NCBI RefSeq assembly: GCF_009720385.1
Contig: NZ_ML769301.1
Location: 832,911-896,910, forward strand
DNA length: 64,000 nucleotides
Origin: Catellatospora vulcania
GTDB lineage: Bacteria; Actinomycetota; Actinomycetes; Mycobacteriales; Micromonosporaceae
Direction: 5' to 3'
Shown one piece after another: positions 1-64,000 of the stretch. The notes beneath the pieces were generated by a model. It saw nothing but the letters and a program-made list of their open reading frames with translations, ran no database searches and was not told the DNA's origin. The position numbers and the translations under genes are program-made. How positions within the stretch are numbered: position 1 is the first letter of the stretch; every line of letters begins with the position of its first letter.

Positions 1-849
1 GTTGGCGTGGTTCACGTGCGTGTGGATCGCCAGGTTGACGCCGCGCCGGCGGGCGGTGCGGGCGACCCGCTCCAGGCCCTCGACGACCTCGGGCTGCAGC
101 CAGTGCTGGGGCAGGCCCATCAGCGCCTTGGTGGCCAGCCGGATGTCGCGGATGGTGTCGATCTCCAGCAGGCGCATCAGGTACGACTCGAGGTTCTTCC
201 ACGGCACGTTGGCCACGTCGCCGCCGGAGACGACGACGTCGCGTACGCCCGGGTGGGCCTTGAGGTAGGCGATGTGCGCGTCGTAGCGGTCGACGGGCTT
301 GAGGGTCAGCTTGAGCTTCTCGACCGCCGGGGTGGAGTTGCCGACCAGGTCCATGCGCGTGCAGTGGCCGCAGTACTGCGGGCAGGTGGACAGCAGCTCA
401 GCGAGCACCTTGGTGGGGTAGCGGTGGGTGAGGCCCTCGGCGACCCACATGTCGTGCTCGTGCAGGCTGTCGCGGCTCGCGTGCGGGTGGCTGGCCCACT
501 CGGTGAGCCGGTCGGAGGCGACCGGGATCATGTAGCGCCGCACCGGGTCGGCGTAGAACGCCTCGGTGGTCAGCTCTTCCCGCGCCATCGTGTTGATCAT
601 CTGCGGCGGGACCAGCATCGACATCGTGGCCAGAGCCTTCTGGTCGGCCTCGAGGTCGGCGTAGAAGCGCTCGTCGACGGTGTCGCCGAGCACGGCGCGC
701 AGCTGCTTGATGTTCTTGATGCAGTTGACGCGCTGCCACTGCGCGGACTCCCACTGCGCGAGGGTGACGTCGCGCCAGCCCGGGAACCGGGTCCAGTCCG
801 GTTCGATCAGCTCTACGCGGCGGTACTCGTAGGGTTGCCCAGCGTTCAT
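1..849 (-). CDS. kamA: Lysine 2,3-aminomutase, 5' part (partial at window edge)
   Basis: Radical-SAM, PLP-dependent enzyme converting L-lysine to beta-lysine, the first step of the aminomutase route of lysine breakdown. The 283 visible residues start at an ATG preceded by AAAGGAGAGG and run off the left edge. The radical-SAM cluster motif CPQYCGHC (CxxxCxxC) is at residues 156-163, and the VVVSGGDV glycine-rich SAM strand follows. It is divergent from the kdd-kamDE operon with a 152-base shared promoter region. The surrounding pathway genes make lysine the likely substrate rather than glutamate (EAM) or the EF-P lysine (EpmB). The C-terminal part is outside the window. Confidence 0.9.
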   Translation of the reverse strand, partial: MNAGQPYEYRRVELIEPDWTRFPGWRDVTLAQWESAQWQRVNCIKNIKQLRAVLGDTVDERFYADLEADQKALATMSMLVPPQMINTMAREELTTEAFYADPVRRYMIPVASDRLTEWASHPHASRDSLHEHDMWVAEGLTHRYPTKVLAELLSTCPQYCGHCTRMDLVGNSTPAVEKLKLTLKPVDRYDAHIAYLKAHPGVRDVVVSGGDVANVPWKNLESYLMRLLEIDTIRDIRLATKALMGLPQHWLQPEVVEGLERVARTARRRGVNLAIHTHVNHAN

Positions 850-1001
850 CGGTGGCCTCTCCTTTGCGGTCCCGTTGACCATACTGGAAGTTCTTCGGCC
901 TACCAACTAGTCTGCCGTAGAATTTCCCGCACAGCTCAAATCTAACCGCAATATTGGTTTTGATCTCGCGGGTGCACTTCACTTTTTAGGAGAACCGGAC
1001 A
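850..1001. promoter_or_regulatory. Divergent promoter region kamA / kdd
   Basis: A comparatively AT-rich 152-base spacer between two divergent lysine-pathway genes. It carries a ribosome binding site on each side (GGAGAGG for kamA, TTTTTAGGAGAA for kdd). A short inverted repeat, AACC-N8-GGTT, lies at 944-959. I see no riboswitch fold. Shared regulation of both transcripts is an inference from the layout. Confidence 0.5.
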
Positions 1002-2066
1002 ATGACGTCACCGATCGGCCTGCACCGGGTCCTGGAACCGAGCGGCGTATTGCCCCAGGCAGCGCTTCGCTTGGACAATTCAGCCGAAATCGGAGCGGAC
1101 GAGGTGCGTGTCGCCGTCGAGCGGCTCAACCTCGACGCGGCGAGCTTCCGGCAGCTGGCCACCAAGCACGACGGCGACGGTGCGGCGGTGCGCGCCGAGG
1201 TTCTGGAGATCATCGGCGCCCGCGGCAAGATGCAGAACCCGGTCACCGGGTCCGGCGGCATGCTGATCGGCACCGTCGAGGCCGTCGGCCCGCAGTCGCC
1301 GCTCGGCCTCAGGGTCGGCGACAAGGTCGCCACCCTGGTCTCCCTCACGCTGACCCCGCTGTCGATCACCGACGGCCTCAAGCACTGGGACGGCGGCAGC
1401 GAGCAGGTGCCCTGCGAGGGCCACGCGATCCTGTTCGCCCGCTCCATCGCCGCGGTGCTGCCCGGTGACCTGGACCCCGAGCTGGCCCTGGCCGTGATGG
1501 ACGTGTGCGGCGCACCCGCGCTGACCGCCCGGGTCGTGGCGAAGTACGACAGCCCGACCGTCGCCGTGATCGGCGGCGCGGGCAAGAGCGGCTCCCTGTC
1601 CCTGGCCGCCGCGAAGGCCGCCGGAGCGAGCCGCACCGTCGGCGTCGTCCCTGTCGAGCGTGAGCGCGCCATGCTGGAGTCTGCGGGCCTGGCCGACGTG
1701 GTCGCGCTGGCCGACGCCCGCAACCCGGTGGCCCTGGCCGAGGCGGTCGAGGCGGCGCTCGGCGGGAGGGCCGCGGATGTGACCGTGGTCTGCGTGGACG
1801 TGCCCGGCTGCGAGCACGGCGCGATCCTGTCGACCGCCGACGGCGGCACGGTGATCTTCTTCTCGATGGCGACGAGCTTCGCGGCTGCGGCACTCGGCGC
1901 GGAGGGCCTGGCCGCCGACGTGACGATGCTGGTCGGCAACGGGTACGTGCCCGGCCACGCGGCGTACGCGCTGGATCTGCTGCGGCAGGTGCCCGCGGTG
2001 CGGGAACTGTTCGAGTCCCGTCTGCACCACGAGGCCTCGCGGGCCACGTCCGGCACGGCAGACTGA
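1002..2066 (+). CDS. kdd: L-erythro-3,5-diaminohexanoate dehydrogenase
   Basis: NAD-dependent oxidative deamination of 3,5-diaminohexanoate to 5-amino-3-oxohexanoate, the step after lysine 5,6-aminomutase acts on beta-lysine. The 354-residue product has a zinc-free MDR-like layout with a Rossmann glycine motif VIGGAGKSG at about residues 189-197 and an early KMQNPVTGSGGM stretch characteristic of Kdd. The ATG has a clear AGGAGAA ribosome binding site. It is the first gene of a tight plus-strand operon ending at about 7657. Length and neighbours agree with Kdd of lysine-fermenting anaerobes. Confidence 0.88.
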   Translation: MTSPIGLHRVLEPSGVLPQAALRLDNSAEIGADEVRVAVERLNLDAASFRQLATKHDGDGAAVRAEVLEIIGARGKMQNPVTGSGGMLIGTVEAVGPQSPLGLRVGDKVATLVSLTLTPLSITDGLKHWDGGSEQVPCEGHAILFARSIAAVLPGDLDPELALAVMDVCGAPALTARVVAKYDSPTVAVIGGAGKSGSLSLAAAKAAGASRTVGVVPVERERAMLESAGLADVVALADARNPVALAEAVEAALGGRAADVTVVCVDVPGCEHGAILSTADGGTVIFFSMATSFAAAALGAEGLAADVTMLVGNGYVPGHAAYALDLLRQVPAVRELFESRLHHEASRATSGTAD

Positions 2067-2070
2067 CGTA

Positions 2071-3615
2071 ATGCAGATCTCCGCCTTGCCGGCCGAGCGC
2101 ACCACGCTCTGGCACAACGCCGTCGTCCGCAGCCCCGCCGACCCGGGCGCCACGGCACTGCTCACCCGCGGCCAGCACCTCGTGTGGCTCGGGCCGCTCG
2201 CCGACGCCCCCACCGCCGACCTGCGGGTCGACCTGGGCGGGGCCCTGGTCACCCCGGCGTTCGTCGACGCGCACGTGCACGCCACCGACACCGGCCTGGC
2301 CCTGGCCGGGCTGGACCTGTCCTCGGTACGCAGCGCGACGGAGCTGCTCAAGGCCGTCGCCGAGTTCGCCTCCGGGATGGGCCCGGAGGCCGTCGTGCTC
2401 GGGCACGGCTTCGACGAGAGCACCTGGGGCGCCGCGCAGACCCCGCCGACCGCGGCCGAGCTGGACCGGGCCGCGGGCGGGCGCAGCGTGTACCTGTCCC
2501 AGGCGTCGATCCACTCCGCGCTGGTCTCCTCCGACCTGCTGGCCATGGCCGTCGAGGCCCCCGGCTACGACGAATCGGGCTGGGTGCGCCGCGACGCGCA
2601 CCACGTGGTGCGGGCGGCCGCGTTCGGGCAGATCACCATCGTGCAGCGGCGCGACGCGCAGATGCGGATGCTGCGCCACGCCGCATCGCTGGGCATCGCG
2701 GCGGTGCACGAGTGCGGCGGGCCCGGCACGTCCAGCGAGGACGACTTCACTGAGCTGCTGCGCCTGTCCGGGCAGGGTCTGCCGGAGGTGTACGGGTTCT
2801 GGGGCGAGCTGATGGGCGCGGCCAAGGCCCGGGAGCTGGGTGCGGTCGGCGCGGGCGGCGACCTGTACGCCGACGGCGCGCTCGGTTCGCGCACAGCCCA
2901 CCTCGGCGAGGACTACCTCGACGGCGAGCGCGGCTGCGGGCACGGGTACGTGACCGCCGAGCAGGTGCGCGATCACCTGATCGACTGCCACCGGCACCGC
3001 ATGCAGGGCGGCTTCCACGCCATCGGCGACGCGGCCATCTCGACGGTGGTGGCCGGGTTCGCGGCCGCAGACGAGGTGCTGGGCACCGACGCGCTCCGCG
3101 ACGCCCGGCACCGGGTCGAGCACGCCGAGATCATGGACAAGCGGCTGATCGCCGCGTTCGTGGAGTACGGCATCGTCGCCTCGATGCAGCCGGCGTTCGA
3201 CCGCCTGTGGGGCGGCGAGCACCAGATGTACGCCCAGCGGCTCGGCGTGGCCCGCAGTCTGGCGTCGAACCCGATGGGTCAGATGCACAACACGGGCGTG
3301 GCGCTGGCGTTCGGGTCGGACAGCCCGGTGACGCCGCTGGACCCGTGGGGCAGCGTCCGGGCCGCGATGCAGCACTTCAACACCCATCAGCGGATGAGCG
3401 CGAAGTCGGCGTTCGCGGCGCACACCCGCGGCGGCTGGCGGGCGGTGCACAAGGATGCCGAGGGCGTGCTCGTGCCCGGCGCCGCGGCGACGTTCGCGGT
3501 GTGGCGTACCCCGGCCGGGTTGTCCGGCACCCTTCCCAGTCTTGAGCAGCACGACGAGCTGCCGGTCTGTGTCCGTACCGTCCTGCGTGGAGAAACGATC
3601 TATGAGCAGCAATAA
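2071..3615 (+). CDS. YtcJ-type metal-dependent amidohydrolase
   Basis: Amidohydrolase family 3 protein, 514 residues. Visible signatures are the metal-binding DAHVHATD near residue 66, YADGALGSRTAHL, HAIGDAAI, HRVEHAEIMD and the late FGSDSPVTPLDPW. The family hydrolyses amide or imine bonds of varied small molecules, and the substrate cannot be read from sequence. It starts four bases after kdd and its last codons overlap the start of kamD by 14 bases, so it is translationally embedded in a lysine operon. It is not part of the known pathway. It may deacylate an N-acyl or lactam form of a lysine-derived intermediate, but this is only inference. Confidence 0.8.
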   Translation: MQISALPAERTTLWHNAVVRSPADPGATALLTRGQHLVWLGPLADAPTADLRVDLGGALVTPAFVDAHVHATDTGLALAGLDLSSVRSATELLKAVAEFASGMGPEAVVLGHGFDESTWGAAQTPPTAAELDRAAGGRSVYLSQASIHSALVSSDLLAMAVEAPGYDESGWVRRDAHHVVRAAAFGQITIVQRRDAQMRMLRHAASLGIAAVHECGGPGTSSEDDFTELLRLSGQGLPEVYGFWGELMGAAKARELGAVGAGGDLYADGALGSRTAHLGEDYLDGERGCGHGYVTAEQVRDHLIDCHRHRMQGGFHAIGDAAISTVVAGFAAADEVLGTDALRDARHRVEHAEIMDKRLIAAFVEYGIVASMQPAFDRLWGGEHQMYAQRLGVARSLASNPMGQMHNTGVALAFGSDSPVTPLDPWGSVRAAMQHFNTHQRMSAKSAFAAHTRGGWRAVHKDAEGVLVPGAAATFAVWRTPAGLSGTLPSLEQHDELPVCVRTVLRGETIYEQQ

Positions 3616-5191
3616 ACTCGGTCTCGACCCGGCGCTGGTGCACCGGGCCCGGGCGCTGGCCGCCAAGGCCGGGCGGCCCGTGGTGGACATGGCGCAGTCG
3701 CACACCACCGTCTCGGTGGAGCGGGCGGTGCTGCGGCTGGCCGGGGTCACCGGCGCCGACCCCGACGGCATCCCGTGGGTGAACCGCCTGGTGGACGCGG
3801 TGCGCAACGACGTCGGCCTCGGCCACGGCGTGGCGCTGCCGGTGTTCCACGCCCTCGCCGAGCACGGCCTGGAGCCGACCCCGGCGGAGCTGACGCTGCT
3901 GGCGCAGAAGGCCGCGTCCGGCTCGGTGCGCTTCGACCTGCCCACCGGCAAGGCCGTCACCGCGGCGAAGAAGGCCTCCCGCCGCCAGGTCGCCGCCGGG
4001 ATCAAGCAGATCGACCGCAACCGCGCCGACCGCGACAAGATGATCAAGCGGTACGGCGACCCGAAGCAGCGCCCCTGGATCTACCTGATCGTGGCCACCG
4101 GCGACATCTACGAGGACATCCCGCAGGCGCAGGCCGCGGCCCGCGCGGGGGCCGACGTCATCGCGGTGATCCGCTCCACCGGGCAGTCGCTGCTGGACTA
4201 CGTGCCCGAGGGCGCGACCCGGGAGGGCTTCGCGGGCACGTACGCCACGCAGGAGAACTTCCGGCTCATGCGGGCCGCGCTGGACGAGTCCAGCAGGGAG
4301 CTGGGCCGCTACGTCCGGCTGACCAACTACGCCTCCGGCCTGTGCATGCCCGAGATCGCCACCCTGGCCGGGCTGCAGCGCCTGGACATGATGCTCAACG
4401 ACTCCATGTACGGCATCCTGTTCCGCGACATCAACCCGATCCGCACGTTCGTGGACCAGCGGTTCTCCCGCCAGATCCACGCCCGCGCCGGGATCATCAT
4501 CAACACCGGCGAGGACAACTACCTCACCACCGCCGACGCGGTCGAGGCCGCGCACACCGTCACCGTGTCGCAGCTGCTCAACGAGTACTTCGCGCACGAG
4601 GCCGGGCTCGCGGACTGGCAGCTCGGGCTGGGGCACGCGTTCGAGATCAATCCGGAGCTGCCGGAGTCGTTCCGCCTCGAACTGGCCCACGCGCTGCTGG
4701 CCCGGGAGCTGTTCCCGGACGCGCCGCTCAAGTGGATGCCGCCGACCAAGCACATGACCGGCGACGTGTTCCGCGGCAACCTGCTCGACGGGTTCTTCAA
4801 CCTGGTCGGCGCGCTGACCGGGCAGGGCATCCTGCTCGTCGGCATGATGACCGAGGCCGTCGTCACGCCCTGGCTGTCCGACCGCGACATCGCCCTGCAG
4901 AACGTGCGCTACGTGCTCGGCGCGGCCGGCAACCTGCACGAGGACTTCGTGCCCGCCCCGGACGGCTTCATCCAGCGCCGCGCCCACCAGGTCCTCGACG
5001 AGGCCATCGACCTGCTGGAGAAGATCGAGGACGACACCCTGCTCAACGCGATCGCCGACGGCACGTTCGGGATCATGAAGCGGCCCGCGCACCGCGGCAA
5101 GGGCCTGGACGGCGTCGCCAAGCACGACGACGGCTACTACAACCCGGCCACCGAGATCCTGGAGGCCCCGGCCAAGGAGGAGCAGCAGTGA
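3602..5191 (+). CDS. kamD: Lysine 5,6-aminomutase alpha subunit
   Basis: Large subunit of the adenosylcobalamin- and PLP-dependent mutase that moves the terminal amino group of beta-lysine from C6 to C5. The 529-residue product, from an ATG overlapping the amidohydrolase stop, has the expected length and conserved stretches such as STGQSLLDYVPEGATREGF and MLNDSMYGILFRDIN. An upstream in-frame extension to 3455 is rejected because it reads through the amidohydrolase and has no ribosome binding site. Its stop overlaps the GTG of kamE, which supports coupled translation of the two subunits. Confidence 0.92.
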   Translation: MSSNKLGLDPALVHRARALAAKAGRPVVDMAQSHTTVSVERAVLRLAGVTGADPDGIPWVNRLVDAVRNDVGLGHGVALPVFHALAEHGLEPTPAELTLLAQKAASGSVRFDLPTGKAVTAAKKASRRQVAAGIKQIDRNRADRDKMIKRYGDPKQRPWIYLIVATGDIYEDIPQAQAAARAGADVIAVIRSTGQSLLDYVPEGATREGFAGTYATQENFRLMRAALDESSRELGRYVRLTNYASGLCMPEIATLAGLQRLDMMLNDSMYGILFRDINPIRTFVDQRFSRQIHARAGIIINTGEDNYLTTADAVEAAHTVTVSQLLNEYFAHEAGLADWQLGLGHAFEINPELPESFRLELAHALLARELFPDAPLKWMPPTKHMTGDVFRGNLLDGFFNLVGALTGQGILLVGMMTEAVVTPWLSDRDIALQNVRYVLGAAGNLHEDFVPAPDGFIQRRAHQVLDEAIDLLEKIEDDTLLNAIADGTFGIMKRPAHRGKGLDGVAKHDDGYYNPATEILEAPAKEEQQ

Positions 5192-5949
5192 AGACGGTCG
5201 TCCGCCCGTACGGCGACACCACCGGCGACGGCATGACCCAGGTCAGCTTCACCCTGCCGCTGCCGCACGACAAGAAGGCCGAAGGCGCCGCGCTCCAGCT
5301 CGCCGCGAAGATGGGCCTGGAGCCGGCGATGCTGGTCCACGCCAAGCAGATGGGCGACGGGTTCACCTTCTTCGTCATCTACGGCAGCGTCCGGCACCTG
5401 GTCGAACTCGACAAGGTCGTGGTCGTCGAGCGCGACTTCCCGCTGCTGACCGCGAAAGAGGTCAACACGGTCGTCAAGCAGAAGATGCGCCGCAAGCTGT
5501 CCGTGGTCGGGGCGTGCATCGGCACCGACGCGCACACCGTCGGCATCGACGCGATCCTCAACCTCAAGGGCATCGCCGGCGAGAAGGGCCTGGAGTACTA
5601 CCGCGAGCTGAAAGTCGTCAACCTGGGCGCGCAGATCACGGTGCCCGAGCTGGTCGCCGCCGCGAAGGCGGAGAAGGCCGACGCGGTGCTGGTCTCGCAG
5701 GTCGTCACCCAGCGCGACGCGCACCTGCACAACACCCGCGAGATGTCGGCGGCGTTCCGCGAGGCGCTGCCCGCCGACAAGCGGCCGCTGCTGATCGTCG
5801 GCGGCCCGCGCTTCGACGAGCTGATGACCGACGAGCTCGGCGTGGACCGGATCTTCGGCCGCGGCACCACCCCGCGCGAGGTGGCCAGCTACCTGGTCCA
5901 CGCGCTGATCACCGAGAAGGCCGAGCGGAAGAAGGCAGTGGCGGCATGA
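5188..5949 (+). CDS. kamE: Lysine 5,6-aminomutase beta subunit (cobalamin-binding)
   Basis: Small subunit carrying the cobalamin and the PLP lysine. In the 253-residue product the base-off cobalamin motif DxHxxG appears as DAHTVG, with its His at residue 116. A lysine 11 residues later (Lys127, in NLKG) has the same spacing as the cobalt-ligand His and PLP-binding Lys described for the clostridial enzyme. The GTG start overlaps the kamD stop, and the stop overlaps the next ATG. All key residues are present, so the enzyme should be functional if adenosylcobalamin is available. Confidence 0.92.
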   Translation: MKTVVRPYGDTTGDGMTQVSFTLPLPHDKKAEGAALQLAAKMGLEPAMLVHAKQMGDGFTFFVIYGSVRHLVELDKVVVVERDFPLLTAKEVNTVVKQKMRRKLSVVGACIGTDAHTVGIDAILNLKGIAGEKGLEYYRELKVVNLGAQITVPELVAAAKAEKADAVLVSQVVTQRDAHLHNTREMSAAFREALPADKRPLLIVGGPRFDELMTDELGVDRIFGRGTTPREVASYLVHALITEKAERKKAVAA

Positions 5950-6326
5950 GCGTCGGATTCACGGTCACGCACCGGAAGTACGTGCCGTACAGCCACGCCC
6001 ACTACGCGGGCAACCTCGTCGACGGGGCGTACGCCCTGGCCGCGTTCGGCGACGTCGCGACCGAGGTGTGCATCCAGCTCGACGGCGACGAAGGCCTGTT
6101 CGCCTCGTACTCCGACGTGCAGTTCAAGGCCCCGATGCGGGCCGGGGACGTGCTGGAGATCGTCGCGACGGTGGCCCGGATGGGCACCCGCAGCCGCACC
6201 ATCGACTTCGAAGCGCGGGTCGTGTGCCGGGGACGGCCGGACCGTTCCGAGTCGGCCGCCGAGGTCCTCGACCCGCCGGTCACCGCGGTGACGGCCACCG
6301 GCACCGTGGTGGTCCCGCCCAAGTGA
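5946..6326 (+). CDS. kal: 3-aminobutyryl-CoA ammonia-lyase-like hotdog protein
   Basis: A 126-residue single hotdog-fold protein. The N-terminal VPYSHAHYAGNLVDGAYALAAFGD region and the AGDVLEI strand match the Kal family. Kal removes ammonia from L-3-aminobutyryl-CoA to give crotonyl-CoA late in lysine breakdown. The ATG overlaps the kamE stop (ATGA) and its own stop overlaps the next GTG. A general thioesterase of the same fold is the alternative, but the operon position favours Kal. Confidence 0.82.
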   Translation: MSVGFTVTHRKYVPYSHAHYAGNLVDGAYALAAFGDVATEVCIQLDGDEGLFASYSDVQFKAPMRAGDVLEIVATVARMGTRSRTIDFEARVVCRGRPDRSESAAEVLDPPVTAVTATGTVVVPPK

Positions 6327-7657
6327 GCCTGCTGTGCTGTGTCGACGTCGGGTCGACGTTCACCAAGGCGGCCCTGGTCGACACCGGCAGCGGTGAACTG
6401 GTCGCCACCGGCTCGCACCGCACCACCGTCGGCACCGACGTGCTGCACGGTCTCGACGCGGCCGTGGCGGCGACCGGACGGGCCCCGGACGGGCTGCTGG
6501 TGTGCTCGTCGGCCGGCGGCGGCCTGCGGCTGGCGGTCGTCGGCTACGAGCGCCTGGTGACGGCGCAGGCCGGACACCGGGTCGGGCTGTCGGCGGGGTC
6601 GCGCGTCGTGCACGTCGCCGCGGGCCGCCTCGACCGGGCCGGGCTCGCCGAACTGCGCGCCGCCCGTCCGGACGTGGTGCTGCTGGTCGGCGGCACCGAC
6701 GGCGGCGACACCGAGACGATCACCCACAACGCGACCCGGCTGGCCAACGCTCGCTGGCGCATCCCGACCGTGCTCGCCGGCAACGCCGACTGCCGAGAGC
6801 AGCTCGCCGAGCTGCTCTCCGGCGCGGGCGTGCCGGTCGTGGCGGTCGACAACGTGCTGCCCGCCATCGGCGTGCTCGACCCGGGCCCGGCGCGTGCCGC
6901 GATCCGGCAGGTGTTCCTGCAGCACGTCATCGGCGGCAAGAAGCTGTCCCGCGGGCCGCGGTTCGCCTCGCTCGTGCGGGCCGCGACCCCGGACGCGGTG
7001 CTGTCCGGCGTCGAGCTGCTGGCCGCCCGCGCGGGGGAGGACCTGCTGGTCGTCGACGTCGGCGGGGCCACCACCGACGTGTACTCGGTGCTCACCCCCG
7101 ACGCCGAGCAGCTCGCCGGGGTACGCGACGAGGTCGCCGGGGTGATGTGGGCGGCCCGCACCGTCGAGGGCGACCTCGGCATGCGCTGGTCCGCGCCCGG
7201 TGTCGTGTCCGCCGCCGCCCTGGAGAAGATCATCGGGCCGGACGAGGCCCAGGTCCTGGAACTCGCCGCGGCGGCCCGCGCCGAACATCCTGGCTACGTC
7301 GCCGACGACGGCACCGAACGGGCCGTCGACCAGCGGCTGGCCGAACTCGCGGTCACCGTGGCGCTGCGCCGCCACGCCCGCGGCGAGGCCGTGGTGGCCG
7401 GCGGCCCCCGCCGCGGCGGGCGTGACCTGCGCGCGGTGCGCACCGCGATCGGCTCCGGCGGCGTACTGCGGCACAGCCCGCCCCAGGTCGCCCAGGCCGT
7501 GCTCGGCGCGGGCCTCGGCGACACCGCGGGCGGCTGGCCGCTGCCGCGTGCCCCCCGAACGGCTGTCGACACGTCCTACATTCTGGCCGCCGCGGGACTT
7601 CTCTCGGTGGAACATCCGGACGCCGCGGCGGCGCTGCTCGCGGCTGAGCTGGGCTGA
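6323..7657 (+). CDS. MutL-type aminomutase reactivase / chaperone
   Basis: A 444-residue actin-like ATPase-fold protein of the glutamate-mutase MutL family, with an N-terminal DVGSTFTK phosphate loop and a second GDLLVVDVGGATTDV-like motif near the middle. MutL-like proteins are encoded beside B12-dependent aminomutases and are thought to help exchange damaged cobalamin. Lysine-fermenting bacteria keep such genes (kamB/kamC region) with kamDE. Only this one reactivase gene is visible here. The GTG start overlaps the preceding stop, making it the last gene of the operon. Confidence 0.82.
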   Translation: MSLLCCVDVGSTFTKAALVDTGSGELVATGSHRTTVGTDVLHGLDAAVAATGRAPDGLLVCSSAGGGLRLAVVGYERLVTAQAGHRVGLSAGSRVVHVAAGRLDRAGLAELRAARPDVVLLVGGTDGGDTETITHNATRLANARWRIPTVLAGNADCREQLAELLSGAGVPVVAVDNVLPAIGVLDPGPARAAIRQVFLQHVIGGKKLSRGPRFASLVRAATPDAVLSGVELLAARAGEDLLVVDVGGATTDVYSVLTPDAEQLAGVRDEVAGVMWAARTVEGDLGMRWSAPGVVSAAALEKIIGPDEAQVLELAAAARAEHPGYVADDGTERAVDQRLAELAVTVALRRHARGEAVVAGGPRRGGRDLRAVRTAIGSGGVLRHSPPQVAQAVLGAGLGDTAGGWPLPRAPRTAVDTSYILAAAGLLSVEHPDAAAALLAAELG

Positions 7658-8239
7658 CGTAACGGAATGCGGCGCTCGTCACGGTGGGTGACCACATCGT
7701 GAAATTGACCGTGCGAGGCAGCGCCGGTACCGTCGTGAGGTCCTCCACCGTGCCTGCCGCCGTTCCCCGGCGGGCGTCGCCGATCCGGCGGCGCGGGCGC
7801 GGCAGGCGGCAGCACCGATCAGTAGAAAACGATCGGCCCCGGTTCAGGCACCGGACGCCGATCGGCCCGAAGGTCGAACGCTGACGCCGTAGGAGTTGGG
7901 AGTGCGGGGCGCGGCCTTACCGGCCGCGCCCCGGCCTTTACCACCCGCACCCGCCGCCCCTGCCGCGCGAGCCCCCGAAACCCGCGAGCCCCCGAAACCC
8001 GCGAGCTTCGCCGAGCGGGCTGCAGTTTCGGGGAAAGTGGCGTTATCCCCGCACTTCAACGTGCAGTTTCCCCGAAACTGCACGGCCGCTGCGCTGTGCG
8101 CCCGTCGGGCGCGGGTGTGGGGTGGTGGAAGCGCGTGAGGACGCGCGGGGGCGCTGTGTAGCCTTTGCAGCGGCACCCGGCCGCTGATCTTGGCGCGGGT
8201 GGTGTTCCTGCGCGCCCCGGGCGGCGAAAGATTGGTGAC
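7658..8239. other. 582-base spacer without a convincing gene
   Basis: Two short plus-strand open frames (7684-7884 and 7896-8138) give proline/arginine-rich low-complexity products without family resemblance, so I do not call them genes. The spacer holds a short direct repeat around 7969-8004 (CCCCCGAAACCCGCGAG repeated) and the paired GC-rich hairpin element described separately. It must also contain the lnt promoter. Confidence 0.6.
8021..8083. repeat. Nested inverted repeat upstream of lnt
   Basis: A perfect 16-base inverted pair, TGCAGTTTCGGGGAAA at 8021-8036 and its complement at 8067-8082. The right arm is also half of a tight hairpin of its own: GTGCAGTTTC (8061-8070), a CCC loop, then GAAACTGCAC (8074-8083). 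The right segment can therefore pair locally or with the left arm. It may be a dispersed repeat or a regulatory element in the lnt leader. Confidence 0.7.
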
Positions 8240-9898
8240 GTGGTGACTGTGCAGACCCTCGCTCCGGCGGACGGCCAGACCGGCCCGGACGGCGTGTCCG
8301 GTGGCGTGCCCTCCGGCGGACACGCGCCGCTGCGACTGCCCGTGGCCCTGGCCCTGGCGGCCGCCGCCGGGCTGGCGCTGCTGGTCGCGTTCCCGCTGTA
8401 CGGCCTCTGGTGGGCCGCGCCGGTCGGGGTGGCGCTGCTGGCCGTCGCGGTCCGCGGGCGGCGGCTGCGCGCCGGATTCGGACTCGGCCTCCTCACCGGC
8501 GCGCTGTTCTTCGGGCCGCTGCTGGCCTGGACGAACCTGCACGTCGGCTACGTCCCGTGGATCCTGCTCACCCTGTTCCAGGCCACCTACCTCGGCCTGC
8601 TGGGCATGGCGCTGGCCTGGCTCAGCCCCCTCGCCCGGCGCAGGCCGTGGGTGTGGCCGGTCGGGATCGCGCTGCTGTGGGTCGCCCAGGAGGCGCTGCG
8701 CGACCGTGCCCCGTTCGGCGGCTTCCCGTGGGGACGGCTCGCGTTCAGCCAGGCCGACGCCCCGACCCTGGCCCTGGCCGGGTACGGCGGCGCGCCGCTG
8801 GTCACCTTCGGCGTCGCGGCGGCCGGCGGGCTGCTGGCGTACGCCATCGGGGAGCTGATCGCCACCCGGGCCTGGGCCCGCGCCGCGGCCGCGACCGCCG
8901 GGGCGCTCGCGGTGACCCTGCTCGGCCTGGTCCTGCCTGCCACCACCCCCAGCGGCCCGGCGGTCACCGTCGCGGTCGTGCAGGGCAACGTGCCGCGCCT
9001 GGGCCTGGACTTCAACGCCCAGCGCCAGGCCGTGCTCAACAACCACGTCGCCGCGACCACCGCGCTGGCCGAGAAGGTCCGCACCGGGCAGGCCCCGCAG
9101 CCCGACCTGGTCGTGTGGCCGGAGAACGCCTCCGACATAGACCCGCTGCGCAACCCGAGCGCCGCCGAGGCGATCAACACCGCCGCGCGGGCCATCGGCG
9201 CGCCGATCCTGGTCGGGGCGGTGCTGTCCGGCCCGGAGCAGGGCCAGTCGCGCAACGCGGGCCTGGTCTGGCCGACCGACCTCGCGCCCGGGGCGAAGCC
9301 GGAGCAGATGTACCTCAAGCAGCACCCGGTGCCGTTCGCGGAGTACCTGCCGCTGCGCCCGATCGTCGAGCCGATCGCGCAGGCCATCACCAACCAGGCC
9401 AAGCTGCTGCGTACCGACTTCGTCGCGGGCACCGCGCCCGGCGTGCTCACCCTCGGCCCCGCGAAGGTCGGCGACGTGATCTGCTTCGAGGTCGCCTACG
9501 ACGACGTCGTGCGCGACACGGTCCGGGCGGGTGCGCAGCTGCTCGCGGTGCAGACGAACAACGCGACGTTCGACGAGTCCGAGGCGATGCAGCAGATGGC
9601 CATGGTGCGGCTGCGGGCCGTCGAGCACGGCCGGGACAGCCTGATGGCCTCGACTGTCGGTGTGTCCGGATTTGTAACTGCCGACGGAAATGTGCATGAT
9701 GCTACTGGTTTCAACACCGACGCGGTGATCGTGCGCGACCTGCGCCTCGGCTCCGGCACCACGCCGGCGACGGACCTCGGCCCGTGGCCGGAGTACCTGC
9801 TGACGCTGGCCGCCGTGGCGCTGCTGATCACCGCGGGCGTGGCGCGCAGGCGTCGGGCCACCCCGGTGGAGGACACTGGACAGGCAGGATCGGCATAA
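8240..9898 (+). CDS. lnt: Apolipoprotein N-acyltransferase
   Basis: Membrane enzyme that adds the third acyl chain to the N-terminal cysteine of lipoproteins. About 552 residues: an N-terminal block of hydrophobic segments, then an extracellular nitrilase domain. The nitrilase triad is visible as Glu295 (WPENAS), Lys360 ([11 protein letters not shown]) and Cys415 (ICFEVAYD). The start is uncertain: GTG at 8240 or 8243, both with only a weak upstream purine stretch. The ppm1 gene follows after 14 bases; in mycobacteria these two activities are fused in one protein, which supports both calls. Confidence 0.9.
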
Positions 9899-9912
9899 AT
9901 GTGGAGGTCCCG

Positions 9913-10698
9913 GTGAGCGGCAACGAGGCGGAGATCGGGTATCCCGGCGTGGGCCGGGTACTGGTGATCATCCCGACGTACAACGAGTCGGAGAACGTCC
10001 GCCTGATCGTGCCCCGGGTGCGCCGGGCCACGCCCGACGTCGACATCCTGATCGCCGACGACAACAGCCCCGACGGCACCGGCGCCATCGCCGACGAGAT
10101 GGCCGCCGCCGACGACCACATCAAGGTGCTGCACCGGCCCGGCAAGCAGGGCCTGGGCGCGGCGTACATCGCGGGCTTCGACTGGGCCCACGAGCACGGC
10201 TACGACGCCGTGGTCGAGATGGACGCCGACGGCTCGCACGCCCCGGAGGAGCTGCCCCGGCTGCTCGACGCGCTGCGCGGCGCGGACGCGGTGATCGGCT
10301 CACGCTGGGTGCGCGGCGGCAAGGTCGTCAACTGGCCGGTGCGCCGGCTCATCCTGTCGCGCGGCGCGAACTTCTACACCCGGGTCGTCATGGGCATGGG
10401 CGTCAAGGACGCCACCGGCGGCTACCGCGCCTACCGGCTGCCCGTGCTGCGCAAGATCGACGTCGAGACGGTGACCTCGCGCGGCTACAGCTTCCAGGTC
10501 GAGCTGACCTACCGTACGCACTCGCACGGCTTCCGCATCGTGGAGGTGCCGATCACGTTCGCCGAGCGCGAGCACGGCGTGTCCAAGATGAGCGGCTCCA
10601 TCATCAAGGAGGCGCTGTGGAAGGTCACCGTGTGGGGTGCCCAGTCCCGCCGCGAGCGCGTGCGGCGTATGTTCAAGCCGAGTGACCGCTGGCCGTGA
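9913..10698 (+). CDS. ppm1: Polyprenol monophosphomannose synthase
   Basis: GT2-family glycosyltransferase that transfers mannose from GDP-mannose to polyprenyl phosphate, the donor for mannosylated lipids and secreted proteins. The 261-residue product shows [22 protein letters not shown] and the DADGSH metal/nucleotide site. GTG at 9913 is chosen because GGAGG sits five bases upstream; a GTG at 9901 is possible. It follows lnt closely, the same partnership as in mycobacteria. There is no C-terminal membrane anchor of the DPM1 type I enzymes. Confidence 0.9.
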
Positions 10699-10732
10699 TC
10701 CCGTGCCGGCCGGACCGGCTGGAGGTGACCGG

Positions 10733-11251
10733 ATGCGCAGACTGCGGTGGGTGCCGCTGGCCGTGCTGCTGCTCGGCGTGGTGGAGTTCGTCGTCTTCTG
10801 GGGCGTCAGCCGGGTGATCGGCATCGGCTTCACGCTGCTGATCGCTGTCGGCCTGATGCTGCTGGGCGTGCTGCTGCTGCGCAAGGAGGGGCTGTCGGCC
10901 TGGCGGCGGCTGCGCGACGCGCGCCAAGCCGGGCAGGCCCGCGGCGACCAGGCCGTGGACGGCGTGGTCGGGCTGATCGCGGCCCTACTGCTGGTCATCC
11001 CCGGGCTGCTCACCGCGGCCGTCGGGCTGCTGCTGCTGATCCCACCGGTGCGACGGCTCGCCCGCGGGCGGGTGCGCGCCGCGACCGAGAAGCGCATCCC
11101 GGCCTCGGCCGCGAACAGCGTGTTCGGGCCCAAGCGGGTGCGGGTCAGCACGCCGCACGACCCGCACCACCAGCCGCACCAGTCACCGCCGCCCGCGGCG
11201 GGCCGTCCCGCAGGGCCGACCGAGGTCATCGAGGGCGAGATCGTCGACTGA
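10733..11251 (+). CDS. fxsA: FxsA-family membrane protein
   Basis: A 172-residue cytoplasmic-membrane protein with hydrophobic segments near residues 5-50 and 75-105 and a hydrophilic tail ending EVIEGEIVD, typical of FxsA. FxsA in E. coli influences phage F exclusion; its role in actinomycetes is not known. The ATG is preceded by GGAGGTGACCGG. It follows ppm1 on the same strand and ends at a strong bidirectional terminator facing rbpA. Confidence 0.8.
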   Translation: MRRLRWVPLAVLLLGVVEFVVFWGVSRVIGIGFTLLIAVGLMLLGVLLLRKEGLSAWRRLRDARQAGQARGDQAVDGVVGLIAALLLVIPGLLTAAVGLLLLIPPVRRLARGRVRAATEKRIPASAANSVFGPKRVRVSTPHDPHHQPHQSPPPAAGRPAGPTEVIEGEIVD

Positions 11252-11254
11252 CAG

Positions 11255-11293
11255 CACGAAGGCGCCCTCCCGGCTCGGGAGGGCGCCTTCGTG
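11255..11293. terminator. Bidirectional terminator between fxsA and rbpA
   Basis: Perfect 18-base stem (CACGAAGGCGCCCTCCCG and its complement) with a GCT loop, between two convergent genes. It has no U-tract, as usual in actinomycetes. It is loosely related in sequence to the hairpins at 31.0, 34.9 and 39.5 kb. Confidence 0.88.
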
Positions 11294-11298
11294 TGTGT

Positions 11299-11637
11299 TC
11301 AGCGGCCGCGTCGGGTACGCACGTCGGCCAGGCGCTCGTTGAGGATCTCGTCGAGCTCCGCCATGGAACGCCGCTCCAGCAGCATGTCCCAGTGCGTACG
11401 CGGCGGCTTGACCTTCTTCTGCTCGGGCTCGGTGCCGTCGACCAGGCGCGCCACGCTCCCGTCGAACTTGCACTCCCAGGTCCCCGGCACCTCTGCCTCG
11501 ACGGCGAACGGCACCTCGAATCGGTGGCCCTGGGCACAGAGGAACTCGCGCATCTGACGGGGCGCGAGTTCGGTGTTGCGCTCAGACTCGTAGCTCACGG
11601 CCCCCAGTCGGCTTCCCCGCAACATCCGATCGCCCAT
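11299..11637 (-). CDS. rbpA: RNA polymerase-binding protein RbpA
   Basis: Actinobacterial transcription factor that binds RNA polymerase and group 1/2 sigma factors and stabilises the open complex. The 112-residue product has the N-terminal MGDRMLRGSRLGAVSYE segment, the beta core with FLCAQGHRFEVPF and GTWECKFDG, and the C-terminal sigma-interaction helix HWDMLLERRSMAELDEIL. Full length and canonical. Convergent with fxsA. Confidence 0.96.
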   Translation of the reverse strand: MGDRMLRGSRLGAVSYESERNTELAPRQMREFLCAQGHRFEVPFAVEAEVPGTWECKFDGSVARLVDGTEPEQKKVKPPRTHWDMLLERRSMAELDEILNERLADVRTRRGR

Positions 11638-11821
11638 GTCGGCTCCTCACAGTCGTATTGCTTCCGGGTGATGCAACGACCTGGACGCCCCGACGATTCC
11701 CCGCCGTGACCCACGCCGCTGCCTCCGCCGATTCCGCAGAGCGTCTCATGTGTGCCCTAGCGTTGCGATACCGTCCGATTGGACCTTTTTTGCGGGGTAC
11801 ATCACATCCGGGGGTAACACG

Positions 11822-13312
11822 ATGGCCACCACGGCGGTGCCGGCATCGGGCAAACCGGTCAAAACCTGGCTGGGCCACCCCGGTGGCCTGGTCGTGCTGT
11901 TCCTCACCGAGATGTGGGAGCGGTTCAGCTACTACGGCATGCGGGCCATCCTCACCCTGTTCCTGGCCGCGGAGCTGACCGACGGCGGCTTCGGCATGGA
12001 CGACGTCGCCGCCGCCTCGCTGTACTCCATCTACGTCTCGATGGTCTACTTCACGGCCCTGCCCGGCGGCTGGATCGCCGACCGGATCCTCGGCACCCGC
12101 CGCAGCGTGCTGTGGGGCGGCGTCATCATCGCGCTGGGCCACTACGCGCTGGCGTTCTCCGCCAGGTCCATGTTCTACCTCGGCCTCGTGCTCATCGTGC
12201 TCGGCACCGGCCTGCTCAAGCCCAACATCTCGGCCATGGTCGGCGAGCTCTACGACAAGCACCCGGAGATGCACGAGTCCCGCCGTGACGCCGGCTTCAC
12301 GCTGTTCTACCTCGGCATCAACCTGGGCGCCTTCTTCGCCCCGCTGCTGACCGGCATCTTCGCGGCCAGGCAGGACTGGCATGTGGCGTTCGGCATCGCC
12401 GCGGTCGGCATGACCATCGCGGTGATCCAGTACCTGGTGGGCTACCGCCGGCTGGAGGGCGTCGGCCTCAAGGCGCACAAGCCGCTGCAGACCCACGAAC
12501 GCAACAAGATCCTGAAGATCTCCGCGATCGTGGTGGCCGTCGTGGCGGTGCTGCTGGCGATCGACATCGCGGCGGGCACCTTCAACGCCGACCACGTCAA
12601 GAACGCGCTCACCGTCCTGGCGCTGGCCGTGCCCGCCCTGTACTTCGTCATGATGTTCCGCGACCGGACCCTGACCCACCAGGAGCGCTCCCGGGTAAGC
12701 GCGTACGTGTGGATTTTCATCGGGGCGGCGTTGTTCTGGATGATCTACGACCAGGCGGGCAGCCTGGTGAACCTGTTCACCAACGAGAAGGTCGACCGGC
12801 AGGTGGGCAGCTTCGAGATCCCCACGGCCTGGTTCCAGTCGGTCAATCCGGTGCTGATCCTGCTGCTCGCGCCCGTGTTCGCGTGGATGTGGACCAAGCT
12901 GGACCGCCGCCAGCCCGGCACGCCGGTCAAGTTCTCCCTGGCACTGCTCGGCATCGGCCTGTCGTTCCTGGTGATGGGCACCGCAGGGGCGCTCGCCGCG
13001 CGCGGCCTGATCTCGCCGTGGTGGATCGTGCTGGTGTACCTCATCCAGACCTGCGCCGAGCTGCTGCTGTCCCCGGTCGGCCTGTCCGTCACCACCAAAC
13101 TCGCCCCGCTGCGCTACGCCAGCCAGGTGATGGGCCTGTGGTTCCTGGCCACCGCGGCCGGCAACGCCCTCAACACCTGGGTGACGCCGCTGAGCGCCAA
13201 GCTGTCCGACGCCGCGTACTACGGCAGCCTGGGCGTGCTCGCCATTCTCGTGGGCGTCTGCTTCTGGTTCGGCGCCCGCCGGATCGGCGACCTGATGTCC
13301 GGCGTGCACTGA
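11822..13312 (+). CDS. POT-family proton-dependent oligopeptide transporter
   Basis: Major-facilitator peptide:H+ symporter, 496 residues with about 14 hydrophobic segments. The PTR2 signature FLTEMWERFSYYGMRAIL (ExxERFxYY) is at residues 27-44, and GLLKPNISAMVGELY and FTLFYLGINLGA follow. The ATG at 11822 fits the family N-terminus; an upstream in-frame extension from 11750 lacks family resemblance. A TPR-like gene starts 13 bases downstream and may be co-transcribed. Confidence 0.92.
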   Translation: MATTAVPASGKPVKTWLGHPGGLVVLFLTEMWERFSYYGMRAILTLFLAAELTDGGFGMDDVAAASLYSIYVSMVYFTALPGGWIADRILGTRRSVLWGGVIIALGHYALAFSARSMFYLGLVLIVLGTGLLKPNISAMVGELYDKHPEMHESRRDAGFTLFYLGINLGAFFAPLLTGIFAARQDWHVAFGIAAVGMTIAVIQYLVGYRRLEGVGLKAHKPLQTHERNKILKISAIVVAVVAVLLAIDIAAGTFNADHVKNALTVLALAVPALYFVMMFRDRTLTHQERSRVSAYVWIFIGAALFWMIYDQAGSLVNLFTNEKVDRQVGSFEIPTAWFQSVNPVLILLLAPVFAWMWTKLDRRQPGTPVKFSLALLGIGLSFLVMGTAGALAARGLISPWWIVLVYLIQTCAELLLSPVGLSVTTKLAPLRYASQVMGLWFLATAAGNALNTWVTPLSAKLSDAAYYGSLGVLAILVGVCFWFGARRIGDLMSGVH

Positions 13313-13325
13313 GAGGCGACTTCCG

Positions 13326-14282
13326 ATGACCATCCTTGCCGCGAACATCACCGTCGAGCAGCTGCGTGACGAGGTCTCGGCCCTGGCCGGGCGGTGCCTG
13401 TGCGACCCGGTGACCGAGCTGTTCGGCCCGCTGCTGGAGACCCAGGAACGCGTCTTCAGCCGGCTGGAGAACGACCCGGTGCCTGACCACGTGCACGACC
13501 TCTACCTGCTGGCGGCCCTCGTGGCGGCCATGCTCGCCAAGGCCCACCACGACCTCGACCGCGGGCACCAGGCGATGTCGCTGGCCCGGATGGGCTACGT
13601 GTGCGCCGACAACATCGGCCACACCGGCCTGCGCGCGTGGAGCCGGGGACTGCAGAGCCTGCTGGCGTACTCTGCCGGACGGCCGCAGGAGGCCGCCGCG
13701 TTCGCCGACTGCGGCGCGCGGATCGCCGCCGAGCAGACCGGGTCCGTGTCGTCGTGGCTGGCCAGCTCGCAGGCACGGGCGCTGGCCCGGCTCGGCGCGG
13801 CCGAACCCGCCCGGCTGGCCCTGGTACGCGCCGACGACATGCGCGAGCACCATGTCCACGACGACCTCGACGCGATCGGCGGGATCTTCCTGTTCGCCCC
13901 GGCCCGCCAGCACCACTATGCCGCCGACGCGTACGCCTGCCTGCCCGGACAGCAGGAACGCGCGGTGCACGAGGCCACCCGCTCGATCGCCCTGTACGCC
14001 GCGGCCACGCCGGAGCAGCGGTCCTTCGGCGACGAGGCGGGCGCGCGCTGCGTGCTGGCACTGACCCGGGTATGGGCCGGCGACACGGCTGCGGCCCGGG
14101 ACACGCTCAGCCCGGTGCTGCGACTGGACCTGCCCCGCCGCACCGCCGAGGTCATGGCCGGGGTGGCCCGCGTCGGCGACGCCCTGCGCGACTCCCGCTT
14201 CGCCGACGTGCCCGAAGCCCGCGACCTGCGTGAACAGATCGAATGGTTCGCCCAGCGCCCCGCCTCGGCCCTGGCCAGTTGA
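13326..14282 (+). CDS. TPR-like helical repeat protein, regulator-type without HTH
   Basis: 318 residues, all-alpha, with repeated Ala/Arg-rich helices (HDLDRGHQAMSLARMGYVCAD, LASSQARALARLGAAEPA). This resembles the TPR sensor half of actinobacterial XRE-type regulators, but no helix-turn-helix is present at the N-terminus. GAGAGGCGACTTCCG precedes the ATG. It follows the peptide transporter by 13 bases. A role in binding a peptide or protein partner is inference, and no specific function is assigned. Confidence 0.6.
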   Translation: MTILAANITVEQLRDEVSALAGRCLCDPVTELFGPLLETQERVFSRLENDPVPDHVHDLYLLAALVAAMLAKAHHDLDRGHQAMSLARMGYVCADNIGHTGLRAWSRGLQSLLAYSAGRPQEAAAFADCGARIAAEQTGSVSSWLASSQARALARLGAAEPARLALVRADDMREHHVHDDLDAIGGIFLFAPARQHHYAADAYACLPGQQERAVHEATRSIALYAAATPEQRSFGDEAGARCVLALTRVWAGDTAAARDTLSPVLRLDLPRRTAEVMAGVARVGDALRDSRFADVPEARDLREQIEWFAQRPASALAS

Positions 14283-14289
14283 CCTGTGG

Positions 14290-14721
14290 TCAGGACTCCA
14301 GCAGGGCGTCGATCAGGCGCAGGAGCTCGGCGGTGGTGGCCGCGCCGCCGAGCAGGATGAGGCGCAGCCGGGCGCGCTCCTCGTCGTAGACCGCCTGCAC
14401 GCGGACCGGTCCGTCATCGTCGTCGCGGCGCCCGCCGACCGCGGTGGTGACCAGCGTGGTCAGCCGGTCGACGTCCGTGCGGGAGATCGCGTCGATGGAG
14501 ACGACGCTGGACACCTCGACGTGGCGGGTCCGCCGGGCCTGCTCGCGCGCGGTGGCGGGCACCGTCCCGCCGGTCAGCTCCGCGAGGTCCGCGCTGCTGA
14601 TGCGGTACTGCCTGCCGATGCGCACCGCCTTGAGCCGGCCCTCGCGCACGTAGTTGCGCACGGTCTTCACATGCAGGCCAAGGCGTTCGGCGACCTGCTC
14701 GACCGAGTACAGCTCCGACAT
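14290..14721 (-). CDS. Excisionase/MerR-type helix-turn-helix protein
   Basis: 143 residues. The N-terminal domain YSVEQVAERLGLHVKTVRNYVREGRLKAVRIGR is the winged HTH-17 excisionase-like fold (residues 5-45). The C-terminal part (KVDxLT-type beta/alpha, VRVQAVYDEERARLRLILLGG) is unassigned. It sits four bases after the DUF4180 gene on the same strand and is probably its partner or regulator. GGAGTGACCCG precedes the ATG. Confidence 0.75.
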   Translation of the reverse strand: MSELYSVEQVAERLGLHVKTVRNYVREGRLKAVRIGRQYRISSADLAELTGGTVPATAREQARRTRHVEVSSVVSIDAISRTDVDRLTTLVTTAVGGRRDDDDGPVRVQAVYDEERARLRLILLGGAATTAELLRLIDALLES

Positions 14722-14725
14722 CGGG

Positions 14726-15130
14726 TCACTCCTTCCCGGCCGCGGCCTGCGCCCCGCTCAGGCGGCGCACGAGTTCGTCGAGGTCCGCGGTGAACCAGAT
14801 GTGCCGTCCCCGGTTGGATTCGCGCACGAACGCGCGCAGCGCGCTGCTGCGGGCCAGGTGCGCCGAGACGTCGCCCACGACGACGAACCTGAGCCGGTAG
14901 TTGACGAACTTCTGCATGATCTCGCCGGCCAGGCCGGTGCCGAGGGTGAAGAAGCCGTCGGCGAACACCTCCGCGGCCACCGCCACGGTGTCGGCGCGGC
15001 CGTAGGTGGCCCCGATCAGGTCCAGCGCGTCCTGCGTCGAGGCGATCGGGAGGCCGTCGCCGTCGCGGACGAGCATGGTACCGCCGTCGTAGGTCAGGAG
15101 CCGGTCGGGAGCGGTGGGGACGGTGGACAT
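14726..15130 (-). CDS. DUF4180 domain protein
   Basis: 134 residues matching the DUF4180 layout: an early IASTQDALDLIGATYG segment, LGTGLAGEIMQKFVNYRLRFVVVGD in the middle and the late ALRAFVRESNRGRHIWFTADLDEL. The fold resembles STAS-like anti-sigma antagonists, and the function is unknown. Ribosome binding site GGAGACGAGC. It lies between an FGE-like gene and an HTH gene on the same strand, so the three probably form one transcript. Confidence 0.8.
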   Translation of the reverse strand: MSTVPTAPDRLLTYDGGTMLVRDGDGLPIASTQDALDLIGATYGRADTVAVAAEVFADGFFTLGTGLAGEIMQKFVNYRLRFVVVGDVSAHLARSSALRAFVRESNRGRHIWFTADLDELVRRLSGAQAAAGKE

Positions 15131-15203
15131 GCTCGTCTCCGTGGTCGGGGTCGGTGGGCCGCCGTGGCGGCAGGGTCGTCGAGGTCCGGCGTGACCGGGT
15201 CGG

Positions 15204-15914
15204 TCATGGTGAGCGCGCGACGCGGAAGCCCAGGTCGTCGATGTGGAACGCGGGATGGCTGCGGCGGCGGCACGACGCCCGCAACCCGCGCGGCAGGTCC
15301 TGCCAGCCGCCGCCGCGGAAGACGCGGTACGGGCCGTAGACGCGCGGGTCGTAGACGTCCCAGCACCACTCCCACACGTTGCCGATCATGTCGTGCAGGC
15401 CCCACCCGTTCGGCTGCCTGGTCGCGACCTCACGAGCGGCGCCGCCGGAGTTGGCCCGGTGCCAGGCGGTCGTATCGAGGTCGCCGTAGCGCTCGCCGGC
15501 GGTCCCGGCGCGGCAGGCGTACTCCCACTCGGCCTCCGTCGGCAGCCGGTATCCGTCGGCCCGCCGGTCCCAGGTCACATCCTGCCCGTCCGGGTCGTCG
15601 CCGAGGGAGTAACACGGCGCGCGCCCGGTGGCCGCCGAAAGCTCGTTGCAGAACCGGACGGCGTCCAGCCACGACACGTCGACCACGGGCACCCGCGCCT
15701 GCGGGCCGCCGGTCGGGTTGGCCTCGCTGTGCGGCAGCCACCCGCGGAGCGCCGCGTACAGCTCCTGGGTCACCGGGTGCGCCGCAAGCCGGAATGGCGC
15801 GACATCGGCCCACCAGGTCCGCCTGGTGCCCTCATCGCGCAGCTCCACCTGCCCCGCGTGGATGTGGATCAGGTCGCCGACGAGAGCCTCGGACGGCGTT
15901 GTATTCCTTAACAC
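15204..15914 (-). CDS. Sulfatase-modifying-factor (FGE-like) domain protein
   Basis: 236 residues with the C-lectin-like SUMF fold: HPVTQELYAAL, WLDAVRFCNELS, YRLPTEAEWEYACRAG, GNVWEWCWDVYD and the C-terminal FRGGGWQDLPRGLRASCRRR. The first copper-binding cysteine of true formylglycine-generating enzymes (usually GGSWLC) is replaced here (GGGWQD), so formylglycine formation is unlikely and a binding or other oxidase role is more plausible. GTG start. First gene of a minus-strand trio with DUF4180 and an HTH protein. Confidence 0.82.
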   Translation of the reverse strand: MLRNTTPSEALVGDLIHIHAGQVELRDEGTRRTWWADVAPFRLAAHPVTQELYAALRGWLPHSEANPTGGPQARVPVVDVSWLDAVRFCNELSAATGRAPCYSLGDDPDGQDVTWDRRADGYRLPTEAEWEYACRAGTAGERYGDLDTTAWHRANSGGAAREVATRQPNGWGLHDMIGNVWEWCWDVYDPRVYGPYRVFRGGGWQDLPRGLRASCRRRSHPAFHIDDLGFRVARSP

Positions 15915-16336
15915 TCCTCGCCCTTCTCATTTGAGTGCCGACTAGTAGCGTATCACTCCCTAAATTACCCTCGTGAGGCGAATTGTGGGAATGCAGGGAA
16001 GGCGAGGGCCTTCCGCACAACCGCAGCGTCGCCACGCGCGGAGATCTCGTCTCGGTGCGGTGGGGGAGCGTGGCGCGGCTACGGCGTCGCCTCCTGCGGG
16101 GAAGCGCAAGCACCGGGTGGCCGAGCCTGTCGATCAAGTCTGGCCGTTCGCGCCAACGGGTGTCCGCCTGCGTAGCCGACGCCACCGCGGTCACAGCCCC
16201 GCTAGGCGGCCGCGCAGGGGCACCGGCGCGTGCCCTCGGCGGATCGAGCAGGAGGCCGACTCGTTGCCACGCATTGACGGAGATTGATTATTGTGCTCCG
16301 ATGGACGGGTCGTCGGCTGCGGGCCCCGGAGGTTGA
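15915..16336. other. 422-base divergent spacer without a gene
   Basis: Lies between the divergent FGE-like gene and the first P450. The first ~70 bases are AT-richer and probably hold the minus-strand promoter. The short plus-strand open frames here are Arg/Pro/Gly-rich and have no convincing start, so I do not call them. The plus-strand promoter for the P450/peptide operon must lie in this stretch. Confidence 0.55.
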
Positions 16337-17482
16337 ATGCCGCACACCACCCGCAGCGCCCCGCCGGCCGGCCCGGAACTGCTGCCGCTGCTGACCGAGC
16401 TGCACCGCCGCATCGGAGATACGTTCATCGTGTCCGGGGTGGGTCTGCACATCGCCGACCCGGTGCTGGCCAAGGCAGTGCTCGCCAACGTCGGCGCCGA
16501 CTTCACCGAGCACTCCGACTTCTTTGCCACCGCGACCGGCTTTCTGGGCCCCCGCGAGCTGCAGCAGCAGATCGCGCGCGAGGCACGGGACCTACTGGCG
16601 GCATACCTGACAACGCACGCGGCCGACCTGCCGCGGCTGGCCGGCGTACACCTGGCACCCGAAGCCGTGATGCCCGACGCCGCGAACCGGCTCCTGCACG
16701 AGCATCTCGGCCCCGTGCTGCTCGGTCCCGGCACCGACCCGTCGGTGCGCGCCGTGGTCGCCGACGTCGTCACGCACGCGGTCCTCGCGGGAGCGCGAGC
16801 CCGGCGCGGGCGACTGCGTCGGGCGCTGCTGCGGCACCGGGCGTACGCGGCGCTGGCCGCCGAGACAGCCCGGCGGCGCCGGCGTCCGGCCCGCGTCGCC
16901 ACCGACCTACTGGACGTCGTGGCGCTGGCCCTGCCCGAGGACTACGACCCGATCCAGGCCGTCGAGGTCTTCCTGAGCCTGCTGTTCGCCACCGTCGGAT
17001 CCACCGGGTTCCTGCTGTCGTGGGCGCTGTACCTGGTCGGCCACCATCCAGACCAGGCCGACGCGCCGCCGTCGGCGCTGGTGCGCGAAACTTTGCGGCT
17101 CTGGCCAGTCGCCTGGCTGTTCGGCCGCCCCGCCGCGCGAGCGCACGACCTCGGGCCGGCACGGGTCGAAGCCGGCCAGACCGTCCATGTGTGCGCCTAC
17201 CTGGTACAGCGCCATCCCGGGCACTGGTCCGATCCGGATGACTTCCGCCCGGACCGCTGGCGTGGCGGCGTACCCGGCGCCTTCCTGCCCTTCGGCTGGG
17301 GCACCCACGCCTGCACCGGCGCCGCCGTGGCCACGGGGCTGGTGGCCGACGTCCTGGCACAACTGCTCGCCGCATACGCCGTCACCGTCTGCGATGACGG
17401 CCGCCAGCCGCAGGTCGGTCCGGCGCTGGCACCGCCGCCGCACCGCATCCGACTTGTCCCGCGTCGCCGTGAGAGGAGGTGA
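16337..17482 (+). CDS. Cytochrome P450 with atypical I-helix (peptide-crosslinking type?)
   Basis: 381-residue soluble P450. ETLR (Glu251, Arg254), DDFRPDRW and the heme loop FGWGTHACTG with Cys326 are intact. The I-helix, normally AGxDT(T), reads FATVGSTG: the conserved acid is replaced by Gly and only a Ser-Thr remains. Ribosome binding site GGAGG. The stop codon lies inside the ribosome binding site region of a 34-codon gene, and a second odd P450 follows. Dedicated modification of that peptide by oxidative crosslinking is inferred from this layout. A polyketide- or terpene-type substrate is the alternative, but no such genes are nearby. Confidence 0.88.
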   Translation: MPHTTRSAPPAGPELLPLLTELHRRIGDTFIVSGVGLHIADPVLAKAVLANVGADFTEHSDFFATATGFLGPRELQQQIAREARDLLAAYLTTHAADLPRLAGVHLAPEAVMPDAANRLLHEHLGPVLLGPGTDPSVRAVVADVVTHAVLAGARARRGRLRRALLRHRAYAALAAETARRRRRPARVATDLLDVVALALPEDYDPIQAVEVFLSLLFATVGSTGFLLSWALYLVGHHPDQADAPPSALVRETLRLWPVAWLFGRPAARAHDLGPARVEAGQTVHVCAYLVQRHPGHWSDPDDFRPDRWRGGVPGAFLPFGWGTHACTGAAVATGLVADVLAQLLAAYAVTVCDDGRQPQVGPALAPPPHRIRLVPRRRERR

Positions 17483-17487
17483 TTGTT

Positions 17488-17592
17488 GTGCGTCGGCTGT
17501 TCCAGTCAATCAAACTGCACCTGCACCTGCGAAAGCGCCGCCACGCCCACGATGGTTCGTCCACCATGTGGGTTCTCTACCACCACATCTGA
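17488..17592 (+). CDS. Putative P450-RiPP precursor peptide (34 aa)
   Basis: GTG start with an excellent ribosome binding site, GAGAGGAGG, eight bases upstream and overlapping the end of the first P450 gene. The 34-residue product has a strongly basic front (RRLFQSIK, then RKRRHAH), a short DGSST linker and an aromatic/His tail TMWVLYHHI at the very C-terminus. Trp28-x-x-Tyr31 has the spacing of cyclophane links, and Tyr31-His32-His33 fits Y-x-H, as crosslinked in biarylitides. Short basic leaders with a C-terminal aromatic core next to P450 genes are the hallmark of P450-modified RiPPs (known examples: biarylitides, cittilins, tryptorubin-like atropopeptides). The product is inferred, and homologs are unchecked. 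A GTG at 17479 would add three residues. Confidence 0.65.
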   Translation: MRRLFQSIKLHLHLRKRRHAHDGSSTMWVLYHHI

Positions 17593-17600
17593 AGGAAGTC

Positions 17601-17636
17601 TCGTGGACGGCGCGTCCCCTGGTGCGCCGTCCACGA
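17601..17636. terminator. Hairpin between precursor peptide and second P450
   Basis: Perfect 13-base stem TCGTGGACGGCGC / GCGCCGTCCACGA with a 10-base loop, starting eight bases after the peptide stop and 21 bases before the next gene. A partial terminator or mRNA-stabilising hairpin directly behind a precursor gene is common in RiPP operons and would keep peptide levels above enzyme levels. Confidence 0.8.
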
Positions 17637-17657
17637 CCGCACCGTGAGGAAGGCACG

Positions 17658-18872
17658 ATGCCGCCGGAGGAGTCCGGGCTGGTCGACCAGCTACACCGCC
17701 GCCACGCCGCCGAGGGTGACGTCTTCGACGTCGACGCCACAACCGTCGCCATCCTCGACCCCGACCTCGCCACCGCCGTCAACCGCGCCAACTTCGCCGA
17801 CCAGGATGTGGGCGATCCGCTCGGTGATCTGCTGGCGGGGCGAAGCGGCCCGGCGCCCTGGTCGCGCATCCGCGCGGCCTGGCAGCCGGTGCTGCGGCGG
17901 CTGTGCGGCCCGGACGAGGTCGCCGCCCTCTACCGGCGCATGGCCGATCTTGCCCGCGCGCGGTCCGGCCACGACGTCGACCTGGTCGACTTCGCCCATG
18001 AGGTCTGCACCTTCGCGCTGCTGCCCACCGTCGTGGGCGGCCTCGGCCAACGCGCGCACAAACGCTTGCGACGTGACGTCCGTATCGGCTTCACCCAGCT
18101 GTCCGCGCCGCCGACCTCGCCCGGCCGCGCGGCCCGGGCGCGAACGGCCTGGGCCGAGGTCGCCGCGGGTGTGACCGTCCGCGCCGAGCTCCGCGAACGG
18201 GCAAGCGGCCGCCGTCCCCGGCGTCCGGACCTGGCCGACCCGCTGGTCGACCTGCTGCCCGTGCTCGGCTACGGTCGCGCGGTCGACGCCGTGACAGCGC
18301 TGCTGACCGCGATCGCGGGGCCGCCGGGTGCGGTGGCCGCTTGCCTGTGCCTTGCGTTGCGGCAGAACCCGGACTGGGCCGAGCGCATCGCGGCGGAGCT
18401 CGCGGAGCTCGAGCCAGGCGCGCTGCACCAGCCCACCACCGCGCCGTTGACGTCGCGCTTCGTCAAGGAGACTCTGCGGATGTGGAGCCCGCCGCTGCTT
18501 TTACTTCGCCAGGTCCGCACCCCCGTGTCGGTCGGTGAGCTGTCACTCGCGGTGGGGCAGCGGTACCTGGTCAGCCCGTACCTGATGCACCACGACGCGC
18601 GGCGTTGGGAGCGACCCGACGAGTTCGACCCAGACCGCTGGCTGCCGGGGTCAGGCGGTCGGCCGTCGACGGGTGGCGCCTACGTCCCTTTCGGACTCGC
18701 GCCGAAGTCGTGCGTCGGGGCCGGGCTCGGCCTCATCCAGCTGCTGGCGTTCTGTCGCCTGGTCACCACCGAGCTGTGCATCGAGCCGACTCCGGGCCCG
18801 GTGCCGTTCGTCGCGTTGCGCGCAGTCGCCGTACCTGCCCATCTACGCGGCACGGTCACGCCAAGGCGTTGA
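17658..18872 (+). CDS. Second atypical cytochrome P450 of the peptide locus
   Basis: 404-residue P450 with ETLR (Glu271, Arg274), DEFDPDRW and a heme loop FGLAPKSCVG with Cys352. The usual FGxG glycine is Ala. The I-helix reads TAIAGPPGAVAA and lacks both the acid and the threonine of AGxDTT, so normal O2-protonation chemistry is probably altered. The ATG has AGGAAGG upstream. It is co-directional with the first P450 and the peptide gene and separated from the peptide by a hairpin. It is clearly diverged from the first P450, suggesting two different oxidations on one substrate. Confidence 0.88.
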   Translation: MPPEESGLVDQLHRRHAAEGDVFDVDATTVAILDPDLATAVNRANFADQDVGDPLGDLLAGRSGPAPWSRIRAAWQPVLRRLCGPDEVAALYRRMADLARARSGHDVDLVDFAHEVCTFALLPTVVGGLGQRAHKRLRRDVRIGFTQLSAPPTSPGRAARARTAWAEVAAGVTVRAELRERASGRRPRRPDLADPLVDLLPVLGYGRAVDAVTALLTAIAGPPGAVAACLCLALRQNPDWAERIAAELAELEPGALHQPTTAPLTSRFVKETLRMWSPPLLLLRQVRTPVSVGELSLAVGQRYLVSPYLMHHDARRWERPDEFDPDRWLPGSGGRPSTGGAYVPFGLAPKSCVGAGLGLIQLLAFCRLVTTELCIEPTPGPVPFVALRAVAVPAHLRGTVTPRR

Positions 18873-19189
18873 CGGCGGGCAGACATGTGCGGCCGTAGGT
18901 GCTTCAGAGGTCGTGCCGGGCTGCTGGCAGCTGGGGCGGCCGCTTGCCGGTGGCCGCGTCGGCTTGCGCCACTGGGTCCGCTGCCCACAGAGCGGGCGCA
19001 CGAGGCCGAGTGCTGCGCTGCCGACCAGGACGTTCGGCCGCCGGGTGGCCGTCCGGTCAGCCCGGACGCCTCCTCCTGGCCGCGGTCGCCTCCCGGCGAA
19101 GTCGAGCTGTCGCGGCTGGTGGATGAGTCAGCCCCGTGCCCTTTGCCGCTCCATTGCACAGTGCCGTCCATCAATGCGAGCATGGCCTC
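18873..19189. other. 317-base spacer without a gene
   Basis: GC-rich sequence after the second P450. No open frame here has a plausible start together with coding-like composition on either strand. No clear terminator hairpin was seen. If the next gene starts at the upstream GTG (19136) the spacer is shorter. Confidence 0.45.
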
Positions 19190-19708
19190 GTGCTCTTTCT
19201 GCGACGCCAAGGTTGGTGGCTCCTGCCTGAGCTGGTCGCGGTCGGGATTCTCGCCGGTCTGCTCGCCGCGCAGCCCAACCCCCTGCCGGACCAACTGGCC
19301 GCCCGGGCGCAAACGGCGCTGGAACAGCTCTCACCGGCCGAGCTGGAGCTCTACGAGCCCAGCGGGCACGCTGTGGACCACGGGGGCAAGGTCCTGTGCG
19401 CCGCCGAGCCGTTCGGAACGGAACCGTCGACCGCCGACCGTATCGAGGACGTCGAGCGCATCTATGCCGTCTACTTCTGCGCGGTGGTCAAGCCCGGCAC
19501 CCCGTGGGACTATGCGAGCCGCAGCTCGGGTCCAGCGGTCATCACACTGACCGATCCACCGGCGGTCCAGACGGCGAAGTCCGGCGTGGATCCGGATCGC
19601 GTGTGGGCGATGATCCCCGACGAACTGGAGCAGAAGGCAGCCGCCAGATTCGTCGAATGGGGCCGGTTGGCCGGCCTGCGTACGCGCTACGAACAGGCGG
19701 CCGCGTAG
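19190..19708 (+). CDS. Membrane-anchored or secreted protein of unknown function
   Basis: 172 residues from GTG 19190 (190 if GTG 19136 is used). A single hydrophobic segment, LPELVAVGILAGLLAAQP, near the N-terminus is preceded by RRQGWW, consistent with an inside-to-outside anchor or a signal peptide. The rest is soluble, acidic and mixed alpha/beta with two cysteines (VLCAAEP, YFCAVV). No family recognised. It lies downstream of the P450/peptide locus on the same strand after a long gap, so membership is uncertain. Confidence 0.55.
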   Translation: MLFLRRQGWWLLPELVAVGILAGLLAAQPNPLPDQLAARAQTALEQLSPAELELYEPSGHAVDHGGKVLCAAEPFGTEPSTADRIEDVERIYAVYFCAVVKPGTPWDYASRSSGPAVITLTDPPAVQTAKSGVDPDRVWAMIPDELEQKAAARFVEWGRLAGLRTRYEQAAA

Positions 19709-19744
19709 TCGCTGGACTCTGGAAATCGATGCGCGGCATTGTCA

Positions 19745-19758
19745 TGGGAGCGATGTCA
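19745..19758. promoter_or_regulatory. CebR-like operator half-perfect site
   Basis: TGGGAGCGATGTCA matches 11 of 14 positions of the TGGGAGCGCTCCCA palindrome bound by cellulose regulator CebR/CelR in actinomycetes; the left half is perfect. It lies about 185 bases upstream of the cellulose-type LPMO start. This is a consensus match only, not evidence of binding. Confidence 0.35.
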
Positions 19759-19942
19759 TGTCAAGCTGCGGGTGTCTGATTCTTCAGACCGGTCGGGAGC
19801 CGAGCAACGGGCGCACATAGGTCGATTTCGTGTGCGCCGAGGTGCATGGCATGCGTCGGCAACTCCCTGCAGGCCGATGTTCCTGTGCGCCTTGTTCTTC
19901 GGCAGGCGTCGGCCTCTCCGTCAAAGAGGAAAGGACGACAGG

Positions 19943-21091
19943 GTGAATCGCAGACGCCAGCTCCTGGCAAGCTTGGCCGCAGTGGTGTTCACGGCGAGCG
20001 TCGGCTTCGCAGTGATCAATACTTCTCCGGCGCAGGCCCACGGCGTAACGATGTTCCCAGGCAGCCGCACCTGGCTGTGCTATCAGGATGCGCTTCGGCC
20101 CAACGGGTCGATCGCCGCCTACAACCCGGCATGTGCTGCCGCGATCGAGGGAAGCAAGACCGCATCCGATCCGAGCGGCACCACACCGTTGTACAACTGG
20201 TTCGCGGTGCTGCGCTCCGATGCCGGGGGCCGCACAGTCGGCTTCATCCCGGACGGGCAGCTGTGCAGCGGCGGGTCCGGCGGGCCGTACAACTTCACCG
20301 CCTACAACGCGACTCGCACGGACTGGCCGTTGACCCACCTCACCTCCGGGGCCAATATTCAGTTCCGGCACAGTAACTGGGCACACCACCCGGGCACGTT
20401 CCACCTGGCCATCACCCGTCAGGGCTGGAATCCCAGTTCGCCGCTGGCCTGGAGTGACCTTCAGGAGTTCTCGAGCGTCACCAACCCGCCGTCCAACGGC
20501 GGACCCGGTGCGCTGAACTACTACTACTGGAACGCCCAGTTGCCGACCGGCCGCAGCGGCCGGGCGGTCCTGTACATCCGGTGGGTGCGTTCGGACAGCA
20601 ACGAGAACTTCTTCAGCTGCTCCGACATCACCTTCGACGGGGGCAACGGCCAGGTGACCGGCGTCGGTCCCGACCAGACGCAGCCACCGCCGAGCTCGCC
20701 GCCTCCGTCGAACCCACCGCCGAGTTCGCCGCCTCCGTCGAGCCCGCCTCCCTCGAGCCCGCCGCCGTCGTCCCCTCCGCCCGGCGGAGCGTGTTCGGCG
20801 ACGTACTCGCAGGTCGGCCAATGGAACAACGGATTCCAAGGCGCGATCACGGTGCGAAACAACAGTTCCAGCACCACCGTCAACGGCTGGACCGTCAGAG
20901 CGACATACGCCAATGGGCAAACGGTCACGCAGTCGTGGGACAGCACCTATAGCCAGAGCGGCAGCGTGGTGACGTTCCGCAACGCCTCCCACAACGCGAC
21001 CATCGCTCCCAGCGGTACAAGATCGCTCGGCTTCCTCGGGAACTGGTCGGGAAGCAACTCCCCGCCAAGTCTCACGTGCTCCAGTCCGTAA
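19943..21091 (+). CDS. Secreted AA10 lytic polysaccharide monooxygenase with CBM2
   Basis: 382 residues. The signal peptide (residues 1-32) ends in PAQA, so mature His1 is His33 (HGVTMFPGSRTW). The second histidine-brace ligand is expected at His149 in NWAHHPGTF. The long ENFFSCSDITFDGGNGQVTG ending of the catalytic domain is close to the C1-oxidising cellulose LPMOs of Streptomyces (ScLPMO10C type). A Pro/Ser linker of PPPSS repeats (about residues 247-283) joins a C-terminal CBM2 (CSATYSQVGQWNNGFQGAI to the end). It acts outside the cell on crystalline cellulose. GTG start with AAGAGGAAAGGA upstream. Confidence 0.93.
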   Translation: MNRRRQLLASLAAVVFTASVGFAVINTSPAQAHGVTMFPGSRTWLCYQDALRPNGSIAAYNPACAAAIEGSKTASDPSGTTPLYNWFAVLRSDAGGRTVGFIPDGQLCSGGSGGPYNFTAYNATRTDWPLTHLTSGANIQFRHSNWAHHPGTFHLAITRQGWNPSSPLAWSDLQEFSSVTNPPSNGGPGALNYYYWNAQLPTGRSGRAVLYIRWVRSDSNENFFSCSDITFDGGNGQVTGVGPDQTQPPPSSPPPSNPPPSSPPPSSPPPSSPPPSSPPPGGACSATYSQVGQWNNGFQGAITVRNNSSSTTVNGWTVRATYANGQTVTQSWDSTYSQSGSVVTFRNASHNATIAPSGTRSLGFLGNWSGSNSPPSLTCSSP

Positions 21092-21107
21092 CCACCAGTG
21101 GTAGGAC

Positions 21108-21140
21108 GGCGGGTGCCCCTTGATCAGAGGGGCACCCGCC
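21108..21140 (+). terminator. Terminator after the LPMO gene
   Basis: Perfect 12-base stem GGCGGGTGCCCC / GGGGCACCCGCC with a nine-base loop, 17 bases after the LPMO stop. Confidence 0.85.
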
Positions 21141-21339
21141 CTTCATGTGGAGCTGACCGAGATGGTGCGCGCGCCGAGTCTGCTTCTCGATCTGGGCCGG
21201 CGCCGGTACGGGCGTCGTGGTGCAAGACGTCGAGCGCGAGCTGGGCGATCGGGTTCCCGGGATCGTCAGACCGGTGAACAGGCGCCGGCCCGGAGTAACC
21301 GGCCCACATCGTCCGGGAAGTGACGGTGATGGAGTCAGG

Positions 21340-22437
21340 TCAGCCCAACGTCAGCCAGGTGATGCCCAGCTTCTGCAGCCGGGTGTGCTCGGCGGCCGAC
21401 AGAGCCGTCCGCCCGGTGGCGCGGCGCAGTAACGCGGCACGGTCCACGCCCGGTTCCCGGGCCGCCCGCGGCGCGGACAGCCCGAACAGCAGGCCTTCGA
21501 CGACCCCGGCGGCCTGCGGGGTGAGCCACGGCGCGACGCCGAGGGCGTCGGCCAGGTCCAGCCCGTGTACGGCCAGCTCGACCACCCGGGTGACCTGGAA
21601 GTCGGTGAGCCGCATCGGGTCGCCGTGGCGCGTGGTGACCAGCCGCGATCCCGGCGTGCCGGCGACCCGGGCCACCACCTGCGCGGCCAGCTGCTCGAAC
21701 CAGTCGATCAGCACCGCCGGGGTGCGCTGCTCGGCGAACTCCTGCGCGGTGTCCACCCGCTGCCGGTCGGCAGGCGGGCTGAACCGCTCGTCGGGGGAGT
21801 AGTAGCGCGCCGCGTCGATCGGCGGCCCCGGCGGCGCCGGTGCGTCGAGCATCTCCAGGGTGCGCGACAGCGCGATCGCGGCGTGGGCGAACTCGCCGCG
21901 CACCGTCCACGGCGGACAGCACGTGGGCCGGTCCAGGTCCGCGACCGGGGCCGCCCGCAGTGCCGCGACCAGCGCGGCCGACTCGGCGGCGACCGCCGCG
22001 CCGACGACGGCCGCGTCCGGGACCAGTGACGCCACCCGGAACCGTTCGGCGACCGCGACCGTGCCGTCGTCGACGGTGAAGTCCGGCTGCCCCAGGTAGC
22101 CGCGCATCTCGGCCGAGTGCCAGAAGCCTTCGTGCCCGGCACGCCACTCGGCGACCGAGTGGTGGCCCTCGCCCTCGTCGATCGCGTGCGCGAGGTCGAT
22201 CTCCCCCAGCGGCACCTGCCGCACCTCGGTGACCTCCAGAATCGCGACCGGCTGCCCGTCGGAGTCGATCAGCGTCGAGCGCTGTCCGGGCACCGGCAGC
22301 GGCTCGGCGTCGAACTCGTACCCGAGCAGCAGCCCCGTCGAGGACGTCTTGCGCCCGTCCAGCACGGCGGCCACCAGCTTGTCCCGCAGCGGCCCCGGAA
22401 ATCCCAGCTCGTAATCACTCAGCGCGTCATAGACCAC
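21340..22437 (-). CDS. ASCH domain fused to mycothiol-dependent maleylpyruvate-isomerase-like domain
   Basis: 365 residues with two modules. Residues 1-130 form an ASCH fold (RDKLVAAVLDGRKTSSTGLLL, SDGQPVAILEVTEVRQV, HHSVAEWRAGHEGFW), an RNA-binding-like pocket. Residues 140-365 resemble the DinB/MDMPI helical bundle (CCPPWTVRGEFAHAAIALSR, ELAVHGLDLADALG) used by mycothiol-dependent enzymes. The combination suggests a detoxification or nucleotide-modification role but no reaction can be assigned. It sits 35 bases downstream of the MFS transporter gene on the same strand and may be co-transcribed. Confidence 0.8.
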   Translation of the reverse strand: MVYDALSDYELGFPGPLRDKLVAAVLDGRKTSSTGLLLGYEFDAEPLPVPGQRSTLIDSDGQPVAILEVTEVRQVPLGEIDLAHAIDEGEGHHSVAEWRAGHEGFWHSAEMRGYLGQPDFTVDDGTVAVAERFRVASLVPDAAVVGAAVAAESAALVAALRAAPVADLDRPTCCPPWTVRGEFAHAAIALSRTLEMLDAPAPPGPPIDAARYYSPDERFSPPADRQRVDTAQEFAEQRTPAVLIDWFEQLAAQVVARVAGTPGSRLVTTRHGDPMRLTDFQVTRVVELAVHGLDLADALGVAPWLTPQAAGVVEGLLFGLSAPRAAREPGVDRAALLRRATGRTALSAAEHTRLQKLGITWLTLG

Positions 22438-22472
22438 GCCGCCAGCCTAGTTTCACCGCCGAACCGGTCGGG

Positions 22473-23624
22473 TCAGCCGGGTTCTGCCGGGGTCAGCGGT
22501 GCGGCGAACAGGGCCAGCGCGCCCGCGACGGCGAACGCGGCACCGTAGCCGACCGGGGCGATGAGCAGGCCGAGCGCGGCGGGGGTGAGGGCCGCGCCGA
22601 TGTTCTGCACCGTGTTCTGGGCGCCCAGGGCCCGACCCGCCCACACCGGCCCGGCGTGTTCGGCCACCGCGGTGTAGGACAGGCCGTTGCCGCTCATCGA
22701 CACCGCGACCGCCAGCACCAGCAGCGGAGCGGTCAGCGCCGACCCGGCCTGCGTCGCCGCGGCGACCAGCAGCACCACGGCCGCGTTGACCACGGCCAGC
22801 TGCCGCATCGGCCGCAACCGGCTGTCCACCGCGTCCGACCACCGCCCACACACCAGCCGTCCCGCACCCCCGAGCAGGTACGCGACAGCGGCCGCCTGCC
22901 CGGCCGCGACCTCCGACCAGCCCCGCTCGCCCACCAGATAGGCGACCGCGAAGACACTGGTCGTGAACTGCGGGACGACCAGCAGCAGGCTCGCCCCGTG
23001 GATGCGCCACAGGTTCGCCGTCCGGTACGGCGAGACCGCCGCGACCACCGCCGCCCGCTCCGGCCGGGGCGGATCGACCACGAGCACGCCGACCGCTACC
23101 GCCGCCACCAGGCATACCGCCGCACAGCCGAGCAGCACCCCGCGTACGCCGTGGGCCTGCGCGACCAGTGGCGTGCCGAGCCCGGCCAGCGCGCCGGAGA
23201 CGGGCAGCGCGGTCTGGCGCAGTCCCATCGCGAACCCGCGGCGCTCCGGCGGGAACCAGCCGAGCACCACCCGGCCGCTGGCCGCGTTGCCGGACGCGCA
23301 CGCGGCCCCGGCCAGGGTCAGCGCCACGCCGAGCGTCGCCAGGCCGGTGGCGTACGCCGCCGCGGCCAGCGTCGCCGCCGCGAGGACCAGCCCGACGGTC
23401 ATGGTCAGGCGCTCGCCGTAGGTGTCGGCGCACCAGCCCCAGGCGATGAGGGCCAGCACCATGCCGGCGCTCGGCGCGCCCAGTAGCAGTCCCACGTCGG
23501 CGAGCCCGAATCCCTGCGCGCGCAACGCCGGCACCAGCAGGATCAGCGCGCCGGTCGGCAGGTAGCAGGCGCCCTGGGCGAGCATGCCCAGTCCGAGCAT
23601 GACCCAGCGGTTCGGCTGCCCCAT
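22473..23624 (-). CDS. MFS transporter
   Basis: 383-residue major-facilitator protein with about 12 hydrophobic segments. Typical cues are the loop 2-3 motif GWCADTYGERLTMTVG and the second-half copy GRLVCGRWSDAVDSRLRP. It starts with ATG (MGQPNRWVMLGLGM). Substrate not predictable. Divergent from padR with a short shared promoter region. Confidence 0.88.
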   Translation of the reverse strand: MGQPNRWVMLGLGMLAQGACYLPTGALILLVPALRAQGFGLADVGLLLGAPSAGMVLALIAWGWCADTYGERLTMTVGLVLAAATLAAAAYATGLATLGVALTLAGAACASGNAASGRVVLGWFPPERRGFAMGLRQTALPVSGALAGLGTPLVAQAHGVRGVLLGCAAVCLVAAVAVGVLVVDPPRPERAAVVAAVSPYRTANLWRIHGASLLLVVPQFTTSVFAVAYLVGERGWSEVAAGQAAAVAYLLGGAGRLVCGRWSDAVDSRLRPMRQLAVVNAAVVLLVAAATQAGSALTAPLLVLAVAVSMSGNGLSYTAVAEHAGPVWAGRALGAQNTVQNIGAALTPAALGLLIAPVGYGAAFAVAGALALFAAPLTPAEPG

Positions 23625-23689
23625 CAGGTGACGGTAAGCGCACGGCCGCCGGCCCCGATACGTGATGTTGGTCGCCCGTTGACCGTTTT

Positions 23690-23721
23690 ACTACGCCGTG
23701 CGATGCTACGCAGAACGTAGT
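23690..23721. promoter_or_regulatory. Candidate PadR operator
   Basis: ACTACG at 23690-23695 and CGTAGT at 23716-23721 are complementary, and an inner CTACG-N5-CGTAG dyad lies at 23706-23720, directly in front of padR. PadR proteins commonly bind such dyads at their own promoter. The mfs gene diverges from the same region. Confidence 0.5.
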
Positions 23722-23733
23722 AGAGGAGCGTTC

Positions 23734-24048
23734 ATGGCCGGTCTCGCCGACCTCGGCAGGTTCTCCGAACCCGCGCTGCACATCCTGATCAGCCTCGCCC
23801 CCGGGCCCAAGCACGGCTACGCCATGCAGGACGACATCGCCGAGCTCACCGGATCCCGCCCCGGACCCGGCACCCTCTACGGCGCGATCCGGCGACTGGA
23901 GGAACACGGCTACATCGAGGCGCTGCCGGAAGCCGACCGCCGCAAGCCCTACCGGCTGACCGACGCCGGACGCGCCGCGCTCAACGCCGAACTGCAGCGC
24001 ATGAAGGCCCTCGCCGCCAACGGTCTGCGACGACTGGCGGTCGCCTGA
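23734..24048 (+). CDS. PadR-family transcriptional regulator
   Basis: 104 residues with the winged-helix PadR core (LHILISLAPGPKHGYAMQDDIAELTG, PGTLYGAIRRLEEHGYIE, RKPYRLTDAGRAAL). The ATG at 23734 has TAGAGGAGCG upstream. The stop overlaps the ATG of the next membrane protein, a common pairing in which PadR controls an exporter-like partner. Confidence 0.92.
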   Translation: MAGLADLGRFSEPALHILISLAPGPKHGYAMQDDIAELTGSRPGPGTLYGAIRRLEEHGYIEALPEADRRKPYRLTDAGRAALNAELQRMKALAANGLRRLAVA

Positions 24049-24920
24049 TGCGCGCGCTGCTCATCCGCGCGGTGCTCGCGCTCTACCCGCCCGCGGTCCG
24101 GGAACGCTACGGCGACGAGATCGCCGAACTGCTGCACGACAGCCCCCGGCCCGGCCGGGACCTGGCCGACACGGCCTGGTGCGCACTGCGCGACCGGCTC
24201 ACCCACCGAACGGAGACGATGACCATGGCGCAGGCCCGTGCCGCAGGCTGGACCGTGCTCAGGCTGATCGCCGTTCCGCCCGCGCTGGGGTTGCTGATGC
24301 TCGGGCTCATCTCGGCCATGATCGCGGTGGCGAACCAGGCGAGACTGTACGAGTTCGGTGACCACATGTACGCGGCAGCGACCCTGCTGGCGGTTCCGCC
24401 GGCATGGCTGCTCGGCCGGTGGCTGGTGCGGATCCGGCCGATCCCCGCCGTGGCGTTCGTCGTGCCCGTGGCGGTGGGCCTGGGCGTGGCCGCCATCGCC
24501 GCCGTGCCAGGGCTCGGCCAGGCGATGGGCGAGGTGCTGAGCGCCTCGCTGACCGCGGTCGTGTGCTGGACCGCGGGTGGCGCGCTGCTCGCGTACACGC
24601 TGCGGGTGCTGCTGCGGCGCGGGCGGCCCGCCGGCGCCTGGGTCGTCGGCCTGGCCGGCGGCCTGCTGCTGCCGGCCGCCGCCACCGCGGTGTACGTGCT
24701 GGCCGCGCTGCCCGCCGAACGCGCCCCGCGGCGTTTCGCGCCGCTGTGGTGGGCGTCCAGCATCAGCGGCTGGGACCCGGGTCTGGTGGACGACGCCTAC
24801 CGGCAGCTCGAGGACGTGATCAAGCTGCTGCCCCAGATGCTGACGCTGTGCACCGTTTTTCTGCTCGCGGTGGTGACCGTCACCGCGACCAGGCCGCGAA
24901 CCGCGGCCGAATCGGCTTGA
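24048..24920 (+). CDS. PadR-associated membrane protein
   Basis: 290 residues. The front (LYPPAVRERYGDEIAELLHD, residues 12-31) is the soluble prefix typical of permeases paired with PadR. It is followed by about six hydrophobic segments and a soluble loop near residues 225-265. Its ATG overlaps the padR stop (TGATG). Function unknown; it is probably a small membrane sensor or permease-related protein under PadR control. Confidence 0.78.
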   Translation: MRALLIRAVLALYPPAVRERYGDEIAELLHDSPRPGRDLADTAWCALRDRLTHRTETMTMAQARAAGWTVLRLIAVPPALGLLMLGLISAMIAVANQARLYEFGDHMYAAATLLAVPPAWLLGRWLVRIRPIPAVAFVVPVAVGLGVAAIAAVPGLGQAMGEVLSASLTAVVCWTAGGALLAYTLRVLLRRGRPAGAWVVGLAGGLLLPAAATAVYVLAALPAERAPRRFAPLWWASSISGWDPGLVDDAYRQLEDVIKLLPQMLTLCTVFLLAVVTVTATRPRTAAESA

Positions 24921-24969
24921 CTCTCACGTAGCGGAAGACCCGACCCTGGTTCTCGGAAAGGAGAGAACC
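24917..24969 (+). promoter_or_regulatory. MerR-type promoter/operator of the TipA-like gene
   Basis: TTGACT at 24917-24922 is followed after 19 bases by GACCCT, the long spacer expected for MerR-activated promoters. A perfect GGTTCTC-N8-GAGAACC dyad (24948-24954 and 24963-24969) abuts the start codon and includes the ribosome binding site, which could give translational or autoregulatory control. Confidence 0.5.
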
Positions 24970-25728
24970 GTGGCTTACACCGTGGGCAAGGTCGCCGAAC
25001 TCGCCGGAGTGACCGTCCGGACGCTGCACCACTACGACGAGATCGGCCTGCTGTCGCCCGGCGAGCGCTCGGCCACCGGCTACCGCCGGTACGTCGAGGC
25101 GGACCTGGAGCGGCTGCAGCAGATCCTGTACTACCGGGAGCTCGAGTTCTCGCTGGAAGAGATCGCGGCCATCCTCGACGATCCGCAGTCCGACGCGACG
25201 GCGCACCTGCGCCGCCAGCACGAGCTGCTGACCGGGCGCATCAAGCGGATGCAGGAGATGGTCACCGCGATCGAGTTCGCGATGGAGGCGAAGAAAGTGG
25301 GCATCAACCTGACCCCCGAGGAACGCTTCGAGGTGTTCGGCGACTTCAACCCCGACGACCACACCGAGGAGGCGGAGCAGCGCTGGGGCGGCACGGACGC
25401 CTACAAGGAGTCCAGCCGCCGCACCGCCCGCTACACCAAGGACGACTGGCTGCGTAACAAGCAGGAGAACGAAGACTGGGGCCGCCGCTTCACCGCGCTG
25501 ATGGACTCCGGCGCCCCCGCCGACAGCCCCGAGGCCATGGAACTGGCCGAAGAACACCGCCAGCTGATCAGCCGCTGGTTCTACGAGTGCAGCTACGAGA
25601 TCCAGACCGGCCTGGCCGACATGTACCTCGCCGACGAGCGCTTCACCGCCACCTACGAAGCCATCAAACCCGGCATGACCCAATACCTCCACGACGCCAT
25701 CCACGCCAACGCCGTCACCCGCTCCTGA
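24970..25728 (+). CDS. TipA-type MerR regulator with TipAS antibiotic-sensing domain
   Basis: 252 residues. N-terminal MerR winged helix (VGKVAELAGVTVRTLHHYDE, residues 5-24), coiled-coil linker, then a TipAS globin-like domain (about 130-252) with WFYECSYEIQTGLADMYLADERF. The cysteine here corresponds to the one that reacts with thiopeptides in TipAL. It is predicted to activate its own promoter upon binding cyclic thiopeptide-like or other multidrug ligands. GTG start, GGAAAGGAGAG upstream. Confidence 0.9.
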   Translation: MAYTVGKVAELAGVTVRTLHHYDEIGLLSPGERSATGYRRYVEADLERLQQILYYRELEFSLEEIAAILDDPQSDATAHLRRQHELLTGRIKRMQEMVTAIEFAMEAKKVGINLTPEERFEVFGDFNPDDHTEEAEQRWGGTDAYKESSRRTARYTKDDWLRNKQENEDWGRRFTALMDSGAPADSPEAMELAEEHRQLISRWFYECSYEIQTGLADMYLADERFTATYEAIKPGMTQYLHDAIHANAVTRS

Positions 25729-25737
25729 CCCGACCAC

Positions 25738-25828
25738 CAAGATCGCGACGATCTTGCGCGAACCGTGGGTACGACACGCCCGAATCGGGCGAACCCTCAA
25801 CAGTTCCCGCAAGATCGTCGCGATCTTG
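25738..25828. repeat. Nested perfect inverted repeat (CAAGATCG type)
   Basis: Arms of 21 bases at 25738-25758 and 25808-25828 are exact complements. Each arm is itself a small palindrome, CAAGATCG-CGA-CGATCTTG. The element lies between convergent genes (TipA-like and DUF1918), so it could act as a bidirectional terminator, but the nested symmetry also suggests a dispersed intergenic repeat. Confidence 0.75.
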
Positions 25829-25842
25829 ACTGACCGAGCCGG

Positions 25843-26031
25843 TCAGGCGCCGGTTTTGATGTGGGTGTCCGGGCCTGGGTAGAGGATTCCTTCGTGCTGG
25901 TCGTCCTCCCAGCGGACCGTGTACGGCGGGCTGCCGTCCTCGTGCGGCACTGCGGTGATCACCCCGATCCTGCGGTGGTCTCCGACGTGGGTGCCCTCGA
26001 CGACGATGGTGTCGCCGACCTTTGCCTTCAT
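25843..26031 (-). CDS. DUF1918 small protein
   Basis: 62 residues, a single SH3-like beta domain: MKAKVGDTIVVEGTHVGDHRR, GVITAVPHEDGSPPYTVRW and HEGILYPGPDTHI. The ATG at 26031 has GGTGGAGACC upstream; a longer in-frame extension has no family resemblance. DUF1918 proteins are widespread in actinobacteria and of unknown function. Confidence 0.9.
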   Translation of the reverse strand: MKAKVGDTIVVEGTHVGDHRRIGVITAVPHEDGSPPYTVRWEDDQHEGILYPGPDTHIKTGA

Positions 26032-26127
26032 GGTCTCCACCTCCTCGTCCATTGTCCGGAGGAATCGGGGTGAGATGCACGTTTCGCGCAACGACGGCAC
26101 CGATACGGCTGTGCCAGACTCCCCGGC

Positions 26128-26712
26128 GTGACCGTGTCCCTGGTTTACGAGACGCACTCGCCGACGCTGGACAACGAGGCCGGCTTCGCGACCGGGTGGC
26201 TGCCGGGGCAGCTGTCCCCGACGGGCCTGCGTAGGGCGGCCGAGTTGGGGGAACGCCGCCGCGGCGAGCGCCTCGACCTGGTCGTCAGCTCGGATCTGCG
26301 CCGGGCCGTGCAGACCGCGCGGATCGCGTTCGGCAGCACCGGCGTCGAACTGCGCACGGACCCGCGGCTACGCGAGATCAACTATGGCGAGCTCAACGGC
26401 ATGCCCGTCGCCCGGCTGGACGCCGAGCGGGCGCACCGCATCGACGTGCCGTTCCCCGGTGGCGAGTCCTACCGGCAGGCGACGGCGCGCACGGCGGACC
26501 TGCTGGAGGAGCTGGCCGGCACCCACGACGGGCGTCGGGTGCTGCTGGTGGCGCACGCGGCCACCCGCTACGCCCTTCCGGCGCTGCTGGCGGGCGCGGA
26601 CCTCGCCGAGCAGGTGACCGCACCGTTCACGTGGCAGCCCGGCTGGGAGTACGCGCTGCCCGCCGGCTGGCTCAGGCCGACCGGACCCAGTGCAGCGGGC
26701 TCTGCTCGGTGA
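26128..26712 (+). CDS. Histidine phosphatase superfamily protein
   Basis: 194 residues of the phosphoglycerate-mutase-like fold. The usual RHG motif is replaced by VYETHSPTLDNEAG, a variant of an actinobacterial subfamily. The downstream SSDLRRAVQTARIAF, LREINYGELNGM and the second catalytic VAHAAT are present. GTG start. Substrate unknown. The 3' end overlaps the convergent acetyltransferase gene by 41 bases. Confidence 0.85.
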   Translation: MTVSLVYETHSPTLDNEAGFATGWLPGQLSPTGLRRAAELGERRRGERLDLVVSSDLRRAVQTARIAFGSTGVELRTDPRLREINYGELNGMPVARLDAERAHRIDVPFPGGESYRQATARTADLLEELAGTHDGRRVLLVAHAATRYALPALLAGADLAEQVTAPFTWQPGWEYALPAGWLRPTGPSAAGSAR

Positions 26713-27130
26713 AGCCGGCCCGGCGCAGCACGTTCGCGCTGGGCTGGTTGTCGTACTCCAGCGTCGCGACGACCTGCCGCGCGCCCAGCCGCTGCGCCAG
26801 CGCGACCAGCGCCGACGCCGCCTCCGCGGCGTATCCGTGGCCGCGGGCGGACTCGGCCAGCCCGTACCCGATCTCGACCGTGCCCGACCCGTCGGGCGTC
26901 CCGTGGAAGCCGACACCGCCGACGACCAGGCCGGTCGCCCGCAGCTCGATCGTGTACGGCACCCACGGCCCGGCGGGCGCGCCCGCCTGCAGGTACATCC
27001 GGGCCGCGCTCTGGTCACCGTCGAACGGGTAGTCGTCGGCCCAGCGCGGGTCCCGCGGCGCGCCGTCGGCGATCCGGGCCGCCAGAATCGGGGTGTACGG
27101 GCGCAGCACGAGCCGCTCGGTCTCGATCAC
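26672..27130 (-). CDS. GNAT acetyltransferase (RimJ/RimL-like)
   Basis: 152 residues. TERLVLRPYTP at the start, VEIGYGLAESARGHGYAAEAA (acetyl-CoA loop) and the C-terminal LEYDNQPSANVLRRAGF are typical of the RimJ/L class of N-acetyltransferases. GTG start. Acceptor unknown. Convergent and overlapping with the histidine phosphatase gene. Confidence 0.88.
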   Translation of the reverse strand: MIETERLVLRPYTPILAARIADGAPRDPRWADDYPFDGDQSAARMYLQAGAPAGPWVPYTIELRATGLVVGGVGFHGTPDGSGTVEIGYGLAESARGHGYAAEAASALVALAQRLGARQVVATLEYDNQPSANVLRRAGFTEQSPLHWVRSA

Positions 27131-27189
27131 AAGTCCCGGAGCCTACCGGCGCCACCCCCGTTCCGCTCAGCCGGGACGAAACAGGCATC

Positions 27190-27723
27190 ATGCGTCACAT
27201 GACATGGACCGCCCCGCAGATCACCCGCACCGACGAGCCGCCCGTCGCCGACGAGCGCATCCTGCTGGAGGGATTCCTGGACCGGCACCGGGCCACGCTG
27301 CTGCACAAGTGCGCCGGGCTCACCGGCGCGCAGTTGCACGAGGCGTCCGTCGCGCCGTCCACGCTCACCCTTCTCGGCCTGGTCCGGCACATGGCCGACG
27401 TGGAGCGGGTCTGGTTCCGCCGCCGGGTCCGCGGCGAAGCGGTCGCGTCGCTGTACGCCCACCCCGACGGCCGGGGCGGGGCCTCGTTCGACCTGGCCGA
27501 TCCGGCCTTCGCGGAGGCCGACCTGGCCACGCTCGCCGCGGAGCAGCAGGCCTGCCGCGAGGCCGTCGCCGGGGCGTCGCTGGACGACACCTTCGTGCAC
27601 GAGCGGACCCAGGAGACCATGTCGCTGCGCTGGGTGTACCTGCACATGATCGAGGAGTACGCCCGCCACAACGGCCACGCCGACCTGATCCGCGAGGCCG
27701 TCGACGGCGTCACCGGCGAGTGA
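27190..27723 (+). CDS. DinB-family (DUF664) protein
   Basis: 177 residues, four-helix DinB bundle: LLEGFLDRHRATLLHKCAGLT, LGLVRHMADVERVWFRRRV and VYLHMIEEYARHNGHADLIREAVDG, with the His residues of a putative metal site (H in VRHMAD, HMIEEYARHNGH). Members act as thiol-dependent transferases or are uncharacterised. Monocistronic. Confidence 0.88.
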   Translation: MRHMTWTAPQITRTDEPPVADERILLEGFLDRHRATLLHKCAGLTGAQLHEASVAPSTLTLLGLVRHMADVERVWFRRRVRGEAVASLYAHPDGRGGASFDLADPAFAEADLATLAAEQQACREAVAGASLDDTFVHERTQETMSLRWVYLHMIEEYARHNGHADLIREAVDGVTGE

Positions 27724-27773
27724 TGGTTAGGCTCGGAAGCGATCACTGAACGACCGGCTCAGGAGGCACGACC

Positions 27774-28670
27774 GTGTCCAGCGCCCCGCCCGCCGAGCCG
27801 TGGCGCGAGCGCCTGCACGCCGACTGCTCGCGCTGCTTCGCGCTGTGCTGCGTCGCGCCCGCGTTCGCCCGCTCCAGCGACTTCGCGATCGACAAACCGG
27901 CCGGTACGGCCTGCCCGAACCTGCAGGGTGACTTCCGCTGCGGCATCCACACCGGGTTGCGCGAGCGCGGTTTCGCCGGGTGCACCGTGTTCGACTGCTT
28001 CGGCGCGGGACAGCAGGTCGCCCAGGTGACGTTCGGCGGGCGGGACTGGCGTGCCGAGCCCGCGACGGCGAGGGACATGTTCGCCTCGTTCGCGGTCATG
28101 CGGCACCTGCACGAGCTGCTGTACTACCTGCACGAGGCGGTGTCGCTGCGGCCCGGCCAGGCGCTGGGCGCGGACCTGGCCCGGGTGCTGGCGCAGACCG
28201 CGCAGCTCACCCTCGGCACGCCCGCGGAGCTGGCCGCGCTCGATGTCGACGCGCGCCGCCGCGAGGCGGCCGACCTGCTGCGCCAGACCAGCGCGGCGGT
28301 ACGCGGCCGGGCCGGGCGGCTCGGGCCCGACCGGTCCGGGGCCGAGCTGCTGGGCGCGGACCTGCGCGCGGCCGATCTGCGCCGGGCGAGCCTGCGCGGG
28401 ACGTACCTGCTCGGGGCCGACCTGCGGGGCGCGGACCTGCGCGGGGCGGATCTGCTGGGCGCGGACCTGCGCGGAGCCGACCTGCGGGGCGCGGACCTCA
28501 CCGGCTGCCTGTACCTGCTCCAGTCGCAGCTCGACGCGGCCCGCGGCGACCTGGGCACGCTGCTGCCGCCGACGCTGACCCGCCCCGCGCACTGGCCCGC
28601 CACGCACACGGCCACCGGCGACGCCGTCAGCCCGGCCCGCCCGTCGCGCGCCCGCCCCCGCCGCCGGTGA
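27774..28670 (+). CDS. Pentapeptide-repeat protein with Cys-rich N-terminus
   Basis: 298 residues. The first 85 residues contain a cysteine pattern (DCSRCFALCC, CPNLQ, FRCGIH, GCTVFDCFG) that could bind metal. Residues about 185-245 are pentapeptide repeats of the A(D/N)LRG type (LGADLRGADLRGADLLGADL), which form a right-handed beta helix. The Cys-rich front is shared by a conserved actinobacterial family of unknown function. GTG start. Confidence 0.85.
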   Translation: MSSAPPAEPWRERLHADCSRCFALCCVAPAFARSSDFAIDKPAGTACPNLQGDFRCGIHTGLRERGFAGCTVFDCFGAGQQVAQVTFGGRDWRAEPATARDMFASFAVMRHLHELLYYLHEAVSLRPGQALGADLARVLAQTAQLTLGTPAELAALDVDARRREAADLLRQTSAAVRGRAGRLGPDRSGAELLGADLRAADLRRASLRGTYLLGADLRGADLRGADLLGADLRGADLRGADLTGCLYLLQSQLDAARGDLGTLLPPTLTRPAHWPATHTATGDAVSPARPSRARPRRR

Positions 28671-28804
28671 ACTCCTGACCGACGGGGGGTGCCCCTCATG
28701 CCTTTCGGCAGGTGCGGGGGTACGCCGATCCGAGTGATCGTGAAGGGGCCCGGTGATCGTGTGAGGTCGCCGGCATCCGAACGAGGACACTCGGAGGTAC
28801 CCAG

Positions 28805-29737
28805 ATGGCTTTCATCCCGCGCCGCGTCGCCGCGTTCGCCGCACTCAGCGCCGCCGTCGCCGCCCCGCTGCTGATGCACGGCGCGCCCGCGCTCGCCGCG
28901 CCCGCCGCCGCGCCGGCCGCGATGAGCGCCGCCGCCCTCCCGGCCGGTGACTGGCTCGCGCCGACGACGGCCGGGCCGCGCGGCGGCGGCCTGGAGCCGT
29001 ACCAGCTCCAGTGGAGCCGCAGCGCCGGCCAGTTCCCGGTGGTCGCCGGGGACGGGGTCGCGGTGACGGTCACCGACCGCCTCCAGGTGCGGGTGAGCCT
29101 CGCCGACCCGGCCCGCTGGGATGTTATGCGGCGTGCCGACCGGGAGCTGACCGCGCCGGCCGTGGTCCGGTTCTCCTTCGCCGACCAGCGCGACCACTTC
29201 ACCGACCCGGCCCGCCCCGGTGTCGCCGTACGCCAGGTCGAGGTCGCCCTGCGCGCCGACGGCACCGCCACGGTGCCTGCGCTGACGGCGGCCAGCCGCC
29301 AGGGCGTGCTCTACGCGTCCGTCAACGCCGAGCAGGCTGGCGGGCGTGACATCGGCTACCACCGAGGGCCGCACTCGGCGTACACGGCGATCGCGCTGAA
29401 GGCGGCGGCGACCACGCGGACCGTGCCCGTGCCGGGGTTGTCGCAGCCGTCGACGGGCGACCACGCCGCCGCTCGTGCGAAGGCCGCCCAGCAGGCGGCG
29501 GAGCGTTCCGCGAAGCAGGCCCGCAAGCGGGCGGCCGAGGCGCGCCGCTCGGCGCAGAAGTCGGCAGCGCAGGCCCGTGAGCAGGCCGAGGACGCCAAGC
29601 GCGCCGCACAGCGGGCCGAGGAGTCCGCGAGCCGGGCCCAGGACCGTGCCCGACAGCTGACCAGCGACTGGCGTGGTGCCGCGGAGCACGTCGCCGACCA
29701 GGCGGCCGAGTCGGCCGACGCCCAGGTCGGCCGCTGA
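28805..29737 (+). CDS. Secreted protein with C-terminal Ala/Arg coiled coil
   Basis: 310 residues. Signal peptide about 1-32 (RRVAAFAALSAAVAAPLL... ALA), a beta-rich middle (residues 55-200) and a long heptad-like helix (about 215-300) rich in Ala, Lys, Arg and Glu (AARAKAAQQAAERSAKQARK). GGAGGTACCCAG precedes the ATG. No family recognised. Probably extracellular or envelope-associated. Confidence 0.7.
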   Translation: MAFIPRRVAAFAALSAAVAAPLLMHGAPALAAPAAAPAAMSAAALPAGDWLAPTTAGPRGGGLEPYQLQWSRSAGQFPVVAGDGVAVTVTDRLQVRVSLADPARWDVMRRADRELTAPAVVRFSFADQRDHFTDPARPGVAVRQVEVALRADGTATVPALTAASRQGVLYASVNAEQAGGRDIGYHRGPHSAYTAIALKAAATTRTVPVPGLSQPSTGDHAAARAKAAQQAAERSAKQARKRAAEARRSAQKSAAQAREQAEDAKRAAQRAEESASRAQDRARQLTSDWRGAAEHVADQAAESADAQVGR

Positions 29738-29800
29738 CCCGACCAGTCACGGCGGGCCGTCCAGGTCCAGGGGTGTGCCGCGACCGCCTGCCGTGACCTC

Positions 29801-29837
29801 CGAGGCCCCGCCCACGCATGTCGTGGGCGGGGCCTCG
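29801..29837. terminator. Strong hairpin terminator
   Basis: Perfect 16-base stem CGAGGCCCCGCCCACG with a CATGT loop, 63 bases after the coiled-coil protein gene. Confidence 0.85.
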
Positions 29838-29989
29838 GCTCGTACGCCTCCTGCCCGTGCCCGGCACGTGGGCCTGCGAACGCGACGGTGCTCGGCATAG
29901 CAGCAGGTCACCGGCGTGCCCTTCACTGCCGGGCGAGGTCAGGGGCGCACGGCTGTCCCGCCGGGTATGTCAGCCGCTACCCTCAGTGT

Positions 29990-30340
29990 GTGGACCGCCG
30001 CGATCGCCGCAGTGCCGCGCCCCCGAGTGCGCGGCCGGGCCGGCGTGCGCTGGTGGCCCCGGACCTGTCCGCGCTGCACGGCCCGACCTCCGGTGTCGCC
30101 GTCCTGCCGCACCGCCTGTTCTGGCAGGCCGACCGCCGCGTCGAGTTGGACAACCCGCACCTGCTGCAGTGGTTGTACGAGACCGTGCTGCGCGAGGCGA
30201 GCACCGTCGAGGAGCTGCGGGCCTGGCTCGACGGGGCGACCCTGGTCCGGCTGTGGCCGCAGCTGTTCCTGCCCCGCGGGGTGCGCCGGGCCTGGGAGGA
30301 GCGCCACCCGGCGCTGCGCGCCTCCGTCGCCGCCCGGTGA
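29990..30340 (+). CDS. Conserved hypothetical protein, partner of AbiEii-type gene
   Basis: 116 residues from GTG 29990. Conserved-looking core: HGPTSGVAVLPHRLFWQADRR, LLQWLYETVLREAS and LFLPRGVRRAWEERHP. The protein is paired with a nucleotidyltransferase gene 10 bases downstream. Such tandem pairs recur in actinomycetes, and a small antitoxin-like or substrate-binding partner is a reasonable guess, not shown. A longer frame to 29888 is less likely because its extra part is low complexity. Confidence 0.6.
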   Translation: MDRRDRRSAAPPSARPGRRALVAPDLSALHGPTSGVAVLPHRLFWQADRRVELDNPHLLQWLYETVLREASTVEELRAWLDGATLVRLWPQLFLPRGVRRAWEERHPALRASVAAR

Positions 30341-30350
30341 CGGCGCGCCG

Positions 30351-31001
30351 ATGACGGTCGAGGAACTGCAGGTCGAGGTCGCGCGGATCGCGCTGGGCGT
30401 GGCACAGGCGCACGGGTTCGCCCTCGGCGGCGGGCACGCGCTCAACCTGTACGGCATAGTGCACCGCGCGACCGAGGACGTGGACCTGTTCACCGACGTG
30501 GACGGCGGCGTGCGCGCCGCCGGTGCGCTGGTGGCGCGGGCGCTGGGCGCGGCCGGGCTGGACGTCGCGACGTACGGCGACGACCTGGGCGAGGTGTTCG
30601 GCGGCCTGGACGACGAGCTGGTCGAGTTCCAGATCACGCGCGACGACGCGGTGATGCGGCTGACCCTGGCCCGCTTCGACCGCAACCGCGGCACGGTCGT
30701 CATGGACATCGGCCCGGTGCTGCACGTCGAGGACGTCCTCGGCGGCAAGGTCGCGGCGCTGGCGACCCGGGCCGAGCCCCGCGACTACATCGACGTGGCG
30801 GGCGCGCTGCGCGACTACACCCGCGAGCAGCTCGTCGAGCTGGGCCTGCGTGCCGACCCGACCCTGTCCGACGAGGACTTCACCGCCGCGACGGCCCGCC
30901 TGGACCGCCTCACCGACGACGTCTGGCAACACCTCTACGGCCTGACCCCGCAGGCCTGCGCCACCGTCCGCGCCGCCTTCGCCGACTGGCCCCGCCCCTG
31001 A
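30351..31001 (+). CDS. AbiEii/AbiGii-family nucleotidyltransferase
   Basis: 216 residues. The DNA-polymerase-beta-like NTase motif is visible as GGGHALNLYGIVHRATEDVDLF (GG...DxD) at about residues 25-46. A third acid follows in EFQITRDDAV or VMDIGP, and the late GGKVAALATRAEPRDYIDVAGAL is typical of AbiEii. Members of the family include type IV toxins that modify tRNA. The ATG is 10 bases after the partner gene. It ends at a large palindromic terminator. Confidence 0.82.
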   Translation: MTVEELQVEVARIALGVAQAHGFALGGGHALNLYGIVHRATEDVDLFTDVDGGVRAAGALVARALGAAGLDVATYGDDLGEVFGGLDDELVEFQITRDDAVMRLTLARFDRNRGTVVMDIGPVLHVEDVLGGKVAALATRAEPRDYIDVAGALRDYTREQLVELGLRADPTLSDEDFTAATARLDRLTDDVWQHLYGLTPQACATVRAAFADWPRP

Positions 31002-31010
31002 CCGAGTCGG

Positions 31011-31058
31011 AGGAAGGGCGCCTTCTCAACGGACGTCCGTTGAGAAGGCGCCCTTCCT
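31011..31058. terminator. 48-base perfect palindrome, convergent terminator
   Basis: Arms of 24 bases (beginning AGGAAGGGCGCCTTCTCAAC) are exact complements with no spacer, between the convergent nucleotidyltransferase and winged-helix genes. Nearly the same sequence occurs at 39.5 kb, and a related hairpin at 34.9 kb. Confidence 0.9.
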
Positions 31059-31084
31059 TACTTCCCGCACTGCCGGGCGCCGGG

Positions 31085-31417
31085 TCAGTGCGGTGGTTCG
31101 GGGTTGCGGATGCGGGCGACGAGCTGCTCCAGGGCGGCGATCTCCTGGCGGAGCGCGGTCGCGCCCTGGCGGGTCAGTTTCAGCCAGGTGCAGGGCTTGC
31201 GGCCCTCGTACCCCTTGCGGATCTCGACCAGCCCGGCCTCCTCCAGCACCCGCAGGTGGCGGCTCAGGTTGCCGTCGCTGAGCTGGAGCTGGTCGCGCAG
31301 CGTCGTGAAGGAGCACTCGGCCGTCTCGGCCAGCACGGCCATGATGCCCAGCCGGAAGCGCTGGTGGACGGTCTCGTCCAGAGCCAGCGCCGGATGCGTC
31401 GTGTCGTCGCCGGTCAC
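31085..31417 (-). CDS. Winged-helix transcriptional regulator
   Basis: 110 residues: a single HTH domain, HQRFRLGIMAVLAETAECSFTTL, then QLSDGNLSRHLRVLEEAGLVEIRKGYEGRK and a C-terminal dimer helix. This is the short MarR/ArsR-like class (HTH-34) often paired with a membrane protein. The GTG start overlaps the stop of that membrane protein gene (GTGA). Confidence 0.88.
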   Translation of the reverse strand: MTGDDTTHPALALDETVHQRFRLGIMAVLAETAECSFTTLRDQLQLSDGNLSRHLRVLEEAGLVEIRKGYEGRKPCTWLKLTRQGATALRQEIAALEQLVARIRNPEPPH

Positions 31418-32187
31418 CGCAGCCCGCCGCGGGTGCGTACAGCGCGCACCGCGGCGAAGACCAGCAGCGGCAGCGCGATCAGGATCAGCGTCGGTCCGGG
31501 GCGGTTGAGCCCGAACAGGGTCAGCTGGCCGCCCATCGCCGGACCCTCGAACCCGCTGAGCGCCCAGGCCTGCCAGCCGGCCAGCTGCCCCAGGCCCTGC
31601 GAGCACTGCCACCAGGTGATCGCGCCGACCCAGACGCCGGACAGTGCCACGGCCCGGCTGCGCTCGGCCCAGCCGAGCACCACGATCGCTAGCGCGATCG
31701 GCATCAGCGGCGTGAACAGCCCGAGCCTGATCTGGTCGAGAACCGGAACATCCACGTAGGACTTGACCAGGTCCGCGTCCTCGGGCCGCTCGATCGGCAT
31801 GGCCGCGAGCACGGCCAGCGCGAGCAGGGCGCCCATGGCGGTGATCGCGAACCACCGCCAGGGCACCCGGACTCCTACACGGCGGGCGCGCCAGCGGTAC
31901 CAGACGCCGATCAGCGCGATGGTGAGCGGCGTGCCGATGAACCAGAACAGGTACGAGGCCTGTTCGCTGCGTTGCGCGTCCGGCAGCCCCGCCCACCGGG
32001 AGGTGACGGCCAGCTGGTCGACCTGCGCGAACGGCACCTCGTACAGGCTGATGCTGGCGAGCAGCAGCACCGCCAGCGCGGCGACCGGGAACCACGCTCC
32101 GGCGTGCGCCTGCCTGCGGGCCTGCTCGCGGACTCTGCGCACCTCGTCGAGCATCTGCTCCGGGTACGCGGCCGTCGGTGTGGTCAT
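31414..32187 (-). CDS. Multi-span membrane protein paired with winged-helix regulator
   Basis: 257 residues with about seven hydrophobic segments and a soluble, charged N-terminal stretch (QMLDEVRRVREQARRQAHAG). ATG with GGGGAGTTCGTCG upstream. No enzymatic motif. Forms a two-gene operon with the downstream regulator. Function unknown; perhaps a sensor or permease under that regulator. Confidence 0.75.
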   Translation of the reverse strand: MTTPTAAYPEQMLDEVRRVREQARRQAHAGAWFPVAALAVLLLASISLYEVPFAQVDQLAVTSRWAGLPDAQRSEQASYLFWFIGTPLTIALIGVWYRWRARRVGVRVPWRWFAITAMGALLALAVLAAMPIERPEDADLVKSYVDVPVLDQIRLGLFTPLMPIALAIVVLGWAERSRAVALSGVWVGAITWWQCSQGLGQLAGWQAWALSGFEGPAMGGQLTLFGLNRPGPTLILIALPLLVFAAVRAVRTRGGLR

Positions 32188-32216
32188 CGACGAACTCCCC
32201 TCAACTGTGGCCAAGA

Positions 32217-32233
32217 ACTTTGTAATGCAAAGT
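32217..32233. promoter_or_regulatory. ACTTTG-N5-CAAAGT operator
   Basis: A perfect six-base dyad with a five-base spacer, 30 bases upstream of the membrane protein start. Its AT-rich sequence stands out from the surrounding DNA. It is a likely site for the winged-helix regulator encoded in the same operon. Confidence 0.5.
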
Positions 32234-32375
32234 ACACGGTCCACGCAAGGGACGCTGCCCGTTATCGGGGACCGTGGCGCTGCCGTGGTCGGGATCTCGC
32301 CGGTTCGACGCCAGTCGCTGCGCGGCCGCACCATCCCGGCGCGCGATGCCGGTGGGCATCGGCGATGCTGTGGGC

Positions 32376-33215
32376 ATGGAGTACGTGTCCAGAGTGCCGC
32401 GACCGCCGCTGGACGGGCTGATCGACGACCTCTACTACCTGGAGGGCGCGGCGCCGTACGCCCGGCTGACGCTGCCGCCGATGCCCGGGGGTTTTCTCAT
32501 CGTCAACCTCGGGGCGCCGTTCCGCATCCGCGCCGGCACCGACATCGAGACGGCCGAGTACGCCGACGGCTGCGTGGTCACCGTGCCCACCCGCGCGTTG
32601 GAGTTCGGCTACCCACCCCGGACCCGGTCCGTCGGCGTGCACTTCAAGTCGTGGGGACTGGCGCCCTTCCTGCCGATGCCCGCGGCCGAGCTGTGTGACC
32701 GGCCGGTGACGGTGGAGCAGGTCTGGGGCCGGCCCGCCACTGCGGAGCTGCGCGACCGGCTGGCCACGGCGGACGGACCGCACGAGATGCTGACGCTGCT
32801 CGAGGAGGAGCTGATGGGACGGCTGTGCGAGACCGCCGGCCTGGGGCTCGTCCGCCATACGAGCCGTGTCATCGCGGCGACCAGCGGGGCGGTGGCTATC
32901 GGCGACCTGACCGTGGCAGCCGGTGTCAGCAGCACTCATCTGGCGCAGCGGTTCAAGGAGCTCATCGGCGTCACGCCGAAGCGGCTGGCCCGCACCCACC
33001 GCTTCGCCGCCACCGTGCTCGCGATCAACCCCGCCGGACCGATCGACTGGGGCGACCTCGCCGGTGGCGCAGGCTACTTCGACCAGGCGCACTTCGGCCA
33101 CGAGTTCCGGGAGTTCACCGGGCTCACGCCGACCCGGTACGTCGAAGTCCGGCGGCGGTTCCTGAGTGAACATCCCGGCCACGCGCTGGACGGCTGGCCG
33201 CTGCCGGCCGATTGA
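32376..33215 (+). CDS. AraC-family transcriptional regulator
   Basis: 279 residues from ATG 32376. An N-terminal beta-rich sensor domain (LPPMPGGFLIVNLGAPFRI, GVHFKSWGLAPFL) is followed by a C-terminal double HTH: IGDLTVAAGVSSTHLAQRFKELIGVTPKRLAR and GDLAGGAGYFDQAHFGHEFREFTGLTP. An in-frame ATG at 32346 is a possible alternative start. Target unknown; neighbours are not obviously linked. Confidence 0.9.
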   Translation: MEYVSRVPRPPLDGLIDDLYYLEGAAPYARLTLPPMPGGFLIVNLGAPFRIRAGTDIETAEYADGCVVTVPTRALEFGYPPRTRSVGVHFKSWGLAPFLPMPAAELCDRPVTVEQVWGRPATAELRDRLATADGPHEMLTLLEEELMGRLCETAGLGLVRHTSRVIAATSGAVAIGDLTVAAGVSSTHLAQRFKELIGVTPKRLARTHRFAATVLAINPAGPIDWGDLAGGAGYFDQAHFGHEFREFTGLTPTRYVEVRRRFLSEHPGHALDGWPLPAD

Positions 33216-33281
33216 TTTCTTACAAGAGCGCCAGCACCCGACACGCTAACTTGGGGGCACCCCGGAGCGAAGGAGGGCCCC

Positions 33282-33863
33282 ATGGGCAAGGTGGTCATGT
33301 ACAGCTCGGTGTCGGTGGACGGCTTCATAGCGGACGAGAACGACCAGCCCGGACCGCTGTTCGACTGGTTGTCCAGCGGTGACGTCCCGTTGGACGACAG
33401 CGGCGAGCTGAAGGTGTCGCAGACGTCCTACGACTACACCCGGCCGTATTGGGATCAGATCGGGGCGACGATCGTCGGTCGCCACGTCTTCGACATGACG
33501 GACGGCTGGGACGGGAAGCCTCCGGGCGGCATCGACCACGTGGTCGTCGTGACGCACCGGCCGAGGCCCGAGGGCTGGGACCCCGAGGCGCCGTTTCACT
33601 TCGTCGACGGCGTCGAGGCAGCCGTGGCCAAGGCGCAGGAACTCGCGGGTGACCGCATGGTCGAGGTCGCCGCGGGCGACGTCGGTGGACAGGTGCTCGC
33701 CGCGGGCCTGATCGACGAGGTGCGCATGGACGTCGTACCCGTCGTGTTCGGGTCCGGCAAGCGCTACTTCGGGTCGGTCCACGCGCAGCACCTGCTGGCG
33801 GATCCTGACGTGGTGATTCAGGGCAACCGGGTGCTTCACCTGCGCTATCGGGTGCGCCGTTGA
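33282..33863 (+). CDS. Dihydrofolate-reductase-like (RibD C-terminal domain) protein
   Basis: 193 residues of the RibD_C/DHFR fold: VVMYSSVSVDGFIADENDQPG at the start, ATIVGRHVFDMTDGW and VAAGDVGGQVLAAGLIDEVRMDVVPVVFGSG near the end. NADPH-dependent reduction is likely but the substrate is unknown. Ribosome binding site AAGGAGGG. Confidence 0.88.
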   Translation: MGKVVMYSSVSVDGFIADENDQPGPLFDWLSSGDVPLDDSGELKVSQTSYDYTRPYWDQIGATIVGRHVFDMTDGWDGKPPGGIDHVVVVTHRPRPEGWDPEAPFHFVDGVEAAVAKAQELAGDRMVEVAAGDVGGQVLAAGLIDEVRMDVVPVVFGSGKRYFGSVHAQHLLADPDVVIQGNRVLHLRYRVRR

Positions 33864-34024
33864 CCGAACTGAGCCGACACCTACCCGGGACCGACGCGCC
33901 AGCCACCATCCGACCAGCGACTACACCTCAACGGTGCGGAGCCCCTTTGTCGACTGCCGTCAGCGGTGCCCCGGCGCCGGGTAATCCGCGCGACGCGGTG
34001 CGTGCCGGCCACTAGCCTCAGCCG

Positions 34025-34837
34025 GTGACCGACGATCTACTGAGCCGCCTGGAACGCTTCTACGACGCCGTGCCCCGCGACCGGGCCGCCGTGGAACGCC
34101 ACGGCGGCCTCGAGCTGTTCCTGCGGCAGGGCACGCCGTACCCCTTCTACGCCCGGCCGGTGCTGAGCGGTCCGCCCCCGACCGCGGCCGACATCGCCGC
34201 CGTACGCGCCCGCCAGCGCGAACTCGACGTGCCCGAGGCGTTCGAGTGGGTCCACGAGACCACCCCCGAGCTGCTGCCGCTCGCCGAAGCCGCCGGCCTG
34301 TCCGTGCTGCGCGCCCCGCTGCTCGTGCTCGACCCCGCCCGGCTCTCCGCCGCCACCGGCCCGGCCCGCATCATCGACGCGGACGCCCCGGACGCCGCCG
34401 CGGACCTGGCCGCCGTCGCCGCCGTGGCGCACATCGGCTTCGGCTCCCCGGGCACCGGGACCGGTGACGCCGGGCCGGCCGAGCGAGACGCCGCGCTGAC
34501 CCTGCCCGACGCCGACGCGCTCGCCCGGCAGCTCGCCGACATCCGCAGCGGCGTACGCGCCAACGCCCTCGCCGAGCTGCCCGATCAGGGACCGGCGGCC
34601 AGCGGCATCTACCAGCGCGCAGGTGACGTCGCCGAGATCGCCGGGGTGGCCACGCTGCCCTCGGCGCGCCGCCGCGGCCTGGGCGGAGCGGTCACGGCGC
34701 TGCTCGCCCGGCACGCGCTGGAACAGGGCGTGGCCACCGTGTTCCTGTCGGCGGCATCCGAGGAGGTGGCCCGCGTGTACGAGCGGCAGGGCTTCGTCCG
34801 CGTCGCCACCGCCTGCATCGCCGACCCTCCCGCCTGA
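34025..34837 (+). CDS. GNAT-family acetyltransferase (two-domain)
   Basis: 270 residues. The first ~140 are a degenerate GNAT-like lobe. The C-terminal half has the acetyl-CoA site IAGVATLPSARRRGLGGAVTALLARHAL and VFLSAASEEVARVYERQGF. GTG start. Acceptor unknown. Convergent with the LysR gene across a hairpin terminator. Confidence 0.87.
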   Translation: MTDDLLSRLERFYDAVPRDRAAVERHGGLELFLRQGTPYPFYARPVLSGPPPTAADIAAVRARQRELDVPEAFEWVHETTPELLPLAEAAGLSVLRAPLLVLDPARLSAATGPARIIDADAPDAAADLAAVAAVAHIGFGSPGTGTGDAGPAERDAALTLPDADALARQLADIRSGVRANALAELPDQGPAASGIYQRAGDVAEIAGVATLPSARRRGLGGAVTALLARHALEQGVATVFLSAASEEVARVYERQGFVRVATACIADPPA

Positions 34838-34857
34838 CCACCCGCTCCGCGAGGATG

Positions 34858-34903
34858 GGAAGGGCACCTTCTACAACGCATGGCGATAAGAAGGTGCCCT
34901 TCC
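34858..34903. terminator. Convergent terminator (GGAAGGGCACCTTCT hairpin)
   Basis: Perfect 15-base stem at 34858-34872 and 34889-34903 with a 16-base loop, between the convergent acetyltransferase and LysR genes. The arm differs by one base from the arms of the palindromes at 31.0 and 39.5 kb. Confidence 0.88.
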
Positions 34904-34909
34904 TTCGTC

Positions 34910-35839
34910 TCAGATGGGTTCGACGCCGGTGGGCAGGCGGGACCAGGCCGACTCCTCGTGCACATACGCCAGCAGCACCTCCCGCAGCGCCCGCGCCGCA
35001 TGCGTGGGCGTCACGTCCCGCCGATGGGCCAGCGCGACGGTGCGCTGCACCCCGGGCGGGGCCAGCGGAGTGGACCGCAGCCGGGTGCGGCCGGACAGCA
35101 CCAGCGAAGGCACCAGGGCCACGCCGAGGCCCGCTTCGACGAAGCCGAGCACGGCGTCCATCTCGCCGCCCTCGATCGCGAAGGTCGGGGTGAAGCCGGC
35201 GCGGCGGCACGCCTCCAGGGTGGTGTCGCGCAGGTCGTAGCCGGGCCGGAACATGACCAGCGGCTGGCCGTCCAGCTCGGACAGGCTCAGCGCCCCGGCC
35301 TCGGTGGGCGCGGGCAGCATGGCCGACGACGCGACGACGAGGCTCTCGCGCAGGATCGGCTCGGCCCGCAGCGCCGGGTCGGTGCCCTGGTCGGGCAGCA
35401 CGATCAGGGCCAGGTCCAGGCCCCCGCGGGCGAGCTTGCCGACCAGGTCCTGCGACCCGCCCTCCTCCAGCATCAGGCGTACGCCCGGGTAGCCCTCCTG
35501 GTACCGCCGCAGCACCGGCGCGACCAGGCTGGTGCACAGGCTGGGCGTGGCGCCCAGGCGCAGCCGCCCGCGCCGCACCCCGATCAGCTCCTGGACCTCC
35601 AGCCGCGCCGTCTCGACGTCGGCGAGGATGCGCCGGGCACGGGGCAGCAGTGCCTCCCCGGCCGGGGTGAGCATGATGTTGCCGCGCGAGCGGGTGAACA
35701 GCGGCGCGCCCAGCTCGGTCTCCAGCACGTGGATCTGCTTGCTCAGCGACGGCTGGGTCACCCCGGCCTGTTCGGCCGCCTGGGTGAAGTGCCGGGTGTC
35801 GGCGACCGCGACGAAGTACTTGAGCTGCTGCAGCTGCAT
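34910..35839 (-). CDS. LysR-family transcriptional regulator
   Basis: 309 residues. N-terminal HTH (QLKYFVAVADTRHFTQAAEQAGVTQPSLSKQIHVLE) and a periplasmic-binding-like effector domain with GRLRLGATPSLC and GLGVALVPSLVL. It is divergent from sdhCAB. One ATAG-N7-CTAT dyad lies six bases before its start and a second one 59 bases before sdhC, so it very probably controls itself and succinate dehydrogenase. Confidence 0.93.
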   Translation of the reverse strand: MQLQQLKYFVAVADTRHFTQAAEQAGVTQPSLSKQIHVLETELGAPLFTRSRGNIMLTPAGEALLPRARRILADVETARLEVQELIGVRRGRLRLGATPSLCTSLVAPVLRRYQEGYPGVRLMLEEGGSQDLVGKLARGGLDLALIVLPDQGTDPALRAEPILRESLVVASSAMLPAPTEAGALSLSELDGQPLVMFRPGYDLRDTTLEACRRAGFTPTFAIEGGEMDAVLGFVEAGLGVALVPSLVLSGRTRLRSTPLAPPGVQRTVALAHRRDVTPTHAARALREVLLAYVHEESAWSRLPTGVEPI

Positions 35840-35844
35840 GCTCT

Positions 35845-35859
35845 ATAGGCTAGAGCTAT
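35845..35859. promoter_or_regulatory. LysR-type dyad next to lysR
   Basis: ATAG-N7-CTAT, a T-N11-A LysR box, ending six bases upstream of the lysR start codon. It has the same sequence pattern as the site at 36029-36043. Confidence 0.6.
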
Positions 35860-36028
35860 CGGAATCGGCGTTGCCATGCCCTCGACTGCCGGAAAGGTCC
35901 GTTTGCGCTGGCAGTGAGGTTGACCACGTGCTGAGGGATGGGTCACAAGGCGTTGCGTGGGTCTGGCCACGTCGCCGCTGCTGAACGTGATCTTTCAGCG
36001 CGCGTACAGGTGTGCAGCTGGTTTCCAG

Positions 36029-36043
36029 ATAGCGCCAGGCTAT
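36029..36043. promoter_or_regulatory. LysR-type dyad upstream of sdhC
   Basis: ATAG-N7-CTAT dyad 59 bases upstream of the sdhC GTG, matching the dyad at the lysR start. Likely contact site of the divergent LysR regulator. Confidence 0.6.
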
Positions 36044-36101
36044 CGACTCAGCGGGTCCCATGCATTGGACGCCTGATCCACTTCGCCCTAGCCTCCGAGG
36101 C

Positions 36102-36799
36102 GTGGCAGTAGCGAATCAGACCCTCTCCCGACCTGGACTTTTCCGTTCCACGGTCGGCCTCAAGGTCATCATGGCGATCTCGGGAACAGTTCTCGTGCTG
36201 TTCCTGCTCTTGCACATGATCGGCAACCTCAAGATCTTCTTTGGCGCGGAGGCGTTCGACCACTACGCGCACTGGCTGCGCGAGATCGGCGCTCCGCTGC
36301 TGCCGCACTCGGGCTTCCTCTGGATCCAGCGGGTCGGCCTGCTGGTCGCCCTGGGCCTGCACGTCTGGTCGGCCGCGGTGCTGACGATCCGCGCCCGCAA
36401 GGCCCGCCCGGTCAAGTACGCCCACCGCAAGCCGGTGCAGGGCAGCTACGCCGCGCGCACCATGCGGTGGGGCGGCGTCATCGTGTTCCTGTTCGTGGTC
36501 TACCACATCCTGGACCTGACCACCCGCACGTTCAACCCGGTCGCCGACACCAGCCAGGCCAATGCGGCCATCGTGCAGGGCTTCGCCCCCGGCCGCTGGT
36601 ACGTCACCGCCTTCTACGTCCTGGCCGTGGTCACCCTCGGGTTCCACCTGCGCCACGGCATCTGGAGCGGGCTGCAGACCCTCGGCGTCAGCAACGCCCG
36701 CCGCGAGCGCGTGCTGCAGGGCACCGCGTTCGCCGTCGCCTTCGTGATCTGCGCGGGCTTCCTCGTCGTTCCGTTCGCCGTACTCACAGGGTTGGTGAA

Positions 36800-36803
<4 letters not shown>
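36102..36803 (+). CDS. sdhC: Succinate dehydrogenase cytochrome b subunit
   Basis: Membrane anchor of class-B succinate dehydrogenase, 233 residues with five hydrophobic segments and candidate heme histidines ([30 protein letters not shown]). It is a fused-type anchor, so no sdhD is expected. The GTG at 36102 follows CCTCCGAGG. Its stop overlaps the sdhA ATG. Confidence 0.93.
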
Positions 36804-38736
<1,933 letters not shown>

Positions 38737-38740
<4 letters not shown>

Positions 38741-39498
38741 CCGAGAAGCTGATGAGCCTGAAGCTGCGCATCTGGCGGCAGGCCGACGCGGCGGACAAGG
38801 GCAGCATGGTGACCTACCAGCTGCAGAACGTCTCCCCGGACATGTCGTTCCTCGAGATGCTCGACGTGCTCAACGAGCGGCTGACCCTCGACGGCGAGGA
38901 CCCGGTCGCGTTCGACCACGACTGCCGTGAGGGCATCTGCGGCATGTGCAGCCTGGTCATCAACGGGATCCCGCACGGCCCGGAGAAGGCGACCACCACC
39001 TGCCAGCTGCACATGCGGCACTTCTCCGACGGCCAGACGATCGACATCGAGCCGTGGCGGGCCGCCGCGTTCCCGGTCGTCAAGGACCTGGTCGTGGACC
39101 GCCGCGCCTTCGACAAGATCATCCAGGCGGGCGGGTACATCTCCGCGCCGACCGGCTCCGCGCCCGACGCGCACGCCACCCCGGTGCCCAAGGCCGACGC
39201 AGACCTCGCCTTCGAGGCCGCGACCTGCATCGGCTGCGGGGCTTGCGTCGCCGCGTGCCCGAACGGCTCGGGCATGCTGTTCACCGCCGCGAAGATCACC
39301 CACCTGGGCCTGATGCCGCAGGGCCAGCCGGAGCGCAACACCCGCGTCATCGACATGATCAACGCACATGACGAGGCCGGCTTCGGCGGCTGCACCAACA
39401 CCGGCGAGTGCACCTCGGTCTGCCCGAAGGGCATCCCCCTGGAGACGATCTCCCGCCTCAACAAGGACTACCGCCAGGCCCTCCGCGCCGCCAGCTGA
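38737..39498 (+). CDS. sdhB: Succinate dehydrogenase iron-sulfur subunit
   Basis: 253 residues. The 2Fe-2S cysteines are in [12 protein letters not shown] plus TTTCQLH; the 4Fe-4S and 3Fe-4S ligands are in [14 protein letters not shown] and [14 protein letters not shown]. It passes electrons from SdhA to the quinone site. The GTG overlaps the sdhA stop. Last gene of the operon, followed by a long palindromic terminator. Confidence 0.96.
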
Positions 39499-39505
39499 GT
39501 TCTTG

Positions 39506-39563
39506 AACGAAGGAAGGGCGCCTTCTTAACGGACGTCCGTTAAGAAGGCGCCCTTCCTTCGTT
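39506..39563. terminator. 58-base perfect palindrome, convergent terminator
   Basis: Two 29-base arms (starting AACGAAGGAAGGGCGCCTTC) are exact complements with no spacer, between convergent sdhB and the prenyltransferase gene. The core is the same as at 31.0 kb except for one paired base change (C/G to T/A), which keeps the pairing. Confidence 0.9.
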
Positions 39564-39583
39564 GTCGGCCTGCGCGGCGCTGG

Positions 39584-40612
39584 TCAGCGGACCGCGAGCC
39601 AGATCGCCCAGCCCAGCAGCCCCAGCAGCAACAACCCACCCGCCCGCCGCGTATGCAGGAACGCGATCGGCGCCCACCACAGCGGCCACACCGGGTTCTC
39701 GGCCGGCGGCTCGGCGGGCACCGGCTGGTCGAACGCCCGCACCACCTTGACCAGCATCGGCACCGCGAGCACCACGAGCAGCGCGGGCCACGGCAGCGCC
39801 TGCGCCGCCACCAGCCCGGCCACGCCCACGTAGAACGCGATCATCATGGCCTGGGTCAGGCGCTTGGCGGCCCGCTCGCCGATCAGCACCGGAAACGTCT
39901 TCGTCCCCGCCGGCCCGTCGTAGGGCAGCTTGTCGATATGCTTGGCCATCAGCACCGTCGTCGGCAGCAGCGCGTACACCGTCGCAGCGGCCAGGACCTG
40001 CCACGGCAGCGTGCCGGTGCCCGCGTAGTACACCCCGCCGACCATCAACGGACCCCAGGTGAGCAGCACGTCCAGCTCGCCCAGGCCGATCTTCTTCAAC
40101 CGCAGCGGCGGCGCCGTGTACGCGTACGACAGGAACAGCCCGCCGACCGCGAACGCCACGATCCACCAGTCCTGCCGCACCACCAGCGTGACCATGATGG
40201 CGAGGTCGACGACCTGGCACAGCAGGATGCCCGCGACCAGCTGCTTCTTGGTGACCAGCCCGGCCAGGATCGGATGCGGGGCGTACAGCGCCCGCGGGTA
40301 GTCCGCCGTGTCGTTGCCGACCTCGGTGTCCGCCAGGTCGTTCATCAGGTTGTTCGCCAGGTGCGCGACGACGATGCCGACCACGGCCAGAGTCACGTTC
40401 AGCCAGTCGACGGCGGCGTCGGACACCGCCGCCAGCAGCACCGCCATCAGACCCGACGTCAGCGTCATCGGCAGCACCCCGGCCCGGGTCACCACCAGCC
40501 AGCGGGTCACCCCGTCCACCACGCCCTGTTCGGGCGGGTTCGTGGTGAGGAACGCGTACCGCCACGCCGCCAGGCGCGCCTTGAGCGGAAGCGAAGAAGT
40601 CTCAGCCGTCAC
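39584..40612 (-). CDS. UbiA-family prenyltransferase (MenA-like)
   Basis: 342 residues, about eight or nine membrane segments. First Asp-rich motif NNLMNDLADTEVGND (NDxxD) and a second conserved loop AYTAPPLRLKKIGLGEL. It is probably a 1,4-dihydroxy-2-naphthoate or related aromatic prenyltransferase of quinone biosynthesis, but UbiA members vary widely. GTG at 40612 is preferred to an upstream start that would add a low-complexity tail. Confidence 0.82.
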   Translation of the reverse strand: MTAETSSLPLKARLAAWRYAFLTTNPPEQGVVDGVTRWLVVTRAGVLPMTLTSGLMAVLLAAVSDAAVDWLNVTLAVVGIVVAHLANNLMNDLADTEVGNDTADYPRALYAPHPILAGLVTKKQLVAGILLCQVVDLAIMVTLVVRQDWWIVAFAVGGLFLSYAYTAPPLRLKKIGLGELDVLLTWGPLMVGGVYYAGTGTLPWQVLAAATVYALLPTTVLMAKHIDKLPYDGPAGTKTFPVLIGERAAKRLTQAMMIAFYVGVAGLVAAQALPWPALLVVLAVPMLVKVVRAFDQPVPAEPPAENPVWPLWWAPIAFLHTRRAGGLLLLGLLGWAIWLAVR

Positions 40613-40715
40613 GGCCGGACTGTACCGCCGCAGGCCGCCACGGGTACACGGTCCGCCGCGGCCTGCGTCGAAACGGGGAGCGCCACGGCGATCTTGATCG
40701 GCTGTCGTCGCGGCC

Positions 40716-40943
40716 ATGTCCGCTCCCGCCGTCGCCGCCGCCGAGCACTGCTACCTGCGCGCCCGGGACCTAGCCGACCGGCTGGAGCTGGCCGCGGCCC
40801 TCGGCACGGAGGAAGCCGGCCCGGCCGCCGACGCCGCGTTCGGCCGAGCACGCCGGCGCCGCGCTGGCGGGGCTCGACCCGGCCGCCAGCCCTGCTCACC
40901 GAGCTGCACCGGGCAGCCTGATCCCGCACGGCCAGGTCAGTAG
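40716..40943 (+). pseudogene. Possible decayed small gene
   Basis: An ATG frame encodes a plausible helical start (AAAEHCYLRARDLADRLELA), but the back half is Arg/Pro-rich. In other frames the same DNA gives more protein-like pieces (EHAGAALAGLDPAAS, then LLTELHRAA with a stop at 40922). Two frameshifts could restore one small helical protein. Sequencing error or a real remnant are both possible. Confidence 0.3.
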
Positions 40944-41860
40944 CCGCCGCGGACCTCGTTGTCGAGCTGTTCACCGGCGAGGTAGCGCCGCACCTGGGCG
41001 CCGACCAGCCGGTACGCCCGGGGCACCGTCCCCTGCACCGCGCCCGCGACGTGCGGTGTCAGCAGCACGTTCGGCATGTCCCACAGCGGGCTGTCGGGCG
41101 GCAGCGGCTCGGGGTCGGTCACGTCCAGGGCCGCGCTGAGCCGCCCGCTCGCCAGCTCCGCGGTCAGCGCCGCGGCGTCGGCCACCCGTCCCCGGGCCGC
41201 GTTGACCAGCAGCGCCCCGTCGGGCATCGCGGCCAGGAACGCCGCGTCGACCAGGTGTTCGGTCTGCGCGGTCAGCGGCACCAGCAGCACCACCACGTCC
41301 GCCCCCGGTAGCAGCCGCGGCAGGTCGGCGACGCCGTGCACGCCATCCCGGGCGGTGTGCGCCACGTTGGTCACCTGGACGTCGAACGGGGCCAGCCGGG
41401 CCGCCAGGGCCGCGCCGATCGAGCCCGCACCCACGATCAGCACGTGTCTGCCGGACAGCTCGCCGGTCGGCGTGACCTCGCCCTCGGCGTACCGGTGCGC
41501 GGCCTGCGCGCGGGCGAAGTAGTCGAAGCGGCGCACCGAGGCGATGATCGCGCCGACCACCCACTCGGCGACGTTCGGGTCGTGCACGCCGCGCGCGTCG
41601 CACAGCGTCACGCCCTCGCGCAGCCGCCCGATCCACGCGTCGGCGCCCGCCGAGAGCAGCTGGACCACCTTCAGGCCGGTCATCGGCGCGGCCAGGTCCA
41701 CGAGCCCTGGGCTGCCCACGTTGGGCGGCACCCAGAACTCGACCCCGGCCGGGTCGCCCGGCAGCGGAGCATCGGCGGCGGGCAGCACCGCGACGTCGAC
41801 GCCGTCCGGCAACGGCCCCATCAAGTCCCGACCGGCCTCATGGGCGATCCACATCCGCAC
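40937..41860 (-). CDS. D-isomer-specific 2-hydroxyacid dehydrogenase
   Basis: 307 residues. Rossmann motif VGAGSIGAALAARL; catalytic residues in VNAARGRV (Arg), DVTDPEPLPPDSPLW (Glu) and LLTPHVAGA (His). NAD(P)H-dependent reduction of a 2-keto acid; substrate unknown. GTG start, with an alternative ATG two codons later. Gene order gives no pathway link. Confidence 0.9.
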   Translation of the reverse strand: MRMWIAHEAGRDLMGPLPDGVDVAVLPAADAPLPGDPAGVEFWVPPNVGSPGLVDLAAPMTGLKVVQLLSAGADAWIGRLREGVTLCDARGVHDPNVAEWVVGAIIASVRRFDYFARAQAAHRYAEGEVTPTGELSGRHVLIVGAGSIGAALAARLAPFDVQVTNVAHTARDGVHGVADLPRLLPGADVVVLLVPLTAQTEHLVDAAFLAAMPDGALLVNAARGRVADAAALTAELASGRLSAALDVTDPEPLPPDSPLWDMPNVLLTPHVAGAVQGTVPRAYRLVGAQVRRYLAGEQLDNEVRGGY

Positions 41861-41912
41861 GGTCCCACGCTATCGGCCGCCGGCCGGTGCCAGGCGGCTC
41901 TCGCCGAACCGG

Positions 41913-42869
41913 TCAGAGGACGTTGGGCGCCAGCAGTTCCTCCAGCCAGCCGGGCACGGCGGGGCCGTACTCGGCCAGCGGCCCGGCCTCGGCGCCCTCC
42001 AGGGACCGCTGCCAGGACAACGCCCGGCTCACCTTCGCGGTCTGCACAGCGGGCTCGACCTCGGCGGCCAACTCGGCCCGGGTGCCGTACCCGGTCCACG
42101 GCTCCAGGTAGGCGTCACGCAGCCGGGCCAGCACCGGGTCGCCGGGCTTGAGGTCGTAGCGGTCCGCGGCGACCCGCATCGCGATCAGCAGCACCGCGAA
42201 CGGGTGGGCCACCGACGCGTCACCCCAGTCGAAGAACCGGTATCCGTCGCCGACCAGCACGTTCGCGTCGTGCAGGTCGTCGTGCTGCACCGAGACCGGC
42301 ACCACGCTCGCGGCGACCCGCTCGCAGAGCACCCGGTACTCCGGCACGTACGCCCGCAACGCGCCCAGCCGCTCGGCGGGCAGCGAACCGCCGACGAGCG
42401 GGTCGTCGAGCAGGTCCGCGAAGTGGCCAGGCAGCTGGGACGCGGTCATGTCGGGCACGCCCAACGCGATCATCTCGGCCGCCCGCGGCACGAGGTCGCG
42501 CTGCAGGTCGGCGTGCCGGGCCAGCAGATCCTCCCAGTGCACCGGGTCGTCGGAGGCCGTCTCGCGCAGCGTCCTACCGCCGTCGGGCAGCAGCGACCAG
42601 CCGCGCTCGCCGTCGATCGCGATGGGTTCGAGCACCCGTCCCGGGGCCCACCGGCCGAGCGCGTCGAGCAGCCGGGCCTCGTACGTCGAGCAGTGGCCGT
42701 TGGCCTTGAACCACACCGTGCGCCCGCCGACGGGCACCTTGGCGAGCACCGACCACGGCCGCACCCGGGTCTGCTCGACCGGCCCGGTGACCCGCAGCCC
42801 GGCCCCCGCCAGCGTCTCGTCGATCCAGCCCAGGACCTGGCCCCAGTCGGGTGTCACAGTGTTGTTCAT
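41913..42869 (-). CDS. Aminoglycoside-phosphotransferase-family kinase
   Basis: 318 residues with the APH fold: VWFKANGH (nucleotide-binding Lys), the catalytic loop HDDLHDANVLV and the metal site FFDWGDA. The family includes antibiotic and small-metabolite kinases; the specific substrate cannot be named. The ATG at 42869 matches the family N-terminus. Confidence 0.85.
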   Translation of the reverse strand: MNNTVTPDWGQVLGWIDETLAGAGLRVTGPVEQTRVRPWSVLAKVPVGGRTVWFKANGHCSTYEARLLDALGRWAPGRVLEPIAIDGERGWSLLPDGGRTLRETASDDPVHWEDLLARHADLQRDLVPRAAEMIALGVPDMTASQLPGHFADLLDDPLVGGSLPAERLGALRAYVPEYRVLCERVAASVVPVSVQHDDLHDANVLVGDGYRFFDWGDASVAHPFAVLLIAMRVAADRYDLKPGDPVLARLRDAYLEPWTGYGTRAELAAEVEPAVQTAKVSRALSWQRSLEGAEAGPLAEYGPAVPGWLEELLAPNVL

Positions 42870-43023
42870 GCCCGGCAGGCTACCGGCGCGCTGACCTGCG
42901 CCGCCCGCGATATTCCGGCTGCAAGTCTCTGGCCCGCGCACACGCGCGCGCGAAACCAGCCCCGACGAGGCAGGAACCGCACCCACCCCAGCCGGGGTGA
43001 GCAGCGGACGCCCGAGAAGGGCG

Positions 43024-43055
43024 CTGTTCCACAACTCTAACGAGTTATGAAACAG
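43024..43055. terminator. Interrupted palindrome after the small membrane protein gene
   Basis: CTGTT-N4-AACTC-TAAC-GAGTT-N4-AACAG, a two-step symmetric dyad just past the stop of the minus-strand membrane protein gene. The internal AACTC/GAGTT hairpin is short and AT-rich. It could terminate that transcript or serve as an operator for the kinase gene. Confidence 0.4.
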
Positions 43056-43058
43056 GCT

Positions 43059-43508
43059 TTAGACCGCCACGATCAGCAGCGCCGACACGAGCAGGGCGAG
43101 CAGGTGCAGGGCCTGGTCGGCGGCGTACATGCCGCAGACCGGGGTGGTCAGCTCGGCGAAGTTCGGCGACCCGGTGGCCCGCAGCAGCGCCCGCACCGGC
43201 CAGCGGCGGTCCAGCAGCGCGTGGGTCGCCACCGAGAACGCCAGGCCCGCGGCGATGCCCCAGCCGGACAGCGGCAGCCGCAGCACCGCGGTCGTGCCGA
43301 CCAGCAGCACGGCCATCGTCACGTGGTATCCGGCCAGGTGCCCGGCCATCGCGGCCCAGCCGCGCCGGCCCGGCCCGGACTTGCCCTCCGCCTGCTTGTC
43401 GGTCTGCGCGACGTGGTCGCCGAGCTGGTGCCCCACGTACAGCACGAGCAGCACGACGGCGAAGGTGGCCGCGCGGGCCACCACCATCGGATCGGGTACG
43501 GAGGACAT
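43059..43508 (-). CDS. Small integral membrane protein (DUF3307-like)
   Basis: 149 residues from ATG 43508 (a start three codons upstream is possible). About four hydrophobic segments and histidines in YVGHQLGDHVAQT, LAGYHVTMAVLL and THALLDRRWP, the pattern of DUF3307 membrane proteins. Function unknown. Confidence 0.72.
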   Translation of the reverse strand: MSSVPDPMVVARAATFAVVLLVLYVGHQLGDHVAQTDKQAEGKSGPGRRGWAAMAGHLAGYHVTMAVLLVGTTAVLRLPLSGWGIAAGLAFSVATHALLDRRWPVRALLRATGSPNFAELTTPVCGMYAADQALHLLALLVSALLIVAV

Positions 43509-43666
43509 GCTCTCCATGGTGGCTCGCGACGGCGTGCCGCGCTGCGTTCCAGCCGACACTTTCGATGTGTGCTGCGCTACGGAGTGAGCGTGGAATGTGG
43601 CCTGGAACTCATCCGGGGCGCTCGGTAGGGTGTCGGGTTCAGCACCGCCGACCACGGGGAGTCCAC

Positions 43667-44383
43667 ATGTCCTACGCCGCGCTCGTCCGGCCCGCGCTCG
43701 ACCGCGTCTACAACGGAATGCGCACCGCCGCCCGCGACCGCGTACGCGAACTGGTCGCCCAGACCGGGGTGCGCCCCGGTTTCAACGGCAGCTTCTACTT
43801 CGGCCTGCTGGCCCGGCCCATGCCCGCGGCCGCGTTCGCGGCGGCCACCACCTACAACGGCTCCGACATGACCGACGAGCTGGCGCAGGGCGTCATGGCC
43901 GTCGACGGGGCCGGCACGTGGTCGCTGACCGATTCCGGACGCGACTTCACCCTGGCGATGCAGCAGGCGATCGCCGACGCCGCGCAGGAGCACTGGAGCC
44001 AGACGTTCAACGGCATGCTGCCCGGCGCGGCCGCCCTGCCGCGGTTGGCCGAGCTGCTCGCCGTCGTGCTCAAGGCCGGCGAGGCGACCGGCGGTCCGGC
44101 GTTCCACGCTGCGGCTCCGGTGTACGAGCCGCCCGGCGCGTCGTACGCGATGCAGGTCAGCACCCGGATGGGTGCGCTGCGTCACCACCGCGGCGACGCG
44201 CACCGGGCCGCCTGGGCCGCCGCCGGGCTGACCCTGGAGCAGTTGCGCGCGCTGGCACCCGGTGACCCGCTGCGGGTGTCCATCGAGCAGGACACGAACC
44301 GCCGCGACGAGCCGATCTACGCCGCGCTGACCGAGCAGGAGCGCTGGGAGCTGCTGGGCCTGCTGGCCGCCCTGCCCAACTGA
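43667..44383 (+). CDS. Conserved actinobacterial helical protein
   Basis: 238 residues, mostly helical. Conserved-looking parts: YNGMRTAARDRVRELVAQTG, GVRPGFNGSFYFGLLARPM and the C-terminal ALTEQERWELLGLLAAL. It resembles the SCO6745-type family of unknown function. The ATG is preceded by GGGGAGTCCAC. Convergent with the YbaK-like gene. Confidence 0.65.
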   Translation: MSYAALVRPALDRVYNGMRTAARDRVRELVAQTGVRPGFNGSFYFGLLARPMPAAAFAAATTYNGSDMTDELAQGVMAVDGAGTWSLTDSGRDFTLAMQQAIADAAQEHWSQTFNGMLPGAAALPRLAELLAVVLKAGEATGGPAFHAAAPVYEPPGASYAMQVSTRMGALRHHRGDAHRAAWAAAGLTLEQLRALAPGDPLRVSIEQDTNRRDEPIYAALTEQERWELLGLLAALPN

Positions 44384-44387
44384 CGGC

Positions 44388-44942
44388 CTACAGGCCGAGG
44401 CCCTCCAGCACCGTCGCGCCGGGCAGGCTCGCCAGCACCTTGCCCGGCACGATGAGCTTCCCGCGCCTGTTGCCGGACCCGATCACCACGTACGGCGCGT
44501 CCGCGACGGCGGCGTCCACCAGCACCGGCCAGCTCTCCGGCAAGCCGATCGGGGTGATGCCGCCGTACTGCATCCCGGTCAGCGACACTGCCTCGTCCAT
44601 CGGCGCGAACGACGCCTTGCGCGCCCCGAGGTGCTTGCGGACCAGGCCGTTCACGTCGGCGCGGGTGCTGGCCAGCACCATGCATGCGGCGTAGGTCACG
44701 TCCTGCCCGCGCTTGGCGGCGACCACCACGCAGTTGGCCGACAGCTCCGGGGCCACCTGATACGCCTCGCCGAAGTTCCCGGTGTCGGCCAGCTCCGGGT
44801 CGGTGTCGACGACCAGGACCGACTCGACGGGCTCGGCGCCGGCCCAGCCGGCCAGGGCCTTGGCCACGGGCGCGGCGACGAGGTCGGCACGGTCCACGGC
44901 GGGCCAGGCCGCCTCGAAGTTCCCGATCGGTGCAGCAGACAT
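44388..44942 (-). CDS. YbaK/ProX-family aminoacyl-tRNA deacylase
   Basis: 184 residues. The YbaK fold is recognisable from VVAAKRGQDVTYAACMVLASTRADVNGLVRKHLGARKASFAP (with the conserved Lys) and TGMQYGGITPIGLP. Members remove misacylated amino acids from tRNA-Pro. Which tRNA this one edits is not clear from sequence. Divergent from the HIT gene. Confidence 0.88.
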   Translation of the reverse strand: MSAAPIGNFEAAWPAVDRADLVAAPVAKALAGWAGAEPVESVLVVDTDPELADTGNFGEAYQVAPELSANCVVVAAKRGQDVTYAACMVLASTRADVNGLVRKHLGARKASFAPMDEAVSLTGMQYGGITPIGLPESWPVLVDAAVADAPYVVIGSGNRRGKLIVPGKVLASLPGATVLEGLGL

Positions 44943-44984
44943 GGGACCGATGCTACCCAGGCACCCGATAGGCTCGGCGTTGCC

Positions 44985-45404
44985 ATGGAGGGATGTCTGT
45001 TCTGCGAGATCGCGGCCGGCGCGCGACCGGCGTACCTGGTGCACGCCGACGACACGGTCGTGGCGTTCCTGGACACCCGGCCGGTGTTCCCCGGTCACGT
45101 GCTGGTGGTGCCGCGCGGCCACGTGCCGACCCTGCACGACCTGCCCGCCGAAGCCGTGGGCGGCTACTTCCAGCAGGTCCAGCGGATCGCGGGAGCCGTC
45201 GAGTCGGCGATGTCGGCCCAGGGCACCTTCGTCGCGCTGAACAACAAGATCAGCCAGAGTGTGCCGCACCTGCACACCCATGTGGTACCCCGGACCAAGG
45301 GCGACGGCCTGCGCGGCTTCTTCTGGCCCCGCACCAAGTACGCCGACGAGGCCCAGGCCCGCTCGGCCGCCGACGCGATCGCAGCCGCGCTCGCCGCGAC
45401 CTGA
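44985..45404 (+). CDS. HIT-family (histidine triad) nucleotide-binding protein
   Basis: 139 residues. The N-terminal CLFCEIAAG zinc-type pair, FPGHVLVVPRGHV and the histidine triad SVPHLHTHVVPR are complete. Predicted to hydrolyse nucleoside phosphoramidates or dinucleoside polyphosphates. Confidence 0.93.
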   Translation: MEGCLFCEIAAGARPAYLVHADDTVVAFLDTRPVFPGHVLVVPRGHVPTLHDLPAEAVGGYFQQVQRIAGAVESAMSAQGTFVALNNKISQSVPHLHTHVVPRTKGDGLRGFFWPRTKYADEAQARSAADAIAAALAAT

Positions 45405-45426
45405 CGCCGCGCGACGACCGCACGGC

Positions 45427-45457
45427 GAAGGGGCCGGCTGCCACAGCCGACCCCTTC
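45427..45457. terminator. Convergent terminator after HIT gene
   Basis: 14-base stem GAAGGGGCCGGCTG with one mismatch, CCA loop, between the convergent HIT and hydrolase genes. Confidence 0.8.
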
Positions 45458-45471
45458 CATCTGACTTCGTC

Positions 45472-46239
45472 TCAGCTGACGGGAACGGTCTCCCGCAGGA
45501 AGTCGACCAGCACCGGGTTCAGCGCCTCGGGCCGCTCCATGCTCGGCAGGTGCCCGGCCCAGTCGAGGTGCACGTGCCGGGACCCGGCGATCTGCTTCGA
45601 CAACCGCAGGGCGATGTCGTGGAAGTCGGCGAAGTCGTGCTCGCCGGACACCAGCAGGCACGGGGCGGTGATCGCGGACAGGTCGACGTCGTGCTTGATC
45701 GACCCGTGCTCCTCCTCCGCGGGCGCGAGCTGCACCTCGAACGCGTGGCGCTGCATCACGCGCACCAGCTCCCGGGTCGCCTCGTCGCCGTGCGGGCCGA
45801 CCCACGCCGTGACGTTGAGTTCGGTCGCCCCGGCGACGTCGCCCGCTTCGAGCAGCGTGTCCTCCTGCTGCCCGTACGCGCTGAGCTGCGCGCTGGGCTC
45901 GTGGTCGGCGACCGCGGTGCACAGCAGGGCCAGCGCCGTCGTGCGCTCCGGCCGCCGCGCCGCGAACTCGATCGCGACCCGGCCACCGCCGGAGGCCCCC
46001 ACCAGCGCCGCCCGCTCGATGCCGAGTTCGTCGAGCAGGTCGGCGACGTCGTCGGCGTTGTTGTAGGGCCGGTCCGGCATGGGCGACTCCCCGAAGCCGC
46101 GCAGGTCGCACCGCACCACGCGGTAACCCGCCGCGGTCAGGACCGGCAGCTGCGGGTCCCACATGCGCCGATCGCAGACCGTGGAGTGCAGCAGGACAAT
46201 CGTCGGGCCTTCACCGGCCACGTCATGTGAAAGTGTCAT
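45472..46239 (-). CDS. Alpha/beta hydrolase
   Basis: 255 residues. Oxyanion region LLHSTVCDRRMW, nucleophile elbow VGASGGGRVAIEF (Ser), acid in VSGEHDFADF and catalytic His in DWAGHLPSMERP. Substrate unknown. ATG start. Monocistronic. Confidence 0.9.
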   Translation of the reverse strand: MTLSHDVAGEGPTIVLLHSTVCDRRMWDPQLPVLTAAGYRVVRCDLRGFGESPMPDRPYNNADDVADLLDELGIERAALVGASGGGRVAIEFAARRPERTTALALLCTAVADHEPSAQLSAYGQQEDTLLEAGDVAGATELNVTAWVGPHGDEATRELVRVMQRHAFEVQLAPAEEEHGSIKHDVDLSAITAPCLLVSGEHDFADFHDIALRLSKQIAGSRHVHLDWAGHLPSMERPEALNPVLVDFLRETVPVS

Positions 46240-46302
46240 CGCGGGCCACCTTAGTGATCAAGGCGAGACGCCGCCTCCGAATTCGGTCCCCAGTGAGCCC
46301 GG

Positions 46303-46557
46303 TCACCGCGCGGACTGGAAGACCGCCGTCGTGGTGGCCAGGAAGTAAACGAACATCAGCACCGCTGCCAGCATCGCGGCCCGCATGGCGAGCATCCACG
46401 CCTTGCGGGCGCTCTTCACTGCCGCCTTGGCCTTGGGCACCCCGGCGACGGCGGACTTGTACCCGGCGCCGGCCTGTTGCATCTTCAGCCACCGGCGGCC
46501 GACCAGGATCCCCAGCAGCACTCCGATAATGCCGATCATCAGCGCGTCCCCGGACAT
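46303..46557 (-). CDS. Small two-span membrane protein
   Basis: 84 residues: an N-terminal hydrophobic segment (MIGIIGVLLGILVGRRWL), a basic Lys/Ala amphipathic stretch (KAKAAVKSARKAW) and a C-terminal hydrophobic segment (MLAAVLMFVYFLA). No family recognised. Composition matches its neighbours. Confidence 0.65.
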   Translation of the reverse strand: MSGDALMIGIIGVLLGILVGRRWLKMQQAGAGYKSAVAGVPKAKAAVKSARKAWMLAMRAAMLAAVLMFVYFLATTTAVFQSAR

Positions 46558-46769
46558 GCACAGAACCTAACCGCCCGATCGACTCCGTGCGATACCTCAT
46601 TCATCAGCTTTCTTCCGTGGATACTCCGGCCTTCAGGCCGGAGAGGAAACGGAACGCCCGCGCAGCAGGACAGGCATCGCCCGATCCGCTGCCAAGGCGG
46701 ACCGGCGTCGGCCCGCAACACGACGCAAGGTCCGTCGTGTGTCCTGTTAGGATCTGGGCCGTGTCTAGG

Positions 46770-47966
46770 ATGGTGAAGCGGGCCTTCAAGTACCGCTTCT
46801 ACCCGACCGACGCCCAAGCCGCGCAGCTGTCGCGGACGTTCGGGTGCGTCCGGCTGGTCTACAACCTGGCGTTGCAGGCCAGGTCCCAGGCGTGGACCCA
46901 GCGCCAGGAGCGGGTGGGCTACCACGCGACCTCGGCGCTGCTCACCGGGTGGAAGAAGACCGACGACCTGGCGTTTCTTAACGAGGTGTCGTCCGTGCCG
47001 CTGCAGCAGGCGCTGCGGCACCTGCAGACCGCGTACACCAACTTCTGGGCCAAACGAGCCGAGCACCCGAGCTTCAAGTCCAAGAAACGCTCGCGCCGCT
47101 CGGCCGAGTACACCACCAGCGCATTCCGGTGGCGTGACGGCGCGCTGCTGCTGGCGAAGTTGAGCGAACCTCTCGACATCGTGTGGTCTCGGCCGCTGCC
47201 GCAGGGTTGTACGCCCTCGACGGTGACCGTGTCGCAGGATGCGGCCGGACGCTGGTTCGTGTCCCTTCTCTGCGACGACGTCATCGAACAGACCCCCGCC
47301 ACCGGCACGGTCGGGATCGACGTCGGACTCGACAGCCTGCTCACCCTGTCCACCGGCGAGAAGATCACCAACCCCCGGTACGAGCGCGCCGGCCGGCAGC
47401 GGCTGGTCCGCGCGCAACGGAACCTCGCCCGCAAGCAGAAAGGCTCGGCCAACCGGGCCAAAGCCCGGGTGAAGGTTGCCCGTGTCCATGCCCGGATCGC
47501 CGACCGCCGCCGTGACCACCTGCACAAACTGACCACTCGGCTCGTTCGTGATACTCAAACGATCGTGATCGAGGACCTGGCCGTACGCAACATGGTCAAA
47601 AACCACCGGCTCGCTCGGGCGATCAGTGACGCGGCGTGGCGGCAGCTGCGCAGGATGCTGGAGTACAAAGCCGCCTGGCACGGCCGCGACCTGATCGTCG
47701 TCGACCGCTGGTTCCCGTCGACCAAGCTGTGCTCGGTATGCGGGGCACTCGCCCAGCATATGCCGCTGGACGTGCGGGAGTGGACGTGCCGTTGCGGCAG
47801 CGTCCACGACCGCGACGTCAACGCGGCCCGCAACATCCTGGCCGCCGGACTGGCGGTGACAGCCTGCGGAGACGGTGTAAGACCCCAACGAGGATCCTCT
47901 CGGAGGGGGCAGTCGTCGGTGAAACAGGAAAGCCCGAGGGCGACCAAGGGAATCCCCGTCCGTTAG
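46770..47966 (+). CDS. tnpB: RNA-guided nuclease TnpB (IS200/IS605-IS1341 family)
   Basis: 398 residues from ATG 46770 (GTG 46761 also possible). N-terminal KRAFKYRFYPTDAQ and RLVYNLAL; RuvC acids in GIDVGLDS, IVIEDLAVRNM and DRDVNAARNILA; and a zinc ribbon CSVCG...CRCG between the last two. All catalytic residues are intact, so it may still be an active guide-dependent endonuclease that maintains the element. The stop codon falls in the loop of the right-end hairpin, consistent with an overlapping guide RNA. Confidence 0.92.
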   Translation: MVKRAFKYRFYPTDAQAAQLSRTFGCVRLVYNLALQARSQAWTQRQERVGYHATSALLTGWKKTDDLAFLNEVSSVPLQQALRHLQTAYTNFWAKRAEHPSFKSKKRSRRSAEYTTSAFRWRDGALLLAKLSEPLDIVWSRPLPQGCTPSTVTVSQDAAGRWFVSLLCDDVIEQTPATGTVGIDVGLDSLLTLSTGEKITNPRYERAGRQRLVRAQRNLARKQKGSANRAKARVKVARVHARIADRRRDHLHKLTTRLVRDTQTIVIEDLAVRNMVKNHRLARAISDAAWRQLRRMLEYKAAWHGRDLIVVDRWFPSTKLCSVCGALAQHMPLDVREWTCRCGSVHDRDVNAARNILAAGLAVTACGDGVRPQRGSSRRGQSSVKQESPRATKGIPVR

Positions 47967-47981
47967 GGCGGGGAGGATGTC
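47840..47981 (+). ncRNA. Predicted omega-RNA (reRNA) of TnpB
   Basis: In this family the guide RNA is made from the 3' end of tnpB through the right end, and the guide is the flanking sequence just beyond it. Here a hairpin-rich stretch ends with the CCCCGTCC hairpin and GAGGATGTCAA at about 47981. The following bases (CCACATTGCGCACCCGG) would be the native guide. Boundaries are estimated. Confidence 0.4.
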
Positions 47982-48016
47982 AACCACATTGCGCACCCGG
48001 CCTGGCCGGTCGGCGG

Positions 48017-48973
48017 TCAATGCGGGAAGACGCGCGGGATCCTGGTGTCGGTCTCGTTGCGGAACGCCTCGATCGCGGCGCTGACCTGCCGCATCAGGTG
48101 CGTGCCCTCGATCCGGTCCAGCAGCAGGTTGCGCGCCGCCAGGCCCGCCAGGTCGACGGTGAAGTACACCGCCATCAGCGGATTCACGAACAGCCGGCTG
48201 CCACCGGTGCGGCGGGTGAACTGCACGTCGCCGTGCAGCCCCTGCAGCGCCGCGGCGATCTGCCCGTTGACGATGCTCGGCCATCCCTGGGTCAGCGCCC
48301 GCGCGTGCACGACCGCCTCCACGTACGCCCGCGCCTGCGGCGACCGCCCCGGAATCGACAGCGCCCCCAGGTACGCCCCGGCCCGGTCGAGTTCGGCAAG
48401 GTTCTCCAGCACCTGCACGTGGTTGACGCCGTGATAGGCGTCGATCCCGAAGCCGAGGCAGGTGACCAGCTTGACCGGCACGTCCAGCGCGGCGACGGCG
48501 GCGAGGCTGGTCATGTCCTCCTCAGGCGTGCCCAGCCCGGTCTCATCACCGCGCATGAGGATGTCGGTGCCGCCGTCGACGAGCACGATCGCGTCCGGTT
48601 TCCACCGCTCGACCAGCACCCGGTACGCCGCCCGTAGCGGCTGCACCCCGACCCGCGCGAACGCGTACACGGTCGAGGGCAGCCCGTTGACCTCCAGCCA
48701 CAACGCCAGGGTCCGCTCGGGAAAGTAGTCGTCCAGGCCTTTGGTCGTCGGGCCGACCGCGGCGACGTCGGGCTCCAGCCACACCTGCGGGTCCAGCGCG
48801 TTCAGGTCAGCGAACGACAGGTTCGCCAGCTGCACCTGCACACCGTCGGCCTGCAGTTGCAGGGCCAGCGGCAGGCCCGCGTACACGTCGAAACCGCCCC
48901 CCGCCCCGGCGATCAGGACGCGCTCGCACCCGGCCAGCGCCTCGAACAGCCCCGGCGTACGCAGCGACGGCAT
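48017..48973 (-). CDS. DUF1152 family protein
   Basis: 318 residues. VLIAGAGGGFDVYAGLPLALQL near the start, LVDGGTDILMRGDETGLGTPEEDM in the middle and CLGFGIDAYHGV later are DUF1152 hallmarks. The fold is Rossmann-like and the function unknown. Its ATG overlaps the stop of the upstream Nudix gene, so the two are probably made together and may act on one nucleotide-like substrate. Confidence 0.9.
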   Translation of the reverse strand: MPSLRTPGLFEALAGCERVLIAGAGGGFDVYAGLPLALQLQADGVQVQLANLSFADLNALDPQVWLEPDVAAVGPTTKGLDDYFPERTLALWLEVNGLPSTVYAFARVGVQPLRAAYRVLVERWKPDAIVLVDGGTDILMRGDETGLGTPEEDMTSLAAVAALDVPVKLVTCLGFGIDAYHGVNHVQVLENLAELDRAGAYLGALSIPGRSPQARAYVEAVVHARALTQGWPSIVNGQIAAALQGLHGDVQFTRRTGGSRLFVNPLMAVYFTVDLAGLAARNLLLDRIEGTHLMRQVSAAIEAFRNETDTRIPRVFPH

Positions 48974-49416
48974 CAGACCGGACCGGCCGGGAAGAACCGG
49001 CCCGCCAGCGTCAGATACTCGGTGGATTCCAGGAACCGGCCCAGCACGAACCCGGACGCCGGAGTGAACGCCCGCCCGCTGAGCACGTCCTCGCCTGCTA
49101 CGAACTCGGCGATCACCCCGTCCTGCGCCACGATGTCATGGTTCCAGGCAGGGGTTCCCACGGCGAAGAAGTACACGTCGGTCTGGGTGCCCGGCAGGTA
49201 ACCGTGCCAGAACAGCGCCGGCTCGCCGTCGACCGGCAGACCGGTCTGCTCGGCGATGTGCCGCCGGGCCGCATTGGCCGGGGTCTCCCCGGCCCGGATC
49301 GCGCCACCGGGCAGGCTCCACCGGTTGGCCCGCACCGCGGACTGCTCATCGCGCATCCTCAGCAGCACGGCGCCGGTGCGGCCCACCAGAGCGGTCAGCA
49401 CGATACGGGTGGTCAT
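48973..49416 (-). CDS. Nudix hydrolase-like protein
   Basis: 147 residues. The Nudix box region GGAIRAGETPANAARRHIAEQTGL keeps the Gly, first Glu and Arg but the usual REUXEE is RRHIAEQ, with fewer acidic metal ligands. Activity may be weak or altered. Its stop overlaps the DUF1152 start. Confidence 0.82.
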   Translation of the reverse strand: MTTRIVLTALVGRTGAVLLRMRDEQSAVRANRWSLPGGAIRAGETPANAARRHIAEQTGLPVDGEPALFWHGYLPGTQTDVYFFAVGTPAWNHDIVAQDGVIAEFVAGEDVLSGRAFTPASGFVLGRFLESTEYLTLAGRFFPAGPV

Positions 49417-49495
49417 GGGGCGAGCCTACTTCGCGTCGACACGCCCGCGCTGTCCCCGACCGGCGGCTGTCGGACCGTCGGCATACTCTGGCCGC

Positions 49496-49918
49496 ATGGC
49501 CGAGCCCAAGACGACGAGAAACGACACGAGCGTCGAGGAGTTCCTCGCCGGCGTCGCCGACGCCCGGCGGCGAGCCGACGCCCAGGCGCTGTGCGAGCTG
49601 ATGGAGGACGTCACCGGTCAGCCGCCGGTGATGTGGGGCAGCGCCATCGTCGGCTTCGGGCAGTACCGCTACGTCTACGCCTCCGGCAAGCAGGGCGACT
49701 GGCCCGCCGTCGGCTTCTCTCCCCGCAAGCAGGCCCTGGTCCTGTACGTCACCGAGGGCTTCGACGTGCACGGCGACCTGCTCACCCGGCTCGGCCCCGT
49801 CACCACCAGCAAAGCCTGCGTGTACGTCAAGAAGCTCGCCGACGTCGACACCGCCGCCCTGCGCGAGCTGATCGCGAGCGCGTTCACCCAGGTCCACGGC
49901 AAGACGATCAACAGCTGA
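49496..49918 (+). CDS. DUF1801 protein
   Basis: 140 residues. VEEFLAGVADARRRADAQALCELMEDVTGQPPVMWGSAIVGFGQYRYVYASG is characteristic of the DUF1801/YdhG-like fold. Function unknown. ATG at 49496. Confidence 0.88.
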   Translation: MAEPKTTRNDTSVEEFLAGVADARRRADAQALCELMEDVTGQPPVMWGSAIVGFGQYRYVYASGKQGDWPAVGFSPRKQALVLYVTEGFDVHGDLLTRLGPVTTSKACVYVKKLADVDTAALRELIASAFTQVHGKTINS

Positions 49919-49968
49919 CCGGCCGTGCCGACGCCGGACCGGCCCGGCAGGTCCCCTACAGTGAGCCG

Positions 49969-50754
49969 GTGCTGATCCTGCTGCCGCCCTCGGAGGGCAA
50001 GGCCGACGCCGGCTCCGGCAAACCGCTCGACCTGGCAGGGCTGTCCCTGCCCGCCCTGCACCCCGCCCGCGAGCGCGCCCTCGACGCGCTGGTGACGCTG
50101 TGCTCGGCCGAGACCACGGCCGCCGCGAACGTGCTCGGACTCAGCCCCGGCCTGATCGGCGAGGTCGCCCGCAACGCCGCCCTGCGCACCGCGAAAGCGC
50201 TGCCCGCAGGCCGCCTCTACACCGGGGTCCTCTACGACAACCTCGGCCTCGCGGACCTGCCCGCCCCGGCGAAGACCCGCGCCCGCCGCTCGCTGCTGAT
50301 CTTCTCCGGCCTGTGGGGCGCACTGCGCGTCGACGACCGCGTCCCGCCGTACCGCTGCGCCATGGGCGTCCGCCTGCCCGGCGTCGGCCTGCTCAGCACC
50401 CACTGGCGCGACGCGATGGCCCAGGCCCTGCCCGAGGCCGCGGGCACCGGCCTCGTCCTCGACCTGCGCTCGTCGATGTACACCCCGGCGTGGACGCCGC
50501 GCGGCGACGTAGCCGCCCGCACCGCCACGGTGCGGGTGCTGCACGAACGCAACGGCGCCCGCACCGTCGTCAGCCACTTCAACAAGGCCACCAAGGGCCG
50601 CATCGTGCGCGACCTGCTCCTCGACGGCAGCGCTCCGCGCACCCCGGCCGAACTCGCCACCGCCCTGCGCGACCTCAAGCACACCGTCGAGGAGCAGCCG
50701 CCCGCCAAACCCGGCCGCCCCTGGCAGCTAGACGTGGTCGTCACCGAACTCTGA
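49969..50754 (+). CDS. yaaA: YaaA-family peroxide stress protein
   Basis: 261 residues. LILLPPSEGKADAG at the N-terminus, GVLYDNLGL, LIFSGLWGALR and the HxFNKATKGRIVRDLL segment are diagnostic of YaaA/DUF328. In E. coli it lowers free iron during peroxide stress and binds DNA. GTG start. Confidence 0.88.
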   Translation: MLILLPPSEGKADAGSGKPLDLAGLSLPALHPARERALDALVTLCSAETTAAANVLGLSPGLIGEVARNAALRTAKALPAGRLYTGVLYDNLGLADLPAPAKTRARRSLLIFSGLWGALRVDDRVPPYRCAMGVRLPGVGLLSTHWRDAMAQALPEAAGTGLVLDLRSSMYTPAWTPRGDVAARTATVRVLHERNGARTVVSHFNKATKGRIVRDLLLDGSAPRTPAELATALRDLKHTVEEQPPAKPGRPWQLDVVVTEL

Positions 50755-50827
50755 TTAATCCTTTGTGCCCGGCGATCGCCACCGCCTACGGTATGCACAC
50801 CACCGGGACAGGGACAGGAGGACGACG

Positions 50828-50935
50828 ATGCGAGCGCAGCACACCACCGATCAGCGATGGTCCTGCCGTGCCGTGTCCCGATCCTGGTCCACGGACGACA
50901 CCGATGATCCGACCCCGGGTGACCGGCGCCGCTGA
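50828..50935 (+). CDS. Possible small protein (35 aa)
   Basis: ATG with a strong AGGAGG ribosome binding site seven bases upstream. A plausible promoter (TTGTGC, 18 bases, TACGGT) lies at 50763-50792. The product is polar (MRAQHTTDQRWSCRAVSRSW, then Asp/Arg-rich) with no recognised family. It fills part of the gap before the tRNA genes. Confidence 0.4.
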   Translation: MRAQHTTDQRWSCRAVSRSWSTDDTDDPTPGDRRR

Positions 50936-51008
50936 GCGCCACGCGAACGGCCGACGCCGCCCGCGCCCCGGAACACCGGGGACGGGCGGTTTCTTCATCT
51001 CTACGCAT

Positions 51009-51081
51009 GCGGGTGTAGCTCAACGGCCAGAGCCTCGGCTTCCAAATCCGAAGGTTGCAGGTTCGAATCCTGCCGCCCGTG
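51009..51081 (+). tRNA. tRNA-Trp-like (CCA), unusual
   Basis: 73 bases folding as a cloverleaf: acceptor GCGGGTG/CGCCCGT, D arm GCTC/GAGC, T arm GCAGG-TTCGAAT-CCTGC. By loop geometry the anticodon is CCA (Trp), and the AGGTTGCAGGTTCGAATCCTG half resembles tRNA-Trp. The anticodon stem has a C-T mismatch at its loop end, which allows an alternative TCC (Gly) reading. CCA tail not encoded. Probably a divergent second tRNA-Trp. Confidence 0.75.
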
Positions 51082-51100
51082 CGACACAACTTCACACGCT

Positions 51101-51173
51101 GCCGGTGTGGCTCAGTGGTGAGAGCACCCGCCTGTCGAGCGGGGGACCGCGGGTTCGAATCCCGTCACCGGCG
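51101..51173 (+). tRNA. tRNA-Asp (GTC)
   Basis: 73 bases: acceptor GCCGGTG/CACCGGC, D arm GCTC/GAGC, anticodon arm CCCGC-CTGTCGA-GCGGG (anticodon GTC), T arm GCGGG-TTCGAAT-CCCGT. CCA not encoded. It is 19 bases after the Trp-like tRNA and followed by a small TCACGG/CCGTGA hairpin at 51178-51196. Confidence 0.85.
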
Positions 51174-51230
51174 CATGTCACGGTTTAGCTCCGTGAAAAG
51201 GGGTATCTCCTCGTCGAAGGAGGTACCTCG

Positions 51231-51836
51231 ATGGACACCGGACAGATCATCATGTTGCTTGTCGTGCTCGCCGTCCTCGCGGCCGGTGCGTACGTCGCCT
51301 GGACGGCCATGCGCCGCCAGTCGCTGCGCCGCCGCTTCGGGCCCGAGTACGACCGCGCCGTCGCCGAGCACGACACCAGGACCGACGCCGAGCGGGAGCT
51401 TCGCGAGCGCGAGCGCCGCCACGCCGAGCTGGAACTGCAGGAGCTCACCCCGGAAGACCACTCCCGTTTCGTGGTCCGCTGGCACGCGCTGCAGTCGCAC
51501 TTCATCGACGCCCCTGCCGACGCGGTGGGGGAGGCCGACGAGCTGGTCCGCGACCTGATCGCGGCACGCGGCTACCCCGCAGACGACGACGAGGAGCAGC
51601 TGGCCCAGCTGTCCGTCGACCACGCCGCGACCCTTGCCTCGTACCGCGAGGCGAAGGAGATCGCCGACCGCAACAGCCGCGGCGAGGCCGCCACCGAGGA
51701 CCTGCGTATCGCGGTGGTCCGCTACCGCGAGCTGGTCTCCCAGCTGCTCGGCGAGGACCCGGTCCCCGCTGAGTCGACCCCCGCTTCGACATCCACCACT
51801 CCCACCCCGCGCCGTGACGAGGAGGTCCACGCATGA
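51231..51836 (+). CDS. Membrane-anchored coiled-coil protein
   Basis: 201 residues: N-terminal membrane segment (QIIMLLVVLAVLAAGAYVAW, residues 5-24), a charged coiled coil (about 40-75) and a helical domain RWHALQSHFIDAPADAVGEADELVRDLI that recurs at the C-terminus of the next gene product. A Ser/Thr/Pro tail ends it. Ribosome binding site AAGGAGGTACCTCG. Its stop overlaps the next ATG. Function unknown. Confidence 0.75.
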   Translation: MDTGQIIMLLVVLAVLAAGAYVAWTAMRRQSLRRRFGPEYDRAVAEHDTRTDAERELRERERRHAELELQELTPEDHSRFVVRWHALQSHFIDAPADAVGEADELVRDLIAARGYPADDDEEQLAQLSVDHAATLASYREAKEIADRNSRGEAATEDLRIAVVRYRELVSQLLGEDPVPAESTPASTSTTPTPRRDEEVHA

Positions 51837-52888
51837 CCTACGACACCAGAGCCCAGTTCAACCAGGGTCTCGTCGACTCCGACGAGGACCGCGACCGCTA
51901 CGACGGCGTGCCGCGCCAGGACCGCTCCGACGACGTTGTCGACGGCGAACTCGTGGACCCGGCCACCGAGGCGGAGCACCGCCACGACCAGGACGGCGTC
52001 GTCCACGCCGACGCACGCGACGGTGAGCCGGTCGAGCCGGTGGACCTCGACGGCTTCGACGGCACCACCGAGGGCAGCCACAATGTGGCCACGCCCCGCG
52101 ATGACGACGATGAGACCCCGGCCCTGGAGGACGTAGCCGACCCCGAGCCCGACGCCACCGACGACCCGGTCCACCCCGAGGCCGCGATCGGCGAGGATCC
52201 CGACGAGCGTGCCGACGAGATCGCGCACGGCGACGATGTCCAGGACGAGACGGTCGCGCAGGCCGTCGCCGACGACGAGCCGGTCGACAGCGAGACCAGG
52301 ACGCTCGACGACCTGGCCGACGTGGATGTGCCGGCCGACGACGCCATCGCCGACCCGCTGGACGACGAAGTCGTGGCCCGGGACGACACGCCCGCCGACG
52401 AGCCCACCCGGGCCGATCAGGCGGTCGACGACCTGACCACGCCGGGCGCGACCGTCGACGAGGCTGCCGCCGCGGAGCTCACCGGCGACGACGAGGTGGA
52501 CGAGCCCGTGGCGACCGATGCCGCGGACCTGGCCACCGACGACGAAGTGCAGGTCGTGGGTGGCCCGGACGCGGTCGACCCGCCGGTGACCGAGCCCACG
52601 GACGTCGGTGCGATCGTCGGAGCGGCGTCGCTGTGGCCGGCTGCGGCCGCGGAGGATCTGCGTACCCGGTGGCAGGCCGCACAGCTGCGGTTCGTCGACG
52701 ACCCGCCCGCGGTCGCCGCGGAGCTGCGCGACCTGGTCGGTGAGGCGGTGCGCACGCTGCAGGAGTCGCTGGCCGACCGGCAGCGCGAGCTCGACGCCGC
52801 GTTCGGCGACGCCGGCACCGACACCGAGCAGCTGCGCCTGGCGGTGCAGCAGTACCGCGACTTCAACGAGCAACTGCTGGAGCGGTAG
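51833..52888 (+). CDS. Acidic low-complexity protein with shared C-terminal helical domain
   Basis: 351 residues. Residues about 15-255 are strongly acidic and repetitive (runs of Asp/Glu with Val, Ala, Pro), probably disordered. The last ~90 residues (LRTRWQAAQLRFVDDPPAVA to the end) are paralogous to the helical domain of the preceding protein. The ATG overlaps the preceding stop. The pair probably interacts at the membrane; function unknown. Confidence 0.72.
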   Translation: MTYDTRAQFNQGLVDSDEDRDRYDGVPRQDRSDDVVDGELVDPATEAEHRHDQDGVVHADARDGEPVEPVDLDGFDGTTEGSHNVATPRDDDDETPALEDVADPEPDATDDPVHPEAAIGEDPDERADEIAHGDDVQDETVAQAVADDEPVDSETRTLDDLADVDVPADDAIADPLDDEVVARDDTPADEPTRADQAVDDLTTPGATVDEAAAAELTGDDEVDEPVATDAADLATDDEVQVVGGPDAVDPPVTEPTDVGAIVGAASLWPAAAAEDLRTRWQAAQLRFVDDPPAVAAELRDLVGEAVRTLQESLADRQRELDAAFGDAGTDTEQLRLAVQQYRDFNEQLLER

Positions 52889-52999
52889 AGCTCCCGGCGG
52901 CTGCCTCCTACCTGCCATGCATCGGCCGCCGCCGGGCACGAACTGCGGGACGTCCCACCTCGGGGGACGTCCCGCAGTTCGTTGTGCCCGCCCGCTCGC

Positions 53000-53045
53000 T
53001 GTCAACGCGAGTTGACAAGTGGCCCGGTGTCAACCTACATTGACA
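53000..53045. promoter_or_regulatory. Tandem TGTCAAC operators of the HTH/Clp-N operon
   Basis: A perfect TGTCAAC-GCGA-GTTGACA palindrome at 53000-53017 and a second TGTCAAC-N5-TTGACA at 53028-53045, ending two bases before the small HTH gene's start. The TTGACA could double as a promoter element. Autoregulation by the encoded HTH protein is likely. Confidence 0.6.
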
Positions 53046-53047
53046 TC

Positions 53048-53284
53048 ATGAGCGACGCGACAAAACTCGCCGCCGCAGCCGGCAGCGCCGACCCCGGGGT
53101 CGGCCTACGGGCGGTGCTAGCCCTGCGCCGGCTGCTCGAAACCCTCGAGATGCTGCAGGTCGGCAACGCACGCAAGGCAGGCTGGTCCTGGCAGGAGATC
53201 GCCGACGCCCTCGAAGTCAGCCGACAGGCCGTACACAAGAAACACGCCGGCCGCTGGCCCGGGCCGGACCGACGGGAGAAGTGA
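53048..53284 (+). CDS. Small helix-turn-helix DNA-binding protein
   Basis: 78 residues. GVGLRAVLALRRLLETLEML forms a dimerisation helix, then the HTH ARKAGWSWQEIADALEVSRQAVHKKHAGRW. Its stop overlaps the start of the Clp-N gene (GTGATG). This small-HTH/Clp-N pairing recurs in actinobacteria and is probably an autoregulated stress module. Confidence 0.85.
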   Translation: MSDATKLAAAAGSADPGVGLRAVLALRRLLETLEMLQVGNARKAGWSWQEIADALEVSRQAVHKKHAGRWPGPDRREK

Positions 53285-53877
53285 TGCTCGAACGATTCAC
53301 GACGGCGGCACGCGAGGTCGTCAGAGGCGCACAGACCGAGGCCAGACAGTGCGGCCACCGCCTCATCGGCACCGAACACCTCCTGCTCGCACTCCTGCAC
53401 CCCACCACCGGCATCCCGTACGACCTGCTGACAGCCGCAGGCCTCGGCCACGACCGGGTCGTCACCGCCATCGCGCGGCTGACCGACAGCGCCGAACCCC
53501 TCGGCCCGGCCGACGCCGCCGCCCTCGAAGCCATCGGCATCGACCTCGAAGCCGTACGCGCCAAACTCGAGGGGACCTTCGGCCCCGGCGCCCTCGACCC
53601 GCCCGCCCCGGTCCCCAAACGCGGCCTGTTCGGCCGCCGCAAACAGCCCAGCACCAGCGGACACCGCCCGTTCAGCCCGCGAGCCAAGGTCATCCTCGAA
53701 CTGGCCCTACGCGAGGCGCTCCGCCTGCACCACGGCTACATCGGCACCGAACACCTCCTGCTCGGCCTCATCCGCGAGGGCCGCGGCCTGGCCGCGAAGA
53801 TCCTGGTCGACGCCGGCATCGACCTCAACGACCTGCGCACCCGCACCGAAGCCGCCATCACCGCCGCCAAGAAATGA
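53284..53877 (+). CDS. Clp N-terminal domain protein without ATPase
   Basis: 197 residues with two Clp-N repeats (FTTAAREVVRGAQTEARQCGHRLIGTEHLLLALL and later LHHGYIGTEHLLLGLIREGRGLAAKIL) but no AAA+ module. It may act as an adaptor or sequester substrate for ClpC-type machines. Start ATG 53284 overlaps the HTH stop; GTG 53281 is an alternative. Confidence 0.88.
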   Translation: MLERFTTAAREVVRGAQTEARQCGHRLIGTEHLLLALLHPTTGIPYDLLTAAGLGHDRVVTAIARLTDSAEPLGPADAAALEAIGIDLEAVRAKLEGTFGPGALDPPAPVPKRGLFGRRKQPSTSGHRPFSPRAKVILELALREALRLHHGYIGTEHLLLGLIREGRGLAAKILVDAGIDLNDLRTRTEAAITAAKK

Positions 53878-54005
53878 CCCCCCGGGAAGGGCCGGGAACG
53901 TCCGGCCCTTCCCGGCTTGACCTGGAGCGCACTCCAGCACCTAGCGTGGCTTCCATGATCGGCTACCGCCCGCCGCGGAAGTCACGACCAGGGGAGAGCA
54001 CCACC

Positions 54006-55052
54006 ATGCGCTACCGCGTACTCGGCCGCACCGGCATCGAGGTCAGCACGTACTGCCTCGGCACCATGATGTTCGGCAGCGTCGGCAACCCCGACCACGA
54101 CGACTGCGCCCGCATCATCAACCACGCCCTCGACCACGGCGTCAACTTCGTCGACACCGCCGACATGTACTCCGCCGGCGAATCCGAGACCATCGTCGGC
54201 AAGGCCCTGCACGGCCGCCGCGACGACGTCGTCCTCGCCACCAAGGTGCACTTCCCGATGGGCGAGGGCCGCAACCGGGGCGGCAACAGCCGCCGCTGGA
54301 TCCTCACCGCCGTCGAGGACAGCCTGCGCCGCCTGGACACCGACCGGATCGACCTCTACCAGATCCACCGGCCCGACCACACCACCGACATCGAGGAGAC
54401 CCTCGCCACCCTCGACGACCTCGTCCGCGCCGGCAAGATCCGCGCGTACGGCTGCTCCACCTTCCCCGCCGAGGAACTCGTCGAAGCCCACCACGCCGCA
54501 CAGCGCCGCGCCGTCAGCCGCTTCCGCACCGAACAACCGCCGTACTCACTGCTCGCCCGCGGCATCGAAACCGACATCCTGCCCGTCGCCCAGCGCTACG
54601 GCATGGGCGTACTCGTCTGGAGCCCGCTCGCCTCCGGCTTCCTGTCCGGCCGCATCCGCCGCGACACCGTCGACCTGACCACCGGCCGCGCCGCCCTCAC
54701 CCCACACCGGTTCGACCCCGCGATCCCCGCCAACGCCGCCAAGTACGACGCCCTCGAGCAGCTCGCCGCCCTGGCCGACGAGCTCGGCCGCACCCTGCCC
54801 GAACTCGCGCTGGCGTTCACCCAGGCCCACCCCGCGGTCACCTCGACCATCATCGGCCCGCGCACCATGGCCCACCTCGACACCGCCCTCAAAGGCGCGG
54901 GCCTCGCGCTCGACGACGCGACCCTGGACCGCATCGACGAGATCGTCCCACCCGGCACGAACCTGTACCGCCCCGACGGCGCCTGGCGCCCGCCGGCGCT
55001 GGCCGACAGCACACTGCGCCGCCGGCCCCAGCACGAGCGCGCCGCCGCCTGA
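54006..55052 (+). CDS. Aldo/keto reductase
   Basis: 348 residues, (beta/alpha)8 barrel. Catalytic residues in FVDTADMYS (Asp, Tyr), LATKVHFP (Lys) and YQIHRPD (His), and NADPH loop IIGPRTMAHLDTAL. The YajO/Tas-like subgroup. Substrate unknown. GGGGAGAGCACCACC precedes the ATG. Confidence 0.92.
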   Translation: MRYRVLGRTGIEVSTYCLGTMMFGSVGNPDHDDCARIINHALDHGVNFVDTADMYSAGESETIVGKALHGRRDDVVLATKVHFPMGEGRNRGGNSRRWILTAVEDSLRRLDTDRIDLYQIHRPDHTTDIEETLATLDDLVRAGKIRAYGCSTFPAEELVEAHHAAQRRAVSRFRTEQPPYSLLARGIETDILPVAQRYGMGVLVWSPLASGFLSGRIRRDTVDLTTGRAALTPHRFDPAIPANAAKYDALEQLAALADELGRTLPELALAFTQAHPAVTSTIIGPRTMAHLDTALKGAGLALDDATLDRIDEIVPPGTNLYRPDGAWRPPALADSTLRRRPQHERAAA

Positions 55053-55109
55053 CCTCACAGCACGGGCCGGGGGAGCGGCCTGACTCCCTCGGCCCTATCG
55101 TCCCTACCC

Positions 55110-55514
55110 ATGACCATCACCTACACCTGGCGCGGCGAGTTCGACAACACCGAGGTCGAGAGGCTGCACGCCGACGGATTCGACCGTGAACCGTCCGACC
55201 ACGACTGGTGGGCCCAGGTCACCGGCCACAGCCTCGGCTGGGTGAACGCCCGCGACGGCGCGCGGCTCGTCGGCTGGATCAACGTCGCATGGGACGGATC
55301 CGGACACGCATTCGTGCTGGACACCGTCGTCGCCGTGGACGCCCGCCGCCTCGGCGTCGGTACCGAACTGGTCGCCGAGGCCGCCCGGCAGGCCGACGCG
55401 GCCGGCTGCGAGTGGCTCCACGTCGACTTCGAGGACCACCTGCGCGACTTCTACTTCAAAGCCTGCGGCTTCCGGCCCACCGCCGCCGGCCTGATCCCAC
55501 TCCCGACGCCCTGA
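55110..55514 (+). CDS. GNAT acetyltransferase (small)
   Basis: 134 residues. AFVLDTVVAVDARRLGVGTELVAEAARQADAAGCEWLHVDFEDHLRDFYFKACGF covers the acetyl-CoA site and the last two strands. ATG start. Acceptor unknown. It is convergent with the Tpg-like gene seven bases away. Confidence 0.88.
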   Translation: MTITYTWRGEFDNTEVERLHADGFDREPSDHDWWAQVTGHSLGWVNARDGARLVGWINVAWDGSGHAFVLDTVVAVDARRLGVGTELVAEAARQADAAGCEWLHVDFEDHLRDFYFKACGFRPTAAGLIPLPTP

Positions 55515-55520
55515 CCTGGG

Positions 55521-56228
55521 CTACTGCACATCCCCGCCGTACACGTCCTCGTCGGGCACCTGAGCGACACTCTCGTCATAGATGCTGTCCATGAACTCGT
55601 CGTACGCCGTCTCCGGCACCTCCGGCCCGGCGATCTCGTCCAGGCCCACCTCGGCGAACTCCTCCTCGGCACCGGCACGCCGCGGCTCAGGCACGTGCCC
55701 CGCCGCCTCCTCGCTGACCCCTGCGCGCCCCCACTCGGCGCCCTCCCGGTCACCCCTGGGCGGCGTGAGCCACCGCCGGTAGAAGCGGTCGTCCACGCCC
55801 GCCAGGAACGCGGCGGCGGCGGCCTCGGGATCACCCGTGGCGACGTACACCTCGGCAACCCGGTGCATGGTGCCGGACGACAGCTTGAGCTGCTTCGCGG
55901 TGATGGTGCGCGTCGCCCGGCCGGGGTCGTTGCGATCCTTGACGGCGAGCACCACGGCGGCGTCGGCGGGAGCCGTGGCGGCCCACACCCGTCGCACACC
56001 GAAGTCCAGCTTGTCGAGGGTGTGCTTGCGCGGCTTGGGATCCTTGCCCGCATTCCACTTCTCGAACCAGCGCTGGAACGTACGCCGGTCCACCCCCGCC
56101 ATCTTCGCCCCCTTCGCGACCCCCGCGGTACGCCGCAGCTCCTCAGCCTTCTCCCGGAAGGTCATCGGAGCCTGCCGGATCTCGCGGCCACTCATCATGC
56201 TGACCAGCCGGTCGCCCAAAGTGCTCAC
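55521..56228 (-). CDS. Tpg-like terminal protein homolog
   Basis: 235 residues. The layout matches Streptomyces Tpg: an HTH-like helix pair (KGAKMAGVDRRTFQRWFEKW), a basic PRK stretch after it, a beta/alpha core and a late acidic region ending with a Tyr/Asp-rich tail (YDEFMDSIYDESV). Tpg caps the 5' ends of linear Streptomyces replicons. Its ATG overlaps the stop of the Tap-like gene, the same order as tap-tpg operons. Resemblance is by layout and short motifs, so the call is tentative. Confidence 0.55.
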   Translation of the reverse strand: MSTLGDRLVSMMSGREIRQAPMTFREKAEELRRTAGVAKGAKMAGVDRRTFQRWFEKWNAGKDPKPRKHTLDKLDFGVRRVWAATAPADAAVVLAVKDRNDPGRATRTITAKQLKLSSGTMHRVAEVYVATGDPEAAAAAFLAGVDDRFYRRWLTPPRGDREGAEWGRAGVSEEAAGHVPEPRRAGAEEEFAEVGLDEIAGPEVPETAYDEFMDSIYDESVAQVPDEDVYGGDVQ

Positions 56229-57493
56229 TTCGCACCACTCTCTACCGCTGCCCGACTCTTACGCGTCGCCTTGTGCTTGTACGCGCCGAGCTTCATCCCG
56301 GAAGGGTCCAGCGCCCATCCCGCCGGAACCGCTGCGACACCGTCCTCGTCGTCCGAGGCGTACCAGACGTTGTCGACATCGATCCAGAGCGGCCAGCGGC
56401 CCTGCTCCCGACCGGTCTTCCACATCTTGCGCCACCGATTCGCACGATCCATCGCGATGATCGAGAACCACCAGTCCGGCCGGTAGATCCAGTTCGTCTC
56501 ACTGGCGAGCATGCCGAGCGTCTTACGTCCGGCCTCCTTGAGCGCCTTGGTGACCCGCTCGGCGTCACGGCTGTCCTCGGCGACGCTCGGCACGGCCGCG
56601 TAGGCGTCACGCATCTTCCACGCCCAGGGACGCAGCAACTCCAGGCCCTGCGAAACCCGACTGTCCTTGATCGTCACCCCGCCGTAGACACCCTGCTCCG
56701 TCAAGTCCTGCAGCAATGTCACCGTCGCCGTCGAGATCCAACGCGCGCCCTTCTCGGACGAATATCCGGCCGGGTCCGGCATACGCTTGTCGTTCCACGG
56801 CGACAGCTCACAGAGCCACCAGCCGCCCAACTTCGGATCGAACGTCGTACCGCCCGGCTTGAGCTGCCACGGCGCGACGATCACATTGGCGGCGGCGGCG
56901 ATGTACGCCCGGTTCGCGTCGTAGGCGTGCGCGAACCTCATACCCGACGCGGGAGCGCGGAAGTGATCGGCGTGGAAATCGTCCTCGAACCCGGGCACGA
57001 GCTCGATCTTGGGCTTCCATGTCGGCTGGAGCTTCTTCGGCCCGACCGTCGTCACCTTGCTCATGATCGCGATGCCCGCGATGCCGGCAGTGCCGTGGTA
57101 CGCGCTGCCCGTGACCCGGTGCCAGAGCGCCAGCGACGTCACCGTGCCCATACCGTCACGGGGGTCGGGGTCGAGAAGCGGGAACGCAGCAGGTTCGATC
57201 GCGGGCAGGATACCGACCCGCAGCGTGAGCCCTTCCCGCCGAAACGTCGTCCAGTCCGCGAGCTTGCGCACCTCCCACCCCGCCGACCTCGCCTCGCGCA
57301 AGAGCTCGTGATCATCGGCGACCGCTCCCAGCCCCTCACGCGTGGTAGGAAGTCGCATGGCGCGAGCGGCTTCCACGTCCACCATGACCACGCCCTCGTC
57401 ACTGAAGCGACCGGCCAGCCGGTTCAGCACCGACCCGATACCGGGATCGAGCGTGCCCGGAGGCACCGGATGGATGTGTTCCCCGTCCGTCAT
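56225..57493 (-). CDS. Tap-like telomere-associated protein, short form
   Basis: 422 residues from ATG 57493 (450 from ATG 57577). FAHAYDANRAYIAAAANVIVAPW, ARWISTATVTLLQDL, the ETNWIYRPDWWFSIIAMDRANRWRKMW region and WIDVDNVWYASDDED match what I recall of the conserved C-terminal half of Streptomyces Tap. Streptomyces Tap is about 700 residues with an N-terminal HTH, and that part is absent here. Tap brings terminal protein to the telomere overhang. YDANRAY and VDVDNVW also recall motifs of family-B DNA polymerases in degenerate form. Translationally coupled to the Tpg-like gene. Confidence 0.6.
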   Translation of the reverse strand: MTDGEHIHPVPPGTLDPGIGSVLNRLAGRFSDEGVVMVDVEAARAMRLPTTREGLGAVADDHELLREARSAGWEVRKLADWTTFRREGLTLRVGILPAIEPAAFPLLDPDPRDGMGTVTSLALWHRVTGSAYHGTAGIAGIAIMSKVTTVGPKKLQPTWKPKIELVPGFEDDFHADHFRAPASGMRFAHAYDANRAYIAAAANVIVAPWQLKPGGTTFDPKLGGWWLCELSPWNDKRMPDPAGYSSEKGARWISTATVTLLQDLTEQGVYGGVTIKDSRVSQGLELLRPWAWKMRDAYAAVPSVAEDSRDAERVTKALKEAGRKTLGMLASETNWIYRPDWWFSIIAMDRANRWRKMWKTGREQGRWPLWIDVDNVWYASDDEDGVAAVPAGWALDPSGMKLGAYKHKATRKSRAAVESGAK

Positions 57494-57776
57494 GAGGGTG
57501 TCTGCCCCGAGCTGAGCTGCTTTGTAAGTGGCTCCCACAGCTGGACACGATACAGATTCCAACACCGCAGATCGCATACCGAGACCCCGCTGCCCACCCA
57601 CGATCTGACTGGGGGTAAGGGCAGTTCGATGCCGAGGTCGGCGGCGACGGCCATTGTGGCGGTGACGACAGCGCGTCGACAATTGCCACACGTGTGCCGC
57701 TGATGCCGGTCGTGTCGGCGCGCTGTGGCCCAGGTGGGAGGGAACAGGGCCGCGCCGACACACAGGAACAGGACTT

Positions 57777-58067
57777 GTGCGTGCCACCAGCGGCGCCCGC
57801 GACGAACTCATCGCCGCCGAGCAGCTGCCACCCCTGCCGCACCTGGAGGACGACGCGTTGGCGAACCCGGAGGTCGTGGCGATGCTGCGCACGACGATGC
57901 CGGAGCTGCCCGACGATCCTTCCGCCGAGCAGGTCGAGGCGTGGGTGGACCTGGCCGAACTCGTACAGGATCCTGGCTTCAAGGCCAGCATCCGGCGCAT
58001 GGCCGAATTTCAGGCCGCGGAGCGCGTCGACGGCGACCCAGGCGGCCTCCACCACGAGCTGACCTGA
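57777..58067 (+). pseudogene. MerR-type regulator remnant (C-terminal part)
   Basis: A 96-residue frame. LPHLEDDALANPEVVAMLRT and AWVDLAELVQDPGFKASIRRMAEF look like the effector half of a MerR-family regulator, but the DNA-binding half is missing and no upstream frame restores it. Probably a truncated remnant that is not functional as a regulator. Confidence 0.55.
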
Positions 58068-58242
58068 CCGAGGAGATGCCCAGAGCGCGCAAGGCCTCAA
58101 GCGCGAGGGGTGAAGGCGCACCTTCGCCCGTCACTTGCTATGCGCCGTGGCAGGCTGCCGGAGTCGGCAGTGGCAGCCGGCCGCAGGTCGGTCACCTGGA
58201 CCTGTCTCCGCCAAGGAGGACCTGGCCGCCGCGTTCGAGGCC

Positions 58243-59559
58243 TCAATGCTGGCGCCGCGAAGCGGACACTCTGAAGCGCCGGCCGGGGTTCGGGCCGGGC
58301 GTGGAGGTTATCCGCAGGGGCTGTCCCGGACGTGTCGGAGACAGGCGCAGCCTGCGTACCAGCATCGCGACCGTCGCCACCGACAGCACCTGGGTCATCC
58401 CTGCCCCGAGGCAGGTGTGGCCGCCCACCGAGAAGGGCGCATAGACCGCTGCCTTCCGCCCAGCTGCGAAGTCCCGGTCGAGGTCGAACCGCTGCGGGTC
58501 GGGGAAGTGCTCGGGCAGGTGGTGGGTGACGCACGTGGCGACAAGAACCCGCTGCCCCTGGTCGATGCGGCAGCCGCCGAAGTCGAACGCCTGCGCCGCG
58601 GTCCGGGCGGAGCCGGGCGCCGGCGGGTGGACCCGCAGCGTCTCCATCACCAGGCCGTGCAGGGCAGGTAGCTCGCGGAGCCGGTCGAAGGCGAGCGGGC
58701 CGCCGCGCTGTGCGGCATCGACCTCGTCGGTGACCCGCGCGAGCACGGCTGGGTTCCGCAGCAACACGTCGATCATGAAACTGTAGAGGTAGGCGACCGT
58801 GTTGACGCCTGCGAAGTAGCCCTGCAACGCCATCCCCGCCCGCACGTCGAGCGGGTACGGTGCACCCTGCTCGTCGGTCGCGTCGAGTGCCTGGTCGAGC
58901 AGGTCGGGGATCGCGTGTCGCGGCCTGGCCGCCCGCTCGGCGAGCGCAGTGCGGGCGAACTGGTGGATCGCGGCCCGCGCCCTGCGGTAGGCCGGCCACT
59001 GCAGTGTCGCGGCCGGCCATTTCCCGGCGATGGTGACGTCGAGGACGAGTTCGAAGGCCGATCGCAGCGTCTCGAACTGGGAGGCGGAACTCGCCCCGGT
59101 GTACGCGATGGACAGCTGAGCCGCCGCGAGCCGCTGGCACGCGTCGACCACGGGCAGCGCGGGCCGGTTCGCCCAGCCGTCAAGGATCCGCTCGGTCTCG
59201 GCGGCGACGGGCTCCCAGCGGGCGGCGAGCAGGTCGCGGGAGAGGCCGGTGGCGAGCAGCCCGCGCAGATGCCGGTGCGGGCGGCCGCGCAGTACGTGGA
59301 CTCGCATGCCGAACTCCCGGTCGAGCCCGCCGAAGCTCTCCTCGCTGGTGAACACCTTCTCGCCGTGTTCGAGCAGGAAGCGGTTGGCTGCCGCGCCGGC
59401 CATGATGACGAAGGACTGGTTCAGGGCCCGCACCCGGAACACCGGGCCCAGATCCCGGTAGCTGTCCACAAGGAACTGCTGGACGTCTCCCATCATCCGC
59501 AACGCGTTGCTCAGCAACGGAACACCCGCTGCGATCGGCGGCAGTGGGCCTACGGTCAC
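58243..59559 (-). CDS. Cytochrome P450
   Basis: 438 residues. ETLR in LVMETLRVHPP, PDPQRFDLDRDF and a complete heme loop FSVGGHTCLGAG. The I-helix has GYFAGVNTVAY, i.e. AGxNT with Asn in place of the usual acid. It shares a minus-strand operon with a lipocalin-like gene 24 bases upstream. Substrate unknown; unrelated to the pair at 16-19 kb in sequence and context. Confidence 0.92.
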   Translation of the reverse strand: MTVGPLPPIAAGVPLLSNALRMMGDVQQFLVDSYRDLGPVFRVRALNQSFVIMAGAAANRFLLEHGEKVFTSEESFGGLDREFGMRVHVLRGRPHRHLRGLLATGLSRDLLAARWEPVAAETERILDGWANRPALPVVDACQRLAAAQLSIAYTGASSASQFETLRSAFELVLDVTIAGKWPAATLQWPAYRRARAAIHQFARTALAERAARPRHAIPDLLDQALDATDEQGAPYPLDVRAGMALQGYFAGVNTVAYLYSFMIDVLLRNPAVLARVTDEVDAAQRGGPLAFDRLRELPALHGLVMETLRVHPPAPGSARTAAQAFDFGGCRIDQGQRVLVATCVTHHLPEHFPDPQRFDLDRDFAAGRKAAVYAPFSVGGHTCLGAGMTQVLSVATVAMLVRRLRLSPTRPGQPLRITSTPGPNPGRRFRVSASRRQH

Positions 59560-59583
59560 GCACGGAATCTTCCGGCACGGTTG

Positions 59584-60027
59584 CTAGGAAAGCCAGTGCA
59601 GGTTCGGAACGAGGACCTCTGCGGGGATGCGTTCTCGGGCGTTCGGGTGCTCCCCGCTGCCCCGTCCGATGACGTCCAGGCCCGCCGGGGTGACCAGGGA
59701 CCGTGCGAACGAGAGCACGACCAGGCTCCGGTCGTCGCTCAGGTGCTCTACCTGCCACTTGCTGCTGAGCACGCGCAGCAGACCCCGCCCGCGCCAGGTG
59801 AACGCCCCGGTGGACGGGTCGAACCGGTCGACGCCGACGATCCGTTTCGTCGCGCCCCTGCGGGTGCGGTAGGAGACCTCGTCGCTGAGCGCGAACGGTT
59901 CGCCTGGGAGCAGCCCGTACCGGAACGTCGGTTGCAGCCGGCGCCCCGACAGCCACATCGGGAAGGTCGTCGCCAGGACCCGCCACTGGCCGGGAAGTGC
60001 CTCGCGCAGCGTATGCAGGTCACGCAT
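59584..60027 (-). CDS. Lipocalin-like small protein upstream of P450
   Basis: 147 residues from ATG 60027. Beta-rich with repeated strand-turn units (FRYGLLPGEPFALSDEVSYR, GVDRFDPSTGAFTWRGRGLL, WQVEHLSDDRSLVVLSFARS), consistent with a lipocalin/calycin barrel. It could present a hydrophobic substrate to the P450 encoded 24 bases downstream; this is inference. No signal peptide. Confidence 0.6.
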   Translation of the reverse strand: MRDLHTLREALPGQWRVLATTFPMWLSGRRLQPTFRYGLLPGEPFALSDEVSYRTRRGATKRIVGVDRFDPSTGAFTWRGRGLLRVLSSKWQVEHLSDDRSLVVLSFARSLVTPAGLDVIGRGSGEHPNARERIPAEVLVPNLHWLS

Positions 60028-60498
60028 ACGCGAAGCGTACCAGCGCCGTTGCAACAGAGTGGACTCTCGTGAGCGCCCCGGGTTGCAGTCGGCCGTCGGT
60101 CCCCGTCTTGCCAACCGGGCCGGTGCGTGTGGTGCGTCGGCGGGTGGTCGAAGGAGGCGACAGCGCGGTTCGGGAGAAGCGGCCGAGTGGGCCACACACT
60201 TGACGAGGGCGTACACGACCGTGCCCTTGCCTCAAGGTTCGTCCCGTCGCCGACACGGGCATCACGCTTCCCGGGTCTCGGTCAGGCCAAAGTGGACTAA
60301 TTGACTTGCTTCGCCTATACCTAGCCCAGTGACAAGCTCAGCGTCTCTCGATCTTGCCGCCTTCTTCGTCTACCGGCTTCCGTCAAGACGGTGACGTCTG
60401 CTGCGGCGCCAGCCGTGTGGGGCCCGGCCAGCGGAGCACTTCGGCGTCTTCTGCGGAGTCTGTGGTGCAGAGGGCCGCGCGACGGTTCGCGAGCGTCG
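60028..60498. other. 471-base spacer without a gene
   Basis: Between the lipocalin-like gene and the convergent-facing end of the TetR gene. Open frames are short and low complexity. The AT-rich part near 60288-60325 (GGACTAATTGACTTGCTTCG) may hold a promoter-like element but no gene follows it on the plus strand. Confidence 0.5.
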
Positions 60499-61173
60499 CT
60501 ACGCGGAGGCTCTCAGGGGCTCGAGGGCGGCCAGGATGAGGTCGAGGCCGAAGATGAACTCCTCCGCCGGGTCGTAGCCGGCAGCGACGAGCGCCGCGGC
60601 GGACTCGTTGAGGTAGGGGAACTCGTCAGGTGGAAGCTGGGGCAAGAAGACTTCCTCGGTCATGCCCGTGAACTCATCGGCGGTGTCGAACGGCAGGCTG
60701 GCTTCCTGCAGGGCGAAACCGTAGACGTAGCTGTCGAGCAACCAGTTGGCGTGCGTCGCCGTCAACACCGTGAAACCAGCCCTCCGCAGGCAGGCGGTGA
60801 CCGCTTCGCGGTGGCGGAGGTTCGCGGGCCCCGGCGATGTCCGCGACTCCATCAGGCCGATCGCCCACGGGTGGCTTGCGAGAACCTGCCGGGCGGATAC
60901 CGCCCGCCGTCGCATCGCTGACTGCCAGTCGGTTTCTTCGGGCGGGAGCTCGATCTCCTCGAACACGATGTCGATCATGGCGTCCAGCAACTGCTCCTTG
61001 TTCGCCACGTAGTGGTAGAGCGACATCGCGCCCGCGCCGAGCTCGCCAGCCAACCGGCGCATGCTCAGCCCGTCGACCCCCTCGCGGTCGGCGAGCCGGA
61101 TCGCCTCGACTACCACCCGTTGCTTGCTCAGCCCCGCGTCTGACGCGACCTGGCGTTGTTCCCTCGCAGACAC
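60499..61173 (-). CDS. TetR-family regulator (TetR_C_1 type)
   Basis: 224 residues. HTH: RVVVEAIRLADREGVDGLSMRRLAGELGAGAMSLYHYVANKEQLLDAM. The long C-terminal effector domain with FAxxEASLPFD and EEFIFGLDLILAALEPL is of the classical TetR type. GTG 61173 is chosen for its GAGGAGACCC ribosome binding site; upstream extensions would run through the operators. Divergent from a small membrane protein gene. Confidence 0.9.
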   Translation of the reverse strand: MSAREQRQVASDAGLSKQRVVVEAIRLADREGVDGLSMRRLAGELGAGAMSLYHYVANKEQLLDAMIDIVFEEIELPPEETDWQSAMRRRAVSARQVLASHPWAIGLMESRTSPGPANLRHREAVTACLRRAGFTVLTATHANWLLDSYVYGFALQEASLPFDTADEFTGMTEEVFLPQLPPDEFPYLNESAAALVAAGYDPAEEFIFGLDLILAALEPLRASA

Positions 61174-61549
61174 GGGTCTCCTCGCTCGCTCGAATGGCTT
61201 GACAATCGTCCAGCCTACGGTCATCGTACAGTGTACGAGCGTCGTACACTGTACGACGTACGGTGTACGAGTCGGCGAGAGTCGTAGCTCAGACGTGAGG
61301 AGGTTTCTGAGGGAATCGAACAGCGATCGAATGCCCGAGCACGCCTGGTGCCCGGGGGCGAGTCCGGCCGGGGCGGCGACGATGCGGGCCACCGTCCAGC
61401 ACCGCTACGGCCCGCCCTCAGCGCTCGAGTCGTCCGAGGTCGGGCCACCGCTGCCCGGTCGAGGCGATGGCTCGTCCAGGTGGGCGCGGCCTCGGTACAT
61501 CCCTGCCGCCACTCCGGCGGAGGAACCGCTCCTCTCGAAAGAAGAACCG
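61174..61549. other. 376-base divergent spacer with operators
   Basis: Contains three tandem palindromic operators at 61224-61270, described separately. The remainder up to the plus-strand gene start shows no gene and no other clear element. Confidence 0.5.
61224..61270. promoter_or_regulatory. Three tandem TetR operators
   Basis: TCGTACAGTGTACGA (61224-61238), TCGTACACTGTACGA (61242-61256) and the near-copy ACGTACGGTGTACGA (61256-61270). Each 15-mer is a palindrome around a central three bases, spaced about 16-18 bases apart between divergent tetR and the membrane protein gene. Likely bound cooperatively by the TetR dimer. Confidence 0.75.
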
Positions 61550-62053
61550 ATGACCATCCGAAAGAAAGCCCCGGACCTGCTCGACAACCCGCCGATCCCT
61601 GTGCAGGCCAAGCTCGCCGCCGCATGGACCAGCTTCATGTTCCTCTACATCTACGTCGACTACTTCCACCTCCACAAGCCCGGCGTCATCGACAACCTCC
61701 GCGGCGGCGTCGTCTTCGAGTTCGACATCAGCCCGACGTTGTTGACCATGATGCTCGCGTCCGTGGCGATCCCGGCCCTGATGGTGATGCTCTCCATGAC
61801 GCTGCCCGCCCGGGTGAACCGCGCCACGAACCTCGTCTTCGCATTGCTCTACATCCCCTACTCGGTGGTCAACGCGGCAGGGGAGTCCTGGGACTGGGCC
61901 TCCTTCTACGGCCTCTCCATCGGAATCGAGGTGCTGCTCCTGGCCTTCATCCTGCGCTCCGCCTGGAAATGGCCTCGAACCCCCGCCGTCCCAGCCGGCC
62001 CCGCGACGACCGACCTTCGACAGCAGATATCCGTGCAAAGTCCCACGGCGTGA
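61550..62053 (+). CDS. Four-span membrane protein (DUF6326-like)
   Basis: 167 residues with four hydrophobic segments (AAAWTSFMFLYIYVDYFHL, LLTMMLASVAIPALMVML, NLVFALLYIPYSVVNAAG, FYGLSIGIEVLLLAFIL). It resembles a conserved actinobacterial/Bacteroidetes integral membrane family of unknown function. Divergent TetR and its three operators probably control it. Confidence 0.8.
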   Translation: MTIRKKAPDLLDNPPIPVQAKLAAAWTSFMFLYIYVDYFHLHKPGVIDNLRGGVVFEFDISPTLLTMMLASVAIPALMVMLSMTLPARVNRATNLVFALLYIPYSVVNAAGESWDWASFYGLSIGIEVLLLAFILRSAWKWPRTPAVPAGPATTDLRQQISVQSPTA

Positions 62054-62676
62054 CGCCGCCGCCGCGGACACCCGGCCGACCGTGACCAGCTCAGTCGCGG
62101 TATACACAGGGAACCTGCTCACCAACGGTCCGGTGTCCGCGGCGGCGGCTCACCGGCCGGTGGCCGACGCCCGTGATGGGACGCCGACCGGCCCGAGCGG
62201 CACGAGGTGCTGTCAGCGAGGCCAAACGGCCAGCGATGGCCGTCTACCGACGAGCTGGCTGGCGAAAGGCCGGTGACTGCTATCCACGGACGACAACCCG
62301 CGGCAGATACATGGAGATCATGTATCTGCCGCTTTCGTAACAAATTAGATCTCCACGAGTGAGGAGTCGTGATCGGTGCTGCTCTTGCCTCGGCAATGAA
62401 CTGCGAGCAGAGTGCCCGATCCAGATATATGGAGCAAGCGACGGCCGCCACAGGTGGACCATGCGCTGGAAGGCGCCGCTCAATGCGTTTCAGATCGCCT
62501 TCGAGGGCCTCACGCCGGCCAACAACTGACCCATCAACAACCAAGATCGGCCGTCAACTCGACACTCCCGTCCCAGACGCGGCCGCCAGACCCGGCGGCG
62601 TCATGTGGGTCGGCAGCCGCCGCATCGGCCGGATGGCAGTTGCGCATCGCGACAGCCGGACGTTGACAAGGGCGTC
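62054..62676. other. 623-base spacer, no gene, one hairpin
   Basis: No open frame here looks coding on either strand. It contains the strong hairpin at 62300-62332 and several AT-richer patches (near 62332-62350). The low coding density supports an accessory or decaying region. Confidence 0.5.
62300..62332. terminator. Orphan terminator-like hairpin
   Basis: Perfect 14-base stem GCGGCAGATACATG with a GAGAT loop, followed by TTTCG. No gene ends immediately before it on either strand, so its purpose is unclear. Confidence 0.6.
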
Positions 62677-63252
62677 TCATGCCCGCTGCTTCTTCAGCTT
62701 CGCGCTCAGTCGGATGGCCGAGACGAGGAAGAAAATTGCGCCGAGCGTGGCATAGCCGGCTACGCCCGCGATCATGCCGTTGCCCTGGAGCCCCTGGGTG
62801 AGGAATCCGGTGCCGGCGAGTACGGAGATGCCGCCCGAGAGCATCTGCGCGACCTGGCCGCCGTTGCGACGGTTGCGGATCGCGGCGATGAGCTGTGGCA
62901 CACCGGCGATGATCGCCCACACGCCCCAGACCGAGAGGGCGGCGGGGACGGCGATCGACGAGGAGACGCCGATCGCGATCGCGATCACGGCACTGACCAC
63001 GACGTTGATCCACTCTGCGGCCTTTGACCGCCGGGTGTCCGGGTCGGCGCGCAGCTGCCAGAGCACGGCTCCGGCGTCGAAGAGCGGGTAGATGACGAGG
63101 AGGACCGTCAGCAGCGCACTCGGCTCGGTGGCCTTCGCGACGGTGCCGAACATGATCCCCACCCAGATGACGGCGAAGGCGAAGCGAGTGAAATACAGCC
63201 TGCGCAACGAGTGGCCGTAGGCCGGCGCGATGGTGGATTCAGTGGTGATCAT
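62677..63252 (-). CDS. DUF308-like membrane protein
   Basis: 191 residues, six hydrophobic segments. RRLYFTRFAFAVIWVGIMF at the start and LIYPLFDAGAVLWQLRAD are typical of the HdeD/DUF308-like family with internal repeats. The ATG at 63252 has GGAGCAACGTC upstream. It follows the disrupted ohr gene on the same strand. Confidence 0.78.
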   Translation of the reverse strand: MITTESTIAPAYGHSLRRLYFTRFAFAVIWVGIMFGTVAKATEPSALLTVLLVIYPLFDAGAVLWQLRADPDTRRSKAAEWINVVVSAVIAIAIGVSSSIAVPAALSVWGVWAIIAGVPQLIAAIRNRRNGGQVAQMLSGGISVLAGTGFLTQGLQGNGMIAGVAGYATLGAIFFLVSAIRLSAKLKKQRA

Positions 63253-63277
63253 GACGTTGCTCCGATGGATTGAGGCT

Positions 63278-63698
63278 TCAGGCCGAATCGGGTGGTGGTG
63301 AGGTGACGGGGATGTTGCCGCGGATCGCGTTCGAGCACGGGCGTACCTGGTGCTTGCCGGCGGCAAGGGCCTCCGGGGCCTGCTGCGCGATGCCGATGTG
63401 CGCGGTCAGCGCGGCGCTCAGGGCGAGGACGCCCTCCTGGGTCTTGCCGATCGGGATCTCGGCGGTGACCGTCGAATCCTGGATCGGGGTAGTGCTCTGC
63501 GCCGCGACCAGCTTCAGGCCCGAGCGGAAGCACGGGGCCCGTCGGTGGCGAAGAGCTGCTCGGGGTTGGTCGCCCGCCGGGGCCGGCTATCGAGGCGGGG
63601 ATCGCGAGGATGACGTCGAGCAGGCCGTCATCGGCGACCGCACGTCTTGCGGCGCGGCCCTCGCCGGTCGACGTGGTGGTGTAGATCGTTGGAGGCAT
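63278..63698 (-). pseudogene. ohr: Frameshifted organic hydroperoxide resistance gene
   Basis: Reads as an Ohr/OsmC peroxidase only when three frames are joined: MPPTIYTTTSTGEGRAARRA...AIPASIAGPGG, then TNPEQLFAT, then CFRSGLKLVAAQSTTPIQDS through RPCSNAIRGNIPVTS. Two frameshifts and loss of the GYAA segment before the peroxidatic Cys break it. The resolving-Cys motif VCPYSNA is changed to VRPCSNA. It has a normal start and ribosome binding site. Either a recent pseudogene or sequence errors. Confidence 0.75.
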
Positions 63699-63727
63699 GG
63701 TGTGTCTCCCTCGGTTGGTGACGGCAT

Positions 63728-63771
63728 AAGTAGAGTTACTAGTTCGTCTACTTGCCTAAGGTAGACTACCT
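63728..63771. promoter_or_regulatory. Two operators between ohr and tetR
   Basis: AAGTAGA-N12-TCTACTT at 63728-63753 and the perfect 13-base palindrome AGGTAG-A-CTACCT at 63759-63771. Both lie in the divergent ohr/TetR promoter and are probably the targets of the TetR protein encoded at the window end. Confidence 0.6.
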
Positions 63772-63814
63772 CGTACACCTGCGCAAACCGCGCCTGTGAA
63801 TTCGGAGATGAGAT

Positions 63815-64000
63815 ATGCAGACCGCGATGACAGCGAGCACATCCCGGGGCCGGGCGGGGACGGCGACGCGGGCGCGGATCCTCGCGGCGGCGAACGAGCT
63901 GTTCTACGCGGACGGGATCCGCGCGACGAGCGCGGATCGCATCATCGAGCAGGTGGGGATCACGAAGGTGACCTTCTATCGCCACTTCCCCAGCAAGGGC
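63815..64000 (+). CDS. TetR-family regulator, N-terminal part (cut by window edge)
   Basis: 62 visible residues: TRARILAAANELFYADGIRATSADRIIEQVGITKVTFYRHFPSKG, a complete TetR HTH. ATG with TTCGGAGATGAGAT upstream. Divergent from the broken ohr gene and next to two palindromic operators. Confidence 0.93.
   Translation, partial: MQTAMTASTSRGRAGTATRARILAAANELFYADGIRATSADRIIEQVGITKVTFYRHFPSKG

Follow-up and report, generated by a model that had tools for sequence, protein, structure and literature searches.

A probable hyalucidin-type RiPP cassette with a W-x-x-Y precursor and two diverged P450s in Catellatospora vulcania

Within the window, the whole 64,000-nucleotide stretch of Catellatospora vulcania DNA analysed here, a first cytochrome P450 gene (P1), a 34-codon peptide gene, a 13-bp hairpin and a second P450 gene (P2) follow one another in that order as one unit (Table 1). 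A sequence-only reading of this DNA had reported the short gene, its AGGAGG site, the two same-strand P450s and the hairpin, and each of these was confirmed. The small frame between the P450s exceeds chance expectation: when the gap was dinucleotide-shuffled 20,000 times, a frame of at least 25 codons led by a ribosome binding site arose 158 times, and a frame ending in [WFY]xx[YWF][HN]x[IVL] did not arise at all. The encoded peptide ends in TMWVLYHHI, with W28-V-L-Y31-H-H-I as its core, and a spacer separates this core from a leader that contains LHLR; the corresponding motif L-x-[IVL]-R was found in nearly all relatives.

Table 1. Features of the cassette, in window coordinates
Feature	Position	Strand	Basis
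Cytochrome P450 no. 1 (P1), 381 aa, 'LRLWPVAW' type	16337..17482	+	Pfam PF00067, motifs, AlphaFold model
AGGAGG ribosome binding site for the precursor; abuts the P1 stop codon	17474..17479	+	sequence
Precursor peptide gene, GTG start, 34 aa, MRRLFQSIKLHLHLRKRRHAHDGSSTMWVLYHHI	17488..17592 incl. stop	+	frame, conservation
Perfect 13-bp hairpin, 10-nt loop, in the precursor/P2 gap, no T-run 3'	17601..17636	+	sequence
Cytochrome P450 no. 2 (P2), 404 aa	17658..18872	+	Pfam PF00067, motifs, AlphaFold model
Block alignable to congeneric genome G404	16294..18859	+	80% identity, 2578 columns

Both enzymes match the Pfam family PF00067 (E 2.5e-21 for P1 and 5.4e-23 for P2), and structure comparison of their AlphaFold models (pLDDT 91.1 and 90.3) returned the P450 fold for both and nothing more. 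The Cys ligand of P1 lies within FGWGTHACTG, and in its I-helix (FATVGSTGF) Gly-Ser replaces the usual acid-Thr. The heme motif of P2, FGLAPKSCVG, carries Ala at the G of the usual FxxG, and its I-helix (AIAGPPGAV) lacks both the acid and the alcohol at their usual places. Five further P450s from this genome were aligned with them, of which three have the acid and all five the Thr; at these places P1 shows Gly-Ser and P2 Gly-Pro. A proposal that acid and alcohol are missing from both enzymes was rejected on this alignment, since P1 retains Ser at the alcohol place. The I-helix replacements fit a coupling reaction better than they fit the usual hydroxylation. Among solved chains, 9ulw is closest in sequence (E 2e-61); it groups by sequence with the P1 type and stands at 44% to the Pseudoalteromonas locus L057. 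It is not among the 50 structural matches listed for P1 in either comparison, whose library may lack it; a text search of open-licence papers for '9ULW' returned no paper. Against the aminopyruvatide P450 model (ApyO, NF050147) the P450s scored 71.6 and 76.2 bits, below its cut-off of 525.

The three-gene block recurs in a congeneric genome (G404), where its DNA is 80% identical and the peptide reads MRRLFQSLKLHLHLRERRHAQDGSSTWPVWIIYHHI. No further alignment (E <= 1e-10) was found in the flanks when window positions 9001-27000 were compared with 18 kb of this genome, and the block common to both contains no protease or exporter gene. The GTG start of the window precursor is supported by the congeneric gene, which begins with ATG at the identical place. 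A search for recurrent neighbours was dominated by mechanical frames in GC-rich DNA, and we propose no additional conserved gene as part of the actinobacterial cassette.

Peptides with W-x-x-Y, one to four per locus, are encoded at all 44 loci that carry both P450s (the window counted). These pair loci span four phyla, and the cluster type extends to Myxococcota, Acidobacteriota MAGs and Gammaproteobacteria. This result upholds the RiPP cassette proposed by the sequence-only reading, in which two diverged P450s accompany a precursor that has a short, basic leader and an aromatic core at its C-terminus. The check set beforehand, whether the peptide is conserved beside related P450 pairs, did not refute it. 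It is scarcely credible that the frame is instead a regulatory leader peptide or an accident beside P450s that act on a small molecule. The frame is indeed small and has an attenuator-like hairpin on its 3' side, but its core is kept throughout the pair loci, six of which carry more than one precursor copy, and in six gammaproteobacterial loci the peptides still precede P2 although the order of the P450s is reversed. Two aromatic residues are invariant, and the window and congeneric precursors differ with a dN of 0.073 and a dS of 0.187 (32 codons). The conservation across loci largely refutes this alternative.

P1 and P2 co-evolve, as a mirror-tree comparison of 43 pairs gave r = 0.972, with 0.270 as the best of 2000 shuffles. 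Rows were cut at the first stop for the P450 trees and left uncut for the identities and the mirror tree, frames having overrun stops in some loci (e.g. L060). The P2 of the Lentzea locus L019 ends at a contig edge; it is included in the 44 loci and excluded from the P2 statistics. An apparent fusion of P1 and precursor in a Myxococcus locus (L030) was rejected, since a stop codon separates the two. To be counted in the locus scan, a P1 had to contain either of two peptide patterns, which gives at least 59 loci. Among the loci fetched, the closest single-P450 relatives of P1 were 11 from Streptosporangiaceae, each with a 21-aa peptide ending in AW[FYHR]IW (W-x-x-aromatic). Three genomes of the same order (G083, G118 and G310) have P1-like P450s at 32-36% identity among the four candidates scored per genome; among those candidates there was no P2 at E <= 1e-30, and no W-x-x-Y-H peptide was seen at the P1-like loci.

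Conservation of the hairpin across pair loci is limited. It was assessed in 42 of 43 rows, L035 being left out for a miscalled P2 start, and in 27 of them the gap between precursor and P2 held a stem longer than any found in its 30 shuffles. A stem of at least 9, allowing G-U pairs and one mismatch, was present in all 42 stretches (observed mean 13.4, against 9.0 on average in shuffles), and 28 had a folding z below -1.64 relative to mononucleotide shuffles. The consensus fold of 21 stretches was weak (-3.12 kcal/mol, six pairs, three with changes on both sides), and their alignment was poor.

The Trp and Tyr of W-x-x-Y, put forward by the sequence-only reading as a crosslink motif (W28 and Y31 in the window), are invariant in 54 of 54 peptides, a count on which it bears that the peptides were collected by a pattern requiring [WF]xxY plus a [HNSR]-x-[ILVM]-type end. 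The core W-x-x-Y-[HNSR]-x-[ILVM], to which the window and all 54 peptides conform, had no match in 965,696 control bases, the pattern having been written after the peptides were seen. Of the 54 precursors, 28 have GGAGG no more than 20 nt upstream. A second proposed link, Y31-x-H33, stood less well; the window has His at that place, but this is not general, the last-but-one residue being His in 28 peptides and N, D, S or T in 26.

It is improbable that the product is a bicycle in which one P450 has made a W28-Y31 link and the other a biarylitide-like (Y-x-H) link between Y31 and H33. The window tail does contain Y31-H32-H33, and Tyr-His links are known from biarylitide P450s (PMC13417212). His is also frequent in the family (position -3 in 47 and -2 in 28 of the 54), and in the window, which has no upstream aromatic, it would be the only other ring. 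Yet P2 is present in pair loci although 26 of the 54 peptides lack His at i+2 and six lack it from both places (YNNI, YSNV, YRSI and the like), and conservation of an enzyme should go with conservation of its target.

The upstream aromatic (W, Y or F) stands one or two residues ahead of the invariant Trp (position -8 or -9) and occurs in 53 of the 54 peptides; the window peptide, with Thr-Met, is the sole exception. This is a trait observed in the present set and not part of a published definition. If the upstream aromatic were the substrate of P2, the chemistry of the window would differ from that of the family, and its peptide would receive the P1 change only, or a different second one. We give this idea little credence, as the place is not fixed (-8 in FWYLYHHI, -9 in YRWYLYHHI), the kind of residue varies, and in the window P2 the Cys ligand, ExxR and family motifs are intact.

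NF053510 ('hyalucidin A family RiPP precursor', an equivalog) is the sole NCBIfam match of the window peptide at E <= 1, and it covers the full length with 17.5 bits (E 0.0034), below the curated cut-off of 35. The two nearest relatives of the peptide also fall under the cut-off (16.3 and 12.0 bits), and a whole-genome search with the model did not recover the window peptide. The cut-off is passed by relatives with P450s homologous to the window's, such as Lentzea (L019) with 74 bits and Streptomyces hyaluromycini (L033) with 41.3 bits; judged singly, 14 of 29 distinct precursors of the cluster type pass.

Taken together, we think it likely that the locus is a hyalucidin-type three-gene RiPP cassette whose two P450s work in tandem, with W28 and Y31 of the W-x-x-Y motif as their shared target. 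From the sequence we infer that the ribosome would make the 34-aa precursor, with its basic, probably helical N-terminal part carrying L-x-[IVL]-R as the leader and the final WVLYHHI as the core. P1 probably forms the first Trp-Tyr bond and P2 probably carries out the next oxidation, which would give a Trp-Tyr-fused, benzofuranoindoline-like macrocycle. The leader would be cut off by a host peptidase encoded outside the cassette, and the hairpin probably sets how much precursor message there is relative to P2 message. Against this reading stand the NF053510 score below cut-off, the missing upstream aromatic, and the lack of a protease or exporter in the shared block.

A tentative variant, which we consider rather unlikely, is that the divergent branch to which the window, the congeneric genome and Rhizocola hellebori belong makes a product that differs chemically from hyalucidin A. 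Both P450s would then be confined to W28, Y31 and the HHI tail, since the window has no upstream aromatic yet an intact P2, and might for example produce a fused bicycle, in which a fused Trp-Tyr unit carries an added link from His to Tyr or Trp. The congeneric peptide has a Trp three places ahead of the invariant Trp.

If tandem action on the Trp-Tyr pair is true, a compact three-gene cassette, easily moved to a host, would make fused Trp-Tyr peptides of the benzofuranoindoline type. The cluster type is broader than the curated model, reaching Gammaproteobacteria, Myxococcota and Acidobacteriota MAGs, and the several precursors that at times accompany one P450 pair provide natural substrate variation for assigning bonds to P450s. 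The window itself is of value as a diverged relative whose core is unusual.

Among known P450 RiPPs, cihunamide clusters are known with a single P450. Cihunamide P450s form a C-N link from Trp(i) to Trp(i+3) (PMC11002830); the partners are likewise three residues apart, and the closest fetched single-P450 relatives of P1 adjoin W-x-x-W peptides, whereas the window has W-x-x-Y plus two P450s. Atropopeptides are defined by a KSLK leader motif and an xWxxxx core, and share with the window a small leader-core precursor, P450-made aromatic links and minimal clusters without a protease gene (PMC11450843). The laurentirubin B cluster of this class also has a second P450, and two P450s are the rule in the clusters studied here, so the architecture that had been called unusual is not. 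The window differs in its core, WVLYHHI, and in having QSIK at the nearest place (QSIK also in Rhizocola, QSLK in the congeneric genome); exact KSLK occurs in none of 48 distinct peptides. A cluster of atropopeptide or cihunamide/bitryptide type plus an extra P450 is very unlikely, despite the W-x-x-W neighbours, the laurentirubin parallel and the near-KSLK tetrads, as the core is W-x-x-Y-H-x-I rather than xWxxxx, exact KSLK is absent and the nearest match is NF053510. Biarylitides have a pentapeptide precursor, an 18-bp gene and a two-residue leader, and their P450s make Tyr-His and related links within three residues (PMC13417212). Aromatic residues of a ribosomal peptide are crosslinked by a P450 there too, but the window precursor has 34 aa and is not that of a biarylitide.

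Hyalucidin A comes closest. It is a benzofuranoindoline RiPP made with tandem P450s (Yin et al., Angew. Chem. Int. Ed. 2026, 65, e22698), and by the title of that paper it shares with the window two tandem P450s in a bacterial RiPP pathway; among open-licence papers, the reference list of PMC13417212 was the one place where hyalucidin was found. The species name suggests that S. hyaluromycini is the producer, and the NCBIfam model suggests that the hyalucidin A precursor ends in W-x-x-YHHI. The L033 locus of that species has the gene order of the window and a core ending in FWYLYHHI. The window differs in its 34-aa precursor (28-30 in the 14 that pass NF053510), in a longer spacer between leader and core, in having no aromatic just ahead of W28, and in its P450s, which share 40-49% identity with their counterparts in the passing members that were compared. 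With NF053510 and, by its title, the 2026 hyalucidin A paper already describing the kind, the cluster can no longer be called undescribed; it is a divergent relative of that kind.

The sequence-only reading described a 34-codon precursor gene between two P450 genes (P1, then P2), with an AGGAGG before it and a hairpin after it. This description is accurate, and its general idea of a RiPP cluster is correct. P1 and P2 both have Pfam P450 matches, and their predicted structures are complete P450 folds (pLDDT 91.1 and 90.3, respectively). The hairpin exceeds shuffled sequences in 27 of 42 loci, though not in every one.

Features of the window cassette and of related loci
Feature	Locus	Position	Strand	Remark
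Formylglycine-generating-enzyme-like protein (PF03781)	window	15204-15914	-	outside block shared with congeneric genome G404
P1 P450 gene	window	16337-17482	+	Pfam P450 match
AGGAGG	window	17474-17479	+	abuts P1 stop codon; 8 nt upstream of precursor GTG
Precursor gene, 34 codons	window	17488-17592	+	GTG start
13-bp hairpin	window	17601-17636		between precursor gene and P2
P2 P450 gene	window	17658-18872	+	Pfam P450 match
LPMO with cellulose-binding domain (PF03067 + PF00553)	window	19739-21091	+	outside block shared with G404
Additional P450-like frame (G000:C2:891228-891884)	window	~58318-58974	-	29% identity to P2 over this stretch
Precursor copies	L050	7234-8045		3 per P450 pair
Precursor copies	L070	7156-7760		3 per P450 pair
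Precursor copies	L051	7206-7528		2 per P450 pair
Precursor copies	L053	4261-4550		2 per P450 pair
Precursor copies	L055	2241-2539		2 per P450 pair
Precursor copies	L063	4127-4618		4 per P450 pair
ABC transporter	L057	7562-9343		after P1
Peptide ending TW[VRQ][IM]YY[EV][IV]Y	L073	4987-5082		upstream of remoter single P450
Peptide ending TW[VRQ][IM]YY[EV][IV]Y	L075	5113-5208		upstream of remoter single P450
Peptide ending TW[VRQ][IM]YY[EV][IV]Y	L076	5522-5614		upstream of remoter single P450
Small frame ending ERRWYWY	L017 (genome G310)	2609-2677	-	directly upstream of P1-like single P450

A two-row P1 alignment, used to scan a collection of one genome per species (84,980 species), found 59 loci, or 60 P1-like genes with the window. 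A P2-type P450 is also present in 44 of the 60 (truncated at the contig end in L019); each of these 44 carries at least one small gene ending in [WF]xxY[HNSRQD][HNSDTR][IVL​M]-stop. These loci hold 54 matching peptides, 48 of them distinct, with two to four per locus in six cases. Trp at -7 and Tyr at -4, counted from the C-terminus, are invariant (54/54), the search pattern having demanded this Tyr and permitted Phe in place of the Trp. Position -3 is His in 47 of 54, and the final residue is always I, V, L or M. A basic stretch is common to the leaders and includes L-x-[IVL]-R in almost every peptide. Across 965,696 bases taken from these loci as a control, the pattern had no match; the control was not blind, because the pattern was derived after a looser one. 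When the window P1-P2 gap was shuffled 20,000 times, none of the resulting sequences contained a frame ending in this way. Among the 16 P1-like loci lacking P2, 11 have W-x-I-W peptides, three have W-x-x-Y-Y-x-x-Y peptides and in two no peptide was seen.

The two P450s have diverged in step. P1 and P2 identities correlate across 43 pairs (r = 0.972, whereas 2000 shuffles reached at most 0.270), and the window and Rhizocola hellebori are sisters in both trees (100/100), at 54% identity for either enzyme. Within the order, scoring four candidates per genome, P2 was found at E <= 1e-30 in two of 397 genomes (the window genome and G215), with P1 adjoining in both; three more have remoter P1-like P450s and no P2 at that threshold. 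Judged by such sequence comparisons, P1 and P2 belong together. All 43 P2 rows have A, P, S or N, never Gly, at position four of the heme motif. At the I-helix site P1 has Gly-Ser and P2 Gly-Pro, where five further P450s from the window genome have an acid (three of five) and Thr (all five); the P1 and P2 residues are compatible with oxidative coupling, though no proof of it. PDB 9ulw chain A, titled just 'Cytochrome P450', groups by sequence with the P1 enzymes (E 2e-61 against window P1; 44% identity to L057).

A close P1 homologue occurs in one of ten other genomes of the genus, G404, where a block aligns to window 16294-18859 at 80% DNA identity. As no other alignment was found between the two in the 18 kb of each compared, the cassette behaves as a three-gene unit. 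The block contains no exporter or protease gene. Likely exporters adjoin the P450s in two gammaproteobacterial relatives (ABC transporter, L057; MATE, L044). The G404 precursor, MRRLFQSLKLHLHLRERRHAQDGSSTWPVWIIYHHI, starts with ATG rather than GTG; 25 of 34 aligned codons are identical, three differ silently and six change the residue, start codon included (dN 0.073, dS 0.187 over 32 codons). A hairpin lies at the corresponding place with changed stem bases.

W, Y or F stands one or two positions upstream of the core Trp in 53 of 54 peptides, the sole exception being the window peptide, with Thr-Met there; in the G404 precursor the first aromatic residue met upstream of the Trp lies three positions away. 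Either this residue is no substrate, or the window product is unlike that of its relatives, and its absence is the main opening for novelty. The multi-precursor gammaproteobacterial loci (see table), with their varied core residues, constitute natural substrate libraries. Gene order differs, being precursor(s)-P2-P1, in gammaproteobacterial L053, L055, L057, L058, L063 and L071.

Among the fetched loci, the closest single-P450 relatives of P1 are 11 from Streptosporangiaceae, each with a 21-aa peptide ending AW[FYHR]IW directly after the P450. Its W-x-x-W core resembles that of the cihunamides, whose P450 links Trp(i) with Trp(i+3) (PMC11002830), and by this analogy these peptides are probably cihunamide-like. 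All 11 (L054, L056, L060-L062, L064-L069) read MRKL[LM]RRVTGRR[IV]NRQAW[FYHR]IW, the frame beginning three codons earlier in L061 and L065. The peptides of L073, L075 and L076 (Amycolatopsis, Actinocatenispora) are a possible further P450 RiPP group, and the L017 frame may encode another P450-modified peptide. Given these relatives of P1, we infer for the window peptide that P1 probably forms the first bond across W-x-x-Y and that P2 is the addition. Since W and Y are the sole invariant core residues, and H32 and H33 are the only other aromatic rings in the window tail, the most likely target of P2 is this W/Y pair as well. The Tyr-His link (Y31-x-H33) of the sequence-only reading is doubtful, -2 being His in 28 of 54 peptides.

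In NCBIfam the window peptide matches one model only, NF053510 ('hyalucidin A family RiPP precursor'), scoring 17.5 bits where the cut-off is 35, and the peptide is absent from the whole-genome search results with that model. When 29 distinct precursors from such clusters are examined singly, 14 reach the cut-off: the tested streptomycete, pseudonocardial, Virgisporangium, myxobacterial and acidobacterial ones do, while the window, G404, Rhizocola and all 12 tested gammaproteobacterial ones do not. A match below cut-off alongside passing relatives makes the window cassette a divergent relative of a type already described, and the earlier label 'undescribed' was wrong. We place it by sequence outside the NCBI equivalog, in a broader type of cluster that has these three parts and this core, the identity of the hyalucidin A precursor being taken from the NCBIfam name. 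The hyalucidin A paper, listed among the references of PMC13417212, refers in its title to a benzofuranoindoline and tandem P450 catalysis, which fits both P450s acting on the W/Y pair; laurentirubin B comes from another RiPP cluster with two P450s (PMC11450843).
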